Assembly (NCBI GenBank): GCA_025464025.1
Contig: JAODBP010000260.1
Location: 46,708-110,707, forward strand
From: Actinomycetes bacterium
GTDB taxonomy: Bacteria > Actinomycetota > Acidimicrobiia > Acidimicrobiales > CADCSY01
DNA: 64,000 nt
Direction of reading: 5' to 3'
The number at the start of each line of letters is the position of its first letter. Positions within the stretch are counted from its first letter, which is position 1. Positions 1 to 64,000 of this stretch are shown here, in pieces. Below the pieces are notes generated by a model that was not told the origin of the DNA, made no database searches, and saw only the letters and a program-made list of their open reading frames with translations. The position numbers and the translations under genes are program-made.

Positions 1-1690
1 CGCCGAGGAGGGTGAAGCGCTTCACCTGCTCGGCGTGGTTGAAGTCGGCCATGACCTCGTCGACGCCCCGGCTCACCTCGGCGACGACCTCGGGGTCGGC
101 GGCCAGCTCGACGAGGGTGGCGTCGGCCCGGCCGTGGGTCGCGGCCCAGGCCCGGGCGGCGTCGGGGTCGAGCACGAGGAGGGCGGAGACGAACTTCCGC
201 TGGTCGCCGATCGCCGTCGCCTGGCCGACGAGGGGGATGGTGCGGAGGGCGGACTCGAGGTTGGCCGGGCTGATGTTCTTGCCCCCGGCCGTGATGATGA
301 GCTCCTTCTTGCGGTCGACGATGCGGAGGTAGCCGTCGTCGTCGAACACCCCGATGTCGCCGGTGTGGAGCCAGCCGTCGGCGTCGAGGGCCTCGGCCGT
401 CTGGTCCGGCGCGTCGAGGTAGCCGGGGAAGACGAGCCCGCCCCGGGCCACGATCTCGCCGTCGGGCTCGAGCCGCACGTCGACGCCGGGCATGGGGCGA
501 CCGACGCTGCCGGGTCGCACGGCCCACGGCTCCCACGTGAGCGGGCCGGTGTTCTCCGACATGCCGTAGATCTCCGAGAACGGGATGCCGATGGCGACGA
601 ACCACTCGAGGGTGTCGACGGCGATGGGCGCCGCCCCGCTCACCGCGAACCGGACCTGGTCGAGCCCGAGCAGCTCCCGGACGGGCCGGAAGACCGCTTC
701 GTCGAGGAAGTCGAGCGCGGTCTGCTCCTCGGCCGTGAGGTCGCGCGTCCGGCGGGCGAGCTGGAGCGGCAGGCTGGCGTCGACCGCCTCCTGGAACTGC
801 GTCGCCTTGGTCGGATCGGCCGCGAGCCCGGCCCGGACCGCGGCCTGCATCTTCTCCCACACCCGCGGCACGCCGAAGATCGACTCGGGTCGCACGGCCC
901 GGCAGTAGGCGCCGATGGCCGACGCCTCGGGGCAGGTCGTCACCTCGAAGCCGCAGGCGATGCCGAGGTAGTGCGAGTTCACCCGCTCGGCGATGTGGGC
1001 CATGGGCAGGTACGACACCTGGCGCAGGTCGCGGACGTCGCCCACCAGCTCGCGGTAGCTCTCGACCGTCCACACCGCGTTGCGGTGGGTGATCTGCACG
1101 CCCTTCGGCGGGCCCGTCGTGCCCGACGTGTAGATCACGGTGGCCAGGCCGTCGGGGTGGCTGCGGGTCGACGCCTCGGCCAGGTCGACGGGCTCGCCGG
1201 CGAGCAGCTCGGACCACGGGCGGACGTCGCCCGTCGGTGCGCCTTCGATCAGGAACACGTGCTCGAGGCTGGGCACCTCGGGCGCCGCCTCCAGCACGCA
1301 GGCCAGGTAGCCGGCATCCTCGACGATCGCCACCCGGGCCCCGGCGTGGCCGGCCAGGTAGGCGACCTGCTCGGCCGACGACGAGTTGTAGATCGAGATC
1401 GGGGTGGCGCCGGCGAGCAGGACGCCGACGTCGGCGACGTGGAACTCGGGCCGGTTCCGCAGCATGAGCACGACCCGATCGCCCTCGCCGATCCCGGCGG
1501 CGAGCAGCGCACCGGCCACCCGGGCGGCCTGGTCGGCGTACTCGCGCCAGGTCAGCTCGCCCCAACCCTCGCCGACCTTCCACCGGAGGGCCACCTGGTC
1601 CGGCGCCGCCGCCAGGGTGTCGAGGAACATCGAGACGACGGTGCGGCCCTCGGCCCGGGCGTCGATCTCGGCAGCGAGCCCGGAGGTCAT
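1..1690 (-). CDS. Long-chain fatty acid--CoA ligase (AMP-binding), 3' end outside window
   Basis: ATG at 1690; the reading frame stays open to the window edge, giving about 563 visible residues, so the C-terminus is missing. It activates fatty acids to acyl-CoA through an acyl-adenylate. The P-loop YTSGTTGPPKG lies near residue 185, followed by the ANL-family segments SEIYGMSEN and DGWLHTGDIG (near residue 433) and the RKKELIITAGGKN hinge region. These place it with the bacterial FAA1/FadD15-like long-chain synthetases. The exact chain-length preference cannot be read. Its start is 46 bp from the stop of the downstream-coded kinase gene, also on the minus strand. Confidence 0.93.
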   Translation of the reverse strand, partial: MTSGLAAEIDARAEGRTVVSMFLDTLAAAPDQVALRWKVGEGWGELTWREYADQAARVAGALLAAGIGEGDRVVLMLRNRPEFHVADVGVLLAGATPISIYNSSSAEQVAYLAGHAGARVAIVEDAGYLACVLEAAPEVPSLEHVFLIEGAPTGDVRPWSELLAGEPVDLAEASTRSHPDGLATVIYTSGTTGPPKGVQITHRNAVWTVESYRELVGDVRDLRQVSYLPMAHIAERVNSHYLGIACGFEVTTCPEASAIGAYCRAVRPESIFGVPRVWEKMQAAVRAGLAADPTKATQFQEAVDASLPLQLARRTRDLTAEEQTALDFLDEAVFRPVRELLGLDQVRFAVSGAAPIAVDTLEWFVAIGIPFSEIYGMSENTGPLTWEPWAVRPGSVGRPMPGVDVRLEPDGEIVARGGLVFPGYLDAPDQTAEALDADGWLHTGDIGVFDDDGYLRIVDRKKELIITAGGKNISPANLESALRTIPLVGQATAIGDQRKFVSALLVLDPDAARAWAATHGRADATLVELAADPEVVAEVSRGVDEVMADFNHAEQVKRFTLLG

Positions 1691-1736
1691 CGCCCGATCA
1701 TGGCAGCGGCCTCTTCGACCGGACCAGCTGGCGGGG

Positions 1737-2936
1737 CTACCAGAAGCGGGCGACGAGGCGGGTGCCCACGCCGTCGACGGGCTCCTCGATGGTGAGGTCG
1801 GCGGCCGCCGCGGCGAGGAGGGTCCGGGCCATGGGGAGCCCGATGCCCATGCCGGCCACGGTCGTGTCCTCGTTGGCCCGGGTGAACTGCTCGAACACGT
1901 GCGAGCGCTGGGCCGAGGGGATGCCCGGCCCCTCGTCGGTGATCTCGACGATGCCCTCGGCGGCGTCGATGCGGCACGCGCCGGCGTACTTCAGGGCGTT
2001 GTCGACGAGGAACCCGAGGGCGCGGATCAGCAGTGCCGGGTCGGTGGTGAGGAGCAGGCCCTCGGCGCAGCGCACCTCGACGGCTTCGGGTCGCTCGGAT
2101 TGCCGGCGGACCTCCTCGAGGACGCTGGTCGCGTCGACGACCTCGACGTTGGCGGCGACGACGCCGGCCTCGAGGCGCGACAGCATGAGCAGCTGGTCGA
2201 TCAGGCCCGACAGGCGGGCGGTGGCCACGTCGACCCGTTCGAGCATGCGGTGCCGGGTGTCGGCGTCGAGCCGGTCGTGGTTGGTGAGCAGCGTGCTCAC
2301 GAACCCCGACATGATCGTGATCGGCGTGCGCAGCTCGTGGGAGACCCGGGCGATGAAGTCGCTCTTGAGCACCTCGAGCTGGGTGATCATCTCGTAGCGT
2401 CGGGCGCTCTCGATGGCGCCGGCGACCTGGATGGCGAGGCCCTCCAGCAGCACCCGGGACTCGTCGTCGAACGCGTCGACCCGCGTCGCGTGCACCTGGA
2501 TCGTGCCGATGATGTCGCCCAGGCAGATCAGCGGCACGCACATGTACGAGGCGATGCCCCGCCGCACGGTGATCTCCCGGAACGTGTCGGTGATCCGATC
2601 GTCGACGCGGAGGTCGGCCGAGGTGGCGCTGACGCCGGTGGCCAGCACCTCGCCGGCGATGCCCGTGTTGGCTGGCGTGCGCATGGTGCCGCTGCCGGTC
2701 GGTGCGGGGTCGGTGGCGACCATGACCAGCTCGTCGCCGGCGAGCAGCGAGATGACGCCGCCGTCGAACTGCACCAGCGAGCGCATCGCGGCCAGCACGG
2801 TCGTGAGCACCTGGTCGAGGTCGAGCGCCGGGCCGATCTCCCGGCTGACGCGCGCCATCAGCGACTGCACCTCGAGCAGTCGCTCGTAGCGCTCGGCAGA
2901 GCGCGCCAGGTCACGATCGGTGGAAGAACTGGACAT
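1737..2936 (-). CDS. GAF-domain sensor histidine kinase
   Basis: 399 residues from the ATG at 2936; an in-frame ATG nine codons earlier is less likely. An N-terminal GAF domain (about 30-175) is followed by a DHp helix with the H-box SHELRTPI (His near 200). The C-terminal HATPase shows an N-box (DNALKYA), G1 (DEGPGIP) and G2 (GMGIGL). No transmembrane segment is evident, so it is probably cytosolic and senses a small ligand or redox signal through GAF. No response regulator is adjacent, so its partner is unknown. Confidence 0.9.
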   Translation of the reverse strand: MSSSSTDRDLARSAERYERLLEVQSLMARVSREIGPALDLDQVLTTVLAAMRSLVQFDGGVISLLAGDELVMVATDPAPTGSGTMRTPANTGIAGEVLATGVSATSADLRVDDRITDTFREITVRRGIASYMCVPLICLGDIIGTIQVHATRVDAFDDESRVLLEGLAIQVAGAIESARRYEMITQLEVLKSDFIARVSHELRTPITIMSGFVSTLLTNHDRLDADTRHRMLERVDVATARLSGLIDQLLMLSRLEAGVVAANVEVVDATSVLEEVRRQSERPEAVEVRCAEGLLLTTDPALLIRALGFLVDNALKYAGACRIDAAEGIVEITDEGPGIPSAQRSHVFEQFTRANEDTTVAGMGIGLPMARTLLAAAAADLTIEEPVDGVGTRLVARFW

Positions 2937-3105
2937 ACCGGGACACCCATTGTCCGCTGACACGGGAGTCAGCCGCCATCCCCAGCCCGGGCCGTTCGTG
3001 TCACCGTCAGGCAGGAGCGAGCTTGCGAGCGACCAATGGACATCTTCGTCGCTTCCGGCACACCCGACGTGTGCGGGCGCCAGAGCTGGTCACTACGGTC
3101 GGGCC

Positions 3106-4248
3106 GTGCGCCCCGCCGTCATCGTCGATGCCGTGCGGACGCCGATCGGGGCGCGGGGCGGTCGCCTGTCGGGCTGGCACCCGGCCGACCTGGCCGCCGA
3201 GGTGCTCCGCGCCCTGGCCGATCGCACCGGGCTCGACCCGGCCACCGTCGACGACGTGGTCCTCGGCTGCGCCATGCCGGTGGGCAACCAGGCCTTCAAC
3301 GTGGCCCGCTCGGCCGTGCTCGCCGCGGGCTGGCCGGAGGGGGTGCCGGCCGGCACCGTCGATCGGCAGGGCACCTCCGGCCTGGCCGCCGTCATCGATG
3401 CCGCCCGCGCCGTGGCGTCGGGCGCCTGCGAGGTGGTGGTCGCCGGCGGGGTGGAGGTGATGTCGACCACGCCGCAGGGCGCGACCCTCGTGCCCGGCTC
3501 GATGCCCTTCGGTCCGGGCGTGACCGACCGGTACCGCGCTGCTGGGGGGCTCATCCCGGCCGGCGTCGCCGCCGAGGCCCTGGCCGCGTCGCTCGGGCTC
3601 GACCGGGCCGCCCTCGACGCCGTGGCCCTGCGGTCGCACGCCCAGGCCGCGGTCGGCGCCGAGCTGGTGCCGGTCGCCTCCCGGGCGCTCGACCGCGACA
3701 AGGGCGAGGTCGTGCGGTCGGGGACGATGGTGGCCATCGACGAGCTGGCCCGGCCCGGCCTCACGCTCGAGGCGCTGGCCGCGGCCCGCCCCGCCTTCGA
3801 CCCCGAAGGCGTGGTGACCGCGGCCAACAGCGCCGGGATCGGCGACGGCGCCGCCGGCGTGCTCGTCATGTCGGAGGCGGCCGCCGCCGCGCTGGGCCAC
3901 CGGCCGCTCGCCGTGGTGCGGGCGACGGCTGTGGTCGGGTCCGATCCGCTGGCGACCTTCGGCGGCGCGGCGGTCGCCGCCGCCCGGGTCGGAGCGGCCG
4001 GGATCGACGTCGGTCGGTTCGAGGTGGGCGAGCCGTTCGCCGCCGCCCTGGTCGCCTTCGTGCGGGCGCTCGACCTCGACCCGGCCATCGTCAACCCGGC
4101 GGGCGGGGGCATCGCCCTCGGTGAGCCCACCGGTGCGACCGGCGCCCGGCTGGTCGCCACCCTGGTCCACGGCCTGAACGGCCCGGGGGTGGCCGCCATC
4201 GGCGGCCTCGGCGGCCTCGGGGCGGCGATCCTGCTCGACCCGGCGTAG
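3106..4248 (+). CDS. Thiolase-fold protein lacking the catalytic residues
   Basis: 380 residues from a GTG at 3106, where homology to thiolases (VDAVRTPIGARGG) begins. Length and fold signatures match acetyl-CoA acyltransferases throughout, but every canonical active-site motif is altered. The nucleophile region DRxCxSG reads DRQGTSG (Cys to Gly). NEAF reads GEPF. The GGAIALGHP histidine motif reads GGGIALGEP (His to Glu). The C-terminal CxGGG cysteine is absent (IGGLGGLG). The frame is intact and codon use matches its neighbours, so it looks maintained rather than decaying. A scaffolding, regulatory or otherwise changed role is inferred; ordinary thiolysis is unlikely. Confidence 0.85.
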   Translation: MRPAVIVDAVRTPIGARGGRLSGWHPADLAAEVLRALADRTGLDPATVDDVVLGCAMPVGNQAFNVARSAVLAAGWPEGVPAGTVDRQGTSGLAAVIDAARAVASGACEVVVAGGVEVMSTTPQGATLVPGSMPFGPGVTDRYRAAGGLIPAGVAAEALAASLGLDRAALDAVALRSHAQAAVGAELVPVASRALDRDKGEVVRSGTMVAIDELARPGLTLEALAAARPAFDPEGVVTAANSAGIGDGAAGVLVMSEAAAAALGHRPLAVVRATAVVGSDPLATFGGAAVAAARVGAAGIDVGRFEVGEPFAAALVAFVRALDLDPAIVNPAGGGIALGEPTGATGARLVATLVHGLNGPGVAAIGGLGGLGAAILLDPA

Positions 4249-4258
4249 CCTTCCCGGC

Positions 4259-4516
4259 ATGGGCCAGTTGGTGTCCGTGGTGGTGGCGGTCGCGGCCGGC
4301 TACCTCATCTTCCGAGCCGGCATCGCGGTGCTGAAGGGCATGGTGCGGCCCGTGCCCGAGCCGCCCCCGTCGGGCGAGCTGCGCCGGGTGAAGCTGCGCT
4401 ACCGGTGCCCGATCTGCGGGCTCGAGCTGCGGGTCACGACCGCGGCCAACGAGGACCCGATCCCGCCCCGCCACTGCATGGACGAGATGGACCTGGTCGC
4501 CACCGGCGACGAGTGA
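4259..4516 (+). CDS. Small membrane-anchored zinc-ribbon-like protein
   Basis: 85 residues, ATG at 4259, 10 bp after the thiolase-like gene and probably co-transcribed with it. An N-terminal hydrophobic helix (about residues 4-25) is followed by a basic linker and the segment YRCPICG, then RHCMDE. The CxxC plus a later HC pair suggests one zinc site. Function unknown; such small CPxCG proteins recur in actinobacteria. Confidence 0.7.
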   Translation: MGQLVSVVVAVAAGYLIFRAGIAVLKGMVRPVPEPPPSGELRRVKLRYRCPICGLELRVTTAANEDPIPPRHCMDEMDLVATGDE

Positions 4517-4524
4517 TCCAGTAT

Positions 4525-4549
4525 CCCCAGGCTGTGGACAACCCTGGGG
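4525..4549. terminator. Hairpin between convergent genes with a DnaA-box-like loop
   Basis: CCCCAGG (4525-4531) pairs with CCTGGGG (4543-4549) around an 11-nt loop holding TGTGGACAA, the reverse complement of the actinobacterial DnaA box TTGTCCACA. A 10-bp palindrome ACACGCGTGT follows at 4556-4565. The site lies between the convergent small zinc-ribbon gene and crgA, so a termination role is plausible. There is no clear T-tract. Confidence 0.4.
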
Positions 4550-4625
4550 AGTCTCACACGCGTGTAACTCAACGGTAACCCGGCGTTCAGCCGCAAACGC
4601 CGCGAACCACCCGCCCGGGCGGTTG

Positions 4626-4946
4626 CTAGTGGTAGTTGGTGGCGGTGACGAAGCCGGCCGTGATCAGCAGCAGGCCGATGAGCAGGTAGCCGTTGCTGGC
4701 GTCGCCGGGCAGCAGGTTCACGTAGTTCAGGACGATCACCAGGACGCCCAGGGTGAGGAACGTGAACATGAGCACCGGCACCCACATCGGGCTGACCTTC
4801 TCCGACCGCGGGATCGGCGGCGTGTAGCGCCCCGACTCGGTGGCGGAGGAGGGGCGACCGACGGGGGCGTGCCCGCCCTTGGGGGTGACGCGGCTGCCCT
4901 TGGGCGTGGTGCGTCGGGAAGCCGCTCCCGGCTTGCGCTCTGCCAT
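4626..4946 (-). CDS. crgA: Cell division protein CrgA
   Basis: 106 residues. A basic, disordered N-terminus (about 1-50) is followed by two transmembrane helices ([20 protein letters not shown] and [17 protein letters not shown]) joined by a short loop. This is the classic CrgA layout. In actinobacteria CrgA sits at the septum and helps recruit FtsI and other divisome proteins. The position next to pabA/trpG and pknB is the same as in Mycobacterium and Streptomyces, which supports the call. Confidence 0.9.
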
Positions 4947-4987
4947 GGCCGGAGAGACTACGCCGACCGGGCGGTACCCTCACCGCG

Positions 4988-5584
4988 GTGAGCACCGGGC
5001 CCCGCGTCCTCGTCGTCGACAACTACGACTCGTTCGTCTACAACCTGGTCCAGTACCTGGGCGAGCTCGGCGCCGAGCCGGTCGTCCACCGGGCCGACCG
5101 GTTCACGCTCGACGACGTCGAGGCCCTGGCGCCCGACGCCATCCTGATCTCCCCCGGGCCGGGCCGTCCGGAGGACGCCGGCCTCTCGAACGACCTGATC
5201 CGCGCCTACGCCGGCCGGCTCCCGATCTTCGGCGTGTGCCTCGGCCACCAGTGCATCGGCCAGGTCTTCGGCGGCGACGTGGTGCGGGCGCCCGAGATCA
5301 TGCACGGCAAGACGTCGCTCATCCGCCACGAGGGCCGGGGCGTCTTCGCCGGGCTGCCCGAGCCGCTCGAGGCGACCCGCTACCACTCGCTCGTCGTCGA
5401 GAACATCCCCGACGTGCTCGAGGTGACGGCCCGCACCGACGACGGCATCGTGATGGGCCTGCGCCACCGCGAGCTCGACGTCGAAGGGGTGCAGTTCCAC
5501 CCCGAGTCGATCCTCACCGTGGCCGGCCACGACATGCTCCGGAACTTCCTCGACCGAGCCGCCGTCAGCAGCGCCAGCGACTAG
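4988..5584 (+). CDS. pabA: Glutamine amidotransferase component of anthranilate/aminodeoxychorismate synthase
   Basis: 198 residues, GTG start. Class I amidotransferase: [11 protein letters not shown] at the N-terminus, SPGPGRP oxyanion segment, nucleophile motif GVCLGHQ, and the His/Glu pair in VQFHPES. It supplies ammonia from glutamine to chorismate for folate (PabA) and/or tryptophan (TrpG) synthesis. No component I gene is visible here, so an amphibolic role is possible. Its place between crgA and pknB is conserved in actinobacteria, where it is often annotated trpG or pabA. Confidence 0.88.
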
Positions 5585-5634
5585 GCGGAGTCGAGCGGAG
5601 CCTGCGGAGTGAGACCATCGGCATGGCGCCGCCG

Positions 5635-7578
<1,944 letters not shown>

Positions 7579-7590
7579 GCGGGCTGAACC

Positions 7591-9057
7591 TTAGGGGGTT
7601 GCGGGCACCGCATTGAGGGCAGCAGCGAGGACCTTCTCGCCGATGGGCGCGGCGACCCGTCCGCCGGTGGACTCGCTGGCGCCGCTCTGCGACTCGACGA
7701 TCACGGCGATGGCGACGCGGGGGGCGGTCGCCGGTGCGAAGCCGATGATCCAGGTGTGCGACGAGCCGTTGCCGATCTGCGCCGTGCCCGTCTTGCCGGC
7801 CGTCGGCACGCCCGGCACGTGGAGGCGGGTGGCCGTGCCGTGCTCGACGACCTGCACCATGGCGTCGCGCACCGACGCCGCCACCTCCGGGCTCACCGCC
7901 GTGCGCCACGCGGTCGGTCGGTACCGGCGCACGACGTTGCTCTTGTCGTCGCGGATCTCCTTCAGCACGTGTGGCGTCATCACCACGCCGCGGTTGGCGA
8001 TGCCGGCGGCGACCAGCGCCATCTGGAGCGGGGTGGCCCGCACCGTGTTCTGCCCGATCGCCGTCTGGGCCAGCAGCGGCACGTTCTGCTTGAAGAACTC
8101 GACGCTCTCGATGGGCGAGGAGGCGGGGCGGGGCAGGTCGAGCGGCGGCTGCTCGCCGAAGCCGAACGCCTGGGCCTGGCCGACGAGCGTCTCGGCGCCG
8201 AGGTCGACGCCCATGTGGGCGAACGACGTGTTGCACGAGACCTCGAGGATCTGGAACAGGTTGCCGCCGCACCGCTCGCCACCGAAGTTGCGGATCGGCC
8301 GGGTGGTGTGAGGCGGGAGGAACTGCGTCTCCTGCGGGTACACGGGCGCCTCGGGCGTGACCTTGCCCGACGAGAGGCCGGCCGAGGAGGTGACGACCTT
8401 GAACGTCGAGCCGGGGAAGAAGGTCTCGCGGAAGCTGCGGGGCAGGAGCGGGTTGTCCTTGTTGAGCAGCACCCCCGACCGGGCGATGTCGGCGGCGTCC
8501 TGGTCGGTGGCCGACAGCGGTTCGGGGTCGTAGCTCGGGAAGCTCCACAGGGCGAGGATCGAGCCGTCGCGGGGGTCGATGGCGACGACCGAGCCCTTGC
8601 GGTTGCCCAGCTCCTGCTTGGCCACCTGCTGCACCGACTTGTTCAGGGTGAGCACGACGTCGTTGGTGTGCTCCTCGTCGGTGAGGAGGTCGAGGAGGTT
8701 CTTCACCGACCCCGCGGTCGAGCGGCCGGCCAGCTCGCTGTTGTAGGTCTTCTCGACGCCGTCGCTGCCGTAGGTGAACGAGAAGTAGCCCGTCACCTGC
8801 CCGAAGAGGTCGTGCTCGGGGTACTCGCGGCGGCGCTTGAAGTGGCTGTCGTCGGGCAGGGAGCGGGCGAGCACGGTGCCGTCGGCCGACAGGATCTGGC
8901 CGCGTGGCCGCCCGTAGTCGCGGGTGACGGCGCGGATGTTGGCCGGGTTCCGGTTGTACTTGTCGGCCCGGAGGACCTGGACGACGTTGAGCTGCACGAA
9001 CAGGGCGCCGTAGAGCACGAGCATGGCGACGCCGAGCCGACGGATCTGGCGCTTCAC
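7591..9057 (-). CDS. pbpA: Class B penicillin-binding protein (PbpA type)
   Basis: 488 residues from a GTG that overlaps the rodA stop (GTGA). An N-terminal transmembrane anchor (about 8-28) is followed by a dimerisation region and a transpeptidase domain with all three motifs: STFK (SxxK), SCN (SxN) and KTGTA. It cross-links peptidoglycan in the periplasm together with the SEDS polymerase encoded just upstream. The rodA-pbpA pair and its PknB partner are syntenic with the mycobacterial locus. Confidence 0.94.
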   Translation of the reverse strand: MKRQIRRLGVAMLVLYGALFVQLNVVQVLRADKYNRNPANIRAVTRDYGRPRGQILSADGTVLARSLPDDSHFKRRREYPEHDLFGQVTGYFSFTYGSDGVEKTYNSELAGRSTAGSVKNLLDLLTDEEHTNDVVLTLNKSVQQVAKQELGNRKGSVVAIDPRDGSILALWSFPSYDPEPLSATDQDAADIARSGVLLNKDNPLLPRSFRETFFPGSTFKVVTSSAGLSSGKVTPEAPVYPQETQFLPPHTTRPIRNFGGERCGGNLFQILEVSCNTSFAHMGVDLGAETLVGQAQAFGFGEQPPLDLPRPASSPIESVEFFKQNVPLLAQTAIGQNTVRATPLQMALVAAGIANRGVVMTPHVLKEIRDDKSNVVRRYRPTAWRTAVSPEVAASVRDAMVQVVEHGTATRLHVPGVPTAGKTGTAQIGNGSSHTWIIGFAPATAPRVAIAVIVESQSGASESTGGRVAAPIGEKVLAAALNAVPATP

Positions 9058-10382
9058 TGCTCCTGCACCTGCCCGAAGGTGGTCTCGTCCTCGGCACCGG
9101 GTGGGGGCGCGGCCGCGGGCTCCCCGGCCGAGATGCGCAGCAGGAGGGCGAGCAGGACGTAGTTGGCCACCAGCGACGAGCCGCCGTAGGACACGAACGG
9201 CAGCGTGATGCCGGTGAGCGGGACGAGGCGGATGACGCCGGCCATGATGATGAACGCCTGCACGCCCAGGATGGTGGTGAGGCCGGTGGCCAGGAGCGTC
9301 TCGAACGGCGTGTCGGCCCGCAGGGCGATGCGGAGGCCGGCGCCGACCATGAGCAGGAACGCCACCACGATGGCGGCCGTGCCGAGCAGGCCGAGCTCCT
9401 CACCGATGGCGGCGAAGATGAAGTCGGTCTTGGCCGCCGGGATGCGCCCGGGGTTCCCGAGACCGATGCCGGTGCCGGCGATCCCGCCCCACGCCAGGGC
9501 GAAGGTGGCCTGCACCACCTGGTAGCCCTTGCCGGACGCGTCGGCGAACGGGTGGAGCCAGATGTCGACCCGCTCCTGCACGTGGGCGAACGCCCGCCAG
9601 GCCATGAACGCGCCGCCCATGAAGAGGACGAGCCCGACCGCCAGGTACGACGCCCGTTCGGTGGCGACCCAGAGCATGGTGATGAAGAGGGCGAAGAACA
9701 GCAGCGACGAGCCGAGGTCCTTCTCGGCGACCATCACGACGAGTGACGCGCCCCATGCCAGGAGCACGGGCCCGAAGTGGCGCAGCTCCGGCAGCACGAG
9801 CGGCCCGACCCGCCGGGCCGCGATGCCGAGCACCTCGCGCTTCTCCACCAGGTAGGAGGCGAAGAACACGGCGAGCACGACCTTGGCGAACTCACCGGGC
9901 TGGAAGTTGAGCGGGCCGAGGCTCACCCAGATCCGAGCGCCGTTGATCGTGCGGCCCACGCCGGGGACGAGGGGGAGGAGGAGCAGGCCGATCCCGACGA
10001 GCATGAACGTGTAGCGGTACTGCTCGAGGTCGCGGACCCGGCGCAGCACGAGCAGCGTGCCGATGAAGGCGCCGACGCCGATCAGGCTCCACGTGGCCTG
10101 GAGCCCGGCGAGGCGCTCGTCGAGCCGGGCGATGAACACGTAGCCGATCCCGTTGAGCAGCCCGGCGATCGGCAGGAGCACCCCGTCGGCCCCGGGTGCC
10201 AGCCGGCGCATGGCGATGTGGCCGGCCACCAGGAGGCCGAGCACCACCAGCAGGAACGGGACGATGTTGGTCGGGATGCTGGCCGTGCGACCGAGGCTGG
10301 CCAGGGTGTAGAGGCCGGCGGTGATGACCGCGGCCAGCACGACGAGGCCGAGCTCGGTGTTCCGCCGGGCGTGGCCGATCAC
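9054..10382 (-). CDS. rodA: SEDS peptidoglycan polymerase (RodA/FtsW family)
   Basis: 442 residues from a GTG at 10382 that overlaps the stp stop codon (GTGA). About eleven to twelve hydrophobic helices are visible. SEDS signatures include the AEKDLGSS segment carrying the catalytic Asp, GYQVVQ, and the C-terminal LPFVSYGGSS. It polymerises glycan strands from lipid II and pairs with the class B PBP encoded immediately downstream. Pairing with PbpA rather than FtsI favours RodA over FtsW. Confidence 0.93.
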   Translation of the reverse strand: MIGHARRNTELGLVVLAAVITAGLYTLASLGRTASIPTNIVPFLLVVLGLLVAGHIAMRRLAPGADGVLLPIAGLLNGIGYVFIARLDERLAGLQATWSLIGVGAFIGTLLVLRRVRDLEQYRYTFMLVGIGLLLLPLVPGVGRTINGARIWVSLGPLNFQPGEFAKVVLAVFFASYLVEKREVLGIAARRVGPLVLPELRHFGPVLLAWGASLVVMVAEKDLGSSLLFFALFITMLWVATERASYLAVGLVLFMGGAFMAWRAFAHVQERVDIWLHPFADASGKGYQVVQATFALAWGGIAGTGIGLGNPGRIPAAKTDFIFAAIGEELGLLGTAAIVVAFLLMVGAGLRIALRADTPFETLLATGLTTILGVQAFIIMAGVIRLVPLTGITLPFVSYGGSSLVANYVLLALLLRISAGEPAAAPPPGAEDETTFGQVQEQ

Positions 10383-11623
10383 GGAGCGAGGGTCGTGGTC
10401 GTGACGCCGAAGGGGACGGTCGTGGTCGTCGTCGAGGAGGTGGTCGTCGTGGTCGACGCCGCGTGCTCCTCGGCGGCCTGCCGCTTCAGGTTGGCGACGT
10501 AGCGCCGGGCGTCGGCGACGCTGTCGGCGTCCTTGCCGAGCACGACGTCGCGCTTGCGGGCGTCGGGGACGTCGTCGATGCGGAGGCCGGTGTGCTGCTC
10601 GACGGTGGGGTCGAGCCACAGGACGCCGCCGGGTCGGCCCCGGAAGATCGTCACCTCGTTGTGGTCGAGGCCCACGTAGAAGGTGTTGCGGCCGAACCAC
10701 CACACCGAACCGGCGGCGCCGACGACGATCGCCAGCAGCACGAGCAGGAACACCATCGATCGCCACGTGACCCGGCGACCGCGCGCCGGCGGCGGCTCGA
10801 TCGTGATGGCGTCCTCGGGCCGGCTCGGGCGGGGTGCGGCCTCGGTCGCCGGCGCGGCGGGGATCGGCTCGGCCACGGTCGTGGCGGCCGAGCCGGCCAG
10901 GGCCGCCGACGCGGCACGGGCTTTGTCGTCGTCGTCGAGCACGTCGACCACGACGATGGTGATGTTGTCGCGGCCGCCGGCGGCGTTGGCCCGGCGCACC
11001 AGCTCGTCGGCGGCGTCCTGAGGCGGTCGGTGGTTGCGCAGGACGTCGGCGATGGCGTCGTCGGCGACCTCGTTGAACAGCCCGTCGCTGCACACGAGGA
11101 AGCGGTCCCCCTGGAAGGCGTCGACGGGGAACACGTCGACCTCGACGTCGGGGTCGTTGCCGAGGACCCGCGTGATGATGTTGCGCTGGGGGTGGACCCG
11201 CGCCTCCTCGGCGGTGAGCCGGCCCTCGCGCTCGAGCTGGGCCACGAGGTTGTGGTCCTCGGTGATCTGCACGAGCGAGCCGTCGCGGAAGAGGTAGGCG
11301 CGGGAGTCGCCCACGTTCACGATCTCGACCTGGCCGTCGGGGCCGAGGGCGATGGCGCAGAGGGTCGTGCCCATGCCCCGCAGCGACGGGTCGGCCTCGG
11401 CCCGGTCCATCACCGCCTGGTTGGCCAGGCGGACGGCCTCCACGATGCCGGTGCCGGCGCTGGCCTGGAGGGCCTCGACCGCCACCCGGCTGGCCACCTC
11501 GCCGGCGGCGTGGCCGCCCATGCCGTCGGCCACCACGAAGAGGCCATCGACGGCGAGGGCGGAGTCCTCGTTGCCGGCGCGCACCTGCCCGGCGTCGCTG
11601 GCCGCGGCCCAGTCGAACCTCAC
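10379..11623 (-). CDS. pstP: PP2C-type Ser/Thr phosphatase (Stp/PstP)
   Basis: 414 residues from a GTG at 11623 overlapping the fhaB stop (GTGA). An N-terminal PPM catalytic domain (about 1-235) carries the metal-binding motifs AGNEDS, VADGMGGH, CSDGL and GGRDNIT. An Ala/Pro-rich linker, one transmembrane helix (about 300-320) and an extracellular segment with a Thr-rich tail follow. It reverses PknB phosphorylation. The acidic/Thr-rich C-terminus is encoded by GTCGTGGTC-like codon repeats, not a minisatellite. Confidence 0.93.
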   Translation of the reverse strand: MRFDWAAASDAGQVRAGNEDSALAVDGLFVVADGMGGHAAGEVASRVAVEALQASAGTGIVEAVRLANQAVMDRAEADPSLRGMGTTLCAIALGPDGQVEIVNVGDSRAYLFRDGSLVQITEDHNLVAQLEREGRLTAEEARVHPQRNIITRVLGNDPDVEVDVFPVDAFQGDRFLVCSDGLFNEVADDAIADVLRNHRPPQDAADELVRRANAAGGRDNITIVVVDVLDDDDKARAASAALAGSAATTVAEPIPAAPATEAAPRPSRPEDAITIEPPPARGRRVTWRSMVFLLVLLAIVVGAAGSVWWFGRNTFYVGLDHNEVTIFRGRPGGVLWLDPTVEQHTGLRIDDVPDARKRDVVLGKDADSVADARRYVANLKRQAAEEHAASTTTTTSSTTTTTVPFGVTTTTLAP

Positions 11624-12081
11624 CCGACCACCTCGAACACCGTGGCGCCGACCTTGACCCGGTCGCCCCGCTTCAGCGGCATGGGCGAGGTGACCTTGGC
11701 GCCGTTGACGTAGGTGCCGTTGGTCGAGCCGAGGTCCTCGACCTGGAGCGCGCCGTCGCGGTGGAAGACGCGGGCGTGGTGCTGCGACGCGTAGTTGTCC
11801 GAGAGGGTCACCGTGCAGCCGGCGGCCCGACCCATGGTGACCTCGTCGTCGACGCCGTAGCGCTGGCCCTTCTGCTCCTTGGGCTCGAGCACCACCAGGG
11901 CGTCGCCGCCCTTGGCCGCCTTGCGGCTGCTGGGTCGGCGGGCCGGCTTGGCGGCCGGGGCCGGCGCGGCCACCCGGACCGGGGCGACCTCGGCCCAGAC
12001 CGCTCGGATCACCCGCAGGAAGAAGAGGTAGAGCAGCGCCAGGGCGCAGAGCTTGAGGATGGCGAGGAGCGGCTCCGGCAC
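11620..12081 (-). CDS. fhaB: FHA-domain protein FhaB (FipA-like)
   Basis: 153 residues. An N-terminal membrane helix (LLAILKLCALALLYLFFLRV) is followed by an Ala/Pro linker and a C-terminal FHA domain (about 75-150) with GRAAGC, SQHHARV and LGSTNGTYVNG. FHA domains bind phosphothreonine, here most likely on PknB or division proteins. The GTG start at 12081 shares one base with the fhaA TAG stop, and its own stop overlaps pstP, so translation is tightly coupled. Confidence 0.9.
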   Translation of the reverse strand: MPEPLLAILKLCALALLYLFFLRVIRAVWAEVAPVRVAAPAPAAKPARRPSSRKAAKGGDALVVLEPKEQKGQRYGVDDEVTMGRAAGCTVTLSDNYASQHHARVFHRDGALQVEDLGSTNGTYVNGAKVTSPMPLKRGDRVKVGATVFEVVG

Positions 12082-12740
12082 TACCCGGCCTCGAACCGGA
12101 GCACGGCGTCGCCGACGGTGATCGTGTCGCCGTCCTCGAGCTTGCGCTCGGTGACGGGGGCACCGTTCACCCGGGTGCCGTTGGTCGAACCCAGGTCGAC
12201 GACCGTCCACCCCCCGGCCACCGGCCGGATCTCGGCGTGGCGGCGGCTCACGCTGGTGTCGCTGACGCGGACGCCGGCATCGGTGGCCCGGCCGATGGTG
12301 ACGGGCTGGTCGGCCAGCGGGAAGCGCCGGCCGTCGTCGGCGACGACCGAACCGCCGGAGGTGCCGCCGGCCCCCTCCTTGAAGCGAGCGGAGAGGCCGA
12401 AGGAGCCGACGCCGAGCTCGTCGTCGCGCTTGAGCAGGACCTCGACCGGCCCCATGAAGACGTAGCTCTGCTCGCGGGCGTGGTTGCGGGCCTCGTCGGC
12501 CAGCGCCCGGAGGAGGCTCTCCTCGATCTCGGCGAACTGGGCGTGATCGTCCGGGCCCAGCGTGATCGTGAAGTGGTTGGGCGCGGCCACGTTGCCCTGC
12601 ACGTTGACCGTGCGCTGGTCGTCCATCTCCCGGATGAGCCGGCGGCCCAGCTCGACCGGGCGCAGCGACGACTTGAAGGCGCGTGCGAACACGCCCTCTA
12701 CGAGCCGCTCCAGGCGTCGTTCGAACCCCTTCAGGCCCAT
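12081..12740 (-). CDS. fhaA: DUF3662 and FHA domain protein FhaA
   Basis: 219 residues, ATG start, first gene of the division/signalling operon. The N-terminal DUF3662 domain (about 1-120) begins MGLKGFERRLERLVEG, typical of FhaA. A C-terminal FHA domain (about 140-215) shows GRATDAGV, SRRHAEI and LGSTNGTRVNG. In mycobacteria FhaA binds phosphorylated MviN and links PknB signalling to cell-wall synthesis. The linker here is short, so the protein is smaller than the mycobacterial one. Confidence 0.92.
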   Translation of the reverse strand: MGLKGFERRLERLVEGVFARAFKSSLRPVELGRRLIREMDDQRTVNVQGNVAAPNHFTITLGPDDHAQFAEIEESLLRALADEARNHAREQSYVFMGPVEVLLKRDDELGVGSFGLSARFKEGAGGTSGGSVVADDGRRFPLADQPVTIGRATDAGVRVSDTSVSRRHAEIRPVAGGWTVVDLGSTNGTRVNGAPVTERKLEDGDTITVGDAVLRFEAG

Positions 12741-12811
12741 CGAGCGGAGACACTACCCAGCAACCCCTGTGGGGACGCCCGCCCTCGTGCGCTAACCTCA
12801 CCGAGCTTCTC

Positions 12812-12897
12812 GGGCGAGTGGCGGAATGGCAGACGCGCTGGCTTCAGGTGCCAGTGTCCGTAAGGACGTGGGGGTTCAAGTCCCCCCTCGCCCACCA
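12812..12897 (+). tRNA. tRNA-Leu(CAG)
   Basis: 86 nt including an encoded CCA. Acceptor GGGCGAG (12812-12818) pairs with CTCGCCC. Anticodon stem CTGGC/GCCAG encloses TTCAGGT, giving anticodon CAG. A long variable arm (TGTCCGTAAGGACG) marks a class II tRNA. The T arm GGGGGTTCAAGTCCCCC is intact. A tRNA-Leu next to fhaA is the same arrangement as in Mycobacterium and Streptomyces. Confidence 0.97.
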
Positions 12898-12903
12898 GAC
12901 CGG

Positions 12904-12926
12904 AGACCCCCGCGCTGCGGGGGTCT
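12904..12926 (+). terminator. Rho-independent terminator after tRNA-Leu
   Basis: Perfect 10-bp stem AGACCCCCGC (12904-12913) / GCGGGGGTCT (12917-12926) with a GCT loop, followed by TT. It can serve tRNA-Leu and, read from the other strand, the VOC gene ending at 12940. Confidence 0.85.
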
Positions 12927-12939
12927 TTCGCGCTGCTGG

Positions 12940-13818
12940 CTAGCGGGAAGCGACCGGTTGGTGGCCCCAGGTGCTGATGCGGTCGTAGCACCGGTTCCCG
13001 TCCCAGTCCTCGGTGACGAGGCGGGCGCCGTGGCCGACCTCGACCTGGAAGCCGGCCGGGGACGCCACGTAGAAGCTGAACATCTGGTCGTTCGGGTGGT
13101 GCCCGAGGCCGCTGGCGATGACGGAGCCGGCGTTCCAGGCTCGGTCGAACGCGTGCCCGACGTCGTCGCGGTCGGCGACCTCGACCATGAGGTGGTGCAG
13201 CCGCTGGGGCAGCTCGAACGGCGCGCGGGCCAGGGCAAGGGAGTGGTGCCGTGCGTTGCAGTGGTAGAAGCGGATCTCGAGCTCGATGCCGGCGGCGATC
13301 TCGGTGTCGACCCAGTCGGTTTGGCGCAGCCCGAGTCCCTCGGTGACGAAGTCGTGCGATGCCTCGAACGCCGTGGTCGCGAACACGACGTGGCCCAGGC
13401 CCTCGTCCCCGGTGACGAACCCGCCCTGCACCAGCGGCGACGCGAATGGACGGCTGGCTCCAGCGAGGCCGTGGGCGATCTCGACCCGGACGCCCCATGG
13501 CGAGTCGACGTAGGCCAGTCGGTCGACCCGGCGGGCATCCGCTTCGGCCTCGGTGGCGAGCGCGACGGGGTAGCCGGCCGCCTCGAGTCGGGCCACGGTC
13601 GCGGCCCAGGCATCCGGGCCGGAGGCTTCGAGGCCGATGAACGTGGCATCGCCGGAGGGCCCCTCGGTCGCGACGATCCGCTGCGCCTTGTCGTCGTTGC
13701 GCCAGGTGGAGGGACGGTCACCCGGCTCGAGGCCCACGACCTCGGTGAGGAAGCGGTCGAGGGCCGGGACGTCCGGGACCTCGACGCCGAGGTAGCCGAG
13801 CTGGAGGTCACCCAGCAC
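12940..13818 (-). CDS. Extradiol-dioxygenase-like VOC protein (BphC type)
   Basis: 292 residues, GTG start overlapping the FAH-like gene by 11 bp. Two glyoxalase/VOC modules are visible (about 1-120 and 135-285). Candidate iron ligands sit where type I extradiol dioxygenases have them: His in EGLGHVVF, His in RLHHLM and Glu in FQVEVGHGA. The later His and Asp residues (GHHPND) also resemble BphC/HsaC. It probably cleaves a catechol ring meta to the hydroxyls. The adjacent fumarylacetoacetase-like gene fits a meta-cleavage pathway; the substrate is unknown. Confidence 0.82.
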   Translation of the reverse strand: MLGDLQLGYLGVEVPDVPALDRFLTEVVGLEPGDRPSTWRNDDKAQRIVATEGPSGDATFIGLEASGPDAWAATVARLEAAGYPVALATEAEADARRVDRLAYVDSPWGVRVEIAHGLAGASRPFASPLVQGGFVTGDEGLGHVVFATTAFEASHDFVTEGLGLRQTDWVDTEIAAGIELEIRFYHCNARHHSLALARAPFELPQRLHHLMVEVADRDDVGHAFDRAWNAGSVIASGLGHHPNDQMFSFYVASPAGFQVEVGHGARLVTEDWDGNRCYDRISTWGHQPVASR

Positions 13819-14677
13819 GGCTCGCTCCCGCGGCGATGAAGCTGGTGCGGATGGTGCCGATGCCGCCGATCCAGCTCTCGAGGGTGTCGCCGGGCTGGAG
13901 GAAGCGAGGCGGGGTGCGCGAGACGCCGACGCCGTCGGGTGTGCCGGTGAAGATGAGGTCGCCCGGGAGCAGCGGCACCACCGCGGACAGTTCAGCGATC
14001 AGCTCTGGCACCCCGAAGACCAGGTCGCTGGTGCGGGCGTCCTGCACCGTCTCGCCGTCGATGCTGCACCCGAGCGCCAGGTCGTCGGGATCATCCAGCT
14101 CGTCGGGTGTGACGAGCCAGGGACCGACGGGCGCGAAGCCGCGGTGGGACTTGCCCAGGCTGAACTGGCCGCCGGCGGCGAACTGCAAGGTCCGGTCCGA
14201 CAGGTCCTGACCGACGGTCAGGCCGGCGACGTGCGACCAGGCCGCGCCGGTGGTGACCCGGTCGGCGCGCCGCCCGATCACGACCACGAGCTCCACCTCC
14301 CAGTCGACGGTGCCGTTGGGGAGCTCGACTTCGGCGAACGGTCCGGTGATGCAGGCCGGGAACTTGGTGAACGTGGCCGGCACGGTGGGAAGGTCCATGC
14401 CCGACTCGGCGGCATGTGACCGGTAGTTGAGCCCGATGCCGAACACCTGCCGCGGCGTGGGCACCGGTGCCCGTAGCCGGCGGTGGTCGATCGCGACGGT
14501 TGTCGCCGGAGCCGGGTCGAGGTCGGCGACGAAGGCCCGCAACGCACCCCAGTCCTCGTAGAGGACCTGCACGTCGGGCCCGAACCTGCCGCCGGACACC
14601 TCGGCGACGTCGACGCCGCGATCGTCGGTGCCCGGCAGGACCAGGGTCGCCCGGCCGTCGAGGTCGGCGAGCCTCAC
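13808..14677 (-). CDS. Fumarylacetoacetate hydrolase family protein
   Basis: 289 residues from a GTG at 14677 that overlaps the preceding gene's stop (GTGA). The N-terminal FAH_N-like part is followed by the catalytic fold with FGIGLNYRSHAAE, the acidic metal cluster in DWEVELVVVIG, GQDLSDR and FTGTPDGVG. The family hydrolyses or decarboxylates 2-oxo-acid products of ring cleavage. The operon with an extradiol-type enzyme suggests processing of the ring-fission product. Confidence 0.88.
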   Translation of the reverse strand: MRLADLDGRATLVLPGTDDRGVDVAEVSGGRFGPDVQVLYEDWGALRAFVADLDPAPATTVAIDHRRLRAPVPTPRQVFGIGLNYRSHAAESGMDLPTVPATFTKFPACITGPFAEVELPNGTVDWEVELVVVIGRRADRVTTGAAWSHVAGLTVGQDLSDRTLQFAAGGQFSLGKSHRGFAPVGPWLVTPDELDDPDDLALGCSIDGETVQDARTSDLVFGVPELIAELSAVVPLLPGDLIFTGTPDGVGVSRTPPRFLQPGDTLESWIGGIGTIRTSFIAAGASRAG

Positions 14678-15243
14678 GCCGACACCTCGGTCGGGTCCGG
14701 TGCGTCCCAGGGCATGGAGGCCGAGACCCAGTGGGTGACCGCCTCGGCCTGATCGTTGGCGTGGAGGTGCCGGGGTGGCTGGGCGAACGTGGTGTAGGGC
14801 CGGCAGCGCAGCACGACCCGGTGCTCCTCGTCCGCCATGGCGGCGACGAACGGCCGGGCGTCCTCGGGCAACGCCTCGCCGGACATGCGGCCGGCGGCCG
14901 CCATCATCACGTCGACCACCAGATCGGGGTCGTCGTCGACGACCGCGTCGCAGTACACCTGGAGGTAGGCCACCGGCCAGTTCTCGTCGAGCACGCACAG
15001 GCTGGCCTTGCCCTCCCGGGCCACGACCTTGGCCTTGCTCCGGTCGCGCATCGTCGACACCAGCAGCTCGTCGCCGTCGGTCGGCACGTAGTACACGATC
15101 GACATCGCCGGCCCGTCCGCCCTGCGAGTCGTCCCGAAGACGCAGGTGCGATGGGTGAGGACGAACGCCCGGCGCTCCGAGGGGAGCATGTCGCGGTCCG
15201 TCGGTGGGGTGAACGGCGTGGCTGCCAGTGGCAAGATCCTCAT
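14674..15243 (-). CDS. Pyridoxamine 5'-phosphate oxidase family protein (flavin or F420 binding)
   Basis: 189 residues from the ATG at 15243. An internal ATG at 15189 (MLPSERRAF) is an alternative and is where the split-barrel homology starts. The split-barrel pattern includes SIVYYVPTDGDELLVSTMRDRSKAKVV. The family uses FMN or F420 in redox reactions on small molecules. It is the first gene of a three-gene operon. The ATG lies inside a perfect palindrome, and a TATCAT -10-like hexamer sits 8 nt upstream, suggesting a leaderless, TetR-repressed transcript. Confidence 0.8.
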   Translation of the reverse strand: MRILPLAATPFTPPTDRDMLPSERRAFVLTHRTCVFGTTRRADGPAMSIVYYVPTDGDELLVSTMRDRSKAKVVAREGKASLCVLDENWPVAYLQVYCDAVVDDDPDLVVDVMMAAAGRMSGEALPEDARPFVAAMADEEHRVVLRCRPYTTFAQPPRHLHANDQAEAVTHWVSASMPWDAPDPTEVSA

Positions 15244-15262
15244 GTTATCGAATGATAACATG
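15241..15262. promoter_or_regulatory. TetR-type operator overlapping both divergent start codons
   Basis: Perfect 22-bp palindrome with 9-bp arms: CATGTTATC (15241-15249), spacer GAAT, GATAACATG (15254-15262). Its outer trinucleotides are the start codons of the PNPOx gene (minus) and the tetR gene (plus). A minus-strand TATCAT (15252-15257) and a plus-strand TATCGA (15246-15251) lie 8 nt before the respective starts. Binding by the adjacent TetR protein would block both genes; this assignment is inferred from position and symmetry. Confidence 0.8.
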
Positions 15263-15910
15263 ACGGTCGTGCGCCGGACCAGGGAGAACATCCGACAGCA
15301 ACTGCTCGACGCCGCGCTCGTCGAGTTCGGCGCCAAGGGCTTCGATGGCGCGTCGACGCGATCGATCGCCCAGCGGGCCGACGCCCACCAGCCGCAGATC
15401 AACTACCACTTCGACTCCAAGGAGGCCCTGTGGTTCGCGGCGGTCGAGCACCTCTTCACGGAGCTCGGCGAAGCGCTGGGTGGCCTGGCGTTCCCCACCG
15501 AAGGCGATGATCCCGACGCGCTCGCCGTTGCGTTCGCGGAGGCCGTACGCCGCTTCGTCCGCTTCGCCGCCGCCCACCCGCAGCTGAACCAGATCATGGT
15601 CCACGAGGCGACCGAGGACAGCGAGCGGCTCCGTTGGATGGTCGACCGTCACGTCCGGCCGCTGTACGACGCGATTCGGATCGGGTGGGAGCGGCTGCGC
15701 GAGGCCGGCATCGCTGCGCCGATCGATCCGGCGATGGTGCACTACGTGATCGTCGGCGCCGCGTCGCTGCCGTTCGTCAACGCGCCCGAGGCCCGCCTCC
15801 TCACCGGGGTCGAGCCGACCGATCCGATCTGGGTGGAGGCGCACGCCGCTGGCCTGGTCGCGACCCTCCTGCCCGGGCTGCCGGGTGGCCGCGCTGCGCC
15901 GCGGCCGTGA
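15260..15910 (+). CDS. TetR family transcriptional regulator
   Basis: 216 residues. ATG at 15260 within the operator; a GTG at 15269 is possible. The N-terminal helix-turn-helix (about 10-60) reads LLDAALVEFGAKGFDGASTRSIAQRA...QINYHFDSKEALW, which is typical TetR. The C-terminal ligand domain is generic. It is divergent from the PNPOx/FAH/VOC operon and probably represses that operon and itself through the 22-bp palindrome between them. The effector is likely an aromatic substrate or intermediate (inference). Confidence 0.92.
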   Translation: MTVVRRTRENIRQQLLDAALVEFGAKGFDGASTRSIAQRADAHQPQINYHFDSKEALWFAAVEHLFTELGEALGGLAFPTEGDDPDALAVAFAEAVRRFVRFAAAHPQLNQIMVHEATEDSERLRWMVDRHVRPLYDAIRIGWERLREAGIAAPIDPAMVHYVIVGAASLPFVNAPEARLLTGVEPTDPIWVEAHAAGLVATLLPGLPGGRAAPRP

Positions 15911-15980
15911 CGTCGCCATCGCCGGCACGCCGACGAGCTCATCCAGGGTTGTTCTCCGGGGCGTGGGGTATCCCGGGGCC

Positions 15981-16784
15981 GTGGCTGCACATCAAGACGA
16001 CCTTCGCGACGCAGGTGACCGGCACCTCGTCGCCTTCTACGACACCGATGGGTACCTCACCGATGGGGTCGTGCGCTTCGTCCGCAAGGCCCTCATCGAC
16101 GGCGACGCCGCGCTGGTGGTCGCCACCGCCGCCCACCGCCGCCAGTTCGCCGCCGCCCTGGAGGACGGTGGCCTCGACACGGCGACGGCGATCCACGAAG
16201 GCCGGCTCGTCCTGCTCGACGCCGAGACGACCATCCAGGGGTTCCTCGTCGACGGCGCGCCCGACCGGACCCTGTTCCGGGGCAGCATGGCCGCGCTCAT
16301 CACCGCCGCCGCCGATGGGCATCGCCAGGTGCGGGTCTACGGCGAGATGGTCGCCCTGCTGTGGGCATGGGGCAACGCGGCGGCGGCGATCGCGCTCGAG
16401 GACCTCTGGAACGAGCTGGCCGGCGACCACCCGTTCTCCCTGTTGTGCGCCTACCCGCTCCACGACGTCGCGTCGGGCGACTCGGAGGCCTTCCTCACCG
16501 TCTGCCGCCAGCACTCGGTGGTCCTCCCCAACGAGGGCTTCCGGGGCGGGGCGGAGTGGGAGGGCCGCCGCCACGCCGTCCTGGAGACCGGCTCCCTCGT
16601 CGGCCCCGCGGTCGGCGACGACGGCGCCGAGGGCGAGGGCACTGGCTTCGTGATGACGGTCGTCGAGCAGATCCGCACCGGCATCATCGACCGGGGCAAC
16701 GAGCTCCTGGAGGACGCCCGGCGCACCATCGATGCGATCGATGCGCTCGTCACCCCCGACGGCGCCGCCGAGCTCGTCGAGTAG
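15981..16784 (+). CDS. MEDS-domain sensory protein
   Basis: 267 residues from a GTG at 15981, where the domain begins (HLVAFYDTDGYL). The MEDS (methanogen/methylotroph DcmR sensory) fold covers about residues 10-190, including FVRKALIDGDAALVVAT, RVYGEMVALLWAWGN, ALEDLWNELA and FSLLCAYPL. A C-terminal helical tail (about 215-260) resembles a coiled coil. MEDS proteins sense small C1-type compounds or act in stress signalling; no output domain is attached. It lies 70 bp downstream of tetR. Confidence 0.82.
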   Translation: MAAHQDDLRDAGDRHLVAFYDTDGYLTDGVVRFVRKALIDGDAALVVATAAHRRQFAAALEDGGLDTATAIHEGRLVLLDAETTIQGFLVDGAPDRTLFRGSMAALITAAADGHRQVRVYGEMVALLWAWGNAAAAIALEDLWNELAGDHPFSLLCAYPLHDVASGDSEAFLTVCRQHSVVLPNEGFRGGAEWEGRRHAVLETGSLVGPAVGDDGAEGEGTGFVMTVVEQIRTGIIDRGNELLEDARRTIDAIDALVTPDGAAELVE

Positions 16785-16794
16785 GCCTCGCGGC

Positions 16795-17106
16795 TCAGCC
16801 GGGGCCGAGGAGGCGCTCGGCCTCTTCCACCCGGCTGGTGAGCCGGGGCACCTTGCGGCCGGCGTCGGTGCTGGAGATCACCGTGCGACCCACGACGGCG
16901 GCCTGGCGCAGGCTGGCCACGGTGCCGGCCTCGGCCTGGTCGGCCTCCTTGCCCGTTGGGTTCGTCGCCATGAGCCGGGCGGCGCCCATCTTGGCCTCGG
17001 CGGCGAGGGCCGAGTGCTCCGGGTGGCGCCCGAGGAACTCCGCGGCGGACGCGAGCGCCTCCTCGAGGTTCATCTTGACCTTCTTGGCGTCGCGCACGGT
17101 CGTCAT
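16795..17106 (-). CDS. Conserved hypothetical protein, helical
   Basis: 103 residues, ATG start. It is mostly charged and alpha-helical with no membrane segment, cysteines or known motif (EEALASAAEFLGRHPEHSAL, GRKVPRLTSRVEEAERLL). Tail to tail with the MEDS gene and 42 bp downstream of the MOSC gene on the same strand. I do not recognise the family. Confidence 0.65.
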   Translation of the reverse strand: MTTVRDAKKVKMNLEEALASAAEFLGRHPEHSALAAEAKMGAARLMATNPTGKEADQAEAGTVASLRQAAVVGRTVISSTDAGRKVPRLTSRVEEAERLLGPG

Positions 17107-17148
17107 GGGTCGACCGTACTCCCGGGCGCCATCCGGCGGCCTCGCGTG

Positions 17149-17703
17149 TCAGGCCTTGCGCACCACGTCGCCCTGGCGGATCGCGCCGGCGACGACGACG
17201 CGGGTGTTGATGCCGCGAAGCCGGAGGCGGAGGCCGTCGGGCGAGTTCACGAAGCGGGCTGCGTCCATGCCGAACCGGTCGGCGAACTTGGCGCAGCCGG
17301 TGTGCGGCGCGGCGGTGACCTCGACCACGGCCTCGCCGACGTGCAGCCGGGTGCCCGGGGGCAGGTTCTCGTCCGACAGGTCGAGGTCGACGTAGAGCTG
17401 GTCGCCGGCGAGCGGCCAGCGGGCCCGGTCGTCGGTGAAGAGGGCGAGGGCGCGGGCGTTGGCGATCGTGAGCTGCCGGTCGGCCTCGGGCGAGCCGTCC
17501 TCGGTGTGACGGCTGCCCCGCCCGAGCCACGAGTCGCCGACGAGCCCGTGCTCGACGCTCAGCTCGGCGGACTCGGGCACGTCGCGCTGGCCCGGCGCCG
17601 GCCGGCGCACGATGAGCTCGAGCGTGCCGACGTCGGTGGGCGAGCCCGCTACGGCGTCGACGCCGGCGAGCAGTTCGGCGGTGCTGCGGTGGTCCACCCG
17701 CAA
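17149..17703 (-). CDS. MOSC domain protein
   Basis: 184 residues from a TTG at 17703; a GTG at 17697 is an equally good start. MOSC features are the central GLVGDSW segment, RQLTIANARALAL, LPPGTRLHVGEAVVEVT and the conserved cysteine in TGCAKF, which in this family accepts sulfur or contacts the molybdopterin cofactor. Stand-alone MOSC proteins may carry sulfur or resemble the mARC/YiiM enzymes that reduce N-hydroxylated compounds. No partner gene is adjacent. Confidence 0.85.
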   Translation of the reverse strand: MRVDHRSTAELLAGVDAVAGSPTDVGTLELIVRRPAPGQRDVPESAELSVEHGLVGDSWLGRGSRHTEDGSPEADRQLTIANARALALFTDDRARWPLAGDQLYVDLDLSDENLPPGTRLHVGEAVVEVTAAPHTGCAKFADRFGMDAARFVNSPDGLRLRLRGINTRVVVAGAIRQGDVVRKA

Positions 17704-17758
17704 ATGGTGGCCGGTGACGGGCGTCTGGACCAGGGATTACCAGCTTCCCGGCCAGGGA

Positions 17759-18391
17759 CTACAGGCGGAGGGGCGAGGCCCGGACCCGGGCCACGGCCTC
17801 GGTCGGGCCGGCCAGCTCGACCTGGGCCACGTCGCCCCGGCCGGTGACGAACAGCAGGACCTCCCCCGGCTCGCCCCGCACCTCGACGACGGGCCGGCCG
17901 CCCTTGACCGACCGCCGCCGCCCGTCCGGCAGCACGGCGTCGAGCCCGACGTCGTCGAGCCGCAGGCCGGCGACCTTGCCGGCGGCGCCGACGCCGCGCC
18001 AGAGCACCTCGTCGAGAGCGTGGTTCGACGGCCGGGGCCCCAGCCCGTTGGCCCGCCGCACGTCCTCGTGGTGGATCCAGTCCTCGACCAGGTTGAGCCG
18101 CACGACCTGCGGCGTCGAGCGGAACAGCCACGGCGGCCCGGTGCGGAGGCGGTGCACGACCTTGTCGAACCCGGTGCTCCGCTCGGCGATCGTCATGCGC
18201 TGGACCACGTTCGAGAGCCGGCCGCAGAGGATCACGGGTGCCGTCCACGGGTCGCGCTCGCGGACGACGACGTGGGCCGCCAGGTCGATGGCCCGCCAGC
18301 CGTCGCACATCGTCGGGGCGTCGGCCCCGAGGTCGGTGAGCGTGTCGCACAGCGCCTGCCGCTCCTGGCGCTGGAGGCCGCGGTCGTCCAC
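17759..18391 (-). CDS. TIGR03085-like metal-binding protein (DinB/MDMPI superfamily)
   Basis: 210 residues, GTG start. The helical N-terminus has the spaced histidines of the maleylpyruvate isomerase/DinB fold: His in DLAAHVVVRERDPW, and HH in VEDWIHHEDVRRA. The C-terminal part forms a small beta domain. Relatives are mycothiol-dependent transferases or isomerases with an unknown substrate. It is encoded 55 bp upstream of the MOSC gene on the same strand. Confidence 0.75.
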   Translation of the reverse strand: MDDRGLQRQERQALCDTLTDLGADAPTMCDGWRAIDLAAHVVVRERDPWTAPVILCGRLSNVVQRMTIAERSTGFDKVVHRLRTGPPWLFRSTPQVVRLNLVEDWIHHEDVRRANGLGPRPSNHALDEVLWRGVGAAGKVAGLRLDDVGLDAVLPDGRRRSVKGGRPVVEVRGEPGEVLLFVTGRGDVAQVELAGPTEAVARVRASPLRL

Positions 18392-18426
18392 GTCGGCACC
18401 GTAGGCCGGCGGCGTAGCCTCTGCCC

Positions 18427-18693
18427 ATGGCCGTCTGCGCCCACCTCGATGCCATCCACGACGTGCAGCCGTCGGCCCCCGGGTGCGAGGACTGCCTCGC
18501 CGCCGGTCGCCACGACTGGGTGCACCTCCGCCTCTGCACGAGCTGCGGCCACGTGGGGTGCTGCGACAACTCGCCGGGCAAGCACGCCACCGCCCACTTC
18601 CACGCCGTCGAGCACCCGATCATCCGCTCGATCGAGCCGGGCGAGGCGTGGCTGTGGTGCTACCTCGACGAGGTGGCGTTCGAGCTCGACTAG
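18427..18693 (+). CDS. UBP-type zinc finger protein
   Basis: 88 residues, ATG start. It is a stand-alone ZnF-UBP domain: CEDC near residue 20, CTSCGHVGCCD in the middle and HATAHFHAVEHPI after it, matching the Cys/His ligands of the domain. The eukaryotic domain binds ubiquitin C-termini; the role of the bacterial stand-alone form is unknown. It is divergent from the TIGR03085 gene and its end is followed by the dispersed repeat. Confidence 0.88.
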   Translation: MAVCAHLDAIHDVQPSAPGCEDCLAAGRHDWVHLRLCTSCGHVGCCDNSPGKHATAHFHAVEHPIIRSIEPGEAWLWCYLDEVAFELD

Positions 18694-18798
18694 CTGTTGA
18701 TCCCAAGGACGTTCGTCAGTGCGACGTTCGTGCCATGGGAGATCGGGCGTCAGGGTCGAAGGGCAAGGACGCAACCAAGTGGGCGACCGGGTGCCGCC

Positions 18799-18907
18799 GG
18801 CCCGCCGCGGGGCCCCTCACGTCTGAGTTCTGGACGGTTCTTGGTGACATGCCCCGACAACCGTCCACATCTCGGCGATTCGGCCCGGCAAACGGGACGC
18901 GCGCCGA
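18799..18907. repeat. Dispersed structured repeat, copy 1
   Basis: About 109 bp matching 31864-31971 with three substitutions and one single-base indel. It contains the inverted repeat TGGACGGTT / AACCGTCCA around a 19-nt loop. It lies between the convergent UBP-finger and tag genes. Its right end (GCGCGCCGA) is 1 nt from the tag stop codon. No flanking direct repeat is visible for this copy. It is not coding: the differences do not preserve any frame. Confidence 0.85.
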
Positions 18908-18908
18908 T

Positions 18909-19466
18909 CTACAACGAGCCCGAGTCGGTGCGCACGAGGCAGCCGGCGAGGTGGTCGTCGACCAGCCCGCAGGCCTGCATGGCGGCATAGGCCGTGGTCG
19001 GCCCGACGAAGCGGAAGCCGTGGGCCTTGAGCGCCTTGGCCAGCGCCTTCGACTCGGGCGTGGTGGCCGGCAGGTCGCCGAGGCGCTCGATCGGCGCCCG
19101 GGCCTCGGTCGGTGCGAACGACCAGATCAGGTCGGGGAGCGAGGAGCCGGCGTCGCGGAGGTCGAGGGTGGCGCGGGCGTTGGCGATGGTGGCCTCGATC
19201 TTGGCCCGGTTGCGCACGATCGACGCGTCGGCGAGCAGCCGCTCGACGTCGTGGGGCCCGAACTCGGCCACCACCTCGGGGTCGAAGCCAGCGAAGGCGG
19301 CCCGGAAGCCATCGCGCTTGCGGAGGATGGTGATCCACGACAGGCCGGACTGGAACGCCTCGAGCGAGATCCGCTCGTACAGCCCACGCTCGTCGCGCAC
19401 CGGCACGCCCCACTCGGTGTCGTGGTAGCGCTCGTAGACCTCGTCACCGTCCCCGAAGCAACGCAT
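18909..19466 (-). CDS. tag: DNA-3-methyladenine glycosylase I
   Basis: 185 residues from the ATG at 19466. Tag family: MRCFGDGDEVYERYHDTEWGVP at the start, LSWITILRKRDGFRAAF, and a C-terminal PTTAYAAMQACGLVDDH segment. The zinc ligands of E. coli Tag have clear counterparts (Cys near residue 3, His in YHDTEWG, then His and Cys in DDHLAGC). The catalytic Glu in the TEWGVP motif is present. It removes 3-methyladenine in base-excision repair. The stop codon abuts the dispersed repeat. Confidence 0.94.
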   Translation of the reverse strand: MRCFGDGDEVYERYHDTEWGVPVRDERGLYERISLEAFQSGLSWITILRKRDGFRAAFAGFDPEVVAEFGPHDVERLLADASIVRNRAKIEATIANARATLDLRDAGSSLPDLIWSFAPTEARAPIERLGDLPATTPESKALAKALKAHGFRFVGPTTAYAAMQACGLVDDHLAGCLVRTDSGSL

Positions 19467-19491
19467 CGGGACGACGATACGGTCATCGGTC

Positions 19492-19911
19492 ATGAGTGAG
19501 ATGAACGACTGGAACAAGCAGGTCATCGACGAGTTCCGCGCCAACGGCGGCAAGGTCGCCCAGTTCGGCGACGCCGACATGGTCATCCTCCACCACACCG
19601 GGGCGAAGTCGGGCACGGCCCGGGAGACGCCCCTCGTGTCGCGCGTCGAGGGCGACAAGGTGGTCGTCTTCGCCTCGAAGGCCGGCGCCCCGACCCACCC
19701 CGACTGGTACCACAACCTCGTGGCCAACCCTCGGACGAAGGTCGAGATCGGCAACGAGACGCGCGACGTCGTGGCCCGGGTCGCCGAGGGCGAGGAGCAC
19801 GACCGGCTCTGGGCCCGCCAGAAGGAGGAGATGCCCGGCTTCGCCGAGTACGAGGAGAAGGTCGCCGGGGCCCGCGTGATCCCGGTCGTCGTCCTCGAGC
19901 CGGCGAGCTAG
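19492..19911 (+). CDS. Deazaflavin (F420)-dependent nitroreductase family protein
   Basis: 139 residues, ATG start. It belongs to the Ddn-like split-barrel family: MVILHHTGAKSGTARETPLV, FASKAGAPTHPDWYHNLVANP and VEIG. These are the motifs that hold F420 in mycobacterial Ddn, and Tyr/Trp residues near the deazaflavin are conserved. It reduces quinones or other acceptors with F420H2; the natural substrate is unknown. Its TAG stop shares a CTAG with the opposing gene's TAG. Confidence 0.9.
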   Translation: MSEMNDWNKQVIDEFRANGGKVAQFGDADMVILHHTGAKSGTARETPLVSRVEGDKVVVFASKAGAPTHPDWYHNLVANPRTKVEIGNETRDVVARVAEGEEHDRLWARQKEEMPGFAEYEEKVAGARVIPVVVLEPAS

Positions 19912-20666
19912 GCCCCTCGGGGCACCTCGAACCACACCGTCTTGCCGCGGGTCCGGGTGATCACGCCCCAGTTCGAGCTCAGCATCTCGACGAGGGCGAG
20001 GCCCCGGCCCGACTCGGCCTCGTCGGTGGCCACCCGCGGCGCGATTGGCCGCTCGTCCTCGTCCGACACGCTGACCCGGACCACGTCGGCGAACAGCTCG
20101 ACGCCGAGGTGGCAGGTCGTGCGGGCGTGGGCGACGACGTTGGTCACCAGCTCGCTGGTGAGGAGCACGAGGGTGTCGAGGGCGGCATCGGGCACCTCGG
20201 CGATCAACGCCGACGTGAGCGCCTGGCGGGCCTGCCCCGCGCTGCGGGGCTCGGCCGGCAGCTCGCGCTCGAGCACGGCCTCGACGGCGCCGAGGACGCC
20301 GGCCAGGTCGTGGATGTCGGCGGCCAGGGCGGCCACGTTGCGGCCCTTCTCGAGGTAGCCGATGGCGCCGGCCTCCCGAGCGGCCGGGCCCATCTCGTCG
20401 ACCGGGAAGCCGGAGAGGATCACGACCTTCACCTGCGGCACCGCCTCGCGCAGGGCGGGCAGGGCGGTCAGGCCGTCCATCACCGGCATGGCGAGGTCGA
20501 GCACCACGACGTCGGGCTGGTGCTCGGCGGCCAGGGCGATGGCCTCCTCGCCGTCGGCCGCCTCGGCGACCACGTCGAAGCGGCCGTCCTGCTCCATCAG
20601 GATGCGCAGCAGGGCCCGGATGTCCTCGACGTCGTCGACCAGGAGCGTGCGGAGCCGGGCGACCAT
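19908..20666 (-). CDS. Response regulator receiver fused to an RsbW-like ATPase domain
   Basis: 252 residues. An N-terminal REC domain (about 1-120) has the acidic pocket (VDDVEDI), the phospho-acceptor VVVLDLAMP and a conserved Lys (GYLEKG). A C-terminal HATPase_c_2 domain (about 135-252) of the anti-sigma/RsbW type shows LLTSELVTNVVAHA and GRGLALVEML. A REC-controlled anti-sigma kinase or switch is a reasonable reading. Its ATG overlaps the preceding gene's stop (ATGA), so the two are translated together. Confidence 0.85.
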   Translation of the reverse strand: MVARLRTLLVDDVEDIRALLRILMEQDGRFDVVAEAADGEEAIALAAEHQPDVVVLDLAMPVMDGLTALPALREAVPQVKVVILSGFPVDEMGPAAREAGAIGYLEKGRNVAALAADIHDLAGVLGAVEAVLERELPAEPRSAGQARQALTSALIAEVPDAALDTLVLLTSELVTNVVAHARTTCHLGVELFADVVRVSVSDEDERPIAPRVATDEAESGRGLALVEMLSSNWGVITRTRGKTVWFEVPRGA

Positions 20667-21037
20667 CAGGCCCGCTTCCCTTCCTGGTCGTCGGCCGGGT
20701 GGTGGCGGACCAGGTCGCCGGGGGCGACGGGGTCGCCGGCCCGGAGCAGCTCGCCCACGATCTTGCGGGCGGCGTCGAGGGTGCGGTCGATCGTCGTCGC
20801 CGCTGTCTCCAGGTCGCCCACCTCCACCGCCATCCGAGCCACGACGAGCCCCTGCACCACGTCGTCGTTCAGCTCGATCGCGTCACGCCGACGGCGTTCG
20901 AGCTCCGCCGCCGACGTCGGCGTAGGGGGGGTGGGTCGGGGGTCGATCCCCCCAGTGTGCCGAACCTGGCGCGGGAGCGGGGGCGACGGTCCGTGCCGCC
21001 GGCTCCGGCCACCGTCCGGGACAGGTTCCGTGCGCAC
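20666..21037 (-). CDS. Small HisKA_3-like dimerisation protein without the phospho-histidine
   Basis: Up to 123 residues from the ATG at 21037; a GTG at 20965 would give a 99-residue form without the Pro-rich leader. The helical part RRRDAIELNDDVVQGLVVAR looks like the HisKA_3 helix (usually LHDxxxQ), with Asn where the phospho-acceptor His would be. A second helix follows (ETAATTIDRTLDAARKIV). No ATPase domain is present. It overlaps the REC-ATPase gene by ATGA and probably partners with it; this is inference. Confidence 0.65.
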   Translation of the reverse strand: MRTEPVPDGGRSRRHGPSPPLPRQVRHTGGIDPRPTPPTPTSAAELERRRRDAIELNDDVVQGLVVARMAVEVGDLETAATTIDRTLDAARKIVGELLRAGDPVAPGDLVRHHPADDQEGKRA

Positions 21038-21144
21038 AGGGCGGAAGCCGTTCCTTGGGGTTCCCTCCGAGAAGGGGGGGAATCACAGAAGCCGTGCCGG
21101 AACCCCTCAACGTCGGCCCCGAACCGGTCGAAAGGACAGGTGGA

Positions 21145-23931
21145 ATGACCGGCACTGGCGAGCAGACCGTGACGAGCGACGTCCCCGGGGCGGGCGCCGA
21201 CGTGTTCGCGCTCCTCGACGCCGAGTGGCAGGTGCTGCACGTCTCGGCCCGGACCCGCCGGCTCTTCGGCATCGTCGACGATCGCGTGCTCGGCTCGTCC
21301 GTGTTCGACAACGTCCACCCGGTCGACCTCGAGGTCGCGGCCCAGGCCCTGCTGGCGGCCCGGGCCAACCCGGGCGAGCCCGTGGCGGCCCGGCTCCGGG
21401 TCCGGCCGATCACGGGGCCGTGGCGGCAGGTCGAGATCGTCGTGGCCAACCGGTTGCACGAGGCGGGCGTCGAGGCGTACGTCATCACCGGCACCGATGT
21501 GACCCTCGAGCGGCGGGCCGCCGTGGCCGGGAGCCTCGAGACCCGCCTGCTCGACTCGCTGCCCACCGCGCTGATGGTCACCGACGACGCCGGGGTCATC
21601 GTGCTGTGGAACCGCCGGGCCACCGAGCTCTACGGCTACGAGCCCGAGGAGGTGCTGGGCCACGACATCAACGAGCTGCCCATCGCCGCCCCGACCGAGG
21701 TCCACGGCGAGATCCTCGAGGCCGTCGCCGACGGGGGCCGGTGGACCGGCGAGTTCGTCTCGGCCCGGAAGGACGGCACGGCCATCCCCGTCGTCGTCAC
21801 CGTCGACCGGCTCGATGCTCCCGAGATCGGCTTCCACGGCCTGGTCGGCGCCGGGATCGACAACTCCGAGCGGCGCGCCCTCCAGGTCACGCTGGCCCAC
21901 CAGGCCCTGCACGACCCGTTGACCGGTCTGCCCAACCGCTCGCTGTTCCTCGACCGCCTCGACCAGGCCCTCGCCCGGCTGCGCCGCACCCCGGGGAACA
22001 TCGCTGTGCTGTTCATCGACCTCGACCGGTTCAAGCTCGTGAACGACACGTGCGGCCACCTGGCCGGCGACGAGGTGCTGCGGGCGGTCGGCTCCCTGTT
22101 CGAGGGCGTCGTCCGGCCGATGGACACCGTGGCCCGCCTGGGTGGCGACGAGTTCGCCGTCTGCTGCGAGCAGCTCACCGACCCGGCCGAGGCCGTGCGC
22201 CTGGCCGAGCGGCTGACGGCGGCGGTGTCGCAACCCTTCGTCGTCGAGGACCGCGAGTTCTACGTCACGACGTCGATCGGCATCGTGCTCGGCTCCGGCG
22301 GGGAGGGCGAGTCGGCCACGACCCTGCTGCGCGACGCCGACTCGGCGATGTACCACGCCAAGGAGCGGGGCCGGGGGCGCATCGAGATCTTCGACCGGGG
22401 CATGCGTCTGGAGGTCATCCGCAAGGCCGAGGTGGCCAGCCAGCTCCGCCACGCCCTCGAGCGCGAGGAGCTGGCCCTCTACTACCAGCCGGTCGTCCGG
22501 CTCGCCGACGGTGGGCTCGCCGGCTTCGAGGCGCTCCTCCGCTGGCACCACCCCGAGCGGGGGGTGCTCCTGCCCGGCGAGTTCATGGACGTTGCCGAGG
22601 ACACCAACCTGATCGTGCCGGTGGGCGCGTGGGTCCTCGACGAGGCCGGGCGCCAGCTGGCCAGTTGGCGCGACGAGCTGCCCGAGCACCCGATCACGAT
22701 CAGCGTGAACCTGTCGGCCCGCCAGATCGCCGACGTCGGACTGGTGCCGGTCGTGCGCGACGTGCTGGCCCGCTACGAGCTCGAGCCGTCGCGCCTGTGC
22801 CTGGAGATCACCGAGAGCACGCTGATGGAGGACGCCGCGGCGTCGGTCGCGACGTTGCGGGAGCTGAAGGCCCTCGGCGTCCAGCTCGCCATCGACGACT
22901 TCGGCACCGGGTACTCGTCGCTCGCCTACCTGAAGCGCTTCCCGGTCGACTTCCTGAAGATCGACCGGTCGTTCGTGAGCGGGCTCGACCACGAGACCGA
23001 GGACGCCGTCATCGTCAAGGCCGTCGTCGAGCTCGGTCGGGCCCTCGGCCTCGGCGTCGTCGCCGAGGGCGTCGAGACCGATGCCGAGCTGGCCGAGCTC
23101 CAGCGCATGGGCTGCGAGCTGGCCCAGGGGTACCGCTGGGCCATGCCGTGCCCGCCGGCCGAGGCCGTGCGGCTCGCCGTCGAGTGGCAGGGCACGTCCG
23201 GCACCGAGCCGATGGCTGCCGCGCTGGCCCACGCCGAGGAGCCGGCGTTGCTCACCACGACCGAGCTGCTGTCCGTCCTGACCCATGAGCTGGTGACCCC
23301 GCTCACCGTGGTGAAGGGGCAGTGCGAGCGGCTGGCCGGCCTGGTGGAGGGCGTGCCCGGCGCGGCCGAGGTCGTCGCCGCGGTCGCCCGCAACGCCGAG
23401 CGCATCGAGCACCTCGTGGCCACGCTGGCCGACGCCCAGCAGCTCGACGCCGGGACCATCGCCCTGCGGGTCACGCCGTTCGACATGGTCGAGCTGGTCC
23501 AGGACGTGGTGTCGCTGGCCGTGCCCGAGGACCGCCAGGTCCACCTCGTCGGCATCCCCGAGGCCCACATCGAGGCCGACGGGCGCCGCGTCGAGCAGAT
23601 CGTGGTGAACCTCCTGACCAACGCCCACAAGTTCTCGCCGGCCGACGCGCCCATCGTGGTGTCGTTCGCGGCCGACGACGACGAGGTCACCGTGGTCGTG
23701 TGCGACGAGGGTCCGGGCGTCCCGGCCGAGCGGGTCGGCGACATCTTCCGGAAGTTCGCCCGGCTCGAGCGGACCAAGAAGGGCGTGGGGCTCGGCCTCT
23801 TCATCTCCCGCCGGCTGGCCCGCGCCCACGGCGGCGACCTGCACTACCGCCGACGCCGGCCCGAGGGATCGGAGCTCGTGCTCACCCTCCCGCGCCGAAC
23901 GGCGCCGGGAGCGGGCACGCTGTCTGTGTGA
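21145..23931 (+). CDS. PAS-GGDEF-EAL protein fused to a C-terminal histidine kinase
   Basis: 928 residues from the ATG at 21145, with a purine-rich AGGACAGGTGGA before it. An N-terminal PAS-like region and a second PAS (about 130-235) precede a GGDEF domain with an intact GGDEF motif (about residue 332). An EAL domain follows, with EALLRWHHPERG (about 461), DDFGTGYSSL and EGVET, all apparently catalytic. After EAL comes a complete kinase core: H-box LTHELVTPL (His about 713) and HATPase with DEGPGVP and GVGLGLF. It could make and break c-di-GMP and also phosphorylate a regulator. Cytosolic by sequence. The next gene starts inside its stop codon. Confidence 0.92.
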   Translation: MTGTGEQTVTSDVPGAGADVFALLDAEWQVLHVSARTRRLFGIVDDRVLGSSVFDNVHPVDLEVAAQALLAARANPGEPVAARLRVRPITGPWRQVEIVVANRLHEAGVEAYVITGTDVTLERRAAVAGSLETRLLDSLPTALMVTDDAGVIVLWNRRATELYGYEPEEVLGHDINELPIAAPTEVHGEILEAVADGGRWTGEFVSARKDGTAIPVVVTVDRLDAPEIGFHGLVGAGIDNSERRALQVTLAHQALHDPLTGLPNRSLFLDRLDQALARLRRTPGNIAVLFIDLDRFKLVNDTCGHLAGDEVLRAVGSLFEGVVRPMDTVARLGGDEFAVCCEQLTDPAEAVRLAERLTAAVSQPFVVEDREFYVTTSIGIVLGSGGEGESATTLLRDADSAMYHAKERGRGRIEIFDRGMRLEVIRKAEVASQLRHALEREELALYYQPVVRLADGGLAGFEALLRWHHPERGVLLPGEFMDVAEDTNLIVPVGAWVLDEAGRQLASWRDELPEHPITISVNLSARQIADVGLVPVVRDVLARYELEPSRLCLEITESTLMEDAAASVATLRELKALGVQLAIDDFGTGYSSLAYLKRFPVDFLKIDRSFVSGLDHETEDAVIVKAVVELGRALGLGVVAEGVETDAELAELQRMGCELAQGYRWAMPCPPAEAVRLAVEWQGTSGTEPMAAALAHAEEPALLTTTELLSVLTHELVTPLTVVKGQCERLAGLVEGVPGAAEVVAAVARNAERIEHLVATLADAQQLDAGTIALRVTPFDMVELVQDVVSLAVPEDRQVHLVGIPEAHIEADGRRVEQIVVNLLTNAHKFSPADAPIVVSFAADDDEVTVVVCDEGPGVPAERVGDIFRKFARLERTKKGVGLGLFISRRLARAHGGDLHYRRRRPEGSELVLTLPRRTAPGAGTLSV

Positions 23932-24776
23932 CAGCTGTTGATCCCGCGGTCGCGCGGCGGATGTGGCACCTGCTGGAGCCGTACCACGCGCCGGTGTACT
24001 TCGCCCCCGAGGTGACCGACGCCATGCGGGCGGTCGGGCTCAAGGGCTTCTGGATGGGCTACTTCGCCGGACGCTCGGCACCGCTCGGCGACATCGGGCC
24101 CGAGGTGGTCACTGCCCTGTTCTTCGGCTTCCACCCGGCGATGGTGGCTCGGGCCCTGCCCGATGCGTGGGCCCTGGCCTCGCCCGAGGAGGTCCTGTCG
24201 GCGCGACTGACGGCCGTGGGCGCCGCCCTCGAACGGGTGCTGGGCGACGCCGTGAAGAGCCCGGCGATCGCCGAGGCGGCCGAGTTGGCCCGCACCGCGG
24301 CCGCCGGCTGCGAGCTCGCCGCCCGCCCGCTCCACGCCGCCCACGCCTCGCTGGACTGGCCGGACGAACCCCACCTCGTGCTGTGGCACGCCGCCACCCT
24401 GCTGCGCGAGCACCGGGGCGACGGGCACGTGGTCGCCCTGGCGGCCGAGGGGCTCGACGGGTGCAGCGCCCACGTGGCCGCCGTCGAGATCGGGGCGGTG
24501 CCGCGGGAGTCGCTCCAGCCCAACCGCGGGTGGAGCGACGACGAGTGGGAGGCGGCCCGGCGCCGGTTGGCCGGGCTCGACCTGGCCGACCTCCGCATGC
24601 GCGTCGAGATCCGCACCGACCGCCTGGCCGTCAGCCCGTGGGCACACCTGGGCCCTGACGGCACCGAACGGCTCGCGGCCCTCCTCGAGCCGGTGGCCGC
24701 CCGCATCGTCGCCGACGGCGTCGTCCCTGTCCCCAACCCCATGGGCGCCCCGTGGCCGCCCCGTCCGCTGCAGTAG
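23928..24776 (+). CDS. SCO6745-like protein of unknown function
   Basis: 282 residues from a GTG at 23928 overlapping the previous stop (GTGA). It begins RRMWHLLEPYHAPVYFAPEV and continues GLKGFWMGYFAGRSAPLG, a pattern shared by the actinobacterial SCO6745/SalK-like family. It is helical with no membrane segment. No enzyme motif is recognised. Translational coupling to the c-di-GMP/kinase fusion suggests a functional link. Confidence 0.7.
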   Translation: MTAVDPAVARRMWHLLEPYHAPVYFAPEVTDAMRAVGLKGFWMGYFAGRSAPLGDIGPEVVTALFFGFHPAMVARALPDAWALASPEEVLSARLTAVGAALERVLGDAVKSPAIAEAAELARTAAAGCELAARPLHAAHASLDWPDEPHLVLWHAATLLREHRGDGHVVALAAEGLDGCSAHVAAVEIGAVPRESLQPNRGWSDDEWEAARRRLAGLDLADLRMRVEIRTDRLAVSPWAHLGPDGTERLAALLEPVAARIVADGVVPVPNPMGAPWPPRPLQ

Positions 24777-24877
24777 GGGTCGGCTTCCGAGTCACGACAC
24801 CAACCCAGGAGGCGCCAAGGAACCTCCAAGGATCCGCTCGCATGCTTCGCTCACCCCTACGAACGAGGCGGAGCGCC

Positions 24878-25678
24878 ATGACGAACGATCAAGCAACGAC
24901 AGGTCCCGACGAGCAGCCCCAGGCACGGCGACGGCTTTCGAGCACGAGGAGCCGATGGATGGTGGTCGCCGCGGCCGCCGCGGTGCTCTGCGCGGTGATC
25001 GGACTCGCCGTCGGTCTCAACCCGTCCCGCTCGGCGACCGCGGCGCAGAACGTGACGGCCAGCGCTCCGACCACGGCCCCGGCCACCGCCGGCGGCCCGG
25101 CCGGTGGTCCTCGGTCCGGCGGCGGGACATCCAACGTCCGCTCTGCCCCGGCCGCCGGCGGTGCCGCCGGCACGGTCAGCGACGTGTCGACGTCGAGCTT
25201 CACCCTCACGACGCCGGCCGGCAAGGCGATGACCGTGAACGAGGCGTCGACCACGATCTACCAGGACGGGACGAGCTCGACCTCGACGGGGACGGTGACG
25301 GCGGGTGACACCGTCCTGGTGCTCGGGACGACCGGTGGCACGACCATCACCGCCACACGGGTCATCGTGCACCCGACGGGTGACTACAGCGCGGCGGCCT
25401 CCACGGCCGCCGGGGTCGTCCCCTTCCAGCAGGGAGCACCCTCCGCGGCGAAGCAGGACGGTCAGGTCCCGGCGAACTACACCGAGGGGTCGGGGACCGT
25501 CGTCAGCGGGACCACCGCGGACCAAGCGACGGAAGCCGCGCTCGCCGCCTACCCCGGAGGCATCGTCGACCGGGTCGTGCAGCTGAGCGACGGCACGTAC
25601 GAGGTCCACAACATCGGCGTCAACTGGCCGCACCACGTCTTCGTGAACCAGGACTTCAAGGTGGTCGGCGCCAACTAG
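24878..25678 (+). CDS. Membrane-anchored DUF5666-like protein with PepSY-like tail
   Basis: 266 residues from the ATG at 24878, with an AGGCGGAG upstream. One transmembrane helix (about 27-48) follows a short charged N-terminus, then a Gly/Ala/Thr-rich extracytoplasmic linker. A beta-rich segment (about 88-170: GTVSDVSTSSFTLTT, GDTVLVLG) looks like DUF5666. The C-terminal 60 residues (ATEAALAAYPGGIVDRVVQL...YEVHNI) resemble a PepSY-type domain. It converges on the OmpR-type regulator gene. The role is unknown; similar proteins sit beside two-component systems. Confidence 0.7.
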   Translation: MTNDQATTGPDEQPQARRRLSSTRSRWMVVAAAAAVLCAVIGLAVGLNPSRSATAAQNVTASAPTTAPATAGGPAGGPRSGGGTSNVRSAPAAGGAAGTVSDVSTSSFTLTTPAGKAMTVNEASTTIYQDGTSSTSTGTVTAGDTVLVLGTTGGTTITATRVIVHPTGDYSAAASTAAGVVPFQQGAPSAAKQDGQVPANYTEGSGTVVSGTTADQATEAALAAYPGGIVDRVVQLSDGTYEVHNIGVNWPHHVFVNQDFKVVGAN

Positions 25679-25687
25679 TGGCCTGAC

Positions 25688-26386
25688 CTACGAGGCGAAG
25701 CGGTAGCCGACCCCTCGGACGTTGTGGATCCACTTCGGGTTCGTGGGGTCGGTCTCCAGCTTCAACCGCACCCGGCGCACGTGCTCGGTCACCGTGGCCG
25801 GCACCTGCCAGTCCTCCGACGAGCCCCACACCTCGCTGAGCAGCTCCTGGCGGGAGAACACCCGGCGGGGGTGGGCGGCGAGGAAGGCGAGCAGGTCGAA
25901 CTCCCGCTTGGTGAGCTCGACCTTGCGGCCGTCGACGGTGACCTCGCGGGCCGAGCGGTCGATGGTCAGCCCCTCGTGGGTCAGGATGTCGGCTTCGGTG
26001 GTGTCGACCGCCCCGTGCTCGGCCCGGCGCAGGACGGTGCGGATGCGGGCGATGAGCTCGCGGGCCGAGAACGGCTTGAGCACGTAGTCGTCGGCGCCCC
26101 GCTCGAGGCCGGCCACCCGGTCCTGCTCGAGCCGCCGGCCGGTGAGCACGATCACGGGGAGCTCGCCGCGCCGCCGCACGGCGCTGAGCACGTCGAGCCC
26201 GTCGAGGTCGGGCAGGTCGAGGTCGAGGAGCACGATGTCGGGCGGGTCGGCGCCGACGGCCAGCAGTGCGCTCGCGCCGTCGGCGGCCGTCTGCACGACC
26301 ATCCCCTCGGCTTCCAGCGTCTCCCTCAGGAAGCCCTGCAGGTCGACGTCGTCCTCCGCCACGAGGACGCGTATGGGGGTGCTCAT
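25688..26386 (-). CDS. OmpR/PhoB-family response regulator
   Basis: 232 residues. The receiver domain (about 1-120) has AEDD, the phospho-acceptor VLLDLDLP, the switch Thr (VLTGR) and Lys (VLKPF). The C-terminal winged helix (about 135-230) shows LTKREFDLLAFLAAHPRRVFSRQELL and IHNVRGVGYRF. Its ATG overlaps the stop of the upstream hybrid kinase (ATGA), so the 1203-residue protein is its probable cognate kinase. Confidence 0.93.
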   Translation of the reverse strand: MSTPIRVLVAEDDVDLQGFLRETLEAEGMVVQTAADGASALLAVGADPPDIVLLDLDLPDLDGLDVLSAVRRRGELPVIVLTGRRLEQDRVAGLERGADDYVLKPFSARELIARIRTVLRRAEHGAVDTTEADILTHEGLTIDRSAREVTVDGRKVELTKREFDLLAFLAAHPRRVFSRQELLSEVWGSSEDWQVPATVTEHVRRVRLKLETDPTNPKWIHNVRGVGYRFAS

Positions 26387-29300
26387 CGTTGCTCCGTGCT
26401 GGCCGGCAGGGTCAGGACGAACGTAGCCCCGCCCCCAGGGGTGGGCTGGTGCACCACGTCGCCGCCGTGGCGGCGGGCGATCGAGCGCGACAGGTAGAGG
26501 CCGAGGCCGAGGCCCCGACGGGTCGAGCCCAGCCGGGCGAACCGGCCGAAGAGCTCGTCGACCCGCTCGGGCGGCACGCCGGTGCCGTGGTCGACGACCG
26601 TGACGGCCACCGTCGCCGGGTCGCGCTCGGTGTGGACCGCGATCTCGATGCGGTCGCCCGGGTCGCTGAACTTCGTGGCGTTGCCCACCAGGTTGGTGAG
26701 GATCTGGCTCAGCCCGACCGGATCGGCGGTGACCACAGCGTCCTCACCCTCGCCCACGTGCACGGCGAGCTCGTGGGCGGTGAGGATCGGGGCCAGGTCG
26801 GCCACCGTCTGCTCGACGAAGGGCCGCACGTCGAACGTGACGCTGTCGCCGCCGCTGCCGAGGCCGCGGGCGTCGGCGAGGGCTGCCACCAGCCGGCCGA
26901 GGTTGTGCACGTTGCGCTCGATGGCGGCGACGCCCGTGCGGGCCCCGGGATCGACCTCGTCGAGGTCGAGCCGGTCGGCCAGCATCTCGGCGTAGCCCCC
27001 GATGACGGTCAGCGGCGTGCTGAGCTCGTGGGTCAGCACGGCGAGCAGCTCGTCGAGCTCGCTGCGGTCGTCGCCCGGCTCGAGCGGGCCGACGGTCACG
27101 ATCGGGATGTCGGGGAGCTGGCCCTCGATCAGGGCCGTCATGTCGTCGGCCGTCATCGGCCGGCTCCACAGGTAGCCCTGGCCCTGTTCGCAGCCGAGTC
27201 GCTTGAGGTGGGCGAGCTGCTCGGGGGTCTCGACGCCCTCGGCGATCACGGTGAGGTCGAGGCGGTGGGCCAGGCGGACCACGGCGGCCACGATGGCGGA
27301 GTCGCCGGCATCGGCGCCCAGGCCGTCGACGAACGAGCGGTCGATCTTCAGCACGTCGGCCGGGAAGCGCTTCAGGTAGAGGAGCGACGAGTAGCCGGTG
27401 CCGAAGTCGTCGATGGCGATGCTGACACCGAGGTCGCGCAGGGCGCCGAACACGGTGCTGGCCCGCTCGGCGTCGTCGACGAGGGTGCTCTCGGTCATCT
27501 CCAGCACGAGGCGGGAGGGCTTGATGCCGTGGCGCTCGAGGGTCGACCGGGTGAACTCGACGAGCCCGGGGTCGGCGAGCTGCCGGGCCGAGAGGTTGAC
27601 GGCCACGGTCAGGGTGTCGTCGGCGTGGGTCGACCACTCGGCGAGCCGGGCGCACGACTCCTCGAGCACCTGGCGGCCGATGTCGACGATGGCGCCGGAC
27701 TCCTCGGCCGCGCCCACGAAGTCGGCCGGGGGGAGCAGGCCTCGCTCGGGGTGGTCCCAGCGGACGAGCGCTTCGACGCCGACGATGCGGTTCGTGGCCA
27801 GCTCGACCTCGGGCTGGAAGTGGACGACGAACTGCTGCGCGGTGACCGCCAGCTGCAGCTCGCGCTCGAGGCTGAGGCGGGGCATCGACGAGCGGAGCTG
27901 ATCGGTGAAGAGCTGGGCCCGGTCGCGGCCGCGGGCCTTGGCCGTCGCCATGGCGAGCGAGGCGTCGCCTTCGAGCGTCTCGATGGGGCTGCCCTCGGCC
28001 GACCGGAAGACGACGCCGACGCTGGCCGGGCAGGTGAACTCGATGTCGTCGAGGAGGAGGGGCCTCCGGAGCTCGGTGAGGAGGTGCTCGGCCGTGGCCA
28101 TGGCCGCGTCGGCGTCGGCGACGTCCTCGACGAGGACGAGGAACTCGTCGCCCCCGCCCCGGGCGACCGTGTCGGGCGACGGGACGGCACCCCGCAGCCG
28201 GCGGGCCACCTCGGCGAGGACCTCGTCGCCGGCGAGGTGGCCGAGGCTCTCGTTGATCCGGCCGAACCGGTCGAGGTCGAGGCACAGCACGGCGACGCCG
28301 CGCGAGCCGTGGCCGATCCGGGCGATGGCCTGCTCGGCCCGGCGGTGGAAGAGCGTGCGGCTGGGCAGGCCGGTGAGGCTGTCCTCGAGCATGCGCTCGG
28401 CCAGGCGCCGGGTCGCAGCGTCTCGCTGGAGGAGGATGCGCACGACCGAGCCGAGCTGCTCGACGAGGGCGAAGTCCTCGGGGTCGGCGTGCTCGGGCGG
28501 GTCGTGGACGACGACGAAGCCGGCCACGTGGCCGCCGTCCTCGACGACGGGGAGCGTCCAGGCGCCACCGAGCCGGAGGGCGGCGCCGACGGGCGTGCCG
28601 CCGTCGGGCGGGATCACGATCACGCCGGGCGACTCGCGCCAGCGCGTGGGGGCGAAGGTGCGGTAGGCCTCGTCGAGCTCGAGGGCGTGGGCCTTGTCGA
28701 GGCCCACCGCGGTCACGTGCTCGGACCAGCCCATGCTGCCGGTGGCCATGACCACCCAGTGGCTGCCCGGGAGGTGGGCCTCGCCGACGTCGGCCACCTT
28801 GCGCAGGACGGTCTCGAGCTCGGCGCCGCTGGCCACCAGCTCGAGCACGGCCTGGTGGTCGGCCAGTCGGGCTTCGGCCCGCTTGCGGGGGCCGATGTCC
28901 TGGAACTGCATGAAGTAGTGGTCGCCGATGACGTCGTCGTGCACCGTCGACCACGTGACCCAGGTCCAGATCGTCGACCCGTCCGAGCGGAGGTAGCGCT
29001 TCTCGACGCCCTCCATCCCGGTGGTGGTCGGGGCCAGGCGCCTGATGTGGTGGAGCATGCTCTGGTCGTCGGCCGGCGTGACATCGGCCGCGGTGACCTC
29101 GAGCATCTCCTCCTCGGTGCGGCCGAAGAGCTCGCAGAGCCGAGGGTTGACGAGGACGTACCGGCCCTCTCGGTTCACCAGGGCCATCCCGATCGACGCG
29201 CTGTTGAAGGCGGCCTGCCAGCGTTCGTGGAGCTGCTGGATGGCGTGCTGCTCGTTGACCCGGGCGGTGACGTCGCTCCGGGTGACGATGGCGCCCCGGC

Positions 29301-29994
29301 CACCGTCGATCTCGAACGGGGTGACCCGGAGGCTGAACCAGCGGCCGCGGTCGAGGTAGTCGGTGTGGAAGGCGGCTCGATCACCGTCGAGGACGAGCTG
29401 GGTGGCCATCGCCGCGCCGGGCACGTGGGCCAGGCTGGCCACGAACTGGTCGCCGGGCAGGGCGACGTCGAGCTCGAGGTCGGCGGCGTCGACGACCCAC
29501 GCCGCGTTGACCAGCTTGATCGTGCCCTTCTCGTCGAGCACGGCGGTGGCGGTGGGCACGGCATCGAGCACCGCCCGGTTGAGCTCGTCGCGCTCGCGGA
29601 CGTGGTGGAGGGCCTCGGCCTCGGTGGTGACGTCGCGGATGATCCCCGCGAGCTGCTCACCGCCGTTCCACGGGAACACCGTCACGTCGACGGTCCGCAT
29701 CCCGAGCTGGGGGAAGGTCGCCGCGGCCCGGTAGTGCTGGGTGGTCCCCGTCTCGAGCGCCCGCACCCACCACTGGTAGGCGAGCTCGACGCCGTCGGGC
29801 GTGAGGACGTCCTCGACGAGCAGGCCGTGGACGTCGGCTCGCCTGCCGTCGGGCCGGCGCACGTGACGGCCGGTGAGGGTGACGAAGCGCAGGGTGGGTC
29901 CCGGCTCGACGTCGACGAGGAACACCGTCTCGTCCAACTCGTCCAGCACGCTCGCGAGGCGCTGCTGTATCGAGAACCCTTCGGGCACCAGCAC
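26383..29994 (-). CDS. Multi-PAS GGDEF-EAL protein with C-terminal histidine kinase
   Basis: 1203 residues, ATG start. Three PAS-like domains (about 1-370) are followed by a GAF-like region (about 375-545), GGDEF (GGGDEF near 615), EAL (EALVRWDHPERG near 740, DDFGTGYSSL, EGVET) and then a complete kinase core: THELSTPL (His near 988) and an HATPase ending GLGLGLYLS (N-box NLVGNATKFS). Both c-di-GMP motifs and the phospho-acceptor are intact. It overlaps an OmpR regulator, so one polypeptide may couple c-di-GMP turnover to a classical two-component output. It is a likely paralogue of the 928-residue protein at 21145-23931, with extra sensor domains. Confidence 0.92.
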   Translation of the reverse strand: MLVPEGFSIQQRLASVLDELDETVFLVDVEPGPTLRFVTLTGRHVRRPDGRRADVHGLLVEDVLTPDGVELAYQWWVRALETGTTQHYRAAATFPQLGMRTVDVTVFPWNGGEQLAGIIRDVTTEAEALHHVRERDELNRAVLDAVPTATAVLDEKGTIKLVNAAWVVDAADLELDVALPGDQFVASLAHVPGAAMATQLVLDGDRAAFHTDYLDRGRWFSLRVTPFEIDGGRGAIVTRSDVTARVNEQHAIQQLHERWQAAFNSASIGMALVNREGRYVLVNPRLCELFGRTEEEMLEVTAADVTPADDQSMLHHIRRLAPTTTGMEGVEKRYLRSDGSTIWTWVTWSTVHDDVIGDHYFMQFQDIGPRKRAEARLADHQAVLELVASGAELETVLRKVADVGEAHLPGSHWVVMATGSMGWSEHVTAVGLDKAHALELDEAYRTFAPTRWRESPGVIVIPPDGGTPVGAALRLGGAWTLPVVEDGGHVAGFVVVHDPPEHADPEDFALVEQLGSVVRILLQRDAATRRLAERMLEDSLTGLPSRTLFHRRAEQAIARIGHGSRGVAVLCLDLDRFGRINESLGHLAGDEVLAEVARRLRGAVPSPDTVARGGGDEFLVLVEDVADADAAMATAEHLLTELRRPLLLDDIEFTCPASVGVVFRSAEGSPIETLEGDASLAMATAKARGRDRAQLFTDQLRSSMPRLSLERELQLAVTAQQFVVHFQPEVELATNRIVGVEALVRWDHPERGLLPPADFVGAAEESGAIVDIGRQVLEESCARLAEWSTHADDTLTVAVNLSARQLADPGLVEFTRSTLERHGIKPSRLVLEMTESTLVDDAERASTVFGALRDLGVSIAIDDFGTGYSSLLYLKRFPADVLKIDRSFVDGLGADAGDSAIVAAVVRLAHRLDLTVIAEGVETPEQLAHLKRLGCEQGQGYLWSRPMTADDMTALIEGQLPDIPIVTVGPLEPGDDRSELDELLAVLTHELSTPLTVIGGYAEMLADRLDLDEVDPGARTGVAAIERNVHNLGRLVAALADARGLGSGGDSVTFDVRPFVEQTVADLAPILTAHELAVHVGEGEDAVVTADPVGLSQILTNLVGNATKFSDPGDRIEIAVHTERDPATVAVTVVDHGTGVPPERVDELFGRFARLGSTRRGLGLGLYLSRSIARRHGGDVVHQPTPGGGATFVLTLPASTEQR

Positions 29995-30077
29995 TGTTCA
30001 GGTCGTCCGTTCGTGGATTGCCGTCTCAGAAGTATCGGACAGGCGTCAACCATCATGGAAGGAGAAGTGGGATTTCC

Positions 30078-30878
30078 TCAGGGATGTGCCCGGTGCCACC
30101 CGGCCAGCACGGCCCGGTACGCAGCGTCCCACCGTTCGTAGATCTGGCGGAGGATGGGGCCGGGCCACCCCCCGGGCAGCAGCTCGGCCGGCAGCAGGGG
30201 ATCGCCGGCCAGGTGGCGCAGGACGGCCGCCGACAGCACGAAGCCGGGCGCCAGGGCGTCGGTGTCGCCGGCGTCGAGGGCGGCCTGGGTGGCGGTCAGC
30301 CGATCGACGAGGGCACCGGCCGTGGTGGCCCAGCCTTCGAGGTCCCAGAGGGTGGCGGCCAGGGCGGTCGGATCGAGGTCGGGCGTGGCCGCCAACCAGG
30401 CGGCGTGACCGGCCAGACGCGGCGCCAGGACGGGGGTCGGGAGGTTGTCGGGTCGGGTCCACACGCCCTCCCGCCACTCGGCCAGACGGCCGCCGGCGAG
30501 CGCGGCGCGGAGCTCGCCGCGCTCGAGCGCCGACCGCCGCCCGGCCGTGACGACGGCGAGGTGCCAGCCACCCGCCCACGGCGCGTCGGGCGGGTGGAGG
30601 CCCGAGGCCTGCCGGCGCTGCCGGTCGAGCAGGCGGCCGGCCAGGCGGTAGCGACCGTCGTCGGCGACGACCTCGCCGGCCGCCGCCATGCGGGACAGCG
30701 CGACCCGGGCCGTGCCCTCGCTGATGCCGAAGAGCCCGGCCGTGGCCACCAGCCGGGCGGTCGGCAGGGCCGGCGGGTCGAGCCCGAGCAGGGTCGAGAG
30801 CAGCACGGAGCGGGCCGTGAGCGGTCGGAGCTCCGGCGTGCCGCTCCCCGATGGCGTGGTGTTACCAGTTGCCGTCAC
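30078..30878 (-). CDS. PaaX family transcriptional regulator
   Basis: 266 residues, GTG start. An N-terminal winged helix with LTARSVLLSTLLG, ISEGTARVALSRMAAAGEV and DGRYRLAGRLLDRQRRQ is the PaaX signature. The middle domain and the C-terminal region (LPGGWPGPILRQIYERWDAAYRAVL) also match. In enteric bacteria PaaX represses phenylacetate catabolism and responds to phenylacetyl-CoA. Here it is divergent from a desaturase, 26 bp apart, so control of fatty-acid modification is more likely. Confidence 0.85.
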   Translation of the reverse strand: MTATGNTTPSGSGTPELRPLTARSVLLSTLLGLDPPALPTARLVATAGLFGISEGTARVALSRMAAAGEVVADDGRYRLAGRLLDRQRRQASGLHPPDAPWAGGWHLAVVTAGRRSALERGELRAALAGGRLAEWREGVWTRPDNLPTPVLAPRLAGHAAWLAATPDLDPTALAATLWDLEGWATTAGALVDRLTATQAALDAGDTDALAPGFVLSAAVLRHLAGDPLLPAELLPGGWPGPILRQIYERWDAAYRAVLAGWHRAHP

Positions 30879-30904
30879 GTGTCTGTCGAACGTAACATGG
30901 CGGG

Positions 30905-31849
30905 GTGGCCGTGACCGTGCTCCCGCCGCCCGAGCTCCTCCCCGAGGTGCTCCCGACCGAGCGCCTCACCGCGTCGGGACGGCCGGTGCCCGAGGTCCGA
31001 TCCGGCCTGCGCCGGATCCACGACGCCCGCAACGTGGTCACCGTGCTCGGTTGCTGGGCGCAGGTCGTCCTCCCGGTGGCGGCGGCGGTCTGGTTCGACC
31101 ACCCGCTGGCGTGGGTGGCCGCCTTCCTGGTGGCCGGGCGCAACTTCGCCCGCCTCTCGATCCTGGCCCACGAAGCGGCCCACCGCCTGCTGTTCACCGA
31201 CCGGCGGGCCAACGACTGGGTCGGCCGCTGGCTGCTCGCCTACCCCGCCTTCGTGCCGCTCGACGTCTACCGCCGCGGCCACCTGGCCCACCACGGCGAC
31301 GAGCTCGGCCCCGACGAACCCGACATGGGCCTCTACGTCGGCTACCCGATCTCTCGGGCGTCGCTGCGCCGCAAGCTGGTGCGGGACGCGGTTGGCATCT
31401 CGGGTTGGAAGAACCTCAAGCCCCTGCTGCTCGCCGTGCGATCGCGGTCGGCCCGCCCGGTGGCCCTGCGGATCCTCGCCGCCCAGGCGGTCCTGCTCGC
31501 GGCGTGCACGGCGTTCGGCCGGCCCGAGCTGTACCTGTTCCTGTGGCTGCTGCCCTGGATGACCGTGTGGCGGGTGCTCAACCGCCTCCGGTCGATCGCC
31601 GAGCACGGCGGCATGCAGCGCTCGCCCGACCGGCGGCTCACCACCCACCACGTGCGCCAGCGGCCGCTCGCCCGGTTCTGGATCGTGCCGTACAACACCG
31701 GCTGGCACCTGGCCCACCACACCGACATCGGTGTGCCGTGGCGCCACCTGCCCGCCATGCACCGCGAGCTGGTCGATGCCGGCTGGGTCGTCCCCGGCCT
31801 CGAGCACCCCAGCTACCTCGCCCTCTGGCGCGACCTCTCGTCTCGCTAG
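30905..31849 (+). CDS. Membrane fatty acid desaturase
   Basis: 314 residues, GTG start. Several hydrophobic helices are interrupted by the histidine boxes of the FADS family: HEAAH, HLAHH, EHGG and a C-terminal HLAHH. These bind the di-iron centre that introduces double bonds into acyl chains using O2. The subfamily (acyl-lipid or beta-carotene-hydroxylase-like) cannot be fixed. Divergent from the paaX-like gene. Its stop codon lies inside the left 22-bp direct repeat that flanks the dispersed element. Confidence 0.88.
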   Translation: MAVTVLPPPELLPEVLPTERLTASGRPVPEVRSGLRRIHDARNVVTVLGCWAQVVLPVAAAVWFDHPLAWVAAFLVAGRNFARLSILAHEAAHRLLFTDRRANDWVGRWLLAYPAFVPLDVYRRGHLAHHGDELGPDEPDMGLYVGYPISRASLRRKLVRDAVGISGWKNLKPLLLAVRSRSARPVALRILAAQAVLLAACTAFGRPELYLFLWLLPWMTVWRVLNRLRSIAEHGGMQRSPDRRLTTHHVRQRPLARFWIVPYNTGWHLAHHTDIGVPWRHLPAMHRELVDAGWVVPGLEHPSYLALWRDLSSR

Positions 31850-31866
31850 AGCTGGATGGCGGCGGC
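31845..31866. repeat. 22-bp direct repeat, left flank of dispersed element copy 2
   Basis: GCTAGAGCTGGATGGCGGCG plus GC, identical to 31972-31993. It contains the desaturase TAG. It also contains a second copy of the last codons and stop of the convergent lipoprotein gene. This is the layout expected if the two genes once met on a shared CTAG and the site was duplicated by insertion. Confidence 0.85.
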
Positions 31867-31971
31867 CCGCCGCGGTGCCCTCAAGTCTGAGTTCTGGACG
31901 GTTCTTGGTGACATGCCCCGACAACCGTCCACATCTCAGCGATTCGGCCCGGCAAACGGGACGCGCGCCGA
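31864..31971. repeat. Dispersed structured repeat, copy 2, flanked by target-site-like duplication
   Basis: About 108 bp, close match to 18799-18907. On the minus strand the stem TGGACGGTT/AACCGTCCA is extended by CTGAG/CTCAG across a 3x3 internal loop; copy 1 has a C-A mismatch in that outer stem. The right end is 1 nt from the lipoprotein stop codon, as in copy 1. The perfect 22-bp repeats on both sides suggest insertion. Confidence 0.85.
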
Positions 31972-31993
31972 GCTAGAGCTGGATGGCGGCGGC
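31972..31993. repeat. 22-bp direct repeat, right flank of dispersed element copy 2
   Basis: Identical to 31845-31866. This copy is the functional 3' end of the lipoprotein gene (last six codons and TAG on the minus strand). Confidence 0.85.
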
Positions 31994-32563
31994 GATCTGC
32001 TTGGCCTCGGCCGGCGTGCGGTCGGCCACCTGCGACGCCAGCAGCACGAGCGCCCAGCGGGTGCCCACCTGTCGGATGGCGGCGTGGGTTGTGAGGGTCG
32101 TCTCCCCGTCCTGCTCGACGGTCGTGTAGCCGCCGCCGTCGGCGAACGGGATGGCCCCGGCACCCTCGAGCACCGTGGCCTGGGCCGCGGCGTAGCGAGC
32201 GGCCCCGGCCGCGTCACCGAACTCGTAGACGGCGACGTACGCGGTGTCGGCGCTCGCCCCGTTCACCCACGACCGGGTCACGCCGCGGACGAACCCGGCG
32301 TCGGTCAGCCGCTTCCGCTCGGCGGCGCTGTCGTTGGACGAGCTGGCCGCGCCGTCGAGGTCGAGCGGCCCACCGCCGAACGCGGCGTCGGCCCGGACGA
32401 AGCCGTCGAGCGCGGTCGTCGGCAGCCGGGCGGCGAGCGCGGCGCCCGCCGGTGACGTGGTCGTGGTCGACGATGGCTGGAGGTCGAGCCTCGGGCCGTC
32501 CGACGAGGAGGAGCACCCGGCCAGCACGAGGGCGAGGAGCGCCCCGGCGAGGATGCGCCTCAC
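31973..32563 (-). CDS. Putative lipoprotein of unknown function
   Basis: 196 residues from a GTG at 32563 overlapping the larC stop (GTGA). A lipoprotein signal peptide with lipobox LVLAGC (Cys near 17) is followed by a Ser/Thr-rich linker. A mixed domain with EFGDAAGAARYAAAQA and TRWALVLLASQ resembles proteins of the DUF7373/PknH-sensor-like type, but the match is weak. Anchored outside the membrane. The stop is immediately next to the dispersed repeat. Confidence 0.75.
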   Translation of the reverse strand: MRRILAGALLALVLAGCSSSSDGPRLDLQPSSTTTTSPAGAALAARLPTTALDGFVRADAAFGGGPLDLDGAASSSNDSAAERKRLTDAGFVRGVTRSWVNGASADTAYVAVYEFGDAAGAARYAAAQATVLEGAGAIPFADGGGYTTVEQDGETTLTTHAAIRQVGTRWALVLLASQVADRTPAEAKQIAAAIQL

Positions 32564-33780
32564 CCGGCGTCGTCGGGGGTGGTGGGCAGCTCGACCACGT
32601 TGTCCGTGCCTCGTCGCCGGCGCCACGCCTCCTCGGCCAGCGACACGACCTCGCGCAGCGGTAGGCCGATCCGCTTGGCGGCACGGGCCGCGTCGTCGTG
32701 CTCGACCTTCACCCGCCCGGCACCGACCTTGACCCGCACCGGGAGGCCGTGGACCTCGACCTCGTCGAACGTGCGGGGCGAGGGCCACCGCTCGATCGTC
32801 GAGCCCCGCACGCCCATCGTCCCCGTCTCGTCGCGGAGCACGCGGGCGAGCTGGCCGGCGAGGGCGGGGTCGGCGAGCACGTGCACGGTGTGGGCCGGTC
32901 GGCCCTTCTTCATCAGGATCGGCGTGAGCCAGGCGTCGTGGGCACCGGCGGCGAGCAGCTCGGTGAGGGCGTGGGCGAGGGTCTCTCCGGTGACGTCGTC
33001 GACGTTGGCCTCGAGCAGCACGACCGGCTGCCCCGTGGTGGCGGCCCCGCCGGCGGTGCCGAGCACGACCTGCGTCATGTTCGGCAGCGTGTCGATGTCG
33101 CGCGTGCCGGCACCGAACCCGCTGGCCGTGATCGTCATGGCCGGCATCGGGCCCCACGACGTGCACAGGGCGGCGAGGATGCCGGCGCCGGTGGGCGTGG
33201 TGAGCTCGACCCCGACATCGATGCCGTGGGTGGGAGCGCCGGCCAGCAGCTCGACGACGGCCGGCGCCGGGTTGGGGAGGAGGCCGTGGGCGGCGCGGAT
33301 CATGCCCATGCCGGTGGCGACCGGGCTGGCCGCCACGTCGTCGACGCCGAGCACCTCGAGGGCGGCGGCCACGCCCACCACGTCGACGATGGCGTCGAGG
33401 CTGCCGACCTCGTGGAAGTGCACCTGCTCGATGCTGCGGCGGTGGAGCCGGGCCTCGACGGTGGCGATGGCGTGGAAGATCGCTGACGCCCGCTCCCGGA
33501 CCCGGTCCGGGAGCCGGGCCTCCTCGATGAGCGCGGTGATGTGCGAGTACGTGCGCACGACCGTCGTCTCCCGGGCGTCGACGACGAGGTGGGTGCCGGC
33601 GATGCCGCCCCGCATCGTGTCCTGGGCCTCGATCGACCACCCGCTCACCGGGAGCCGGCCGAGGATCTCGCGGACGGCGTCGAGGTCGGCGCCGGCGTCG
33701 ACGAGCGAGCCGAGCGCCATGTCGCCGGCGATGCCGGAGAAGCAGTGGAACCAGGCGATGGTGCGCAGCGGCTCAGCCAC
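32560..33780 (-). CDS. larC: Nickel-pincer cofactor nickel chelatase LarC
   Basis: 406 residues, GTG start, overlapping larB by 8 bp. Single-piece LarC with the N-terminal FHCFSGIAGDMALGSLVDAG, the His-rich VHFHEVGSLDAIVDVVG, the TPTGAGILAAL segment and the C-terminal domain that binds CTP and nickel. It inserts nickel into the pyridinium-bisthiocarboxylate nucleotide used by lactate racemase and other LarA-like enzymes. Next to larB, as usual; larE and larA are not in the window. Confidence 0.93.
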   Translation of the reverse strand: MAEPLRTIAWFHCFSGIAGDMALGSLVDAGADLDAVREILGRLPVSGWSIEAQDTMRGGIAGTHLVVDARETTVVRTYSHITALIEEARLPDRVRERASAIFHAIATVEARLHRRSIEQVHFHEVGSLDAIVDVVGVAAALEVLGVDDVAASPVATGMGMIRAAHGLLPNPAPAVVELLAGAPTHGIDVGVELTTPTGAGILAALCTSWGPMPAMTITASGFGAGTRDIDTLPNMTQVVLGTAGGAATTGQPVVLLEANVDDVTGETLAHALTELLAAGAHDAWLTPILMKKGRPAHTVHVLADPALAGQLARVLRDETGTMGVRGSTIERWPSPRTFDEVEVHGLPVRVKVGAGRVKVEHDDAARAAKRIGLPLREVVSLAEEAWRRRRGTDNVVELPTTPDDAG

Positions 33781-34519
33781 GGGTGGTCCCGAGGATCCGG
33801 TGCACGGCGAGGGCGGCGCCGAACCCGTTGTCGATGCCGACCACGGTGATGCCGGCGGCGCACGAGGCCAGCATCCCGAGCAGGGCGGTGACCCCCTCGA
33901 AGGCGGCGCCGTAGCCGGTGCTGGTGGGCACGGCGACGACCGGGCCGGTGGCGATGCCGCCGACCACGCTGGCCAGCGCCCCCTCCATGCCGGCGACGAC
34001 GATCACCACGTCGGCCGCCGCGATGCGGTCGACCTCGCCGAGCAGGCGGTGGAGGCCGGCCACGCCCACGTCGGTGATGCGGGTCGGTGCGACGCCCAGG
34101 GCGGTGAGGGTGGCGGCGCACTCGTCGGCCACCGGCTGGTCGGCCGTGCCCGCCGTGACCAGGACCACGTCGACGTCGCGCTGCTGGGCGTGGCGCCACG
34201 TCGCCGTGGTGCCGGTGACGGTTGCCTCGGGTGCCGTGGCCGTGGTCGCGGCGAGCTGGTCCTTGTCGGCCCGGGTGAGCACGACGGGCCCGCCGGGCGA
34301 GCGCAGGAGCTCGGCCACGATCGCCGCGCACTGCTCGGCGGTCTTGCCCGGGGCGTACACCGCCTCGGCCGCGCCCTGGCGCAGGGCCCGGTGGTGATCG
34401 ACCCGGGCGAAGCCCAGATCGACCCACGGCAGGCGCCGCAGGGCGGCCACGGCGTCGTCGGCCGGCACCTCGCCCGACCGCACGCCGTCCAGCAATCGCC
34501 TCAGGGCGTCCTCGTCCAC
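33773..34519 (-). CDS. larB: Pyridinium-3,5-biscarboxylic acid mononucleotide synthase LarB
   Basis: 248 residues from a GTG at 34519. The N-terminal segment (LRRLLDGVRSGEV..DDAVAALRRLPWVDLGFARVDHHRALRQG) and AEAVYAPGKTAEQ are LarB signatures. The C-terminal half is a PurE-like fold (TAGTADQPVADECA, VVAGMEGALASVVGG, VPTSTGYGAAFEG). It carboxylates and hydrolyses nicotinate adenine dinucleotide in the first step of the nickel-pincer cofactor pathway. Divergent from pheA with only 19 bp between starts. Confidence 0.93.
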   Translation of the reverse strand: MDEDALRRLLDGVRSGEVPADDAVAALRRLPWVDLGFARVDHHRALRQGAAEAVYAPGKTAEQCAAIVAELLRSPGGPVVLTRADKDQLAATTATAPEATVTGTTATWRHAQQRDVDVVLVTAGTADQPVADECAATLTALGVAPTRITDVGVAGLHRLLGEVDRIAAADVVIVVAGMEGALASVVGGIATGPVVAVPTSTGYGAAFEGVTALLGMLASCAAGITVVGIDNGFGAALAVHRILGTTRG

Positions 34520-34538
34520 GGTCGTATTGTGCTGCGCC

Positions 34539-35462
34539 ATGCCGCGGATCGCCTTCCTGGGCCCTCTCGGGACGTTCACCGAAGAGGCCCTGCTGAGCCA
34601 GGACGACCTGGCGCGGGGCGAGCTGGTGCCCGTCTCCTCCATCCCCGAGGTCCTCGCCGTCACCGAGCGGGGCGAGGTCGATCTCGGCTTCGTGGCCATC
34701 GAGAACGCCATCGAGGGCACCGTCAACGCGTCGATCGACGCCCTCGCCTTCGACCACGACCTGCTGATCCAGCGGGAGATCGTCATCCCCATCCACCAGA
34801 ACCTGCTGGCGCCGAAGGGCATGACGCTCGACCAGATCACCGCCGTGCTCTCGATCCCGGTCGCCACCGCCCAGGTGCGGGGCTGGCTGGGTCGCAACCT
34901 GCCGGGCGTCGAGGAGCGGGCCGCGAACTCGACGGCGGAGGCGGCGCGCGTGGTGGGCGAGGGCGGCATGCCGGGCGCGGCGGCGATCGCCCCCGCGGTG
35001 GCCGCCGAGCTCTACGGGCTCGACGTGCTGGCGGCCGAGATCGAGGACCACCCCGAGAACAAGACCCGCTTCGTGGTCGTGGCCAAGGAGGGCGTGCCGG
35101 CGCCGACCGGCCACGACAAGACCACGATCGTGTGCTTCCAGACCTTCGACCGACCCGGCAGCCTGCTGGCGATCCTGCAGGAGTTCGCCGCCCGGGCCAT
35201 CAACCTGGTGAAGCTCGAGTCCCGCCCGACCAAGACCAGCCTGGGCGACTACTGCTTCGCCATCGACCTCGAGGGCCACATCGCGGATGAGCTCGTGGCC
35301 GATTGCCTGCGCGACATCAAGGCCAAGATCGCGGATGTGAAGTTCCTCGGCTCGTACCCGGCGGCCGGCGAGCACGGGGAGTCGGTGCGGCGCGACGCCG
35401 AAGTCTCGTGGCGGCGGGCCGACGAGTGGGTGCAGGGACTGCGCGACGGGATCCGGCGGTAA
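34539..35462 (+). CDS. pheA: Prephenate dehydratase
   Basis: 307 residues from the ATG at 34539. The catalytic domain (about 1-185) has FLGPLGTFTEEAL, the ENAIEGTVN loop and the catalytic TRF in ENKTRFVVV. A C-terminal ACT domain (about 195-275) with the ESRP phenylalanine-binding motif follows. It converts prephenate to phenylpyruvate with feedback inhibition by phenylalanine. It is monofunctional, without a chorismate mutase domain. Confidence 0.95.
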   Translation: MPRIAFLGPLGTFTEEALLSQDDLARGELVPVSSIPEVLAVTERGEVDLGFVAIENAIEGTVNASIDALAFDHDLLIQREIVIPIHQNLLAPKGMTLDQITAVLSIPVATAQVRGWLGRNLPGVEERAANSTAEAARVVGEGGMPGAAAIAPAVAAELYGLDVLAAEIEDHPENKTRFVVVAKEGVPAPTGHDKTTIVCFQTFDRPGSLLAILQEFAARAINLVKLESRPTKTSLGDYCFAIDLEGHIADELVADCLRDIKAKIADVKFLGSYPAAGEHGESVRRDAEVSWRRADEWVQGLRDGIRR

Positions 35463-35475
35463 CGTCGCCCCACCC

Positions 35476-35560
35476 GGAGGGGTGGCGGAGTGGACGATCG
35501 CACCGCTCTTGAAAAGCGGCGAGGCGCAAGCCTCCGCGGGTTCGAATCCCGCCCCCTCCG
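35476..35560 (+). tRNA. tRNA-Ser(TGA)
   Basis: 85 nt, no encoded CCA. Acceptor GGAGGGG (35476-35482) pairs with CCCCTCC (35553-35559). Anticodon stem CCGCT/AGCGG encloses CTTGAAA, anticodon TGA. A long variable arm (CGAGGCGCAAGCCTCCG) marks tRNA-Ser. Confidence 0.96.
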
Positions 35561-35588
35561 CTGAGCGTTATCCTGCGTGCTCCACCCG

Positions 35589-35673
35589 GGAGAGGTGCGA
35601 GAGCGGCCGAATCGGCCTCACTGCTAATGAGGTGTGGGGCAACCCACCGAGGGTTCAAATCCCTCCCTCTCCG
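35589..35673 (+). tRNA. tRNA-Ser(GCT)
   Basis: 85 nt, no encoded CCA. Acceptor GGAGAGG (35589-35595) pairs with CCTCTCC (35666-35672). Anticodon stem CCTCA/TGAGG encloses CTGCTAA, anticodon GCT. Long variable arm present. Probably co-transcribed with the preceding tRNA-Ser. Confidence 0.95.
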
Positions 35674-35675
35674 CT

Positions 35676-35705
35676 CACGGGCCGTGACCGACGTCACGGC
35701 CCGTG
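35676..35705 (+). terminator. Strong terminator after the tRNA-Ser pair
   Basis: Perfect 13-bp stem CACGGGCCGTGAC (35676-35688) / GTCACGGCCCGTG (35693-35705) with a CGAC loop, followed by a short T run in CATTGCGTTTT. Confidence 0.88.
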
Positions 35706-35855
35706 CATTGCGTTTTGATGACGGACCGTGGGTAGGGTCGCCGCCGAACCCGCCACGAACCCGGCATTCTTCGCGCCGGTCGGTGCCCCCATCTCTTCCC
35801 GGAGTGGCGTGCGGCACCGACTGCGTAGCGCGGCCGGAGCAAGGAGCCCCTCAAC
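35706..35855 (+). promoter_or_regulatory. Structured 5' leader of the Rpf-like gene, possible riboswitch
   Basis: 150 bp with a 9-bp stem GTCGGTGCC (35779-35787) / GGCACCGAC (35813-35821), then CTGCGTAGCG and an AAGGAG ribosome site before the ATG. GCCGAACCCGCC and repeated GAACCC motifs stand near the start. In many actinobacteria rpf genes are preceded by a c-di-AMP (ydaO) riboswitch with similar motifs. I cannot fold or score this one, so the class is unproven. Confidence 0.35.
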
Positions 35856-37025
35856 ATGTCCGGCAGTAGACGCGGGCGGTCCCTGACCGCCCTCGCACTC
35901 GGCACCGCGGTCGTCCTGACCTCGGTGCTCGTCCTCCCCGCAACTCCCGCCGGCGCCACCGATGGCGGCGGCAAGGTCCTCGCCCGGGGCGCAGCCCCCG
36001 ACCACGGTGGCCCTGGCGAGATCGCCAGTGCGGTCACCGGTCTGGCCGCCACGCCCTCCGGCGGCGGCTACTGGGTCCTCACCGCCGACGGCGCCGTGCG
36101 GGCCTACGGCGACGCCCTCTTCATGGGCTCGGCCGCCGGCGACCACCTGAGCGCCGTCGACCTCGCCGCCCACCCGTCGGGCAGGGGCTACTGGCTCGTG
36201 GCCGACGACGGCCGGGTTCGCACCTACGGCTACGCCCGCAACCTCGGCTCGCTCGAGGGCCGCCACCTGGCCGCCCCGATCGTCGGCATCGCCGCCACGA
36301 CCTCGGGCGACGGCTACTGGCTGGTGGCGCGCGACGGCGGCGTCTTCGCCTTCGGCGACGCCCGCTACCTCGGCGCCACCGCCGGCACGGCGCGGGCACC
36401 GGTGGCCGGCATCGCCGCCTCGCCCGACGGCCGGGGCTACTGGATCGCCGGCACCGACGGGTCGGTCTCGGCGTTCGGCTCGGCGGTCGCGGCCGGCGAC
36501 GCGGCCGGCACCCTCGCCTCGCCCGTCGTCGCCATCGACACCAGCCCGCTGCCCGGCGGCTACTGGCTGGCCACGGCCGACGGCCACGTGCGGGCCTTCG
36601 GCTCGGCGCACGACTTCGGCTCGGCCGATGTCGACGCCCCGGTCGCCGACTTCGCCGCCCGTCCGCTGGGCGACGGCTACTGGCTCGCCACCGGCGCCAC
36701 GCCGCGGTTCCGGGCCCAGAGCGCGAGCCAGGCGGTCCCCTACGAGCCGCCCGCCCCGGCCCCGGCACCCTCGTCGGGTGAGCCGTCCGACGCCGACTTC
36801 GACCGCCTGGCCCAGTGCGAGTCGGGGAGCCGGTGGAACCTGCGCTCGGGCAACGGCTACTACGGCGGCCTGCAGTTCAGCGCCTCGACGTGGCAGTCCC
36901 ACGGCGGCACCGGGCTGCCCAGCGACCACACCCGGGCCGAGCAGATCGACATCGGCCGGCGGCAGTGGCGCCAGAGCCGATGGACGGCCTGGCCGTCCTG
37001 CTCCCGCCAGCTCGGCCTGCGCTAG
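35856..37025 (+). CDS. Secreted resuscitation-promoting-factor-like transglycosylase with propeller repeats
   Basis: 389 residues, ATG with AAGGAG upstream. Signal peptide (about 1-34, ending PAGA). Residues about 55-290 are six repeats of roughly 40 residues with the pattern GIAA..GxGYWLVAxDGxVxAFGdA, a propeller-like module common in Acidimicrobiia secreted proteins. A Pro-rich linker leads to a C-terminal Rpf/transglycosylase-like domain (about 312-389) with FDRLAQCESG (catalytic Glu), YYGGLQFSASTW and RAEQIDIGRRQW. It cleaves peptidoglycan at the cell surface. The repeats probably bind wall or surface glycans (inference). Confidence 0.9.
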   Translation: MSGSRRGRSLTALALGTAVVLTSVLVLPATPAGATDGGGKVLARGAAPDHGGPGEIASAVTGLAATPSGGGYWVLTADGAVRAYGDALFMGSAAGDHLSAVDLAAHPSGRGYWLVADDGRVRTYGYARNLGSLEGRHLAAPIVGIAATTSGDGYWLVARDGGVFAFGDARYLGATAGTARAPVAGIAASPDGRGYWIAGTDGSVSAFGSAVAAGDAAGTLASPVVAIDTSPLPGGYWLATADGHVRAFGSAHDFGSADVDAPVADFAARPLGDGYWLATGATPRFRAQSASQAVPYEPPAPAPAPSSGEPSDADFDRLAQCESGSRWNLRSGNGYYGGLQFSASTWQSHGGTGLPSDHTRAEQIDIGRRQWRQSRWTAWPSCSRQLGLR

Positions 37026-37045
37026 CTGGCCACCGGTGAACGTTG

Positions 37046-37078
37046 CGACCGCCCCTTGGCCCGGCCAGGGGGCGGTCG
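37046..37078. terminator. Bidirectional hairpin terminator
   Basis: 14-bp stem CGACCGCCCCTTGG (37046-37059) / CCAGGGGGCGGTCG (37065-37078) with one G-U pair and a CCCGG loop. It lies between the convergent Rpf-like gene and the small membrane protein gene. Confidence 0.8.
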
Positions 37079-37097
37079 TCCGTGTCCGGGCGAGCGA

Positions 37098-37355
37098 TCA
37101 GGATGAAGGCGGGCCTTGGCGCTTGACCGGCCGGGCGGCGTCGATGATCGGCCACGCCAGCACCAGCAGCACCACGGCGAGCACCACGTAGGCGACCCGG
37201 AAGAGCGGCCCGGCGGTGCTGAACAGCGCGCCCTCGACCAGCTTCACCACGGCGATGCCGACGCCGGCCACGGCCACCACGGCGAGGACCCGCAGCACCG
37301 GGCGCAGGGCCGGGCCGAGCTGGCGGGCGAGCCAGCGGAGGAGGAGGCGCCGCAC
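37098..37355 (-). CDS. Small two-helix membrane protein
   Basis: 85 residues from a GTG at 37355. A basic amphipathic N-terminus (RRLLLRWLARQLG) is followed by two hydrophobic helices (VLRVLAVVAVAGVGIAVVKL and RVAYVVLAVVLLVLAWPII) and a short basic tail. It follows the J-domain gene by 13 bp on the same strand, so the two probably form an operon. Function unknown. Confidence 0.65.
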   Translation of the reverse strand: MRRLLLRWLARQLGPALRPVLRVLAVVAVAGVGIAVVKLVEGALFSTAGPLFRVAYVVLAVVLLVLAWPIIDAARPVKRQGPPSS

Positions 37356-37368
37356 GGGCGCACCGTAC

Positions 37369-37680
37369 TCAGGCCGCGACGTCGGCGATGCGGCCCCGGG
37401 CCGGCGCGTCGGCCAGGGCGACGTCCCACTGGGTGCGGGTGCGGTAGCGCACGACCTCGGTCGACGGCGGGGGCGGGGCGAAGTTGCGAGCGGCGGCGAG
37501 CAGCACGTCGTAGGCGGCGTTGGCCACGGCCATGGCGGCGTGGGCTGCTTCGCGGACCGAGACCGGTGCGTCGACCAGCCGGTCCGGGTGCTGCCGGCGG
37601 CAGATCTCCCGGTAGGCGGCCTTGATCTCGTCGAGCGAGGCGTCCTCGGACACCCCCAGCACGTCCCACGGCGACAGCAC
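37369..37680 (-). CDS. Minimal J-domain protein
   Basis: 103 residues, GTG start. An N-terminal J domain (about 1-65) has PWDVLGVSEDASLDEIKAAYREICRRQHPDRL with an intact HPD loop, which stimulates Hsp70 ATPase activity. No Gly/Phe or zinc region is present, so it is not a full DnaJ. The C-terminal 40 residues are unrecognised. A membrane protein encoded next to it may bring DnaK to the membrane (inference). Confidence 0.85.
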   Translation of the reverse strand: MLSPWDVLGVSEDASLDEIKAAYREICRRQHPDRLVDAPVSVREAAHAAMAVANAAYDVLLAAARNFAPPPPSTEVVRYRTRTQWDVALADAPARGRIADVAA

Positions 37681-37769
37681 ACCGAAGGGTTCGCCGCACG
37701 ATCCGTGCGTTCCTGCCGGCGGCTGAGGGCTCGGTCAGCGCCGTCGCCTACACTGTCCCAGCTTCACCA

Positions 37770-37845
37770 GCGCTCGTAGCTCAACGGATAGAGCATCTGA
37801 CTACGGATCAGAAGGTTGGGGGTTCGAATCCCTCCGAGCGCGCCA
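37770..37845 (+). tRNA. tRNA-Arg(ACG), target of the integrated element
   Basis: 76 nt including CCA. Acceptor GCGCTCG (37770-37776) pairs with CGAGCGC (37835-37841). Anticodon stem TCTGA/TCAGA encloses CTACGGA, anticodon ACG. The 3' 44 nt up to 37843 are repeated at 41251-41294. The last two bases of the encoded CCA come from the element side, since the matching right-hand copy reads GCTCTACC. Confidence 0.96.
37800..37843 (+). repeat. attL, 44-bp direct repeat in tRNA-Arg
   Basis: ACTACGGATCAGAAGGTTGG continuing to GCGC at 37843; identical to 41251-41294. It forms the 3' half of the intact tRNA gene. Confidence 0.93.
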
Positions 37846-37900
37846 GACAAGTTCAGTTCAGAGGCACTTTTGCTCCGGCCCCTCGACGGTCGGATCACCC

Positions 37901-37933
37901 CGTGAGAACATTTTGAGAACCAAACCGGTTCTC
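37901..37933 (+). promoter_or_regulatory. GAGAAC half-site cluster near the left end of the element
   Basis: 33 bp from CGTGAGAAC, then GAGAACC (37915-37921) with its inverted partner GGTTCTC (37927-37933). A 33-bp relative occurs at 41101-41133 near the other end. It precedes the AGGAG/ATG of the chimeric integrase-like gene. Likely an arm-type recombinase site or a repressor/excisionase site. Confidence 0.6.
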
Positions 37934-37943
37934 AGGAGCTCCC

Positions 37944-38459
37944 ATGGCGGCACGGCCTGAAGGCGTCTACGCCGACGGAAAAGGCGGCTGGTACTTCAAG
38001 GCCACCGTCGGCACCGACCCGCTGACCGGCAAGCGCGTCCAGGTCACCAAGCGCGGCTTCCGCTCCGCGACCCGCCTATTTGGCGAGAGTGGCACGACGG
38101 CCGAGGCCGTGACTGCCCGGCTCGGCATCGTTCCATCCAAGTCGTTTGAGGCCGGTACCCGCACCGGACCTCGCTGTCCCGCTCGCGAGCAGTCCGGATG
38201 GCTCCTTTCCTCCAGCGAGCAGATCGAGGACGGCGTTGAGCTTGAGGAACAGCTTGAACGCCTTCTCGCTGTGCTCGAACCGGTCGGCAAGGAGCTGTGG
38301 TCTCTTGTCGATGAGGGCTGTTGGGCGAACTGGTGGTGCTTCGTCGAATCGTCTGCCATGGAGCACGCCACCGAACTACCCCGCGAACTGTTGACGCGTT
38401 TGCTTGGTCTTCCTGGCGATCTGTGGATTGATGTCGGCGAGGGCGAAGCCGAGGACTAG
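37944..38459 (+). CDS. Chimera: integrase N-terminal arm fused in frame to a DUF4279-like domain
   Basis: 171 residues, ATG with AGGAG upstream. Residues 1 to about 44 (GVYADGKGGWYFKATVG, then DPLTGKRVQVTKRGF) match the arm-binding start of actinophage-type tyrosine recombinases. From about residue 45 the sequence changes to a DUF4279-like domain: RLFGESGTTAEAVTARLGIVPS, SGWLLSS, ELEEQLERLLAVLEPVGKELW. The usual SAM-like and catalytic integrase domains are missing. A deletion or recombination seems to have replaced them while keeping the frame and translation signals. DUF4279 proteins are often found with immunity or toxin loci; their function is unknown. Confidence 0.75.
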   Translation: MAARPEGVYADGKGGWYFKATVGTDPLTGKRVQVTKRGFRSATRLFGESGTTAEAVTARLGIVPSKSFEAGTRTGPRCPAREQSGWLLSSSEQIEDGVELEEQLERLLAVLEPVGKELWSLVDEGCWANWWCFVESSAMEHATELPRELLTRLLGLPGDLWIDVGEGEAED

Positions 38460-38496
38460 CGAGTCGGCGTCTTGTGACGCGGCTTGCTCCGTAGAG

Positions 38497-39312
38497 TCAT
38501 CTCCGGCCAGAACACGCTTGGATGGCGTCATCGAGAACCGACGGCCGGGGGTCGTTGTCTTGCCAGCCGGCCTCCTTCAGGCGCAGGAGCGCCGGGAGTG
38601 CTTCGGGAGCGCTGAGCTCAGCGGCGGCTTCGACGACGAGATTGCCGGGTTCGTCATCGAGGCGGGCGAGTAGGACCGGGAGCGTTCGTAGGTCATGCCG
38701 CCGGGCCAAGCCCACCAACGCCTCACCCGCGGTGTCGCCTTCCTCGTCGGTCAAGCGAGCGGCGAGGGCTTGACGGATGGCGGCGTTGTCCACTTCGAGC
38801 TGGGAGCCGAGCCCGAACGTCGCCCAATCGCGAACCTCAGCGTCCGGGTCCGCGGTCAGACAAATGAGCGCGCGCACAGCGTCCTCCGCCGGCGGGTCGC
38901 CCGCAACCGATGGCAGTGCTGCGGCCACGTCGAATCGGATCTCGTCAGAGGGATGTCCGGCGTGGCGCAGCACCGCAGGAAGCCCTCGTTCGTCGCGGAT
39001 GTGGCTCAGCGCGGCGATGGCTGCATCCAGGACCTCGAGATGGTCGTCCTCACACGCGCCGATTACGATCGGCAGGGTTTCCTCGAGGAATGGTCGGTCG
39101 GCGTCGTAGCCGATCTGGCCGAGCACATCGAGGGCGACAGTTCGTTCAGCGGGCTTCGGTGACGCGGCAAGGCGACATACGACGTCAAATGTCGAGCGGT
39201 CGGTGCGACGGTGGAGGTCACGCAGGATTGCCCAGCGCTCGTCGGCATCCCGGTCCTCAATGGCCGCGGCTCGCAGGAGTGCGTCGAGGGCGTCTGGATC
39301 GTTGACAACCAC
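38497..39312 (-). CDS. HEAT-repeat protein
   Basis: 271 residues, GTG start. Tandem alpha-helical repeats of about 30 residues run from about 50 to 260 (for example ERTVALDVLGQIGYD, LDAAIAALSHIRDERGLPAVLRHAG, VRALICLTADPDAEVRDWATFGLGS). No enzymatic motif is present. HEAT proteins of this kind bind partner proteins or act as phycobilin-lyase-like scaffolds; many are island cargo. The direction is opposite to the chimeric gene. Confidence 0.82.
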   Translation of the reverse strand: MVVNDPDALDALLRAAAIEDRDADERWAILRDLHRRTDRSTFDVVCRLAASPKPAERTVALDVLGQIGYDADRPFLEETLPIVIGACEDDHLEVLDAAIAALSHIRDERGLPAVLRHAGHPSDEIRFDVAAALPSVAGDPPAEDAVRALICLTADPDAEVRDWATFGLGSQLEVDNAAIRQALAARLTDEEGDTAGEALVGLARRHDLRTLPVLLARLDDEPGNLVVEAAAELSAPEALPALLRLKEAGWQDNDPRPSVLDDAIQACSGRR

Positions 39313-39353
39313 CGGCTCAGCGTAGGAGTTGGAGCGCGGCGGCGATCGTGAAA

Positions 39354-40025
39354 TCAGCCGAGAGCGAGGCCGTGCAGCTGGAGCGCGGAGGCGAGATCAG
39401 AATCACGCTCGTCGAACTCCCCGATCTCGGTGAGGTTCGGGGAGGTGGGCTCGAAGATGGCCCAGTTCGTGAGATCGTCACCGTGCTTCGAGCGGTACGC
39501 GATGCCGTTCCACTGGCGTGCTCCGTCGATAGATCGGTCGAAGACATACCGCGAGATGTCCTGAGTGAAGGCGCGCGGCGCTGTCAATCGGATGGCCGCC
39601 GCGTCGAGGTCGTGTAGGCCGTGGTGCACGACCCGAGCGGCCAGTTCGGTTCGAAGCTCGGCGATCGTCTGGTGATGGCCGATGTCGACGTAGTCACCGA
39701 CGAGGGCGCCGGCGCCGACGCGGCGAACGCCGATCCACTCGCGTGGCACTACCCCAGCCGGTGGCGGTTCGTGATCCCCGTCGTCGCCGACGATCTTCTC
39801 GAGCTCGGCGATGACCTCAGGGTCGGGGCGGAAGTACGCCAGGCATTCCACGAACGTGGCGAGGCGCTGGGTCGATGCGTAGAGCACTCGGTAGATGCCC
39901 TGCGGATCGTCGAACCGATTGCCGAACGTTCCATCGATCTCGGCCGAGGCCCAGTCAGGCCACGCCCAGGGGTCGGGGCGACGTCCGAGCCGAAACACGG
40001 TGTCGGGTGTGTCGGCCTGCTTCAC
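39354..40025 (-). CDS. RES-domain toxin
   Basis: 223 residues, GTG start overlapping the antitoxin stop (GTGA). RES features: an N-terminal FRLGR, then NRFDDPQGIYRVLYAS with the conserved Arg and Tyr, FVECLAYFRP with the conserved Glu, and a later Ser-containing RSKHGDDLTNWAIF. RES toxins such as MbcT and ParT degrade or modify NAD+ or related targets. Coupled directly behind a DUF2384-type antitoxin, as expected. Element cargo that may stabilise the island. Confidence 0.88.
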   Translation of the reverse strand: MKQADTPDTVFRLGRRPDPWAWPDWASAEIDGTFGNRFDDPQGIYRVLYASTQRLATFVECLAYFRPDPEVIAELEKIVGDDGDHEPPPAGVVPREWIGVRRVGAGALVGDYVDIGHHQTIAELRTELAARVVHHGLHDLDAAAIRLTAPRAFTQDISRYVFDRSIDGARQWNGIAYRSKHGDDLTNWAIFEPTSPNLTEIGEFDERDSDLASALQLHGLALG

Positions 40026-40417
40026 CCTCCGACGAGAAACGCTCGCGCCGCTGCGAGTACCGATGCTCCGACCTCATCGAGGTCGCCCTCGCGCAGCAGG
40101 CGAGCTGGCGATCGGTCGTCGAGGTGCGGGTTGAGGCCCTGAAACCACGCCTGCACCACGGTTGGCGCGTCGTGCTCGCTGAGGAGCAGCGCGACCTGGA
40201 GGGCGAAGCGGAGGCGATCCTCGACTTCACCTGACTTCACCTCTCGTGTCCCATCAGCCCACTGATGGACAGCCCGCGTCTCGCGGACACCTCCGATGTA
40301 GGCGACAAGTCGAGGAGTGAGTAGGTCTCGCAGCTCCGTCACGGCGGGTCCGAACGGAGCCCGCATCGCGTGCTCATGGGCCCGCAGCTCCGGACGGCTC
40401 ATCGTTGTACCGGCCAT
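40022..40417 (-). CDS. Xre/MbcA/ParS-type antitoxin (DUF2384 domain)
   Basis: 131 residues, ATG at 40417. The C-terminal half has LLSEHDAPTVVQAWFQGLNPHLDDRSPARLLREGD, the toxin-binding domain that plugs the RES active site. The N-terminal half is helical and probably binds DNA, giving autoregulation. It is first in the operon with the RES toxin. An inverted repeat spans its start codon. Confidence 0.87.
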   Translation of the reverse strand: MAGTTMSRPELRAHEHAMRAPFGPAVTELRDLLTPRLVAYIGGVRETRAVHQWADGTREVKSGEVEDRLRFALQVALLLSEHDAPTVVQAWFQGLNPHLDDRSPARLLREGDLDEVGASVLAAARAFLVGG

Positions 40418-40458
40418 GGCACAACGATACCCATGGAGTAATCACATAGCAATCACAT
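40401..40458 (-). promoter_or_regulatory. Candidate autoregulatory region of the RES/Xre operon
   Basis: An inverted repeat ATCGTTGT (40401-40408) / ACAACGAT (40421-40428) brackets the antitoxin ATG. Upstream, AATCACAT occurs at 40440-40447 and again at 40451-40458, one helical turn apart. Both are typical operator geometries for antitoxin binding; which one is used is not known. Confidence 0.5.
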
Positions 40459-40478
40459 GCTGTAAACCAGCAAAATGC

Positions 40479-41039
40479 CTAACAGCTCTCGTCAGGCTCG
40501 ATCCGGAAAACGAGCCTCTGCGACGACGGCGGGGCGATGCCCTTGAGCGACGACCCGTAGACGATGCCTTCGTCGCTGATCCCATTGGCGTCGGCATACG
40601 CCCGGAACCGGGCGTCGGTGCCAAGCCACACGCGATCGCCATGACCCTTGCCGACGTAGCTCACCCACTCAGCCAGGTAGTCATTCGCCCTCGGGGGGCC
40701 CAACGTGAATCCTGCGGAGCGAACGTGACGAGCGAGCATCGCCACTGCCTGCGTCTCAGAGGGAGCGTGCACGTCGAGGATGACGAAGCGAGTCTCGTAT
40801 TTCGGCTCAGGTCCCGCGTAGTTGCAACCGGTGTATTGGTCGGCCGCAACGCCTACGCCGGCGGGCCAGGGCTGAAGCGGTGAGAGGCTCGCGTGGTCTG
40901 GCGCCGGAAAGATGGAGCGCAGGACCACCACGGCAAGCCCGACGAGTCCGATGGCAACAGCCATGACGGCTCCCACGCGTCGCCGAAGGCGCCAGACGTG
41001 AGGCTTGGGTCCCTCCGCCGTTCGCCTCACAACGGACAT
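40479..41039 (-). CDS. Membrane-anchored hypothetical protein
   Basis: 186 residues, ATG start. A basic N-terminus precedes one transmembrane helix (about 24-46). The extracytoplasmic part (about 50-186) has two cysteines (TGCNY and the C-terminal DESC) that could form a disulfide. It includes the alpha/beta-like stretches ETRFVILDVHAPSETQAVAMLARHVRSAGF and RARFRAYADANG-like segments. No family recognised. Located in the element, 61 bp from the antitoxin start, on the same strand. Confidence 0.65.
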   Translation of the reverse strand: MSVVRRTAEGPKPHVWRLRRRVGAVMAVAIGLVGLAVVVLRSIFPAPDHASLSPLQPWPAGVGVAADQYTGCNYAGPEPKYETRFVILDVHAPSETQAVAMLARHVRSAGFTLGPPRANDYLAEWVSYVGKGHGDRVWLGTDARFRAYADANGISDEGIVYGSSLKGIAPPSSQRLVFRIEPDESC

Positions 41040-41100
41040 CTTCCACCGATGGCAGATAGCCGGTCCAGGCGAACCATTCCGCCCGAGTCAGATTGCATGC

Positions 41101-41133
41101 CGTGAGAACCGTCGTGAGAACCATTCCGTTCTC
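41101..41133 (+). promoter_or_regulatory. GAGAAC half-site cluster near the right end of the element
   Basis: 33 bp from CGTGAGAAC, then GAGAACC (41116-41122) and GTTCTC (41128-41133). It has the same overall span and order as 37901-37933. The remaining 117 bp to attR holds no gene that I can support. Confidence 0.55.
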
Positions 41134-41250
41134 ATGGCTGTTGACGGCGGTCACCACCGGTCACTCCCGTCGCCGCGAAAGCGCTGGTCAGGGACCGTAA
41201 ACGGCACTGGCGGGCACTGGGTGAAACTACAGGAAAGTCACTCTGGCAGA

Positions 41251-41294
41251 ACTACGGATCAGAAGGTTGGGGGTTCGAATCCCTCCGAGCGCGC
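41251..41294 (+). repeat. attR, 44-bp direct repeat
   Basis: Identical to 37800-37843. It is only the 3' half of the tRNA and cannot fold as one. It ends 9 bp before the stop codon of the DMFase-like gene. Confidence 0.93.
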
Positions 41295-41303
41295 TCTACC
41301 TCC

Positions 41304-42797
41304 TCACCCCAACCGCGTCAGCACGTTGCGGGTGATCTGTTCGATCTGCGGGTCCCGACCGGCCAGCCCGTGCGCCCAGTCGGTCGACCCTGACGTGATG
41401 ACCGTCGCGCCGGCGTCGTTGGTGTAGGCACCGAGCACGGCGTGGCCGTGGCGAAGGCGTTCCATCGCCTCCGGGTCACGGGTGCCGAACACGCGTGAGG
41501 CGATGTACTCCAACTCGCTCGGCTCGCCCGGCTTGGGGGGTCGGGGCGCGGTCTCGCGGGTGAAGTGCTGCGTCGGGCACGTGCCGAGGATCTCGAAGGT
41601 CGACGGGGTGCCGTCCTCGCCCGTCGGATGCGGCAGCCCGTCGCGGTAGGTGAACACGCAGCCGTCGCACTCGTAGCCGACGACGGTCGCGCTGGCGCCG
41701 AGCACGTCGCCGTAGCCGAGGCCGGTGCCGTCGAAGATCCAGTGACCGGCGCGGTGCACGGTGTAGCCGCCGAGGCCCTGCGTGACGTTGCGGCCGATGC
41801 GGTGGTAGCCGCCGCGGGTGAAGGAGACACCGGTCATCTGGTTCTCGGGACGACCGACGACCACGTCGGACCAGAACGTCGTCGCCTCCGGCTCGCGATC
41901 GGTCGCCATCACCGGGTCGTCCTTGAAGAAGCCCTTGTAGCCGACCATCACGTCGTGGCCGTCGCCTTCGATGCGCACCTGCCACAGCGACGTGTTGCCC
42001 GAGAAGAACGCCGCGTTGCCACCGCGCCCGATGAACGCTTCGACCGTGTCGCGCATGCCGCGGGACCAGTACTCGTCGTGACCCACCGACAGGTACAAGC
42101 TCGCGCCGTCCAGCACCTCGGGGTGCAGCTCGAGATCGGCGTTCGTGCACACCCCGATCTCGAAGCCCTCGCGCTCGGCCCACTCGATGAACGGAAGCTC
42201 CCAGTCGGGCCAACCTGCCGACCCGGCGTAGCCGGACAGGTGGTTGAGCTGGACGTAGCCGACATGCGCGGCGTTCTGCGGATCGGGCGCGCCCGTCCCG
42301 GTCACGCGCCGGCCCTTGCCCGGAGGCTTGTAGAGGTAGCCCGCCGCCATCGGACGCCGCATGGCGACGTGGGTGCCGCCGGTGTAGAGGTTCGGTCCGC
42401 CGAAGTCGTTGTAGGCGTGCCACGTGTTGGTGGCCAGCGCGAGCACGATGGCCGCGCCTGGAGACGGACGCACGACGAAGAACGCGTGGTCGCGCCGCAC
42501 GCTCCCGCCGACGTCGATCTCCATGACGACCTCGTAGTAGCCCGACCGCCAGGTCGGGTCGACGTCGAGCGTGAGCGCAACCGGCCAGCCGCACCCCTTC
42601 GAGGACGCGTCCCTCGGCGTGGGGTGCTCGTCGGCCGCCACTGCGTCGGAGCGGAAGACGACCTCCCGTCGCCCGCCGACCCGTGCCACCTCGACGCGCA
42701 CCGGCCGACGACCCGACGACGACAGGTGGAGACTGACCTGCTCGCCCGCGCCCGCTGACTGTGGCCAGCAGTATCCCGCGACGACCTCGCGCCCCAT
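41304..42797 (-). CDS. N,N-dimethylformamidase beta-subunit-like protein
   Basis: 497 residues from the ATG at 42797 (MGREVVAGYCWPQSAG). An N-terminal beta-sandwich (about 1-115) precedes a large domain with YNDFGGPNLYTGG, GYVQLNHLSGYAG, VGHDEYWSRGMRDTVEAFI and NTSLWQVR, the pattern of the DMFase large subunit C-terminal family. In the true enzyme a mononuclear iron site hydrolyses dimethylformamide. Here only this subunit is seen, so the substrate is open. It lies just outside attR. Confidence 0.82.
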   Translation of the reverse strand: MGREVVAGYCWPQSAGAGEQVSLHLSSSGRRPVRVEVARVGGRREVVFRSDAVAADEHPTPRDASSKGCGWPVALTLDVDPTWRSGYYEVVMEIDVGGSVRRDHAFFVVRPSPGAAIVLALATNTWHAYNDFGGPNLYTGGTHVAMRRPMAAGYLYKPPGKGRRVTGTGAPDPQNAAHVGYVQLNHLSGYAGSAGWPDWELPFIEWAEREGFEIGVCTNADLELHPEVLDGASLYLSVGHDEYWSRGMRDTVEAFIGRGGNAAFFSGNTSLWQVRIEGDGHDVMVGYKGFFKDDPVMATDREPEATTFWSDVVVGRPENQMTGVSFTRGGYHRIGRNVTQGLGGYTVHRAGHWIFDGTGLGYGDVLGASATVVGYECDGCVFTYRDGLPHPTGEDGTPSTFEILGTCPTQHFTRETAPRPPKPGEPSELEYIASRVFGTRDPEAMERLRHGHAVLGAYTNDAGATVITSGSTDWAHGLAGRDPQIEQITRNVLTRLG

Positions 42798-42925
42798 TCG
42801 CCCGACGCTAACGGGGTGAGCTCGACGGCGACCTCGTCGACCCAACGAGCCCTTTCCGGCCGTGGCAGGTGCGTGCCATCGTTGATGGACACGCATTGCA
42901 CCGGCGACGCGCGGGAGGAAGAGCG

Positions 42926-44791
42926 ATGGGAGGTGCGTCCACCGTGCGTGCTTCCGTCCAGGCGGCCCTCGACTACCTGCCCAAGGGCCAGCTGTTGCCG
43001 GAGAACGTGTGGCGGGTCCGCCACCGGGTCCTCAACCTGCTCCTCCGGGCCCACGTCGTCGCCATCTTCACCTTCGCCCTGCTGCGCGGGAACAGCATCC
43101 TGCACAGCGCCGGCGAGGCGGGGATCATCGCCACCTTCGCCCTCCTCGCGTCGATCGACGGGCCGCACCGGCGGCTGAGCTCGTCGATCACCGCGCTCGG
43201 GCTGGTGGCGTGCTCGGCGGTGCTCGTGCACCTCTCCGGCGGCGTCATCGAGATGCACTTCCACTTCTTCGTGATCGTCGGGATCATGACGCTCTACCAG
43301 GACTGGATCCCGTTCCTGGTCGCCATCGGGTTCGTCGTCCTCCACCACGCCGTGCTCGGGGTGCTCGACCCGAAGGCCGTCTACAACCACCAGGACGCCA
43401 TCGACCACCCGCTGCGGTGGGCGTTCATCCACGGCGGGTTCGTCCTCGCCGCCAGCGTGGCGAGCGTCGTCGCCTGGCGGCTCAACGAGGAGCAGGCCCT
43501 GCTCGACTCGTTGACCCGGCTGCCGAACCGGCGGCTCTTCCAGGACCGCGTCGAGCACGCACTGGCCCGGGCCCAGCGCGACCCCGGTCGGCTGGCCGTC
43601 CTGTTCGTCGACCTCGACGGCTTCAAGGACGTGAACGACAGCCTCGGGCACGCGGCCGGCGACCAGCTGCTGGTCGAGGTGGCCCGTCGCCTGCAGGCCG
43701 GCCTGCGCCCGGCGGACACGCCGGCGCGCCTCGGTGGCGACGAGTTCGCCGTGCTGCTCGAGGACCTCGCGTCGGTCGAGGAGGCGGCGACCATCGCCGA
43801 CCGGCTGGTCCAGGCGATCGCCGCGCCGGTGCCGCTCCGCGGGCGCGAGCTCAGCATCGGAGCCAGTGTCGGCGTGGCGATCCACGTCACCGGCATCTCC
43901 GTCGAGGACCTGCTGCGCAACGCCGATGTCGCGATGTACACGGCGAAGGCGTCGGGCCGCGGCCGGGTGGAGGTCTACGAGCACGCCATGGGCGCGGCGG
44001 TGCTGGCCCGCATCGACATCGAGCGAGAGCTCCAGCAGGCGGTCGCGCTCGAGCAGTTCGAGGTGCACTACCAACCGCTGGTCTCGCTGCACGACGGCGA
44101 GATCGTCGGCGTCGAGGCCCTGGTGCGGTGGCGGCACCCGGAGCGCGGGCTGCTGGTCCCCTCCGCGTTCCTCGACGTGGCCGAGAACAGCGGGGTGATC
44201 GGCCCGATCGGCTCGTGGGTCCTGCGGGAGGCCACGGCGCAGGCGGAGCGGTGGCAGGACCTGGCACCGGCGGGCTCGCTCGGCGTCGCGGTGAACCTCT
44301 CCCCGAGCCAGCTCGGCGACGACGACGTCCTCGCCGAGGTGACCGCCGCCCTCGCCGCGTCGGGGTTGTCGCCGGCCCTGCTGACGCTTGAGCTCACCGA
44401 GGGGGTGATGCTGAGCGGCGGGCCGGAGGCCATCGAGCGGCTCCATCGGTTGAAGGCGCTCGGCCTCTCGCTCGCCATCGACGACTTCGGCACGGGCTAC
44501 TCCTCGCTCAGCTACCTCCGGAACCTGCCGGTCGACGTGCTCAAGATCGACAAGCTGTTCGTCGACGGGATCGCCGAGCGGGAGACCGACGCCGCGTTCG
44601 CGGCTGCGATCCTCCGCATGGCCCAGACGCTCGGGCTCGACACCATCGCCGAAGGGGTCGAGACGCCCGAGCAGGCGACCGCGCTCGTCCACCTCGGTTG
44701 CGGCGCGGCCCAGGGCTTCCACTTCTCCCGCCCGGTGCCGGCCGACGAGCTCGAAGCCCTCCTCGTCGACCGGCTGCCGACGGCGACGTAG
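42926..44791 (+). CDS. Membrane GGDEF-EAL protein
   Basis: 621 residues from the ATG at 42926, with GGAGGAAG upstream. The N-terminal region (about 35-180) has five or so hydrophobic helices in a MASE-like sensor with conserved His residues (MHFHFF, LHHAVLG). GGDEF follows (motif intact, about 270) and then EAL (EALVRWRHPERG near 397, LTEGVMLS, DDFGTGYSSL, EGVETPEQ). Both c-di-GMP synthesis and hydrolysis are possible. Unlike the two hybrids at 21-30 kb it has no kinase tail. Confidence 0.93.
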   Translation: MGGASTVRASVQAALDYLPKGQLLPENVWRVRHRVLNLLLRAHVVAIFTFALLRGNSILHSAGEAGIIATFALLASIDGPHRRLSSSITALGLVACSAVLVHLSGGVIEMHFHFFVIVGIMTLYQDWIPFLVAIGFVVLHHAVLGVLDPKAVYNHQDAIDHPLRWAFIHGGFVLAASVASVVAWRLNEEQALLDSLTRLPNRRLFQDRVEHALARAQRDPGRLAVLFVDLDGFKDVNDSLGHAAGDQLLVEVARRLQAGLRPADTPARLGGDEFAVLLEDLASVEEAATIADRLVQAIAAPVPLRGRELSIGASVGVAIHVTGISVEDLLRNADVAMYTAKASGRGRVEVYEHAMGAAVLARIDIERELQQAVALEQFEVHYQPLVSLHDGEIVGVEALVRWRHPERGLLVPSAFLDVAENSGVIGPIGSWVLREATAQAERWQDLAPAGSLGVAVNLSPSQLGDDDVLAEVTAALAASGLSPALLTLELTEGVMLSGGPEAIERLHRLKALGLSLAIDDFGTGYSSLSYLRNLPVDVLKIDKLFVDGIAERETDAAFAAAILRMAQTLGLDTIAEGVETPEQATALVHLGCGAAQGFHFSRPVPADELEALLVDRLPTAT

Positions 44792-44826
44792 GCGGTCCCT
44801 CGCCCGACGGTCACGGTTTGGCCAGA

Positions 44827-45039
44827 ATGGGCGACGTGCCGTACGTCGCGGTCCAGGCCCACAAGTTGCTCGGTGATCTCGCCGCCGTCCGCATGGCGGT
44901 GCACCTCCTCGCCGACGGCTCCCTCACGGAGGAGCAGCGGGCCACGGCCCAGGCCTCCCTCGCCCTGCGCCTCGACGCCATGGAGCACGGGCTGCACGAG
45001 CTGATCACCGCGCCTCGGGGCGACTCCGCCCAGCCCTGA
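44827..45039 (+). CDS. Small helical protein, DHp-like
   Basis: 70 residues from the ATG at 44827. Two predicted helices, with a single His at the start of the first (QAHKLLGDLAAVRMAVHLL...EEQRATAQASLALRLDAMEHGLHELI), recall a histidine-kinase dimerisation hairpin without an ATPase. It lies upstream of the STAS gene and 35 bp after the GGDEF-EAL gene. Function unknown. Confidence 0.6.
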   Translation: MGDVPYVAVQAHKLLGDLAAVRMAVHLLADGSLTEEQRATAQASLALRLDAMEHGLHELITAPRGDSAQP

Positions 45040-45095
45040 GGGTGCAGGTTCATCCAAGTTGATGAGGCCCGGCCACCCCGTGCGGCTGGAAGCTC

Positions 45096-45386
45096 ATGGC
45101 AATGCCCTGCATCGACGTCGCCCTGGCCGAGGACATCGACCTCGTCAACGCGCCGCTGGTCCGCTCGTGGCTCCAGGTGGCGGTCGACGCCAACCCCGGC
45201 GGCACCCTCCGGGTCGATCTCGCCGGCACCTCGGTGCTCGACGAGGCCGGGCTCGCCGTCCTGGTCGGGGTCCTGCTCGGCATGCGGGAGACCGGAGGCG
45301 AGGTCGTGCTGCTCAACGTCGGTCCGTCGGCCGCCGCCACGCTGCAGCTCACCCGGCTCGACCGGGTCTTCGGCTTCGAACGCTGA
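45096..45386 (+). CDS. STAS-domain protein lacking the phospho-serine
   Basis: 96 residues, ATG at 45096. Anti-anti-sigma fold with alternating strands and helices (DIDLVNAPLVRSWL, GTLRVDLAGTSVLDEAGLAVLVGVL). The canonical DSSG, whose serine is phosphorylated by RsbW/SpoIIAB kinases, reads DEAG here. It could be a constitutively active or non-switching antagonist. No partner kinase is adjacent; the REC-ATPase fusion at 19.9 kb is a distant candidate. Confidence 0.82.
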   Translation: MAMPCIDVALAEDIDLVNAPLVRSWLQVAVDANPGGTLRVDLAGTSVLDEAGLAVLVGVLLGMRETGGEVVLLNVGPSAAATLQLTRLDRVFGFER

Positions 45387-45411
45387 GCGGCCGCCCCGGT
45401 CGTTGTAGACC

Positions 45412-46110
45412 ATGGGCATGACCGTGACGACGACGATCGACGACGGCGTTGCCGTCGTGACCATGGACGACGGCAAGATGAACGCCGTCGGCCACGCCGT
45501 GCTCGACTCGCTCCACGCCGCGCTCGACACCGCGGCGGCCGAGGCCCGGGCCGTCTGCATCGTGGGCAACGAGAAGGCCCTCTCGGCCGGCTTCGACCTG
45601 GCCGTCATGACCGGCGACGACCCGGACGCCGTGATCGCCCTGGTCAAGGCCGGCGCCGAGCTCATGATGCGGCTCTACGTCCACCCCCAGCCGACCGTCG
45701 CCGCCGTCACCGGCCACGCCATGGCCGCCGGCGCCCTCCTCGCCCTCTCGTGCGACACGCGGATCGCGGCGCCGGGCCGGGCCAAGATCGGGCTCAACGA
45801 GGTGGCCATCGGCCTGGTCATGCCGGCGTTCGGCATCGAGCTGGCCACGGCCCGCCTGTCGCCCCTGGTCCTGACCCGGGCCGTGGTCCAGGCCGAGCTG
45901 TTCGATCCCGAGGGCGCCGCCGCCGTCGGCTACGTCGACCGGGTCGACGAGGCGTGCGTCGCGACGGCCGTCGAGGAGGCCCGCCGGCTCGGTGCGCTGT
46001 CGCCTGGCGCCTACGGCAAGACCAAGGCGGCCATCCGCCAGCCCCTGGTCGACCGGGTGCTCGCCGGGCTCGACGCCAACCTCCGGGGCTTCGGCGTCGA
46101 GCAAGACTGA
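45412..46110 (+). CDS. Enoyl-CoA hydratase/isomerase (crotonase) family protein
   Basis: 232 residues. The crotonase fold is recognisable: oxyanion segments AGFDLAVM and GHAMAAGALLALSCDTRIAAPG, then GLNEVAIGLVMP. One catalytic Glu (in GLNEVAIG) is present. The second Glu of hydratases is not obvious at the expected place, so an isomerase, hydrolase or other crotonase reaction is possible. Short for the family, as for many actinobacterial EchA-like proteins. Confidence 0.88.
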   Translation: MGMTVTTTIDDGVAVVTMDDGKMNAVGHAVLDSLHAALDTAAAEARAVCIVGNEKALSAGFDLAVMTGDDPDAVIALVKAGAELMMRLYVHPQPTVAAVTGHAMAAGALLALSCDTRIAAPGRAKIGLNEVAIGLVMPAFGIELATARLSPLVLTRAVVQAELFDPEGAAAVGYVDRVDEACVATAVEEARRLGALSPGAYGKTKAAIRQPLVDRVLAGLDANLRGFGVEQD

Positions 46111-46155
46111 TCGCATCAGACTTACACTCCTGGGCAACCAGAGGGGTGGTGCCGG

Positions 46156-47106
46156 ATGGCCGAACAGGTCGTGGTGGCGAGCGTCAACTTCACGCCGGTG
46201 TGGCACGACACCGAGGCGACGTTGGCCAAGATGCGGGCGAACATCGCCGAGGCGGCGAGCCAGGGCGCGGACATCGTCCTGTTCCCCGAGGGCGCGCTGC
46301 GCGGGTGCGGGAGCTGCTCGGCGTGCGCCGAGCTCCAGGGTCCGTGCGACGAGCACCTGGCCGGGGCCGAGACGGTGCCCGGCCCGTCGACCGAGGCCAT
46401 CCTCGAGCTGTGCCAGGAGCACGACCTCTACGTGGTGTTCGGCATGCCCGAGCGCGACCAGCACGACGAGCGGAAGCTCTACAACGCGGCAGCCGTGGTC
46501 GGGCCCGAAGGCATCCTCGGCACCTACCGCAAGGTGCACCTCGGCGAGCTGCCGTGGGTGACCGAGGGCGTCACCTACACCCCCGGCACCGAGCTGCCGC
46601 TCTTCCCCACCCGCTTCGGGCCGATCGGCGTGCAGATCTGCTACGACTTCTGGTTCAACCCGGAGCTGACGCGGATCCTCGCCCTGAAGGGCGCCCAGAT
46701 CGTGCTCGCCCCGGTCGGTTCGTTCGCCGCTCCCGGTCGGCCCGACAGCATGCGGGCAACCGCGCTCTCGCGGGCGCAGGAGAACCTCATCTACGTCGTG
46801 GTGTCGAACTCGGTCGGCGGGCCGGGGAAGTTCGCCGCCGGCTACTCGGGCGAGGCGCTCACCCAGGGCCTGCGTCCCGACCAGTACGTGGGTCACAGCA
46901 TGATCGCCGGTCCCCGCTTCCCGCGGTTCGGCCAGCTCATGGCCGAGGCCGGCGACATGGAGGAGGTCGTGACCGCCACGCTCAACCTCACCCAGCTCGA
47001 GCGGTTCACGACGGTGTTCGACTACCGCCGCTGGCGCACCGGCCGGCTCCAGAGCGCGTCGCAGCTCGTCGCCGACGAGTACGCCAAGCTCGCCGCCGGC
47101 TCCTAG
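46156..47106 (+). CDS. Carbon-nitrogen hydrolase (nitrilase superfamily)
   Basis: 316 residues, ATG with GAGGGGTG upstream. The Glu-Lys-Cys triad is clear: FPEGAL, YRKVHLGELPW and QICYDFWF. An unusual Cys-rich insertion follows the Glu motif (GCGSCSACAELQGPC, five Cys in about 15 residues). Nitrilase-family enzymes hydrolyse amides, carbamates or nitriles; subfamily not assigned. Its TAG shares a CTAG with the converging P450 gene. Confidence 0.9.
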   Translation: MAEQVVVASVNFTPVWHDTEATLAKMRANIAEAASQGADIVLFPEGALRGCGSCSACAELQGPCDEHLAGAETVPGPSTEAILELCQEHDLYVVFGMPERDQHDERKLYNAAAVVGPEGILGTYRKVHLGELPWVTEGVTYTPGTELPLFPTRFGPIGVQICYDFWFNPELTRILALKGAQIVLAPVGSFAAPGRPDSMRATALSRAQENLIYVVVSNSVGGPGKFAAGYSGEALTQGLRPDQYVGHSMIAGPRFPRFGQLMAEAGDMEEVVTATLNLTQLERFTTVFDYRRWRTGRLQSASQLVADEYAKLAAGS

Positions 47107-48374
47107 CGCCGGTAGCGGACCGGGCACGGCGCGGCGGCGCGGGCGACGCCGCCGATCTGCACCGGCAGGGGCTCGGCGTGGTCGTAGGCGGCGTCGAGCG
47201 TGAACGTCGAGAACAGGCGCATGACCGTGCGCGACATGGCGGCGAGCGAGAACGGCTGGGCCGGGCACGTGTGGCTGCCGTGCCCGAACGCCGTCACCAG
47301 CTCGACCGCGGCGAGGGCGTCGGCATCGCGCAGGCGGCGGCCCTTCCAACGCTCGGGGTCCCAGCGGTCGAGACCGGGAGCCGAGTCGAGGTTGGTGAGC
47401 GGCAGCAGCGTGGCGATGGTGGCGCCGGGCGACACGGCGTACGTGCGCGCCTCGTCGGCCACCTCGACCGGCTGGTGCACGTAGCGGAGCATGATCGAGC
47501 GCTGGGCCAGCCGGGTCGACTCGAGCGCGCACCGCTCGGCGAGCTGGGCGTCGCCCGCGGCCACGGCGGCGGCCAGCTCGGGGTGGGCCAGCAGGTCGAC
47601 GATCGTCCAACCCAGGGCGGCGAACAGGTTCGACATCGAGCCGAGGTGCACGAGCACCACGTCGCGGGCCACGCCTCGCCGCATGTCGTCCGGCGCCTCG
47701 TCCGACCAGCGGTCGACGATCTGCTGGAAGAGGTCGTCCTGGCGGCCGGTGGCCAACCGCTCGTCGACCGACTCGCCCAGCACCTCGTCGGCCGTGGCCA
47801 GGGCGGCCCGCTCGACCCGCTTCCCGTTGGCCTGCACCGCGGCCATGGCCTCGGGGTGGACGAACGCGTCGGAGCCGTCGAGGGCGTCGAGGGCGGGCAC
47901 CAGCCGGTCGAACCGGTCGCCCCGGGCCGACGCCTCGCCGCCCCACGAGGCCAGGCCCATGCGGTGACCGAGTCGCCGGGTGAAGGCGAACGCCTCGAAC
48001 ATGCCCTCGGCGCCAAGGGCGTCGAGCTCGATGTCGAGCGCCTGCTCGAGCTGGGCGAGGTAGGCGGCGGTGCCGGCCCGGCCGAACAGGTCGTGGGGCA
48101 TGGTCCGGCGGCCGTCGAACAGCTCCTCGGGGAGCTTCCGGCTGATCATGCGCCAGTCGGCGATGCCCTTCGACGCCGCCGACTCGGGCAGGGCGTAGAA
48201 GCTGCGCACGCCGGCCGGCGAGAAGAGGAACAGGAACGGGCCGTCGGGCGAGTCGACCACGAACGTGTCGCCGCAGCTCGCCCGGGCGCCGGCGATGGCG
48301 GCGATCGGATCGGCCACCTCGGCGTCCCACGGCAGGGCGATCGGCGCCACCTCGGGGATCGGGTCGATCAGCAC
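47103..48374 (-). CDS. Cytochrome P450
   Basis: 423 residues from a GTG at 48374. The K-helix ExxR reads ESTR. The heme loop FGHGSHTCPAQPFS carries the Cys ligand near residue 369 (Ala for the usual final Gly). The I-helix region (HLGSMSNLFAALGWTIVD) lacks the usual acid-alcohol pair (D/E-T), which normally delivers protons for O2 activation. Peroxide-dependent chemistry or an isomerase-like role is therefore possible. Third gene of the SoxR-type operon, 10 bp after the QueA-like gene. No ferredoxin is adjacent. Confidence 0.88.
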   Translation of the reverse strand: MLIDPIPEVAPIALPWDAEVADPIAAIAGARASCGDTFVVDSPDGPFLFLFSPAGVRSFYALPESAASKGIADWRMISRKLPEELFDGRRTMPHDLFGRAGTAAYLAQLEQALDIELDALGAEGMFEAFAFTRRLGHRMGLASWGGEASARGDRFDRLVPALDALDGSDAFVHPEAMAAVQANGKRVERAALATADEVLGESVDERLATGRQDDLFQQIVDRWSDEAPDDMRRGVARDVVLVHLGSMSNLFAALGWTIVDLLAHPELAAAVAAGDAQLAERCALESTRLAQRSIMLRYVHQPVEVADEARTYAVSPGATIATLLPLTNLDSAPGLDRWDPERWKGRRLRDADALAAVELVTAFGHGSHTCPAQPFSLAAMSRTVMRLFSTFTLDAAYDHAEPLPVQIGGVARAAAPCPVRYRR

Positions 48375-48384
48375 GACCCGCAAG

Positions 48385-49419
48385 CTACGGGAGGATGAGG
48401 TGCACGTCTCCGAACTCGTGCCAGAGGTAGCCCTCGGCCAGGCTGGCCTCGTACGAGGCCTCCAGCAGCGGCCGGCCGGCCACGGCTTCGAGCATGAGCA
48501 GGTGCGACGCCTCCGGCTCGTGCCACCCGGTGAGCAGCCCGTCGACGGCACGGACGCCGCGCTCGGGCGTGATCACCAGGTCGGTCCACCCGTCGGTCGG
48601 CCGGGCCACGCCGTCGTCGCCGGTGGCCGACTCCAGCGCCCGCACCACGGTGGTGCCGATGGCGACGACCTTGCCGCCTGACTCATGGGTCGCGTTGACC
48701 CGCATGGCGGTCGACGCCGGCACGATCAGGCGCTCGGGGTACGGCGTCTCGTCGGCCTCGAGCGACGCCACGCCGGTGTGCAGCACGAGCGGGGTCACGC
48801 CGACGCCCTTGGCCACCAGGCGGGTGATGACCTCGGGCGTGAACGGCCGGCCGGCGCTCGGCATCTCGGCGCTGCCCGGCTCGGTGGCGTACACGTTCTG
48901 GTAGGCGGTCACCGGCCAGGGCCGGTCGACGTAGCCGTAGTGGATGGGCCGGCCGTGGGTGGTGAGCCACGTGCGGGCCGGCAGGGGCAGGTCGAGGGTG
49001 GCGATCCAGAGGCGGTCGCTGCCCAGGTACGGGCCGACCAGGCGCGCGGTGGCGCCCTCGCCGAGGGCGAGCACCGGCGGGGGCTCGCCACCCCAGCGGG
49101 CGGTGGCTCGACCGTCGTGTCGCCGGACCTCGACCACCCAACGGTGGTCGTCGAGCTGGGTCGACAGGTGGACGACGGCGCGGGTGCCGTCGGCCGCGAG
49201 GGCGTCGACGGCGGCGGGCAGCGTGCCCGACGTGTTGATGACCACGAGGTCGCCGACGTCGAGGAAGTGGGGGAGGAGGGCGAAGGTGCTGTGCACCAGC
49301 TCGCCGGTGCCGCGGTGGGCGACGAGCATGCGCACGCCGTCCCGGGTCAGGCCCCGGGCCTCGGGCGGCTCGCTCGCCTCCAGCTCCGGTGGCAGGTCGA
49401 AGGCCAGCCGGGCGCTCAC
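48385..49419 (-). CDS. QueA-family protein (S-adenosylmethionine:tRNA ribosyltransferase-isomerase-like)
   Basis: 344 residues from a GTG at 49419 overlapping the SDR stop (GTGA). QueA-like segments include LPHFLDVGDLVVINTSGTLPAA, TYQNVYA-like AYQNVYATEPGSAEMPSAGRPFT, GVGVTPLVLHTGVASLE, and VIAIGTT-like VVAIGTTVVRALE. True QueA adds the cyclopentenediol ring during queuosine synthesis. In this operon with an SDR and a P450, and with no tgt or queG visible, a different or redox-related role is possible. Confidence 0.85.
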   Translation of the reverse strand: MSARLAFDLPPELEASEPPEARGLTRDGVRMLVAHRGTGELVHSTFALLPHFLDVGDLVVINTSGTLPAAVDALAADGTRAVVHLSTQLDDHRWVVEVRRHDGRATARWGGEPPPVLALGEGATARLVGPYLGSDRLWIATLDLPLPARTWLTTHGRPIHYGYVDRPWPVTAYQNVYATEPGSAEMPSAGRPFTPEVITRLVAKGVGVTPLVLHTGVASLEADETPYPERLIVPASTAMRVNATHESGGKVVAIGTTVVRALESATGDDGVARPTDGWTDLVITPERGVRAVDGLLTGWHEPEASHLLMLEAVAGRPLLEASYEASLAEGYLWHEFGDVHLILP

Positions 49420-50111
49420 CGGATGCCCGTCAACAGGTCGGCGGCCCGGTAGCGGCCGCTCGAGGGACGGTCGGCCAGCAGCCGGCGGAGGGCGGGGAGC
49501 ACGGCCTCGGGCTCGGGCCGGTCGGAGATGTCCTCGCCCGGGAAGGCGTCCTGGTGCATCTGGGTCCGCATGTCGCCCGGGTCGAACGACCACACCCGCA
49601 CGTCGGGCTCCTCGACGCCGAGCACGTTGGTGAGCTGGTCGAGGGCGGCCTTCGACGAGCCGTAGCCGCCCCACCCGCCGTAGCCCTCGATTGCGGCGTC
49701 GGACGTGATGTTCACGATGGCGCCGTGCCGCGGGACGAGCAGCGGGAGGGCCTCCTGGATGAGGCCGAGGGGGGCGACGACGTTGACCCGGTACACGGCC
49801 TCGAGGGCGTCGAGCGGGTGGTGGCGGAGCGTCGGGAGGGGGGAGGGGCCGAGCTCGCTGGCGTTGTTGACCAGCAGGTCGAGGCCGCCGAGCTCCCCCG
49901 CCGCGGCGACGAGTGCCTCGCGGTGGGCCGGGTCGGTGACGTCGCCGGCGATGGCGGTGGCGCCGATGCGCTCGGCGGTGGCGTGCAGGGCATCGGCATC
50001 GCGCCCGTCGACGAGGACGTGCCAGCCGTCGGCCACGAGGTCGGCGGCGAGGGCGGAGCCCAGGCCACGGGAGCCTCCGGTGATGATTGCTCTCTTCGAT
50101 GTCTTCTTCAT
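49416..50111 (-). CDS. Short-chain dehydrogenase/reductase
   Basis: 231 residues, ATG at 50111. Rossmann motif TGGSRGLGSAL (TGxxxGxG), NNAS, the catalytic Ser (NITSDAA) and YxxxK (YGSSKAA) are all present. The Asp/Arg after strand 2 (DGRDAD) suggests a nucleotide preference that I cannot fix. First gene of the SDR/QueA-like/P450 operon. A MerR-type promoter ends only about 8 nt before the ATG, so the message is probably leaderless. Confidence 0.92.
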   Translation of the reverse strand: MKKTSKRAIITGGSRGLGSALAADLVADGWHVLVDGRDADALHATAERIGATAIAGDVTDPAHREALVAAAGELGGLDLLVNNASELGPSPLPTLRHHPLDALEAVYRVNVVAPLGLIQEALPLLVPRHGAIVNITSDAAIEGYGGWGGYGSSKAALDQLTNVLGVEEPDVRVWSFDPGDMRTQMHQDAFPGEDISDRPEPEAVLPALRRLLADRPSSGRYRAADLLTGIR

Positions 50112-50119
50112 TGGGAGCG

Positions 50120-50150
50120 AACGTACGAGTTAAAGTTGACTTCAAGTCAA
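50120..50150 (-). promoter_or_regulatory. SoxR/MerR-type promoter of the SDR operon
   Basis: Read on the minus strand: -35 TTGACT (50150-50145), a 19-bp spacer (50144-50126) holding the near-palindrome TTGAAGTCAACTTTAA, and -10 TACGTT (50125-50120). Over-long 19-bp spacing with an AAGTnAACTT core is the hallmark of E. coli soxS and other SoxR targets. The divergent soxR gene starts at 50168. A perfect TTGACTTCAAGTCAA palindrome is also present at 50136-50150. Confidence 0.82.
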
Positions 50151-50167
50151 GGCTGTATCCTCGGGTC

Positions 50168-50590
50168 ATGCTCCTGACGATCGGTGAGGTGGCCGAGCGG
50201 GCCGGCGTGGCCACCTCGGCCCTGCGGTACTACGAGAAGGAGGGCCTCATCGAGTCCTCCCGCACCGACGGCGGCCAGCGCCGCTACCACCGCGACGTGC
50301 TCCGCCGCATCGCCTTCGTGCGGGCCGCCCAGCGGGTCGGGCTGACCCTGGAGGAGATCCACCAGGCCCTGTCGTCGCTGCCCGACGGGCGGAACCCGAC
50401 GGCCAGGGACTGGGAGCGGCTGTCGCGGTCGTGGCGGCCGCTCCTCGACGAGCGCATCGCCCAGATGCAGCACCTGCGCGACCGGCTCGACTCGTGCATC
50501 GGGTGCGGCTGCCTGTCGTTGAAGGTGTGCGCCCTCTCGAACCCGCACGACGTGGCCGGCGAGGCCGGCCCGGGCGCTCGCTACCTCTGA
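50168..50590 (+). CDS. soxR: Redox-sensitive MerR-family regulator SoxR
   Basis: 140 residues from the ATG at 50168. MerR winged helix (LTIGEVAERAGVATSALRYYEKEGLI...GGQRRYHRDVLRRIAFVRAAQRVGL), dimer helix, and the [2Fe-2S] cluster motif CIGCGCLSLKVC near the C-terminus, exactly as in SoxR. It senses redox-active compounds or superoxide and activates promoters with 19-bp spacers. The adjacent divergent SDR operon has such a promoter. Its own -10 (TATCCT at 50156-50161) would also give a near-leaderless mRNA. Confidence 0.95.
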   Translation: MLLTIGEVAERAGVATSALRYYEKEGLIESSRTDGGQRRYHRDVLRRIAFVRAAQRVGLTLEEIHQALSSLPDGRNPTARDWERLSRSWRPLLDERIAQMQHLRDRLDSCIGCGCLSLKVCALSNPHDVAGEAGPGARYL

Positions 50591-52011
50591 CCTTCGCGCC
50601 AGCCGCGCTCGAAGGGGAGCCGCCACTGGTGCGGCGCGATCAGGGCGTGCTGCTGCTCCGGCCCCCAGGAGCCGACCGGGTACCGGTGGACCGGCGGCGG
50701 GTCTTCGAGCATCGGGGTCGACAGCTCCCAGAGCCGCTCGATGCCCTCGGCCGTGGTGAACAGCGTGTGGTCGCCGCTCATCGTGTCGTGGATGAGCCGC
50801 TCGTAGGCCTCGAGCACGTCGCCCTCCCGGTCCGTCTCGTGGAGGGCGAACTGGAGGCTCAGCTTGTCGAGGTGCATCCCGGGCCCGGGCCGCTTGCCGT
50901 AGAACGACAGCGAGAGCTTGGACGAGTCGGCCAGGTCGAACGTGAGGTGGTCGGGGCCCATCGAGCCGACCCCCGAGCCGGCCGGGAACATGCTCTTCGG
51001 GGGCTCGCGGAAGGCGATGGAGATGATGCGAGCGCCGTCGGCGAGGCCCTTCCCGGTGCGCAGGTAGAACGGCACCCCGGCCCATCGCCAGTTGTCGATC
51101 TCGCACTTGAGGGCGATGAACGTCTCGGTGTCGGACTGGGGGTCGACGCCGGGCAGGTCGCGGTAGCCCTCGTACTGGCCGCGCACCACGTCCTCCGGCT
51201 GGATCGGCCGCATGGAGCGGAAGACCTTGTTCTTCTCCTCGCTGATGGCCGCCGGCTCCAGGTGGGTGGGCGGCTCCATGGCCATGAACGCGAGGACCTG
51301 GAACAGGTGGGTCACGACCATGTCGCGGAAGGCGCCGGTCGCCTCGTAGAACGCGGCCCGCCCCTCGACCGACAGCGTCTCCGGCACCTCGATGTGGACG
51401 TGGGAGATGTGGCCCCGGTTCCAGATGGGCTCGAACAGGCCGTTGGCGAAGCGGAAGGCGAGGATGTTCTGGGCCGCCTCCTTGCCGAGGAAGTGGTCGA
51501 TGCGGAAGATCTGGTCCTCGTTGAAGACCCTGTGCACGGCGTCGTTGAGCCGGCGGGCCGAGGCCAGGTCGGTGCCGAACGGCTTCTCCATGATCACCCG
51601 GGCCCGGTCGGTGAGGCCGGCCTCGGCCAGCATCTGCACCACGTCGCCCGCCGCCGAGGGCGGGATGCTCAGGTAGTGCAGCAGGTTCACGTCGCCGCCG
51701 AGCTCGGCCTCGAACCGGCGCACCCGGTCGGCCAGCCCGGCCGGTCCGGCCGATTGGGGCACGAAGCCGAGCTTCTTCTCGAACGCGGCCCAGGCCGACA
51801 GCGAGATGTCGCGCCGGTCCGACTCGTCGCACGCCTCCCGGGCGATCATGCGGAAGCCCTCGTCGTCGAGGTCGTCGAGGGCGGTGCCCACGATGCGGCA
51901 CTCGGGCAGCAGCCCGGCCTGCGAGAGGTGGAGGAGGCCGGGGAGCAGCTTGCGCCGCGCCAGGTTCCCGGTGGCGCCGAACAGGACGATCACGTGCGGG
52001 TCGAGGCCCAT
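50581..52011 (-). CDS. zwf: Glucose-6-phosphate 1-dehydrogenase
   Basis: 476 residues from the ATG at 52011. N-terminal dinucleotide motif GATGNLARRKLLPGL, substrate motif RIDHFLGKE, and EKPFGTDLASA are all present. It oxidises glucose-6-phosphate to 6-phosphogluconolactone, the source of NADPH in the pentose phosphate pathway. It stands alone here, without the usual transaldolase/pgl/opcA cluster. It converges on soxR with a 10-bp overlap of stop regions. Confidence 0.94.
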   Translation of the reverse strand: MGLDPHVIVLFGATGNLARRKLLPGLLHLSQAGLLPECRIVGTALDDLDDEGFRMIAREACDESDRRDISLSAWAAFEKKLGFVPQSAGPAGLADRVRRFEAELGGDVNLLHYLSIPPSAAGDVVQMLAEAGLTDRARVIMEKPFGTDLASARRLNDAVHRVFNEDQIFRIDHFLGKEAAQNILAFRFANGLFEPIWNRGHISHVHIEVPETLSVEGRAAFYEATGAFRDMVVTHLFQVLAFMAMEPPTHLEPAAISEEKNKVFRSMRPIQPEDVVRGQYEGYRDLPGVDPQSDTETFIALKCEIDNWRWAGVPFYLRTGKGLADGARIISIAFREPPKSMFPAGSGVGSMGPDHLTFDLADSSKLSLSFYGKRPGPGMHLDKLSLQFALHETDREGDVLEAYERLIHDTMSGDHTLFTTAEGIERLWELSTPMLEDPPPVHRYPVGSWGPEQQHALIAPHQWRLPFERGWREGQR

Positions 52012-52055
52012 CCCGACCGACCGTAGTGGGGGAGGGTTTCCGGGGTGTGAAGCGA

Positions 52056-52859
52056 TCAGGACGTCTGGGTGCCGCGGTGGCGGCGCATCAGCATCTCCTG
52101 GGCCACCGTCGCCACGTGGGTGCCGTCCTCCGACCACACCTCGCCGATGGTGAGGGCCCGCCCGGCGACGAAGCGGTCGCAGCGGAACGAGTGGAGGTGC
52201 CAGCGGTCGGCCTGCACCGGGCGGTGGAACCAGACGGTGTGGTCGAGGCTGACGAGGAACGAGTCGGCTTCGAAGGTGGCGAAGCTCTGCCCCGGCTCGA
52301 CGACGAGCGCCTTGATGGCCTCGGACGGGGCGTCGTCGGAGAGGTAGGCGAACGCCGCCTCGTGGCCACCCGGGTCGACCGGCAGGTCGGTGGTGAGCCG
52401 CAGCCACAGGTCGAGCTGGCCCGAGCCGAGCTCGACGGGGACCTGGCGGCGGTCGAACAGGTTGCTCCAGGGCTCGGGCGGGAGCGACTCGGCGTGGGGC
52501 ACGACCGGCATGGTGAGGCGCTGCCGGTCGCCCGACGCCTCGCCGCCGGTGAAGCTGGCCTCCAGGTTGAGGATGGCGCCCACGGCCTGGCGGGCCACGA
52601 CCCGGCGGGTGGTGAAGGAGCGGCCGTTGCGCAGCCGGTCGACCTCGTAGCGCACCGGCTGGGCGGCGTCGCCGGCGCGGATGAAGTAGGCCCGCAGCGA
52701 GTGGGGTCGCAGCCCGGGCTCGACCGAGTGCGTGGCCGCGACGAGGGCCTGAGCCACGATCTGGCCGCCGTAGAGCCCGCCCCACGGGTAGCTCGGCCCG
52801 GTGCCGACCCAGGTGTCGGCGCCGTGCTGCTCGAGGTGGAGGATCTGGTCGAAGCCCAC
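52056..52859 (-). CDS. Acyl-CoA thioesterase II (TesB type)
   Basis: 267 residues, GTG start. Double hot-dog fold: WGGLYGGQIVAQALVAA, RAYFIRAGDAAQPV, FTTRRVVARQ in the first half and HTVWFHRPVQADRWHLH in the second. The Asp/Thr/Gln active-site region is compatible with TesB. It hydrolyses medium- to long-chain acyl-CoA. It stands 44 bp upstream of zwf on the same strand and divergent from the 52903 gene. Confidence 0.9.
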   Translation of the reverse strand: MGFDQILHLEQHGADTWVGTGPSYPWGGLYGGQIVAQALVAATHSVEPGLRPHSLRAYFIRAGDAAQPVRYEVDRLRNGRSFTTRRVVARQAVGAILNLEASFTGGEASGDRQRLTMPVVPHAESLPPEPWSNLFDRRQVPVELGSGQLDLWLRLTTDLPVDPGGHEAAFAYLSDDAPSEAIKALVVEPGQSFATFEADSFLVSLDHTVWFHRPVQADRWHLHSFRCDRFVAGRALTIGEVWSEDGTHVATVAQEMLMRRHRGTQTS

Positions 52860-52902
52860 GGCAGGACGCTACGACCTGCTGCCGACCAGCTAGAACCGGG
52901 GC

Positions 52903-53610
52903 GTGGAGCCTTCTGGGATCATCTTTGCCGCCCTCGACTGCGATGCCGACGCCATCGAGGACTGGAACCGCTGGTACGACCTCGAGCACACGCCGATGAA
53001 CGTGTCGCTGGCCGGGGTCATGCTGAGCCGGCGCTACGTCGCCCCGCCCGAGCTGCACGCGGCGCGGGTCACGGCCGCCGGCTCGCCGTTCGCCGACGGC
53101 AAGGCGACGTTCCTCACGACCTACGTGCTCGGGGGTGACCCGGCCGTCGCCTTCGAGGCCATGAGCGTCGAGCTGCCCAAGCTCTACGAGCAGGGTCGCA
53201 TGACCTTCCCGGCCGAGAAGAAGGTGGTGCGGGAGGGCGACGTGTTCGCCGGCACCGACGCCGTGGGCGACCCGGTGCGCCAGCTCAACCCGGTCGACGT
53301 GCCGTTCGTCGGCCACACCGGTGTGGTGGTCGTGCAGCGCGACCACGCCGCACCCGGTCGGGCCGAGAAGCTCGTCGGCCTCGAGGGCGTGCACGGCACC
53401 TGGGCCATGGAGTCGCGCAACCGGCCCGGCCTCCACCTGGAGATGACGTTCGTGGAGGGCGACCTGGTGGCGGTGACCCGCGCCATCCGGGAGCAGGTGC
53501 CCCACGAGGGCGAGGTCCTCCTCGACGCGCCGTACCAGCTCATCAACCCGCTGCACTACCCGTGGGCCGATGCCATCCGGGCGTCCGACCTGCCCAAGAC
53601 GGTCTCGTGA
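52903..53610 (+). CDS. Conserved hypothetical protein, ferredoxin-like/ABM-type fold suspected
   Basis: 235 residues, GTG start. DWNRWYDLEHTPMNVSLAGVMLSRRYVAP resembles the N-terminus of dimeric alpha-beta barrel proteins, and a second half (VGHTGVVVVQRDH...RPGLHLEMTFVEGD) repeats the pattern. No catalytic motif is known. First gene of an operon with a SnoaL-like gene and glbO, joined by GTGA and ATGA overlaps. Confidence 0.7.
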   Translation: MEPSGIIFAALDCDADAIEDWNRWYDLEHTPMNVSLAGVMLSRRYVAPPELHAARVTAAGSPFADGKATFLTTYVLGGDPAVAFEAMSVELPKLYEQGRMTFPAEKKVVREGDVFAGTDAVGDPVRQLNPVDVPFVGHTGVVVVQRDHAAPGRAEKLVGLEGVHGTWAMESRNRPGLHLEMTFVEGDLVAVTRAIREQVPHEGEVLLDAPYQLINPLHYPWADAIRASDLPKTVS

Positions 53611-54185
53611 CCGACTTCGACCGGGCCGAGGTCGAGGCCGCCTTCGAGCACTGGTGGGCGGTCGGCAACGCCGGCGAGGACTGGGCCGGCTGGGTCGAGC
53701 TGTTCGTGCCCGAGGTCGACTACCTCGACCACTTCTGGGGACCGCTCCACGGCCACGCCGAGGTCGATCCGTGGATCCACGCCGTGATGAAGGGCGTGCC
53801 CGAGATCTACGGCGTCTACGAGTGGCACACGATCGAGGGCGACACGGTCGTGTTCCACTACCAGAACCGCCGCGACAACCCGAGCGACGAAGGCCCGCCG
53901 TTCTTCGACTTCGCCGGCCTCTCCGTGCTCCGCTACGCCGGCGACGGGCGGTGGGCGTCGGAGGAGGACTTCTGGGACGCCAACGGCGCTCGTCGCACGA
54001 GCGCGCTGTACGCCGCGGCGTGCGAGCGGGCCGGCGTGACCGGGCTCGACAAGATGACCCGGCGCCACTGGCCCGACGGTCCGGCGTGGGCCCGCTGCGA
54101 TCGCGCGCCGTCGCCGTCGTGGCTCGACCGCGACGTCCCGGCCATCACCCGGCCCAGCGAGCTGAAGGCCCTGCTCGGACGATGA
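53607..54185 (+). CDS. SnoaL/NTF2-like protein
   Basis: 192 residues from a GTG at 53607 overlapping the previous stop. NTF2-like cone fold: VEAAFEHWWAVGNAGEDWAGWVELFVPEVDYLDHFWG, then DPWIHAVMKGVPEIYGVYEWHTIEGDTVVFHYQNRRDNP. Such proteins act as small-molecule isomerases, hydratases or binding proteins. The C-terminal 60 residues extend the normal domain. No substrate can be inferred. Confidence 0.75.
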   Translation: MTDFDRAEVEAAFEHWWAVGNAGEDWAGWVELFVPEVDYLDHFWGPLHGHAEVDPWIHAVMKGVPEIYGVYEWHTIEGDTVVFHYQNRRDNPSDEGPPFFDFAGLSVLRYAGDGRWASEEDFWDANGARRTSALYAAACERAGVTGLDKMTRRHWPDGPAWARCDRAPSPSWLDRDVPAITRPSELKALLGR

Positions 54186-54547
54186 GCAGCGTGTACGAGC
54201 AGCTCGGCGGACAGCCGTTCTTCGACGCGCTCGCCCACCGGTTCTACGAGCGGGTCGGGGCCGACCCGGTGCTGCGCCCGCTCTACCCCGACGACCTCGG
54301 GCCGGGCGAGCGGCACCTGGCCCAGTTCCTCGCCCAGTACTGGGGCGGGCCGACGACCTACAGCGACGAGCGCGGCCATCCCCGGCTCCGCATGCGCCAC
54401 GCGCCGTTCGTGATCGGCCCGGCCCAACGCGACGCCTGGTACGGCGCCATGGCCGCCTCGGTCGCCGAGTCGGGCGCGCCGGCCGAGCTCCAGCAGCAGC
54501 TCCTCGACTACTTCACGATGGCGGCCGACCACCTCGTCAACGAGTAG
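54182..54547 (+). CDS. glbO: Group II truncated haemoglobin (GlbO type)
   Basis: 121 residues, ATG overlapping the previous stop (ATGA). The 2-on-2 globin pattern is clear: YEQLGGQPFFDALAHRFYERVGADPVLRPLYP, the FLAQYWGGPTTYSDERGHPRLRMRHAPF region with the proximal His in RMRH, and a C-terminal YF helix. Binds O2 or NO and may detoxify NO or support respiration. Third gene of its operon. Confidence 0.93.
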   Translation: MSSVYEQLGGQPFFDALAHRFYERVGADPVLRPLYPDDLGPGERHLAQFLAQYWGGPTTYSDERGHPRLRMRHAPFVIGPAQRDAWYGAMAASVAESGAPAELQQQLLDYFTMAADHLVNE

Positions 54548-54562
54548 GCGCCCGCACGTCGG

Positions 54563-55516
54563 CTACCAGGGGGATGGCATCCCGAAGGCGTAGGCGATCG
54601 GCGCGCTGGCGCTCTTGTGGGTCGAGCAGTACGCGTCCTGGGAGGCCGACGTGGTGAGCGGCCACACGTAGCTGGTGGCCAGCTTGATCGTGGTCGCCAT
54701 GCCGGCGGCGTAGTCCTCGATCGACTGCGCCACCTGGGCCCGGGCCGCCGGCGTCGGGGCGCTCACCAGTCGCTCGGCGTTGCGCCACGCCGCCTCCCGC
54801 CAGACGGCGAGGAGCTGGAACATCGTCGTGTACCCGAGCAGCAGCGGGTCGTGGGCGTCGTCGACGGCCGGGTCGAAGCGGGCGGCCTCCTCGGCCAGCA
54901 GCGGGTCGAGCACCGCGTTCAGGAACTGGTTGACCTTGTCGTGGTCGGCCTTCCGGCTCGAGCCGTCGGGGTACGTGAGCCCGATGTCGGCCAGCACGTA
55001 GGGCAGGTCGCGGTTCACGTGGGCGCTCATGCCGAGGAACAGCCCACCGACCCCGCTCACCTGGTGGCCGGCGCCGGCGTCGAGGGCGGTGAGCCACGCC
55101 TGCGGGACCTCGCCGCGGCGACCGGCGGCCCAGTCGTCGTAGGCGTCGAAGTAGTAGCGGGCGAACACGGCGTCCTCGTGGTTCACGAACGGCGTGTCGT
55201 CGAAGAAGCCCTGCTGGTCGCGCGCCCACTCGTACGTCTGCGTCGTTCGCAGGTAGGCGAGGGCGAATACGGCGTTGGGGTTGCAGGCGTGGGCCAGCGG
55301 ATCGAAGCGGCGCTGCATCTCCCGGATCGTCTTGCCCACGCAGCTCGAGCGGCCGGCGCTGCAGTCGTTGGCGCTCGACGGCTCGTAGGTGTTCGTCAGC
55401 GACGGGAGCAGCGACGTCCAGTCGACGAACAGCGGCTCATCGGCGTGGGCCGGGGCGGCGAGGGCGAGGAGCCCGGCCACGAGGGCGGCGGCCACGGCGA
55501 GGGCGATCGAGCGCAC
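54563..55516 (-). CDS. Secreted DUF5995-like protein
   Basis: 317 residues from a GTG at 55516; an ATG at 55552 would add 12 residues before the signal peptide. The signal peptide (about 1-26) ends APAHA. The mature protein is helical, with NDCSAGRSSCVGKTIREMQRRFDPLAHACN and FVNHEDAVFARYYFDAYDDW, plus a C-terminal Cys. The pattern matches the actinobacterial DUF5995 family of unknown function. Four Cys may form disulfides outside the cell. Confidence 0.78.
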   Translation of the reverse strand: MRSIALAVAAALVAGLLALAAPAHADEPLFVDWTSLLPSLTNTYEPSSANDCSAGRSSCVGKTIREMQRRFDPLAHACNPNAVFALAYLRTTQTYEWARDQQGFFDDTPFVNHEDAVFARYYFDAYDDWAAGRRGEVPQAWLTALDAGAGHQVSGVGGLFLGMSAHVNRDLPYVLADIGLTYPDGSSRKADHDKVNQFLNAVLDPLLAEEAARFDPAVDDAHDPLLLGYTTMFQLLAVWREAAWRNAERLVSAPTPAARAQVAQSIEDYAAGMATTIKLATSYVWPLTTSASQDAYCSTHKSASAPIAYAFGMPSPW

Positions 55517-55671
55517 CCCTGGATCATCGGCACGGGGACCGTTGATCTCCATGGCCCGATCGCGTCATTCCGTCCGTGACCCACCGTTCACGCCCGGGTG
55601 CAGGAACCGCCACGGATGGCGGCGAACCGGGGTGGCACACAATCGAAACCGTGCGGCGGGAGGACCCCCAC

Positions 55672-58600
55672 ATGCTGTTCCGCCTTCGTCTGCGCGCCCT
55701 GTTGGGCGCGCTGGTAGCGCTGCTCCTCGTGAGCGGCATCGTCGCGGTCGACGCCAAGGCCGACCTGCTCCCGCCGTTGCCGGTCGTCGGCACACCGCCG
55801 GCCCCGGAGCTCCCGGCGCGGCCCGAGGTGCCGACCGTGACGCCGGGCGGATCGAGCGTGGCGGCGCCGGCCTCGGCCGCGGCCGAGGAGCCGGTGTGGG
55901 GCGACCTCGCCCCCGCCTTCCCCGGCGACCTCGTGGTGAAGCAGCCCGACGGTTCCACGTTCAAGGCCCAGCTGACCGGTGGTGAGGTCGGCGGCGCCCT
56001 CGAGGTCGACGGCTACACGATCACCAAGCGGGCCGACGGCTGGTGGGCCTGGGCCACCTCGCGGAACGCGGCGGGCCTCGTCGCCTCCGCCGCCCGGGTC
56101 GGGCTCGACGCTCGGCCGGCGCTGACGCCCCACGTCGGGCGCACGCCGAACCTGTGGCTGAAGGCCGACGGCTCCGACATCCGCAGCCAGGCCTTCCGCC
56201 AGCTCCAGACGGCGGCGTGGAAGGCCAGCCAGGAGGCGGCGGCGGCCGGCGGACCCCGGGTCTTCCGGTTCCCGGTGCTGATGCTGGCCACGTGGTTCGA
56301 CAAGGACAAGGGCCAGACCGCCCCGCAGTTCCAGGACGGCAACACCCCCGAGAAGTTCAAGAAGGTGCTCGACGGCTTCGGCGGCAACCCCACCGGGTCG
56401 CTCACCGAGTTCTACTTCGAGAACTCCTTCGGCCAGTTCCTCGTGCAGGTCGACGTCTTCGGCCCCTACGTGTCGCAGCGCTCGCGCCAGGACCCCTGCT
56501 ACTACGGCGGCATCGAGCCGCCGGCCGACCCGGCCGACGACCTCGACCCGATCGACTCGGTCCTCGGCGTGGGCGGCGGCGGCGCCATCGGCATGGCCGT
56601 CGAGGCCGTGCCCCAGGCCGACAACGACGTCGACTTCTCCAAGTACGACAACGACGGTGACGGCTTCGTCGACTTCACCGCCATCCTCCACTCCGGCGCC
56701 GACATGGCCGCCACCGGCGACCCGTGCAACACCTGGTCGCACGCCATCACGGCCGGGCTGGCCGGCCCGATCGTGGAGGAGACGCTGGGCCTGCCCCACA
56801 ACAGCCTCCACCACGGCATCCCGACCACCGACGGCGTGTTCGTCGACCGGCTGTTCACCATGCCGGAGCTCGGCCTCGAGGTCGGCGTGGCCTGCCACGA
56901 GATGGCCCACGCCCTCGGCGAGCCCGACTACTACGACACCAGCTACACGTCGATGGGCACCGGCGACTGGGACCTGATGGCCGGTGGTTCGTGGTTCGGC
57001 AACCCGCCCGGCTCGAACCCCACGCACTTCAACCCGGCGTCCAAGGTGTTCCAGGGCTGGGTGACGCCCCGGATCGTGAAGGCCGACAGCACCAACGTGG
57101 TGCTGAAGCCACGGGAGCTCGAACCCAAGGCCGGCTACACCGTCAAGGACGTCGACCCGAACATCGTGCTGGTGCCGACGAAGACCATCAAGGTCGGCGA
57201 GACCGACGAGCTGAAGCACACGTGGACCCAGGACGACGTCTACGGCCTGGCCAAGGACGGCGACCGCTACGTGGTCGAGGGCTACTACGTCGAGAACTGG
57301 AGCCGGTCGACCAGCGCGGCGCCGTTCGACCCGAAGATGCTCCGCCAGCCGTACTTCGACCGGCAGGCGCTCGGGTCGGGCCTCATGGTCTGGCACTTCG
57401 ACTACTACCGGCGCTCGAACGTCTACTACGGGGCCAACGACGCCGGGTCCGATTCGAACCGGCCGCAGATGGACCCGATGGAGTTCGACTTCAACGACAA
57501 CACCCAGGAGCTCCAGCTCGGCACGACCCGGGGCGAGCCCCAGGACCTGCTGGCCGCAGCGGCCACCGGGATCACGTCGGGCACCCGCATGCCCTCGCCG
57601 GGCATCCCCCAGGTCGACGGCACGCCCCAGAAGGGGAGCACGTGGTCGGGCTTCGTCACGCCGGCCGCGCCCGACGACCACCCCTTCACGGTCGACGCCA
57701 ACCCGGCCAACTACCTGATGCGGGTCACGGCCACCGGCCTGGGTGACTGCAAGCTCCAGCTCCTGCACGACGGCAAGCCCGTCGGGGGGGAGGTCGACGC
57801 CGGCTCGGTGGCCGACGAGGAGTTCATCGACGTCACCCAGCCTGCCCCGGGCGCGTGGACGGCACGGGTGAGCGACTTCGCCGCCTGCCTCCAGTACGAC
57901 GGCACGATCACGTTCTCGAAGCCGGGCGACGTGTTCGACACCAAGGGCGCGGCGACGACCTGGTCGAACTGGACCAAGCAGCCGACCGGCTGGGCGTTCA
58001 CCAACGTGCGCCCGTCCAACGGCGAGGGCAACGACCTCGCGGTCGACACCACCGACGGCACCATCACGCTCGACATCCTCAAGCTGTCGGGCGGGGCCCG
58101 CGACGTGTCGCCCGGGTTCACCACGCCGGGCGACGTCGACGCGGGCACGGCCAACACGATGAGCGTGCCGATCTTCAACAACGGCGACGTGGCCGTCCCC
58201 TCGGTCGACGTGACCGTCAAGCGGGGCTCGACCGTCGTGGCCAAGGGGACGGTCACCGAGCTGGCGGCCTACAGCCAGAAGGCGTTCACGTTCTCCTACA
58301 CGCCCTCGGCCGAGGGTCCGGCCGCCCTCACCGTCACCGTCGATGCCGGCAAGAAGCTGGCCGAGCGGTCCGAGGTGAACAACGACCAGCGCACCGTCGT
58401 GCACGCCTCGCCCAAGGGCGGCGCGGTCCTGGTGGTCGACGACGACGGGGCGGCCTCCGGCGAGGAGACCGTGACCGGCGCCCTGTCGGCCATCGGCATC
58501 CCGTTCGACGTGGTGCACGAGCACGCCGACGCCACCACCCTCAAGAAGTACGCCGCCGTGGTCTGGGAAGGTGGCCTGGAGCGCTACCAGGGCCAGATGG

Positions 58601-59385
58601 ACGCCAACGACCGCAAGGCCGTGGCGGCCTACCTCGACGGCGGCGGCAGGCTGCTCTACGCCAGCCCCCGAGCCGCGGGCGCCCTCGGTGAGCCGGCGGG
58701 CAGCACGAACCCGACGGCGACCGAGGACATGGTGCCCTTCGTCGCCGACTACTTCGGCGTCCTCTACAAGGACACCGAGCAGGTCGGCGGCGGCACGGTC
58801 ACCGGCACGGGCGACATCCTCGGATCCGACGCCTTCGCCATCGACGTGTTCCCCGGTCGCCCGCTCCAGGACGTCTGGGCCAAGGCCACGTCGAAGAAGG
58901 GCACGGCGACCGCGATCGCGGCGTGGAGCAAGGGCGGCAAGGACTCGCTCATGGGCGTGAAGGTCCAGGGCACGTCCGGCTTCCGCACCGTGTTCCTCGG
59001 CTTCAACCCGGCCCAGGTGGTGCAGGGTGGCGCGGTGGCCAACGTGCTCGAGAAGTCGCTCGGATGGCTCGGCGTGACGCCCGGCGGCTACCCGTCGGGC
59101 CCGGCCGTGCTGCGCCACACCGCGCTGCGCAACGCCATCAAGGGCACGGCGCTGCACATCAAGGCCTTCACCCATGGCACGTCGGCCGCCCCGGTGCTGC
59201 GCTACCGGGTGAAGGGCGCCACCTCGTGGTCGACGATGACGCTGACCCGCTCGCGGGCCGGCGTGTGGCAGGGCACCATCCCGGCTTCGGCCGTCACGAC
59301 CAAGGGCGTGCAGTACTACCTGACGGCCGGCTCGGCCCGTGACCCGTTCACGGCCGACCTGCCCCACTTCGTCGCCGTCGGCTGA
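55672..59385 (+). CDS. Large secreted M6-family metalloprotease (immune inhibitor A-like)
   Basis: 1237 residues from the ATG at 55672. Signal peptide (about 1-30), an N-terminal Pro-rich pro-region and the M6 catalytic domain with CHEMAHALGEPDYYD (HExxH near 408 and the later D/Y). A long C-terminal half has beta-sandwich/CARDB-like repeats (VPIFNNGDVAVPSVDVTV), a GATase-like/flavodoxin-like stretch (VVDDDGAASGEETVTGALSAIGIPFDVVHEH) and a final CBM-like sandwich. Secreted and zinc-dependent. The size is large but consistent with InhA-like proteases of actinobacteria. Confidence 0.9.
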   Translation: MLFRLRLRALLGALVALLLVSGIVAVDAKADLLPPLPVVGTPPAPELPARPEVPTVTPGGSSVAAPASAAAEEPVWGDLAPAFPGDLVVKQPDGSTFKAQLTGGEVGGALEVDGYTITKRADGWWAWATSRNAAGLVASAARVGLDARPALTPHVGRTPNLWLKADGSDIRSQAFRQLQTAAWKASQEAAAAGGPRVFRFPVLMLATWFDKDKGQTAPQFQDGNTPEKFKKVLDGFGGNPTGSLTEFYFENSFGQFLVQVDVFGPYVSQRSRQDPCYYGGIEPPADPADDLDPIDSVLGVGGGGAIGMAVEAVPQADNDVDFSKYDNDGDGFVDFTAILHSGADMAATGDPCNTWSHAITAGLAGPIVEETLGLPHNSLHHGIPTTDGVFVDRLFTMPELGLEVGVACHEMAHALGEPDYYDTSYTSMGTGDWDLMAGGSWFGNPPGSNPTHFNPASKVFQGWVTPRIVKADSTNVVLKPRELEPKAGYTVKDVDPNIVLVPTKTIKVGETDELKHTWTQDDVYGLAKDGDRYVVEGYYVENWSRSTSAAPFDPKMLRQPYFDRQALGSGLMVWHFDYYRRSNVYYGANDAGSDSNRPQMDPMEFDFNDNTQELQLGTTRGEPQDLLAAAATGITSGTRMPSPGIPQVDGTPQKGSTWSGFVTPAAPDDHPFTVDANPANYLMRVTATGLGDCKLQLLHDGKPVGGEVDAGSVADEEFIDVTQPAPGAWTARVSDFAACLQYDGTITFSKPGDVFDTKGAATTWSNWTKQPTGWAFTNVRPSNGEGNDLAVDTTDGTITLDILKLSGGARDVSPGFTTPGDVDAGTANTMSVPIFNNGDVAVPSVDVTVKRGSTVVAKGTVTELAAYSQKAFTFSYTPSAEGPAALTVTVDAGKKLAERSEVNNDQRTVVHASPKGGAVLVVDDDGAASGEETVTGALSAIGIPFDVVHEHADATTLKKYAAVVWEGGLERYQGQMDANDRKAVAAYLDGGGRLLYASPRAAGALGEPAGSTNPTATEDMVPFVADYFGVLYKDTEQVGGGTVTGTGDILGSDAFAIDVFPGRPLQDVWAKATSKKGTATAIAAWSKGGKDSLMGVKVQGTSGFRTVFLGFNPAQVVQGGAVANVLEKSLGWLGVTPGGYPSGPAVLRHTALRNAIKGTALHIKAFTHGTSAAPVLRYRVKGATSWSTMTLTRSRAGVWQGTIPASAVTTKGVQYYLTAGSARDPFTADLPHFVAVG

Positions 59386-59406
59386 CGACCGGGCCGTCCT
59401 CCGGGG

Positions 59407-60180
59407 TCACCCGCCCCGGAGGGCGGCGGCCGTCGCCTCGTCGGCTGGGAAGAACGCCTCGATGGCCAGCTCGGCGGTCGTGATGTCGAGCGGTGTGCCG
59501 AACGTGGTGATGGTCGAGAAGAACCGCAGCTCGCCGCTGTCGGAGCGGAGCACCAGGGGCACGAACAGCTGGCTGGCCACCGTGGTGGGACCACCGTCGG
59601 CCACCCCGGGGTAGGTCCGCAGCTCGGCGGCCAGCTCGGCGAGGAGCGGGTCGGCCGATGCGTCGACCTCGCGGTCGAGGCCGGCGAGCAGGTGGGCGCT
59701 GAACTCGGCCAGGTTCACGATGTCCTTGGCCAGGCCGTCGGGGTGCAGCGTGGCGCGCAGGGCGTTGATCGGCTCGACCAGCAGGTGGGGCGCCACGCGC
59801 GACACGAACAGGCGCTCCGCCGTGTCGTTGGCGTTGACGACGTGGTGCAGGCGGTCGACGGCGACCGCCGGAAACGGCTCGTGTCCCCGCAGGACGGTGT
59901 CGATGGCGGCGCGGACGGGCGCCATGTCGACATCGTCCATGGGCGTCTCCCGGTAGACCGGCGCGTAGCCGGCGGCGTTGAGCAGGGCGTTGCGCTCGCG
60001 GAGGGGGACGTCGAGGTGCTCGGCCAGGTGCAGCACCAGCTCGCGGCTCGGCTTCGACCGGCCGGTCTCGACGAAGCTCAGGTGGCGGGCCGACACGGTG
60101 GCCTGGTTCGAGAGGTCGAGCTGGCTCAGCCGGCGACGCTGGCGCCAGTCCCTGAGCAGCTCACCGACGGGGGCGGTCAT
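59407..60180 (-). CDS. Xre-family regulator with MmyB/MLTR ligand-binding domain
   Basis: 257 residues, ATG at 60180. The N-terminal HTH (GELLRDWRQRRRLSQLDLSNQATVSARHLSFVETGRSKPS) and the C-terminal PAS-like MLTR domain (VDRLHHVVNANDTAERLF...LAGLDREVDASADPLLAELAAELRTYPGV) match the family exactly. Members often repress a divergent oxidoreductase or SnoaL gene in response to fatty acids or other lipophilic ligands. Divergent from the small SnoaL-like gene. Confidence 0.92.
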   Translation of the reverse strand: MTAPVGELLRDWRQRRRLSQLDLSNQATVSARHLSFVETGRSKPSRELVLHLAEHLDVPLRERNALLNAAGYAPVYRETPMDDVDMAPVRAAIDTVLRGHEPFPAVAVDRLHHVVNANDTAERLFVSRVAPHLLVEPINALRATLHPDGLAKDIVNLAEFSAHLLAGLDREVDASADPLLAELAAELRTYPGVADGGPTTVASQLFVPLVLRSDSGELRFFSTITTFGTPLDITTAELAIEAFFPADEATAAALRGG

Positions 60181-60216
60181 GGCTCGACCGTACCGACGGA
60201 GCCGGGCGCGGGCGCC

Positions 60217-60229
60217 TACCTGTGAGGTA
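60217..60229. promoter_or_regulatory. Operator palindrome TACCTGTGAGGTA
   Basis: 5-bp arms TACCT/AGGTA around GTG, midway between the MLTR regulator start (60180) and the SnoaL-like gene (60266). TACCT-N3-AGGTA is the motif usually seen upstream of genes controlled by this Xre/MmyB-type family, so binding by the neighbour is likely. Confidence 0.75.
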
Positions 60230-60265
60230 ATCGCCGGCCCCCTCGACCGGGCGCACGGTGGTGCC

Positions 60266-60631
60266 ATGGAAACCACCCTCACCACCATCGACACGTACCT
60301 CGCCGGCCTCAACGAGACCGACGCCGACACCCGGGCCCGTCTCTTCGCCGAGGCCTTCGCCCCGGACGGGACGTACCTCGACCCGCTGCAGGAGGCCGCC
60401 GGCCACGCCGCCCTCGGCGCGATGGCAGCCGGCGTGCAGACCGCCTACCCCGGCCACACGTTCCGGCGCACGACCGAGATCGACGGCCACCACGACCTCG
60501 TTCGCTTCGGCTGGGAGCTGGTCGCACCGGACGGCTCGCTCACGGTGGCCGGGATCGACGTCGCCGACCTGGCCGAGGACGGGCGGATCCAGGCCGTGCG
60601 GGCGTTCTTCGGCGACCTGCCCGCCCGCTGA
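60266..60631 (+). CDS. Small SnoaL-like (NTF2-fold) protein
   Basis: 121 residues from the ATG at 60266. NTF2-like: IDTYLAGLNETDADTRARLFAEAFAPDGTYLDPLQEAAGHAAL, then GHTFRRTTEIDGHHDLVRFGWELVAPDG and a final IQAVRAFFGDL. It is the usual divergent partner of MLTR-type regulators. Probably binds or isomerises a small hydrophobic ligand. Confidence 0.85.
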   Translation: METTLTTIDTYLAGLNETDADTRARLFAEAFAPDGTYLDPLQEAAGHAALGAMAAGVQTAYPGHTFRRTTEIDGHHDLVRFGWELVAPDGSLTVAGIDVADLAEDGRIQAVRAFFGDLPAR

Positions 60632-60677
60632 CGGTGACGTCAGGTGTCCGCACGGGCACCGAGGGTACGAACGGCCC

Positions 60678-61865
60678 ATGAGCGCCGGCGGCCCGCTGAT
60701 CCTCGTCGTCGACGACGACGTCGGGATACGCCGCCTGATCCGCACCGGCCTCGAGCTCGAGGGCTTCACGGTGATCGAGGCCGCCACGCTGTCCCAGGCC
60801 CGCTCGGTGCACACCGAGCGGGTCGACGGCGTGGTGCTGGACCGCCAGCTCCCCGACGGCGACGGCCTCATGGCCTACGAGGACTTCCGAGCCCGCTACG
60901 CCGACGCCCTCGTCGTCATGCACAGCTCGAGCCACGTGCCGGCCGGCTACCCGTCGGTCCCGAAGGGCGACATCGACGGGATGGTCGAGCTGTTCGGGAT
61001 GGTGCTGACCCCGGCGCCCCGGCTCGAGCGGGCGCCCGAGGTCGCCCGGGCCGTGGCCGATGGCGTCGTCGACGAGTGGATCGAGCTGTGCCGGTGGGAC
61101 CCCGAGCTGCCGGCCGACAACCGGCCGCCGATCCCGGCCTCGGTGGTGGCCGCCGTGGCCGCCGCCCTCGAGCGACCCCAGCCGCTGGGCTGGGGGCTCG
61201 ACCCCGCGCTCGAGTCGACGGCCCAGGCCTACGTGCTCAACCACGAGGACCTCGATGTCGCCGTGGCCCAGCTCGTGTGCCTCCGCGAGGCGTTCGAGCG
61301 TCGGGTCGTCGACCAGCTCCCCGCCGGCGAGCAGCTCGAGGCGGCCCGACGGCTCACGATGATCGTGCACCGGCTCATGACCGTCGTCGTGCGCGCCGGT
61401 GTGGCCGAGCTCCAGGCCCAGGCGTTCACCGACGCCATCACCGGCCTCGGCAACGAGCGGGCCTACGAGCTCGACCTGCGCCGGGAGCTTGCCCGGGCGG
61501 CGCGACACGGCCGCCCCCTCACCGTGGCGCGCATCGGGGTGGCTGGCTTCGACGTCGCCCTCGCCGGCGACGATGCGCTGCGCCGGGTCGGGCAGGCCCT
61601 CCGATCGGTCACCGGCGCCGAGGTGCACGCCTACCGCGTCGGCCTCACCCAGTTCGCCCTGCTGCTCCCGAACGGCGTCCCGGTCGACACCGCGTTCGTC
61701 GTGGGGCCCCTCGGCGAGGCCGGCGTGGCCGGTGTCTCGGTCGGCCTGGCGACCCACCCGCACGACCCGCTCGAGGGGCTGGATCGGCTCGCCGAGCGAC
61801 GCCGGGCCGATGTGCCGATACGCTCGTCGCAACGGGTTGGTCAACAGGACCGGCCCGAGATGTGA
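60678..61865 (+). CDS. Response regulator with degenerate GGDEF-like domain
   Basis: 395 residues from the ATG at 60678. The REC domain (about 1-115) has VVDDD and a [10 protein letters not shown] acceptor, but the switch region is poor (VMHSSSH). A middle helical region leads to a GGDEF-like fold (about 265-385: [35 protein letters not shown]) in which the GGDEF site reads GLTQF. It cannot make c-di-GMP by the normal mechanism and may bind or sense nucleotides. Located 14 bp before the cold-shock gene. Confidence 0.83.
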
Positions 61866-61879
61866 GAAGAGAAAACAAA

Positions 61880-62080
61880 GTGGCTACTGGAACCGTGAAG
61901 TTCTTCAACGCTGAGAAGGGCTTCGGCTTCATCTCCCGCGAGGGCGCCGATGACGTCTTCGTGCATTACTCCAACATCCAGGGGAACGGCTACCGCTCCC
62001 TCGACGAGGGCCAGGCGGTCGAGTTCGACGTCGCTCCCGGGCGCAAGGGCGAAGAGGCCCAGAACGTCCGCGTCCTCTAG
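61880..62080 (+). CDS. csp: Cold-shock domain protein
   Basis: 66 residues, GTG start. A single CSD with RNP1 (GFGFI) and RNP2 (VFVHYSNI) motifs and the typical start [15 protein letters not shown]. Binds single-stranded nucleic acids as an RNA chaperone. The upstream GAGAAGAGAAAACAAA is A-rich and unusual for this GC-rich window, and may be part of a thermosensitive leader. Followed by a strong terminator. Confidence 0.95.
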
Positions 62081-62103
62081 GACTCGGTACAGCTGAATCC
62101 CTG

Positions 62104-62128
62104 GAGCCGCCGGCACAGCCGGCGGCTC
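62104..62128 (+). terminator. Rho-independent terminator after csp
   Basis: Perfect 11-bp stem GAGCCGCCGGC (62104-62114) / GCCGGCGGCTC (62118-62128) with an ACA loop, followed by TTCGGGTTTT. Confidence 0.9.
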
Positions 62129-62142
62129 TTCGGGTTTTCGCA

Positions 62143-63198
62143 CTAGTTCGCGGCGGCCTCGCGGTCGAGCAGGGCCCGCTTGCGCTCGATGCCCCAGCGG
62201 TAGCCGGACAGGTCGCCGTCGGTGCGCACGACGCGGTGGCACGGGATCGCCACCGCCAGCTTGTTCGCGCCACAGGCCTGGGCCACGGCCCGGAACGAGG
62301 TCGGTGCCCCGATCCGGCGCGCCACCTCGGCGTAGGTCGTCGTGGTCCCGGCCGGGACCTCGCGCAGCGCCCGCCACACCCGCTCCTGGAACGCCGTGCC
62401 CTGCACGTCGAGCGGGAGGTCGGTGCCGAGCTCGGGGTGCTCGACCAGCCCGACGACGCGTGCGACGAGCTCGTCGTACTCGGCGTCGTGCACGAGCCGG
62501 GCCTGGTGGAAGCGGTCCTGGAAGCGGGCGAGGAGCACGTCGGGGTCGTCGCCCAGCTCGATGGCGCAGATGCCCTTGTCGGACGCCGCCACGAGGATGG
62601 CGCCGAGCGAGCACTGGCCGACGGCGAAGCGCACGTCGACGCCGGCGCCGCCGTGGCGCAGCTCGCTCGGGGTCATGCCGAGCCGCTCGTTCGACGAGGC
62701 GTAGAAGCGGCCGTTGGAGCCGAAGCCGGCGGCGTAGATGGCGTCGGTGACGGTCGGCTGCTCGCCCAACTCGTCGCGGCCCCGGGCGGCGCGGTGGGCC
62801 TGGGCGTAGGCCTTGGGCGTGAGCCCGGTGACGGCCTTGAACACCCGGTGGAAGTGGAAGCGGCTCAGCCCGGCGTCGGCGGCGAGGGCGTCGAGGTCGA
62901 CGGGGTCGAACGACGCCTCGATGGTGCGGCAGGCATCGGCGACGAGGCGAGCCCGGCGCTCGTGCCCCCCGGGACCGGTCGGGTCGCAGCGCTTGCAGGC
63001 CCGGAGGCCGGTGGCCTCGGCGTCGGCCGCGCTGGTGAAGAAGCGGACGTTGCCGCGGTTGGGGATGCGGGACGGGCACGACGGGCGGCAGAAGACGCCG
63101 GTCGTCACCACGCCGTAGAGGAACGTGCCGTCGAGCGTGCGGTCGCGGTCGGCCACCGCCTGCCAGCGCTCGTCGTCGGTCAGCTGCTTCGTGGTCAT
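62143..63198 (-). CDS. ada: Ada: bifunctional DNA methylation repair protein and activator
   Basis: 351 residues from the ATG at 63198. N-terminal Ada zinc domain with the methyl-phosphotriester acceptor Cys (GVFCRPSCPSR) and RACKRC, then an AraC-type HTH (about 85-180: LDALAADAGLSRFHFHRVFKAVTG). The C-terminal O6-methylguanine methyltransferase has the acceptor Cys in IPCHRVV. When methylated it activates repair genes; the divergent oxygenase gene is a candidate target. Confidence 0.95.
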   Translation of the reverse strand: MTTKQLTDDERWQAVADRDRTLDGTFLYGVVTTGVFCRPSCPSRIPNRGNVRFFTSAADAEATGLRACKRCDPTGPGGHERRARLVADACRTIEASFDPVDLDALAADAGLSRFHFHRVFKAVTGLTPKAYAQAHRAARGRDELGEQPTVTDAIYAAGFGSNGRFYASSNERLGMTPSELRHGGAGVDVRFAVGQCSLGAILVAASDKGICAIELGDDPDVLLARFQDRFHQARLVHDAEYDELVARVVGLVEHPELGTDLPLDVQGTAFQERVWRALREVPAGTTTTYAEVARRIGAPTSFRAVAQACGANKLAVAIPCHRVVRTDGDLSGYRWGIERKRALLDREAAAN

Positions 63199-63326
63199 GG
63201 CTCCACCTTGACGATGCGGCGCCGGGGCTTCACTCCGGTCCTTGCGGTCGTACCTCGGCACTCCAGGGCAGTTCGACAGCAAGGAGCGGAGTGCCGGCCT
63301 CCGGGGCCAACCGTACGGTCGCCGGC

Positions 63327-64000
63327 ATGGAGCTCCAACGGGTGGACTGGGACGCGGCGTCGAGCGCGCTCGACGACAACGGCTTCGCCCTCGTCGGGCC
63401 GGTGCTCACCGACGACGAGTGCGCGGTGCTGCGCGCCGGCTTCGACGACGACCGCCGGTTCCGCTCGACGATCGACATGGCCCGGTACCGGTTCGGCGAG
63501 GGCACGTACCGCTACTTCGGCGACGATCCACCGGCGGTGGTCGCCGAGCTGCGGGAGGCGGCCTACCCACCGCTGGCGGCCATCGCCAACCGCTGGCAGC
63601 AGCGGCTGGGCGGCGAGCGGTTCCCCGGCCGGCTCGACGGGCTGCTGGCCCGGTGTCGGGCCGCCGGGCAGTGCCGGCCGACGCCGCTGGTCCTGCGGTA
63701 CGGGCCCGGTGGCCACAACGCCCTGCACCAGGACCTCTACGGCGAGGTGGCGTTCCCGCTCCAGCTCGCCGTGGCGCTCACCGCGCCGGGCGAGGACTTC
63801 AGCGGCGGCGAGACCGTGCTCGTCGAGCAGCGGCCCCGCGCCCAGTCGCGGGCCACGGCGATCACCGTGCCGCGCGGCCACGCCCTCGTGTTCCCCAACC
63901 GGCACCGACCCGTCGGCCGGGGCCGCGTGACCGTCCGCCACGGCGTCAGCACCGTCCACACCGGCGAGCGGGTCGTGCTCGGCGTCATCTTCCACGACGC
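63327..64000 (+). CDS. 2OG-Fe(II) oxygenase, 3' end outside window
   Basis: About 225 residues visible from the ATG at 63327; the frame is open at the window edge. Double-stranded beta-helix features include HNALHQDLYGEVAFPLQLAVAL (HxD iron motif), GGETVL and GHALVFPNR, with the distal His in VSTVHTGERVVLG and the 2OG-binding Arg after it. Position next to ada suggests an AlkB-like or other adaptive-response role, but the oxygenase subfamily (DUF-type prolyl hydroxylase-like) is not settled. Confidence 0.85.
   Translation, partial: MELQRVDWDAASSALDDNGFALVGPVLTDDECAVLRAGFDDDRRFRSTIDMARYRFGEGTYRYFGDDPPAVVAELREAAYPPLAAIANRWQQRLGGERFPGRLDGLLARCRAAGQCRPTPLVLRYGPGGHNALHQDLYGEVAFPLQLAVALTAPGEDFSGGETVLVEQRPRAQSRATAITVPRGHALVFPNRHRPVGRGRVTVRHGVSTVHTGERVVLGVIFHD

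Follow-up and report, generated by a model that had tools for sequence, protein, structure and literature searches.

Two copies of a repeat between converging genes

The window analysed here, a stretch of 64 kb of Acidimicrobiales DNA, carries two copies of a short repeat, each of them located in the spacer between two converging genes. The genes and the features discussed below are listed by their positions in the window.

18428–18693, plus strand: gene left of copy 1, zinc-finger-like small protein (named by eye; no Pfam match)
18739–18786, plus strand: shell end, as the ends of the larger element are called here, lying left of copy 1, GAGATCGGGCGT..GGGCAAGGACGCAACCAAGTGGGCGA
18799–18907, plus strand: copy 1 of the repeat, 109 bp, as first reported
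18825–18873, no strand assigned: type A hairpin of copy 1, arms 18825–18844 and 18854–18873, GAGTTCTGGACGGTT...AACCGTCCACATCTC
18909–19460, minus strand: gene right of copy 1, DNA-3-methyladenine glycosylase (Adenine_glyco, PF03352); start uncertain
30905–31849, plus strand: gene left of copy 2, fatty acid desaturase (PF00487)
31845–31866, plus strand: left unit of an exact 22-bp repeat, containing the desaturase stop and overlapping the first 3 nt of copy 2
31864–31971, plus strand: copy 2 of the repeat, 108 bp
31887–31939, no strand assigned: type A hairpin of copy 2, arms 31887–31908 and 31918–31939
31972–31993, plus strand: right unit of the 22-bp repeat, comprising the stop and last codons of the minus-strand gene
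31973–32560, minus strand: gene right of copy 2, resembling a lipoprotein by eye and without a Pfam match; start uncertain

When aligned with each other the copies differ by 3 substitutions and one 1-nt gap over 109 columns, and blastn of the copies with their flanks gave 123 columns at 93.5% (E 5e-49), with no third copy found by blastn within the window. Copy 1 is flanked by stop codons at 18693 (plus strand) and 18909 (minus strand), copy 2 by stops at 31849 (plus) and 31973 (minus), and the right end of each copy lies 1 nt from a minus-strand TAG, read as CTA on the forward strand. These results bear out the coordinates, the convergent spacers and the right-end position that an earlier note on this DNA had given for two near-identical copies of about 108 bp. 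The same note had described a conserved stem-loop, and its arms were indeed found in both copies, with z scores against dinucleotide shuffles of −4.0 for copy 1 and −4.3 for copy 2. At one point of the stem CTCAG in copy 2 preserves the pairing with CTGAG, where copy 1 has CTCGG and a G-U pair.

Several known features were looked for in these copies. A terminator scan found no site with a T-tract after the full hairpin at copy 2; at copy 1 its sole result was a short stem of 6 pairs lying within a single arm. Among database proteins there was no candidate reading through copy 2 in one frame. The attC core of integrons has the motif GTTRRRY, which neither copy contains on either strand, ruling out an integron attC site. 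At gathering thresholds Rfam 15 matched nothing in the window except 4 tRNAs, and in 12 loci of the nearest relative the only Rfam matches with E up to 1 were two to miRNAs, far below threshold, so a known Rfam family was also rejected.

The 22-bp units on either side of copy 2 are identical, as the earlier note had said, and the gene overlaps on CTAG that it pointed to were seen again, at 19908–19911 in the list of open reading frames and also at 47103–47106. The repeat at copy 2 would most simply represent an isolated case of target duplication, by which both overlapping gene ends would have stayed intact on the element's arrival. Only one of the two window copies has it; the flanks of copy 1 have no more than 8 nt in common.

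Both sites are empty in the nearest relative

The nearest relative of the window's genome among the genomes compared is the MAG Acidimicrobiales RYN_34 (hereafter G001). In G001 the desaturase/lipoprotein junction has a 50-nt spacer and the glycosylase/zinc-finger junction a 40-nt spacer, both without the element and both with conserved flanking genes, an outcome of the empty-site comparison that favours the earlier note. The element was likewise absent from all 80 desaturase loci as fetched, some of which end near the gene. Since the spacers of the window and of G001 cannot be aligned, the difference may reflect loss in G001 rather than gain in the window. What might be a remnant shell end at the vacant desaturase junction of G001 was dismissed as not significant, 18 of 300 shuffles being as good.

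A larger family with interchangeable hairpins

Merged searches of G001 gave at least 60 places on 56 contigs with a shell end or with a hairpin of type A or F. This is a lower bound, as two contributing searches scored 40 out of 62 and 40 out of 82 initial candidates; the merged count left out 3 of 40 and 1 of 43 rows of two contributing searches and one weak row (C115). The best G001 match to the type A hairpin (copy 2) had 86% identity over 49 nt (E 1.4e-9). Together with the two empty sites, these places uphold the earlier idea of a non-autonomous dispersed element. The idea of a finished 108-bp unit is not supported: the full G001 element is about 200–340 bp long and consists of conserved ends that close a structure around a long central hairpin. 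The ends, imperfect inverted repeats of each other (CAAAGACAAGGACGC ... GCGTCTTTGTCCTTTG), are long, lie outside the hairpin and are common to the G001 elements.

Comparison with these ends shows that the 108-bp limits are incomplete for copy 1, which extends leftwards to about 18739. The stretch 18739–18786 aligned locally to the left-type shell end of G001 with a score of 36, equalled by none of 300 dinucleotide shuffles, and to the reverse complement of the right-type end with a score of 28, equalled by 2 of 300. Local alignment found no shell end to the right of copy 1 or on either side of copy 2, so membership of the window copies in the family rests on the hairpin and the left end of copy 1.

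At least six sequences occur as the central hairpin in G001, one of them being type A, the version that the window copies carry. Among the 18 full-length elements recognised by a motif rule, eight kinds of centre occupied one and the same place between the common ends (B in 10; D in 2; A, B', E, F, G and one composite in 1 each). Ten hairpins, cut at their own ends, all folded better than dinucleotide shuffles (z −2.4 to −8.7), with limits chosen by the analyst and favouring the hairpins. One F hairpin, that of L197, was free of shell motifs; a called gene has its 3' end 10 nt away.

Elements lie at gene 3' ends

The genes around the elements were identified with a simple codon-usage caller written for this analysis and trained on L001, rather than with a published gene finder. 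Fifty loci were fetched, of which L097 was dropped (no match at 1e-5), leaving 49; the 25 with a gene call on one side entered the count of sides and not that of pair types. Where genes were called on both sides (n=24), 15 pairs were convergent, 9 tandem and none divergent, as against 12 convergent, 37 tandem and 13 divergent among the 62 adjacent gene pairs of the window (binomial p 4e-6), a background taken from the window and not from G001. Counted by sides, 63 of 73 flanking gene sides in the 49 loci were 3' ends. The elements thus strongly favour convergent spacers and the 3' ends of genes, a point on which the earlier note is supported.

The position relative to the stop codon is less strict than the earlier note had supposed. 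When 20 G001 loci were picked by hand, a loosely defined end motif lay 0 to 60 nt from the stop on 31 of 33 sides and was not found on the other 2, so that neither an exact distance of 1 nt nor an exact stop-codon target is supported. Nor did the 22-bp duplication prove to be a signature of transposition for the family: in 16 two-sided G001 copies, which need not be young, the two flanks had at most 8 nt in common where the null reaches 10, and none (0/16) showed a flanking duplication above the null.

Occurrence beyond the two genomes

In 97 other genomes the larger element had no strong match, 13 of them giving short weak matches (best E 4.5e-5). Among 397 genomes, with 7 or 2 candidates scored per genome, the larger element gave a single 48-nt match, in G128, which was rejected as coding by eye and as not folding like the module, and the hairpin was matched only in G308. 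Exact and relaxed core patterns found nothing in viral contigs or in genome contigs, phages gave no match, and the one plasmid match, 25 nt in Mycobacterium avium (E 0.3), was taken as chance. The case is therefore carried by two genomes, that of the window and G001. Our literature search turned up no detailed description of small hairpin repeats in Acidimicrobiales.

A further genome from this order, G149, contains 30 hairpins of the form GGACGGTT...AACCGTCC. Ten were fetched, 6 from convergent, 4 from tandem and none from divergent spacers, and a called gene 3' end lay within 25 nt of nine of them and at 44 nt from the tenth. As a test of kinship across the order the exact GGACGGTT pattern performed poorly: 7 genomes out of 397 contained it, the reversed control was matched in 5 out of 397, and G001, whose imperfect stems escape the pattern, had no match. 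Of the genomes with the pattern only G149, G308 and G369 had good hairpins close to gene ends, and we do not claim common descent for them.

Relation to known repeats

A bias to convergent and tandem intergenic space and a placement near stop codons are reported for REPs in PMC3733652. The G001 family resembles REPs and BIMEs in being multi-copy, intergenic, mostly convergent or tandem, near stop codons and mosaic, the eight kinds of centre between common ends corresponding to the mosaic of palindromes and conserved motifs of BIMEs. It differs from them in its much longer unit, its conserved ends outside the hairpin and its interchangeable hairpin sequence. REPs are short palindromes (20–40 nt) with many intergenic copies, and although the G001 copies are also many, only the hairpin (39–56 nt as cut) is near REP size. 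Reading by eye revealed neither the GTAG of REPs nor a conserved CGTC tag in the window copies and the G001 type A copies; at the foot of the stem, copy 1 has an overlapping CGTC, copy 2 AGTC and the G001 type A copies other letters. Unlike RAYT-linked REPs, the family is also not accompanied in G001, a MAG that may be incomplete, by a Y1_Tnp gene (RAYT, PF01797; 0 of 1 genome, with matches in 5 of 14 control genomes). Lacking both a RAYT in G001 and a constant tag, a strictly RAYT-driven REP was ruled out.

Repeats of the ERIC and RU type count as prokaryotic MITEs. By the definition that we took from PMC10969869, the elements are MITE-like in being shorter than 500 bp, dispersed and absent at orthologous sites in the relative, and in having terminal inverted repeats, imperfect in G001 and not visible in window copy 2. 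They differ from MITEs in that the family is GC-rich, with variable outer limits and without a general target duplication, and no autonomous partner was seen for it.

Competing explanations

Could the repeats be ordinary transcription terminators, each gene pair having its own hairpin and the host reusing a favoured sequence, without DNA moving? The strong hairpins right after stop codons could serve both converging genes, as intrinsic (Rho-independent) terminators would; stable hairpins also occupy 3 of the 4 other convergent window spacers of at least 50 nt (4516–4626, 37025–37098 and 62080–62143), and both the G149 hairpins and the solitary F hairpin of L197 lie near gene 3' ends. However, no T-tract follows the full hairpin in either window copy, the identity between these copies spans 108 bp, well past the hairpin, the G001 elements have their long outer ends, the orthologous junctions lack the element and the GGACGGTT pattern is not general for the order, all of which makes this explanation unlikely. 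A transposon-type MITE, whose transposase makes a 22-bp target duplication that is fresh at copy 2 and old at copy 1, would fit the exact repeat around copy 2, the inverted-repeat-like ends and the dispersal in G001, but with so little shared between the flanks of copy 1 or of the 16 two-sided G001 copies we regard it as very improbable.

The elements might also be a family of structured non-coding RNA genes acting in trans and spread by duplication. Each version does have a different yet stable hairpin at one place, and in 11 G001 members most pairs of a closing stem are preserved in 9 to 11 of the 11. Against this, the closing stem had an RNAalifold covariation term of only −0.09 with two-sided changes in 3 of 28 pairs, which is too weak as proof of RNA function; the one whole element folded gave a z of −2.1 (DNA parameters), and Rfam offered no family, so that such RNA genes seem very improbable here.

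The window copies probably belong to a family of small interspersed repeats that is restricted to this lineage, carries no genes and forms hairpins: a mosaic with features of REPs, BIMEs and MITEs, gained and lost at gene 3' ends. Its members would be gained and lost through non-autonomous movement or copying, presumably with enzymes made elsewhere; the search of G001 for a Y1_Tnp gene gave no transposase partner. They may be tolerated or kept between converging genes because promoters there are left uncut and the hairpins could serve as 3'-end structures of transcripts, as terminators or for stability; an action on transcript 3' ends is thus possible. A bolder version of this reading, which we consider quite unlikely, is a modular mobile element, placed at gene 3' ends, in which a conserved double-ended frame and interchangeable hairpin cassettes move separately, by some hairpin-specific route of recombination or copying, so that the genome swaps its bidirectional 3'-end structures; it would suit the six hairpins of clearly distinct sequence (A, B, D, E, F and G) found at one place in G001, one of them also alone.

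Where bacteria have been well studied, small hairpin repeats are considered to influence the ends of transcripts and the rearrangement of genomes. In the present family the orthologous sites are empty, the preference for converging gene ends is very strong and hairpins are exchanged within constant ends, so that one can test whether repeats of this kind are selfish passengers or serve as exchangeable modules for 3' ends.

Interrupted hairpins and contig ends

In two G001 copies, L090 and L095, other DNA breaks into the tip of the type A hairpin. This recalls the breaking of REP elements by insertion sequences mentioned in PMC1525189, but there are only these two cases, both near contig ends, and neither of the two short peptides translated from the inserted DNA matched Pfam. 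The MAG G001 is fragmented, and because many of its contigs stop inside these elements (L129 and L140 have an identical 127-nt stretch at their ends, L139 and L194 an identical 55 nt) some of its flanks may be chimeric, which counts against the family reading. The family itself may explain why the contigs of this MAG break so frequently at such spacers.

A repeat family in the window and in a related genome

The two window copies point to a genuine repeat family, and the observation is real. The earlier note had described two near-identical copies in convergent spacers, their right ends 1 nt from minus-strand stops, and an exact 22-bp repeat around copy 2, all of which we confirmed. The positions referred to below are:

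18739-18786: stretch upstream of copy 1
18799-18907: copy 1, between a zinc-finger-like gene (+) and a glycosylase gene (-)
31845-31866: 22-bp repeat, left
31864-31971: copy 2, between a desaturase gene (+) and a lipoprotein-like gene (-)
31972-31993: 22-bp repeat, right

Aligned over 109 columns, the two show three substitutions and one gap; a blastn search of the window brought up no additional copy. Each contains a hairpin with arms of 20-22 nt that folds better than dinucleotide shuffles (z -4.0 and -4.3), and at its foot CTCGG in one copy and CTCAG in the other stand opposite CTGAG, a difference that preserves a standard pair.

Relatives were sought by a genome scan with an alignment of desaturase homologues, the named homologues pointing to Acidimicrobiales. 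Of the 80 loci obtained, the closest one, at 83% identity, belongs to the MAG Acidimicrobiales RYN_34 (G001). A hairpin core pattern found no match in an 84,980-species genome collection, a scan that missed the G001 hairpins of type A, the version present in the window, because their arms differ. Searched against the whole of G001, the window hairpin gave 17 matching rows at E <=1 (best 1.4e-9), and the copy 2 hairpin is 78-91% identical to the type A copies there, the best match being 86% over 49 nt. Viewed in context, the G001 matches show the hairpin as part of a larger element, whose two ends (shell ends) are imperfect inverted repeats able to pair:

G001 element, one end: ...CCTCAAAGACAAGGACGCAACCA...
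G001 element, other end: ...GGGCGCGTCTTTGTCCTTTGGCGCAACCCC...GTACGCCCG

Single-end searches of G001 returned at least 40 and at least 43 rows (40 of 62 and 40 of 82 candidates scored). Leaving out the 3 and 1 weakest rows and merging the remainder with nine type A and four type F places yields at least 60 related places on 56 contigs of the 4.0-Mb assembly. In 18 full-length elements chosen by a motif rule, the same ends enclose all centres: B in ten, D in two, and A, B', E, F, G and a composite in one each, of which B' is most sensibly read as a form of B. The F hairpin occurs in further G001 shells (L193, L194, L195 and L196), and at L197 it lies 10 nt from a called gene's 3' end with no shell motifs within 250 nt. 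Ten hairpins, both window copies included, gave fold z values of -2.4 to -8.7 when cut at their own ends.

The stretch upstream of copy 1 matches the left-type shell end better than 300 of 300 shuffles and the right-type end better than all but 2 of 300, and no shell-end match was found at the right side of either copy or at the left side of copy 2. Copy 1 is therefore likely to be a full element that has been truncated, and copy 2 a smaller fragment. No Rfam family fits the element, a Y1_Tnp gene was not found in G001, and our literature search found no description of this repeat family. In overall likeness it is a REP/BIME/MITE-like element rather than a new class, with interchangeable centres as its unusual feature.

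Many G001 contigs stop inside these repeats (e.g. C24, C189, C86 and C273), which are therefore a probable cause of the assembly's fragmentation and of some chimeric joins; flank stretches are held in common by L129 and L140 (127 nt) and by L139 and L194 (55 nt). Near contig ends, type A hairpins are broken at the tip by other DNA at L095 600-780 (C122) and L090 1-105 (C116), as if by an insertion sequence targeting the hairpin loop. By eye, one tip insert resembles the C-terminus of an IS30-type transposase, but Pfam gave no match.

Empty orthologous junctions and the 22-bp repeat

A single G001 contig of 79,096 bases carries both the desaturase locus and the glycosylase/zinc-finger pair, and the check for element-free orthologous junctions proposed earlier succeeded at both, with zero hairpin or end-search rows on the contig.

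Spacers and flanking-gene DNA identity, window versus G001
Desaturase/lipoprotein: 123 nt in the window, 50 nt in G001; 82.9% and 81.5%
Glycosylase/zinc-finger: 215 nt in the window, 40 nt in G001; 84.8% and 78.0%

The element is absent from all 80 desaturase loci as excerpted. At L001, the G001 desaturase locus, the lipoprotein end occurs a single time next to the desaturase, and the junction stretch viewed contains no further copy of it. At 10974-10994 of L001, GCGTCCGAGCCTTTGGCAACC faintly resembles a shell end and is a possible relic of one; 18 of 300 shuffles did equally well.

The 22-bp repeat at copy 2 duplicates the last codons of the minus-strand gene and the shared CTAG, so that both genes' ends are kept; one target duplication would account for it, and so would a template-switch copy. 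A 22-bp duplication as a family rule was not borne out, since the flanks of 16 two-sided G001 elements have at most 8 nt in common and mismatched flanks up to 10.

Placement near gene ends

Among the 49 G001 loci, the 24 with a called gene on both sides comprise 15 convergent, 5 + 4 tandem and 0 divergent cases, against a background of 12, 37 and 13 in the 62 adjacent gene pairs of the window, and a 3' end faces the element on 63 of 73 gene sides. The exact stop-codon placement suggested earlier did not hold: in 20 hand-picked G001 loci a loose end motif lies 0 to 60 nt from the stop on 31 of 33 sides, and placement is therefore near stops, not exact. The same location bias, together with REPs that supply the stop codon, is described in one study of REP families (PMC3733652), and Acidimicrobium ferrooxidans is among the entries tabulated in a REP survey from 2025 (PMC12306157).

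The terminator scan called no canonical terminator at copy 2 and, at copy 1, only a short stem inside one arm. Of the window's four remaining long convergent spacers, three contain stable hairpins as well. These results make a role for the repeat hairpins at transcript 3' ends plausible. The spacer 37025-37098 holds a hairpin with a near-perfect 16-bp stem at 37046-37078 (CGACCGCCCCTTGGCC / GGCCAGGGGGCGGTCG), and another convergent spacer a strong GC-rich hairpin at 62080-62143, GAGCCGCCGGC..GCCGGCGGCTC, with GGGTTTT shortly after.

Distribution beyond G001

With a type A element as query against 98 genomes, G001 alone gave a strong match; 13 others gave short, weak ones (best 4.5e-5). Across 397 genomes of the order, with at most two candidates scored per genome, the window hairpin matched in G001 and G308 and a type B element in G001 and G128. 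The G308 hairpin (L180), 13 nt from a called gene's 3' end, is either kin or convergent in sequence. The same two readings apply to a shorter GGACGGTT hairpin, of which G149 has 30 copies, palindromes of the form GGACGGTTTGTCTC..GAGACAAACCGTCC on G149:C1 (L174, L179 and L182-L189). Ten of the 30 were examined: six are convergent, four tandem and none divergent, and nine have a called gene 3' end at most 25 nt away. A long palindrome around GGACGGTTGACGGCGC at G369:C342:2055-2089 (L173) adjoins a stretch that by eye resembles a tRNA 3' end.
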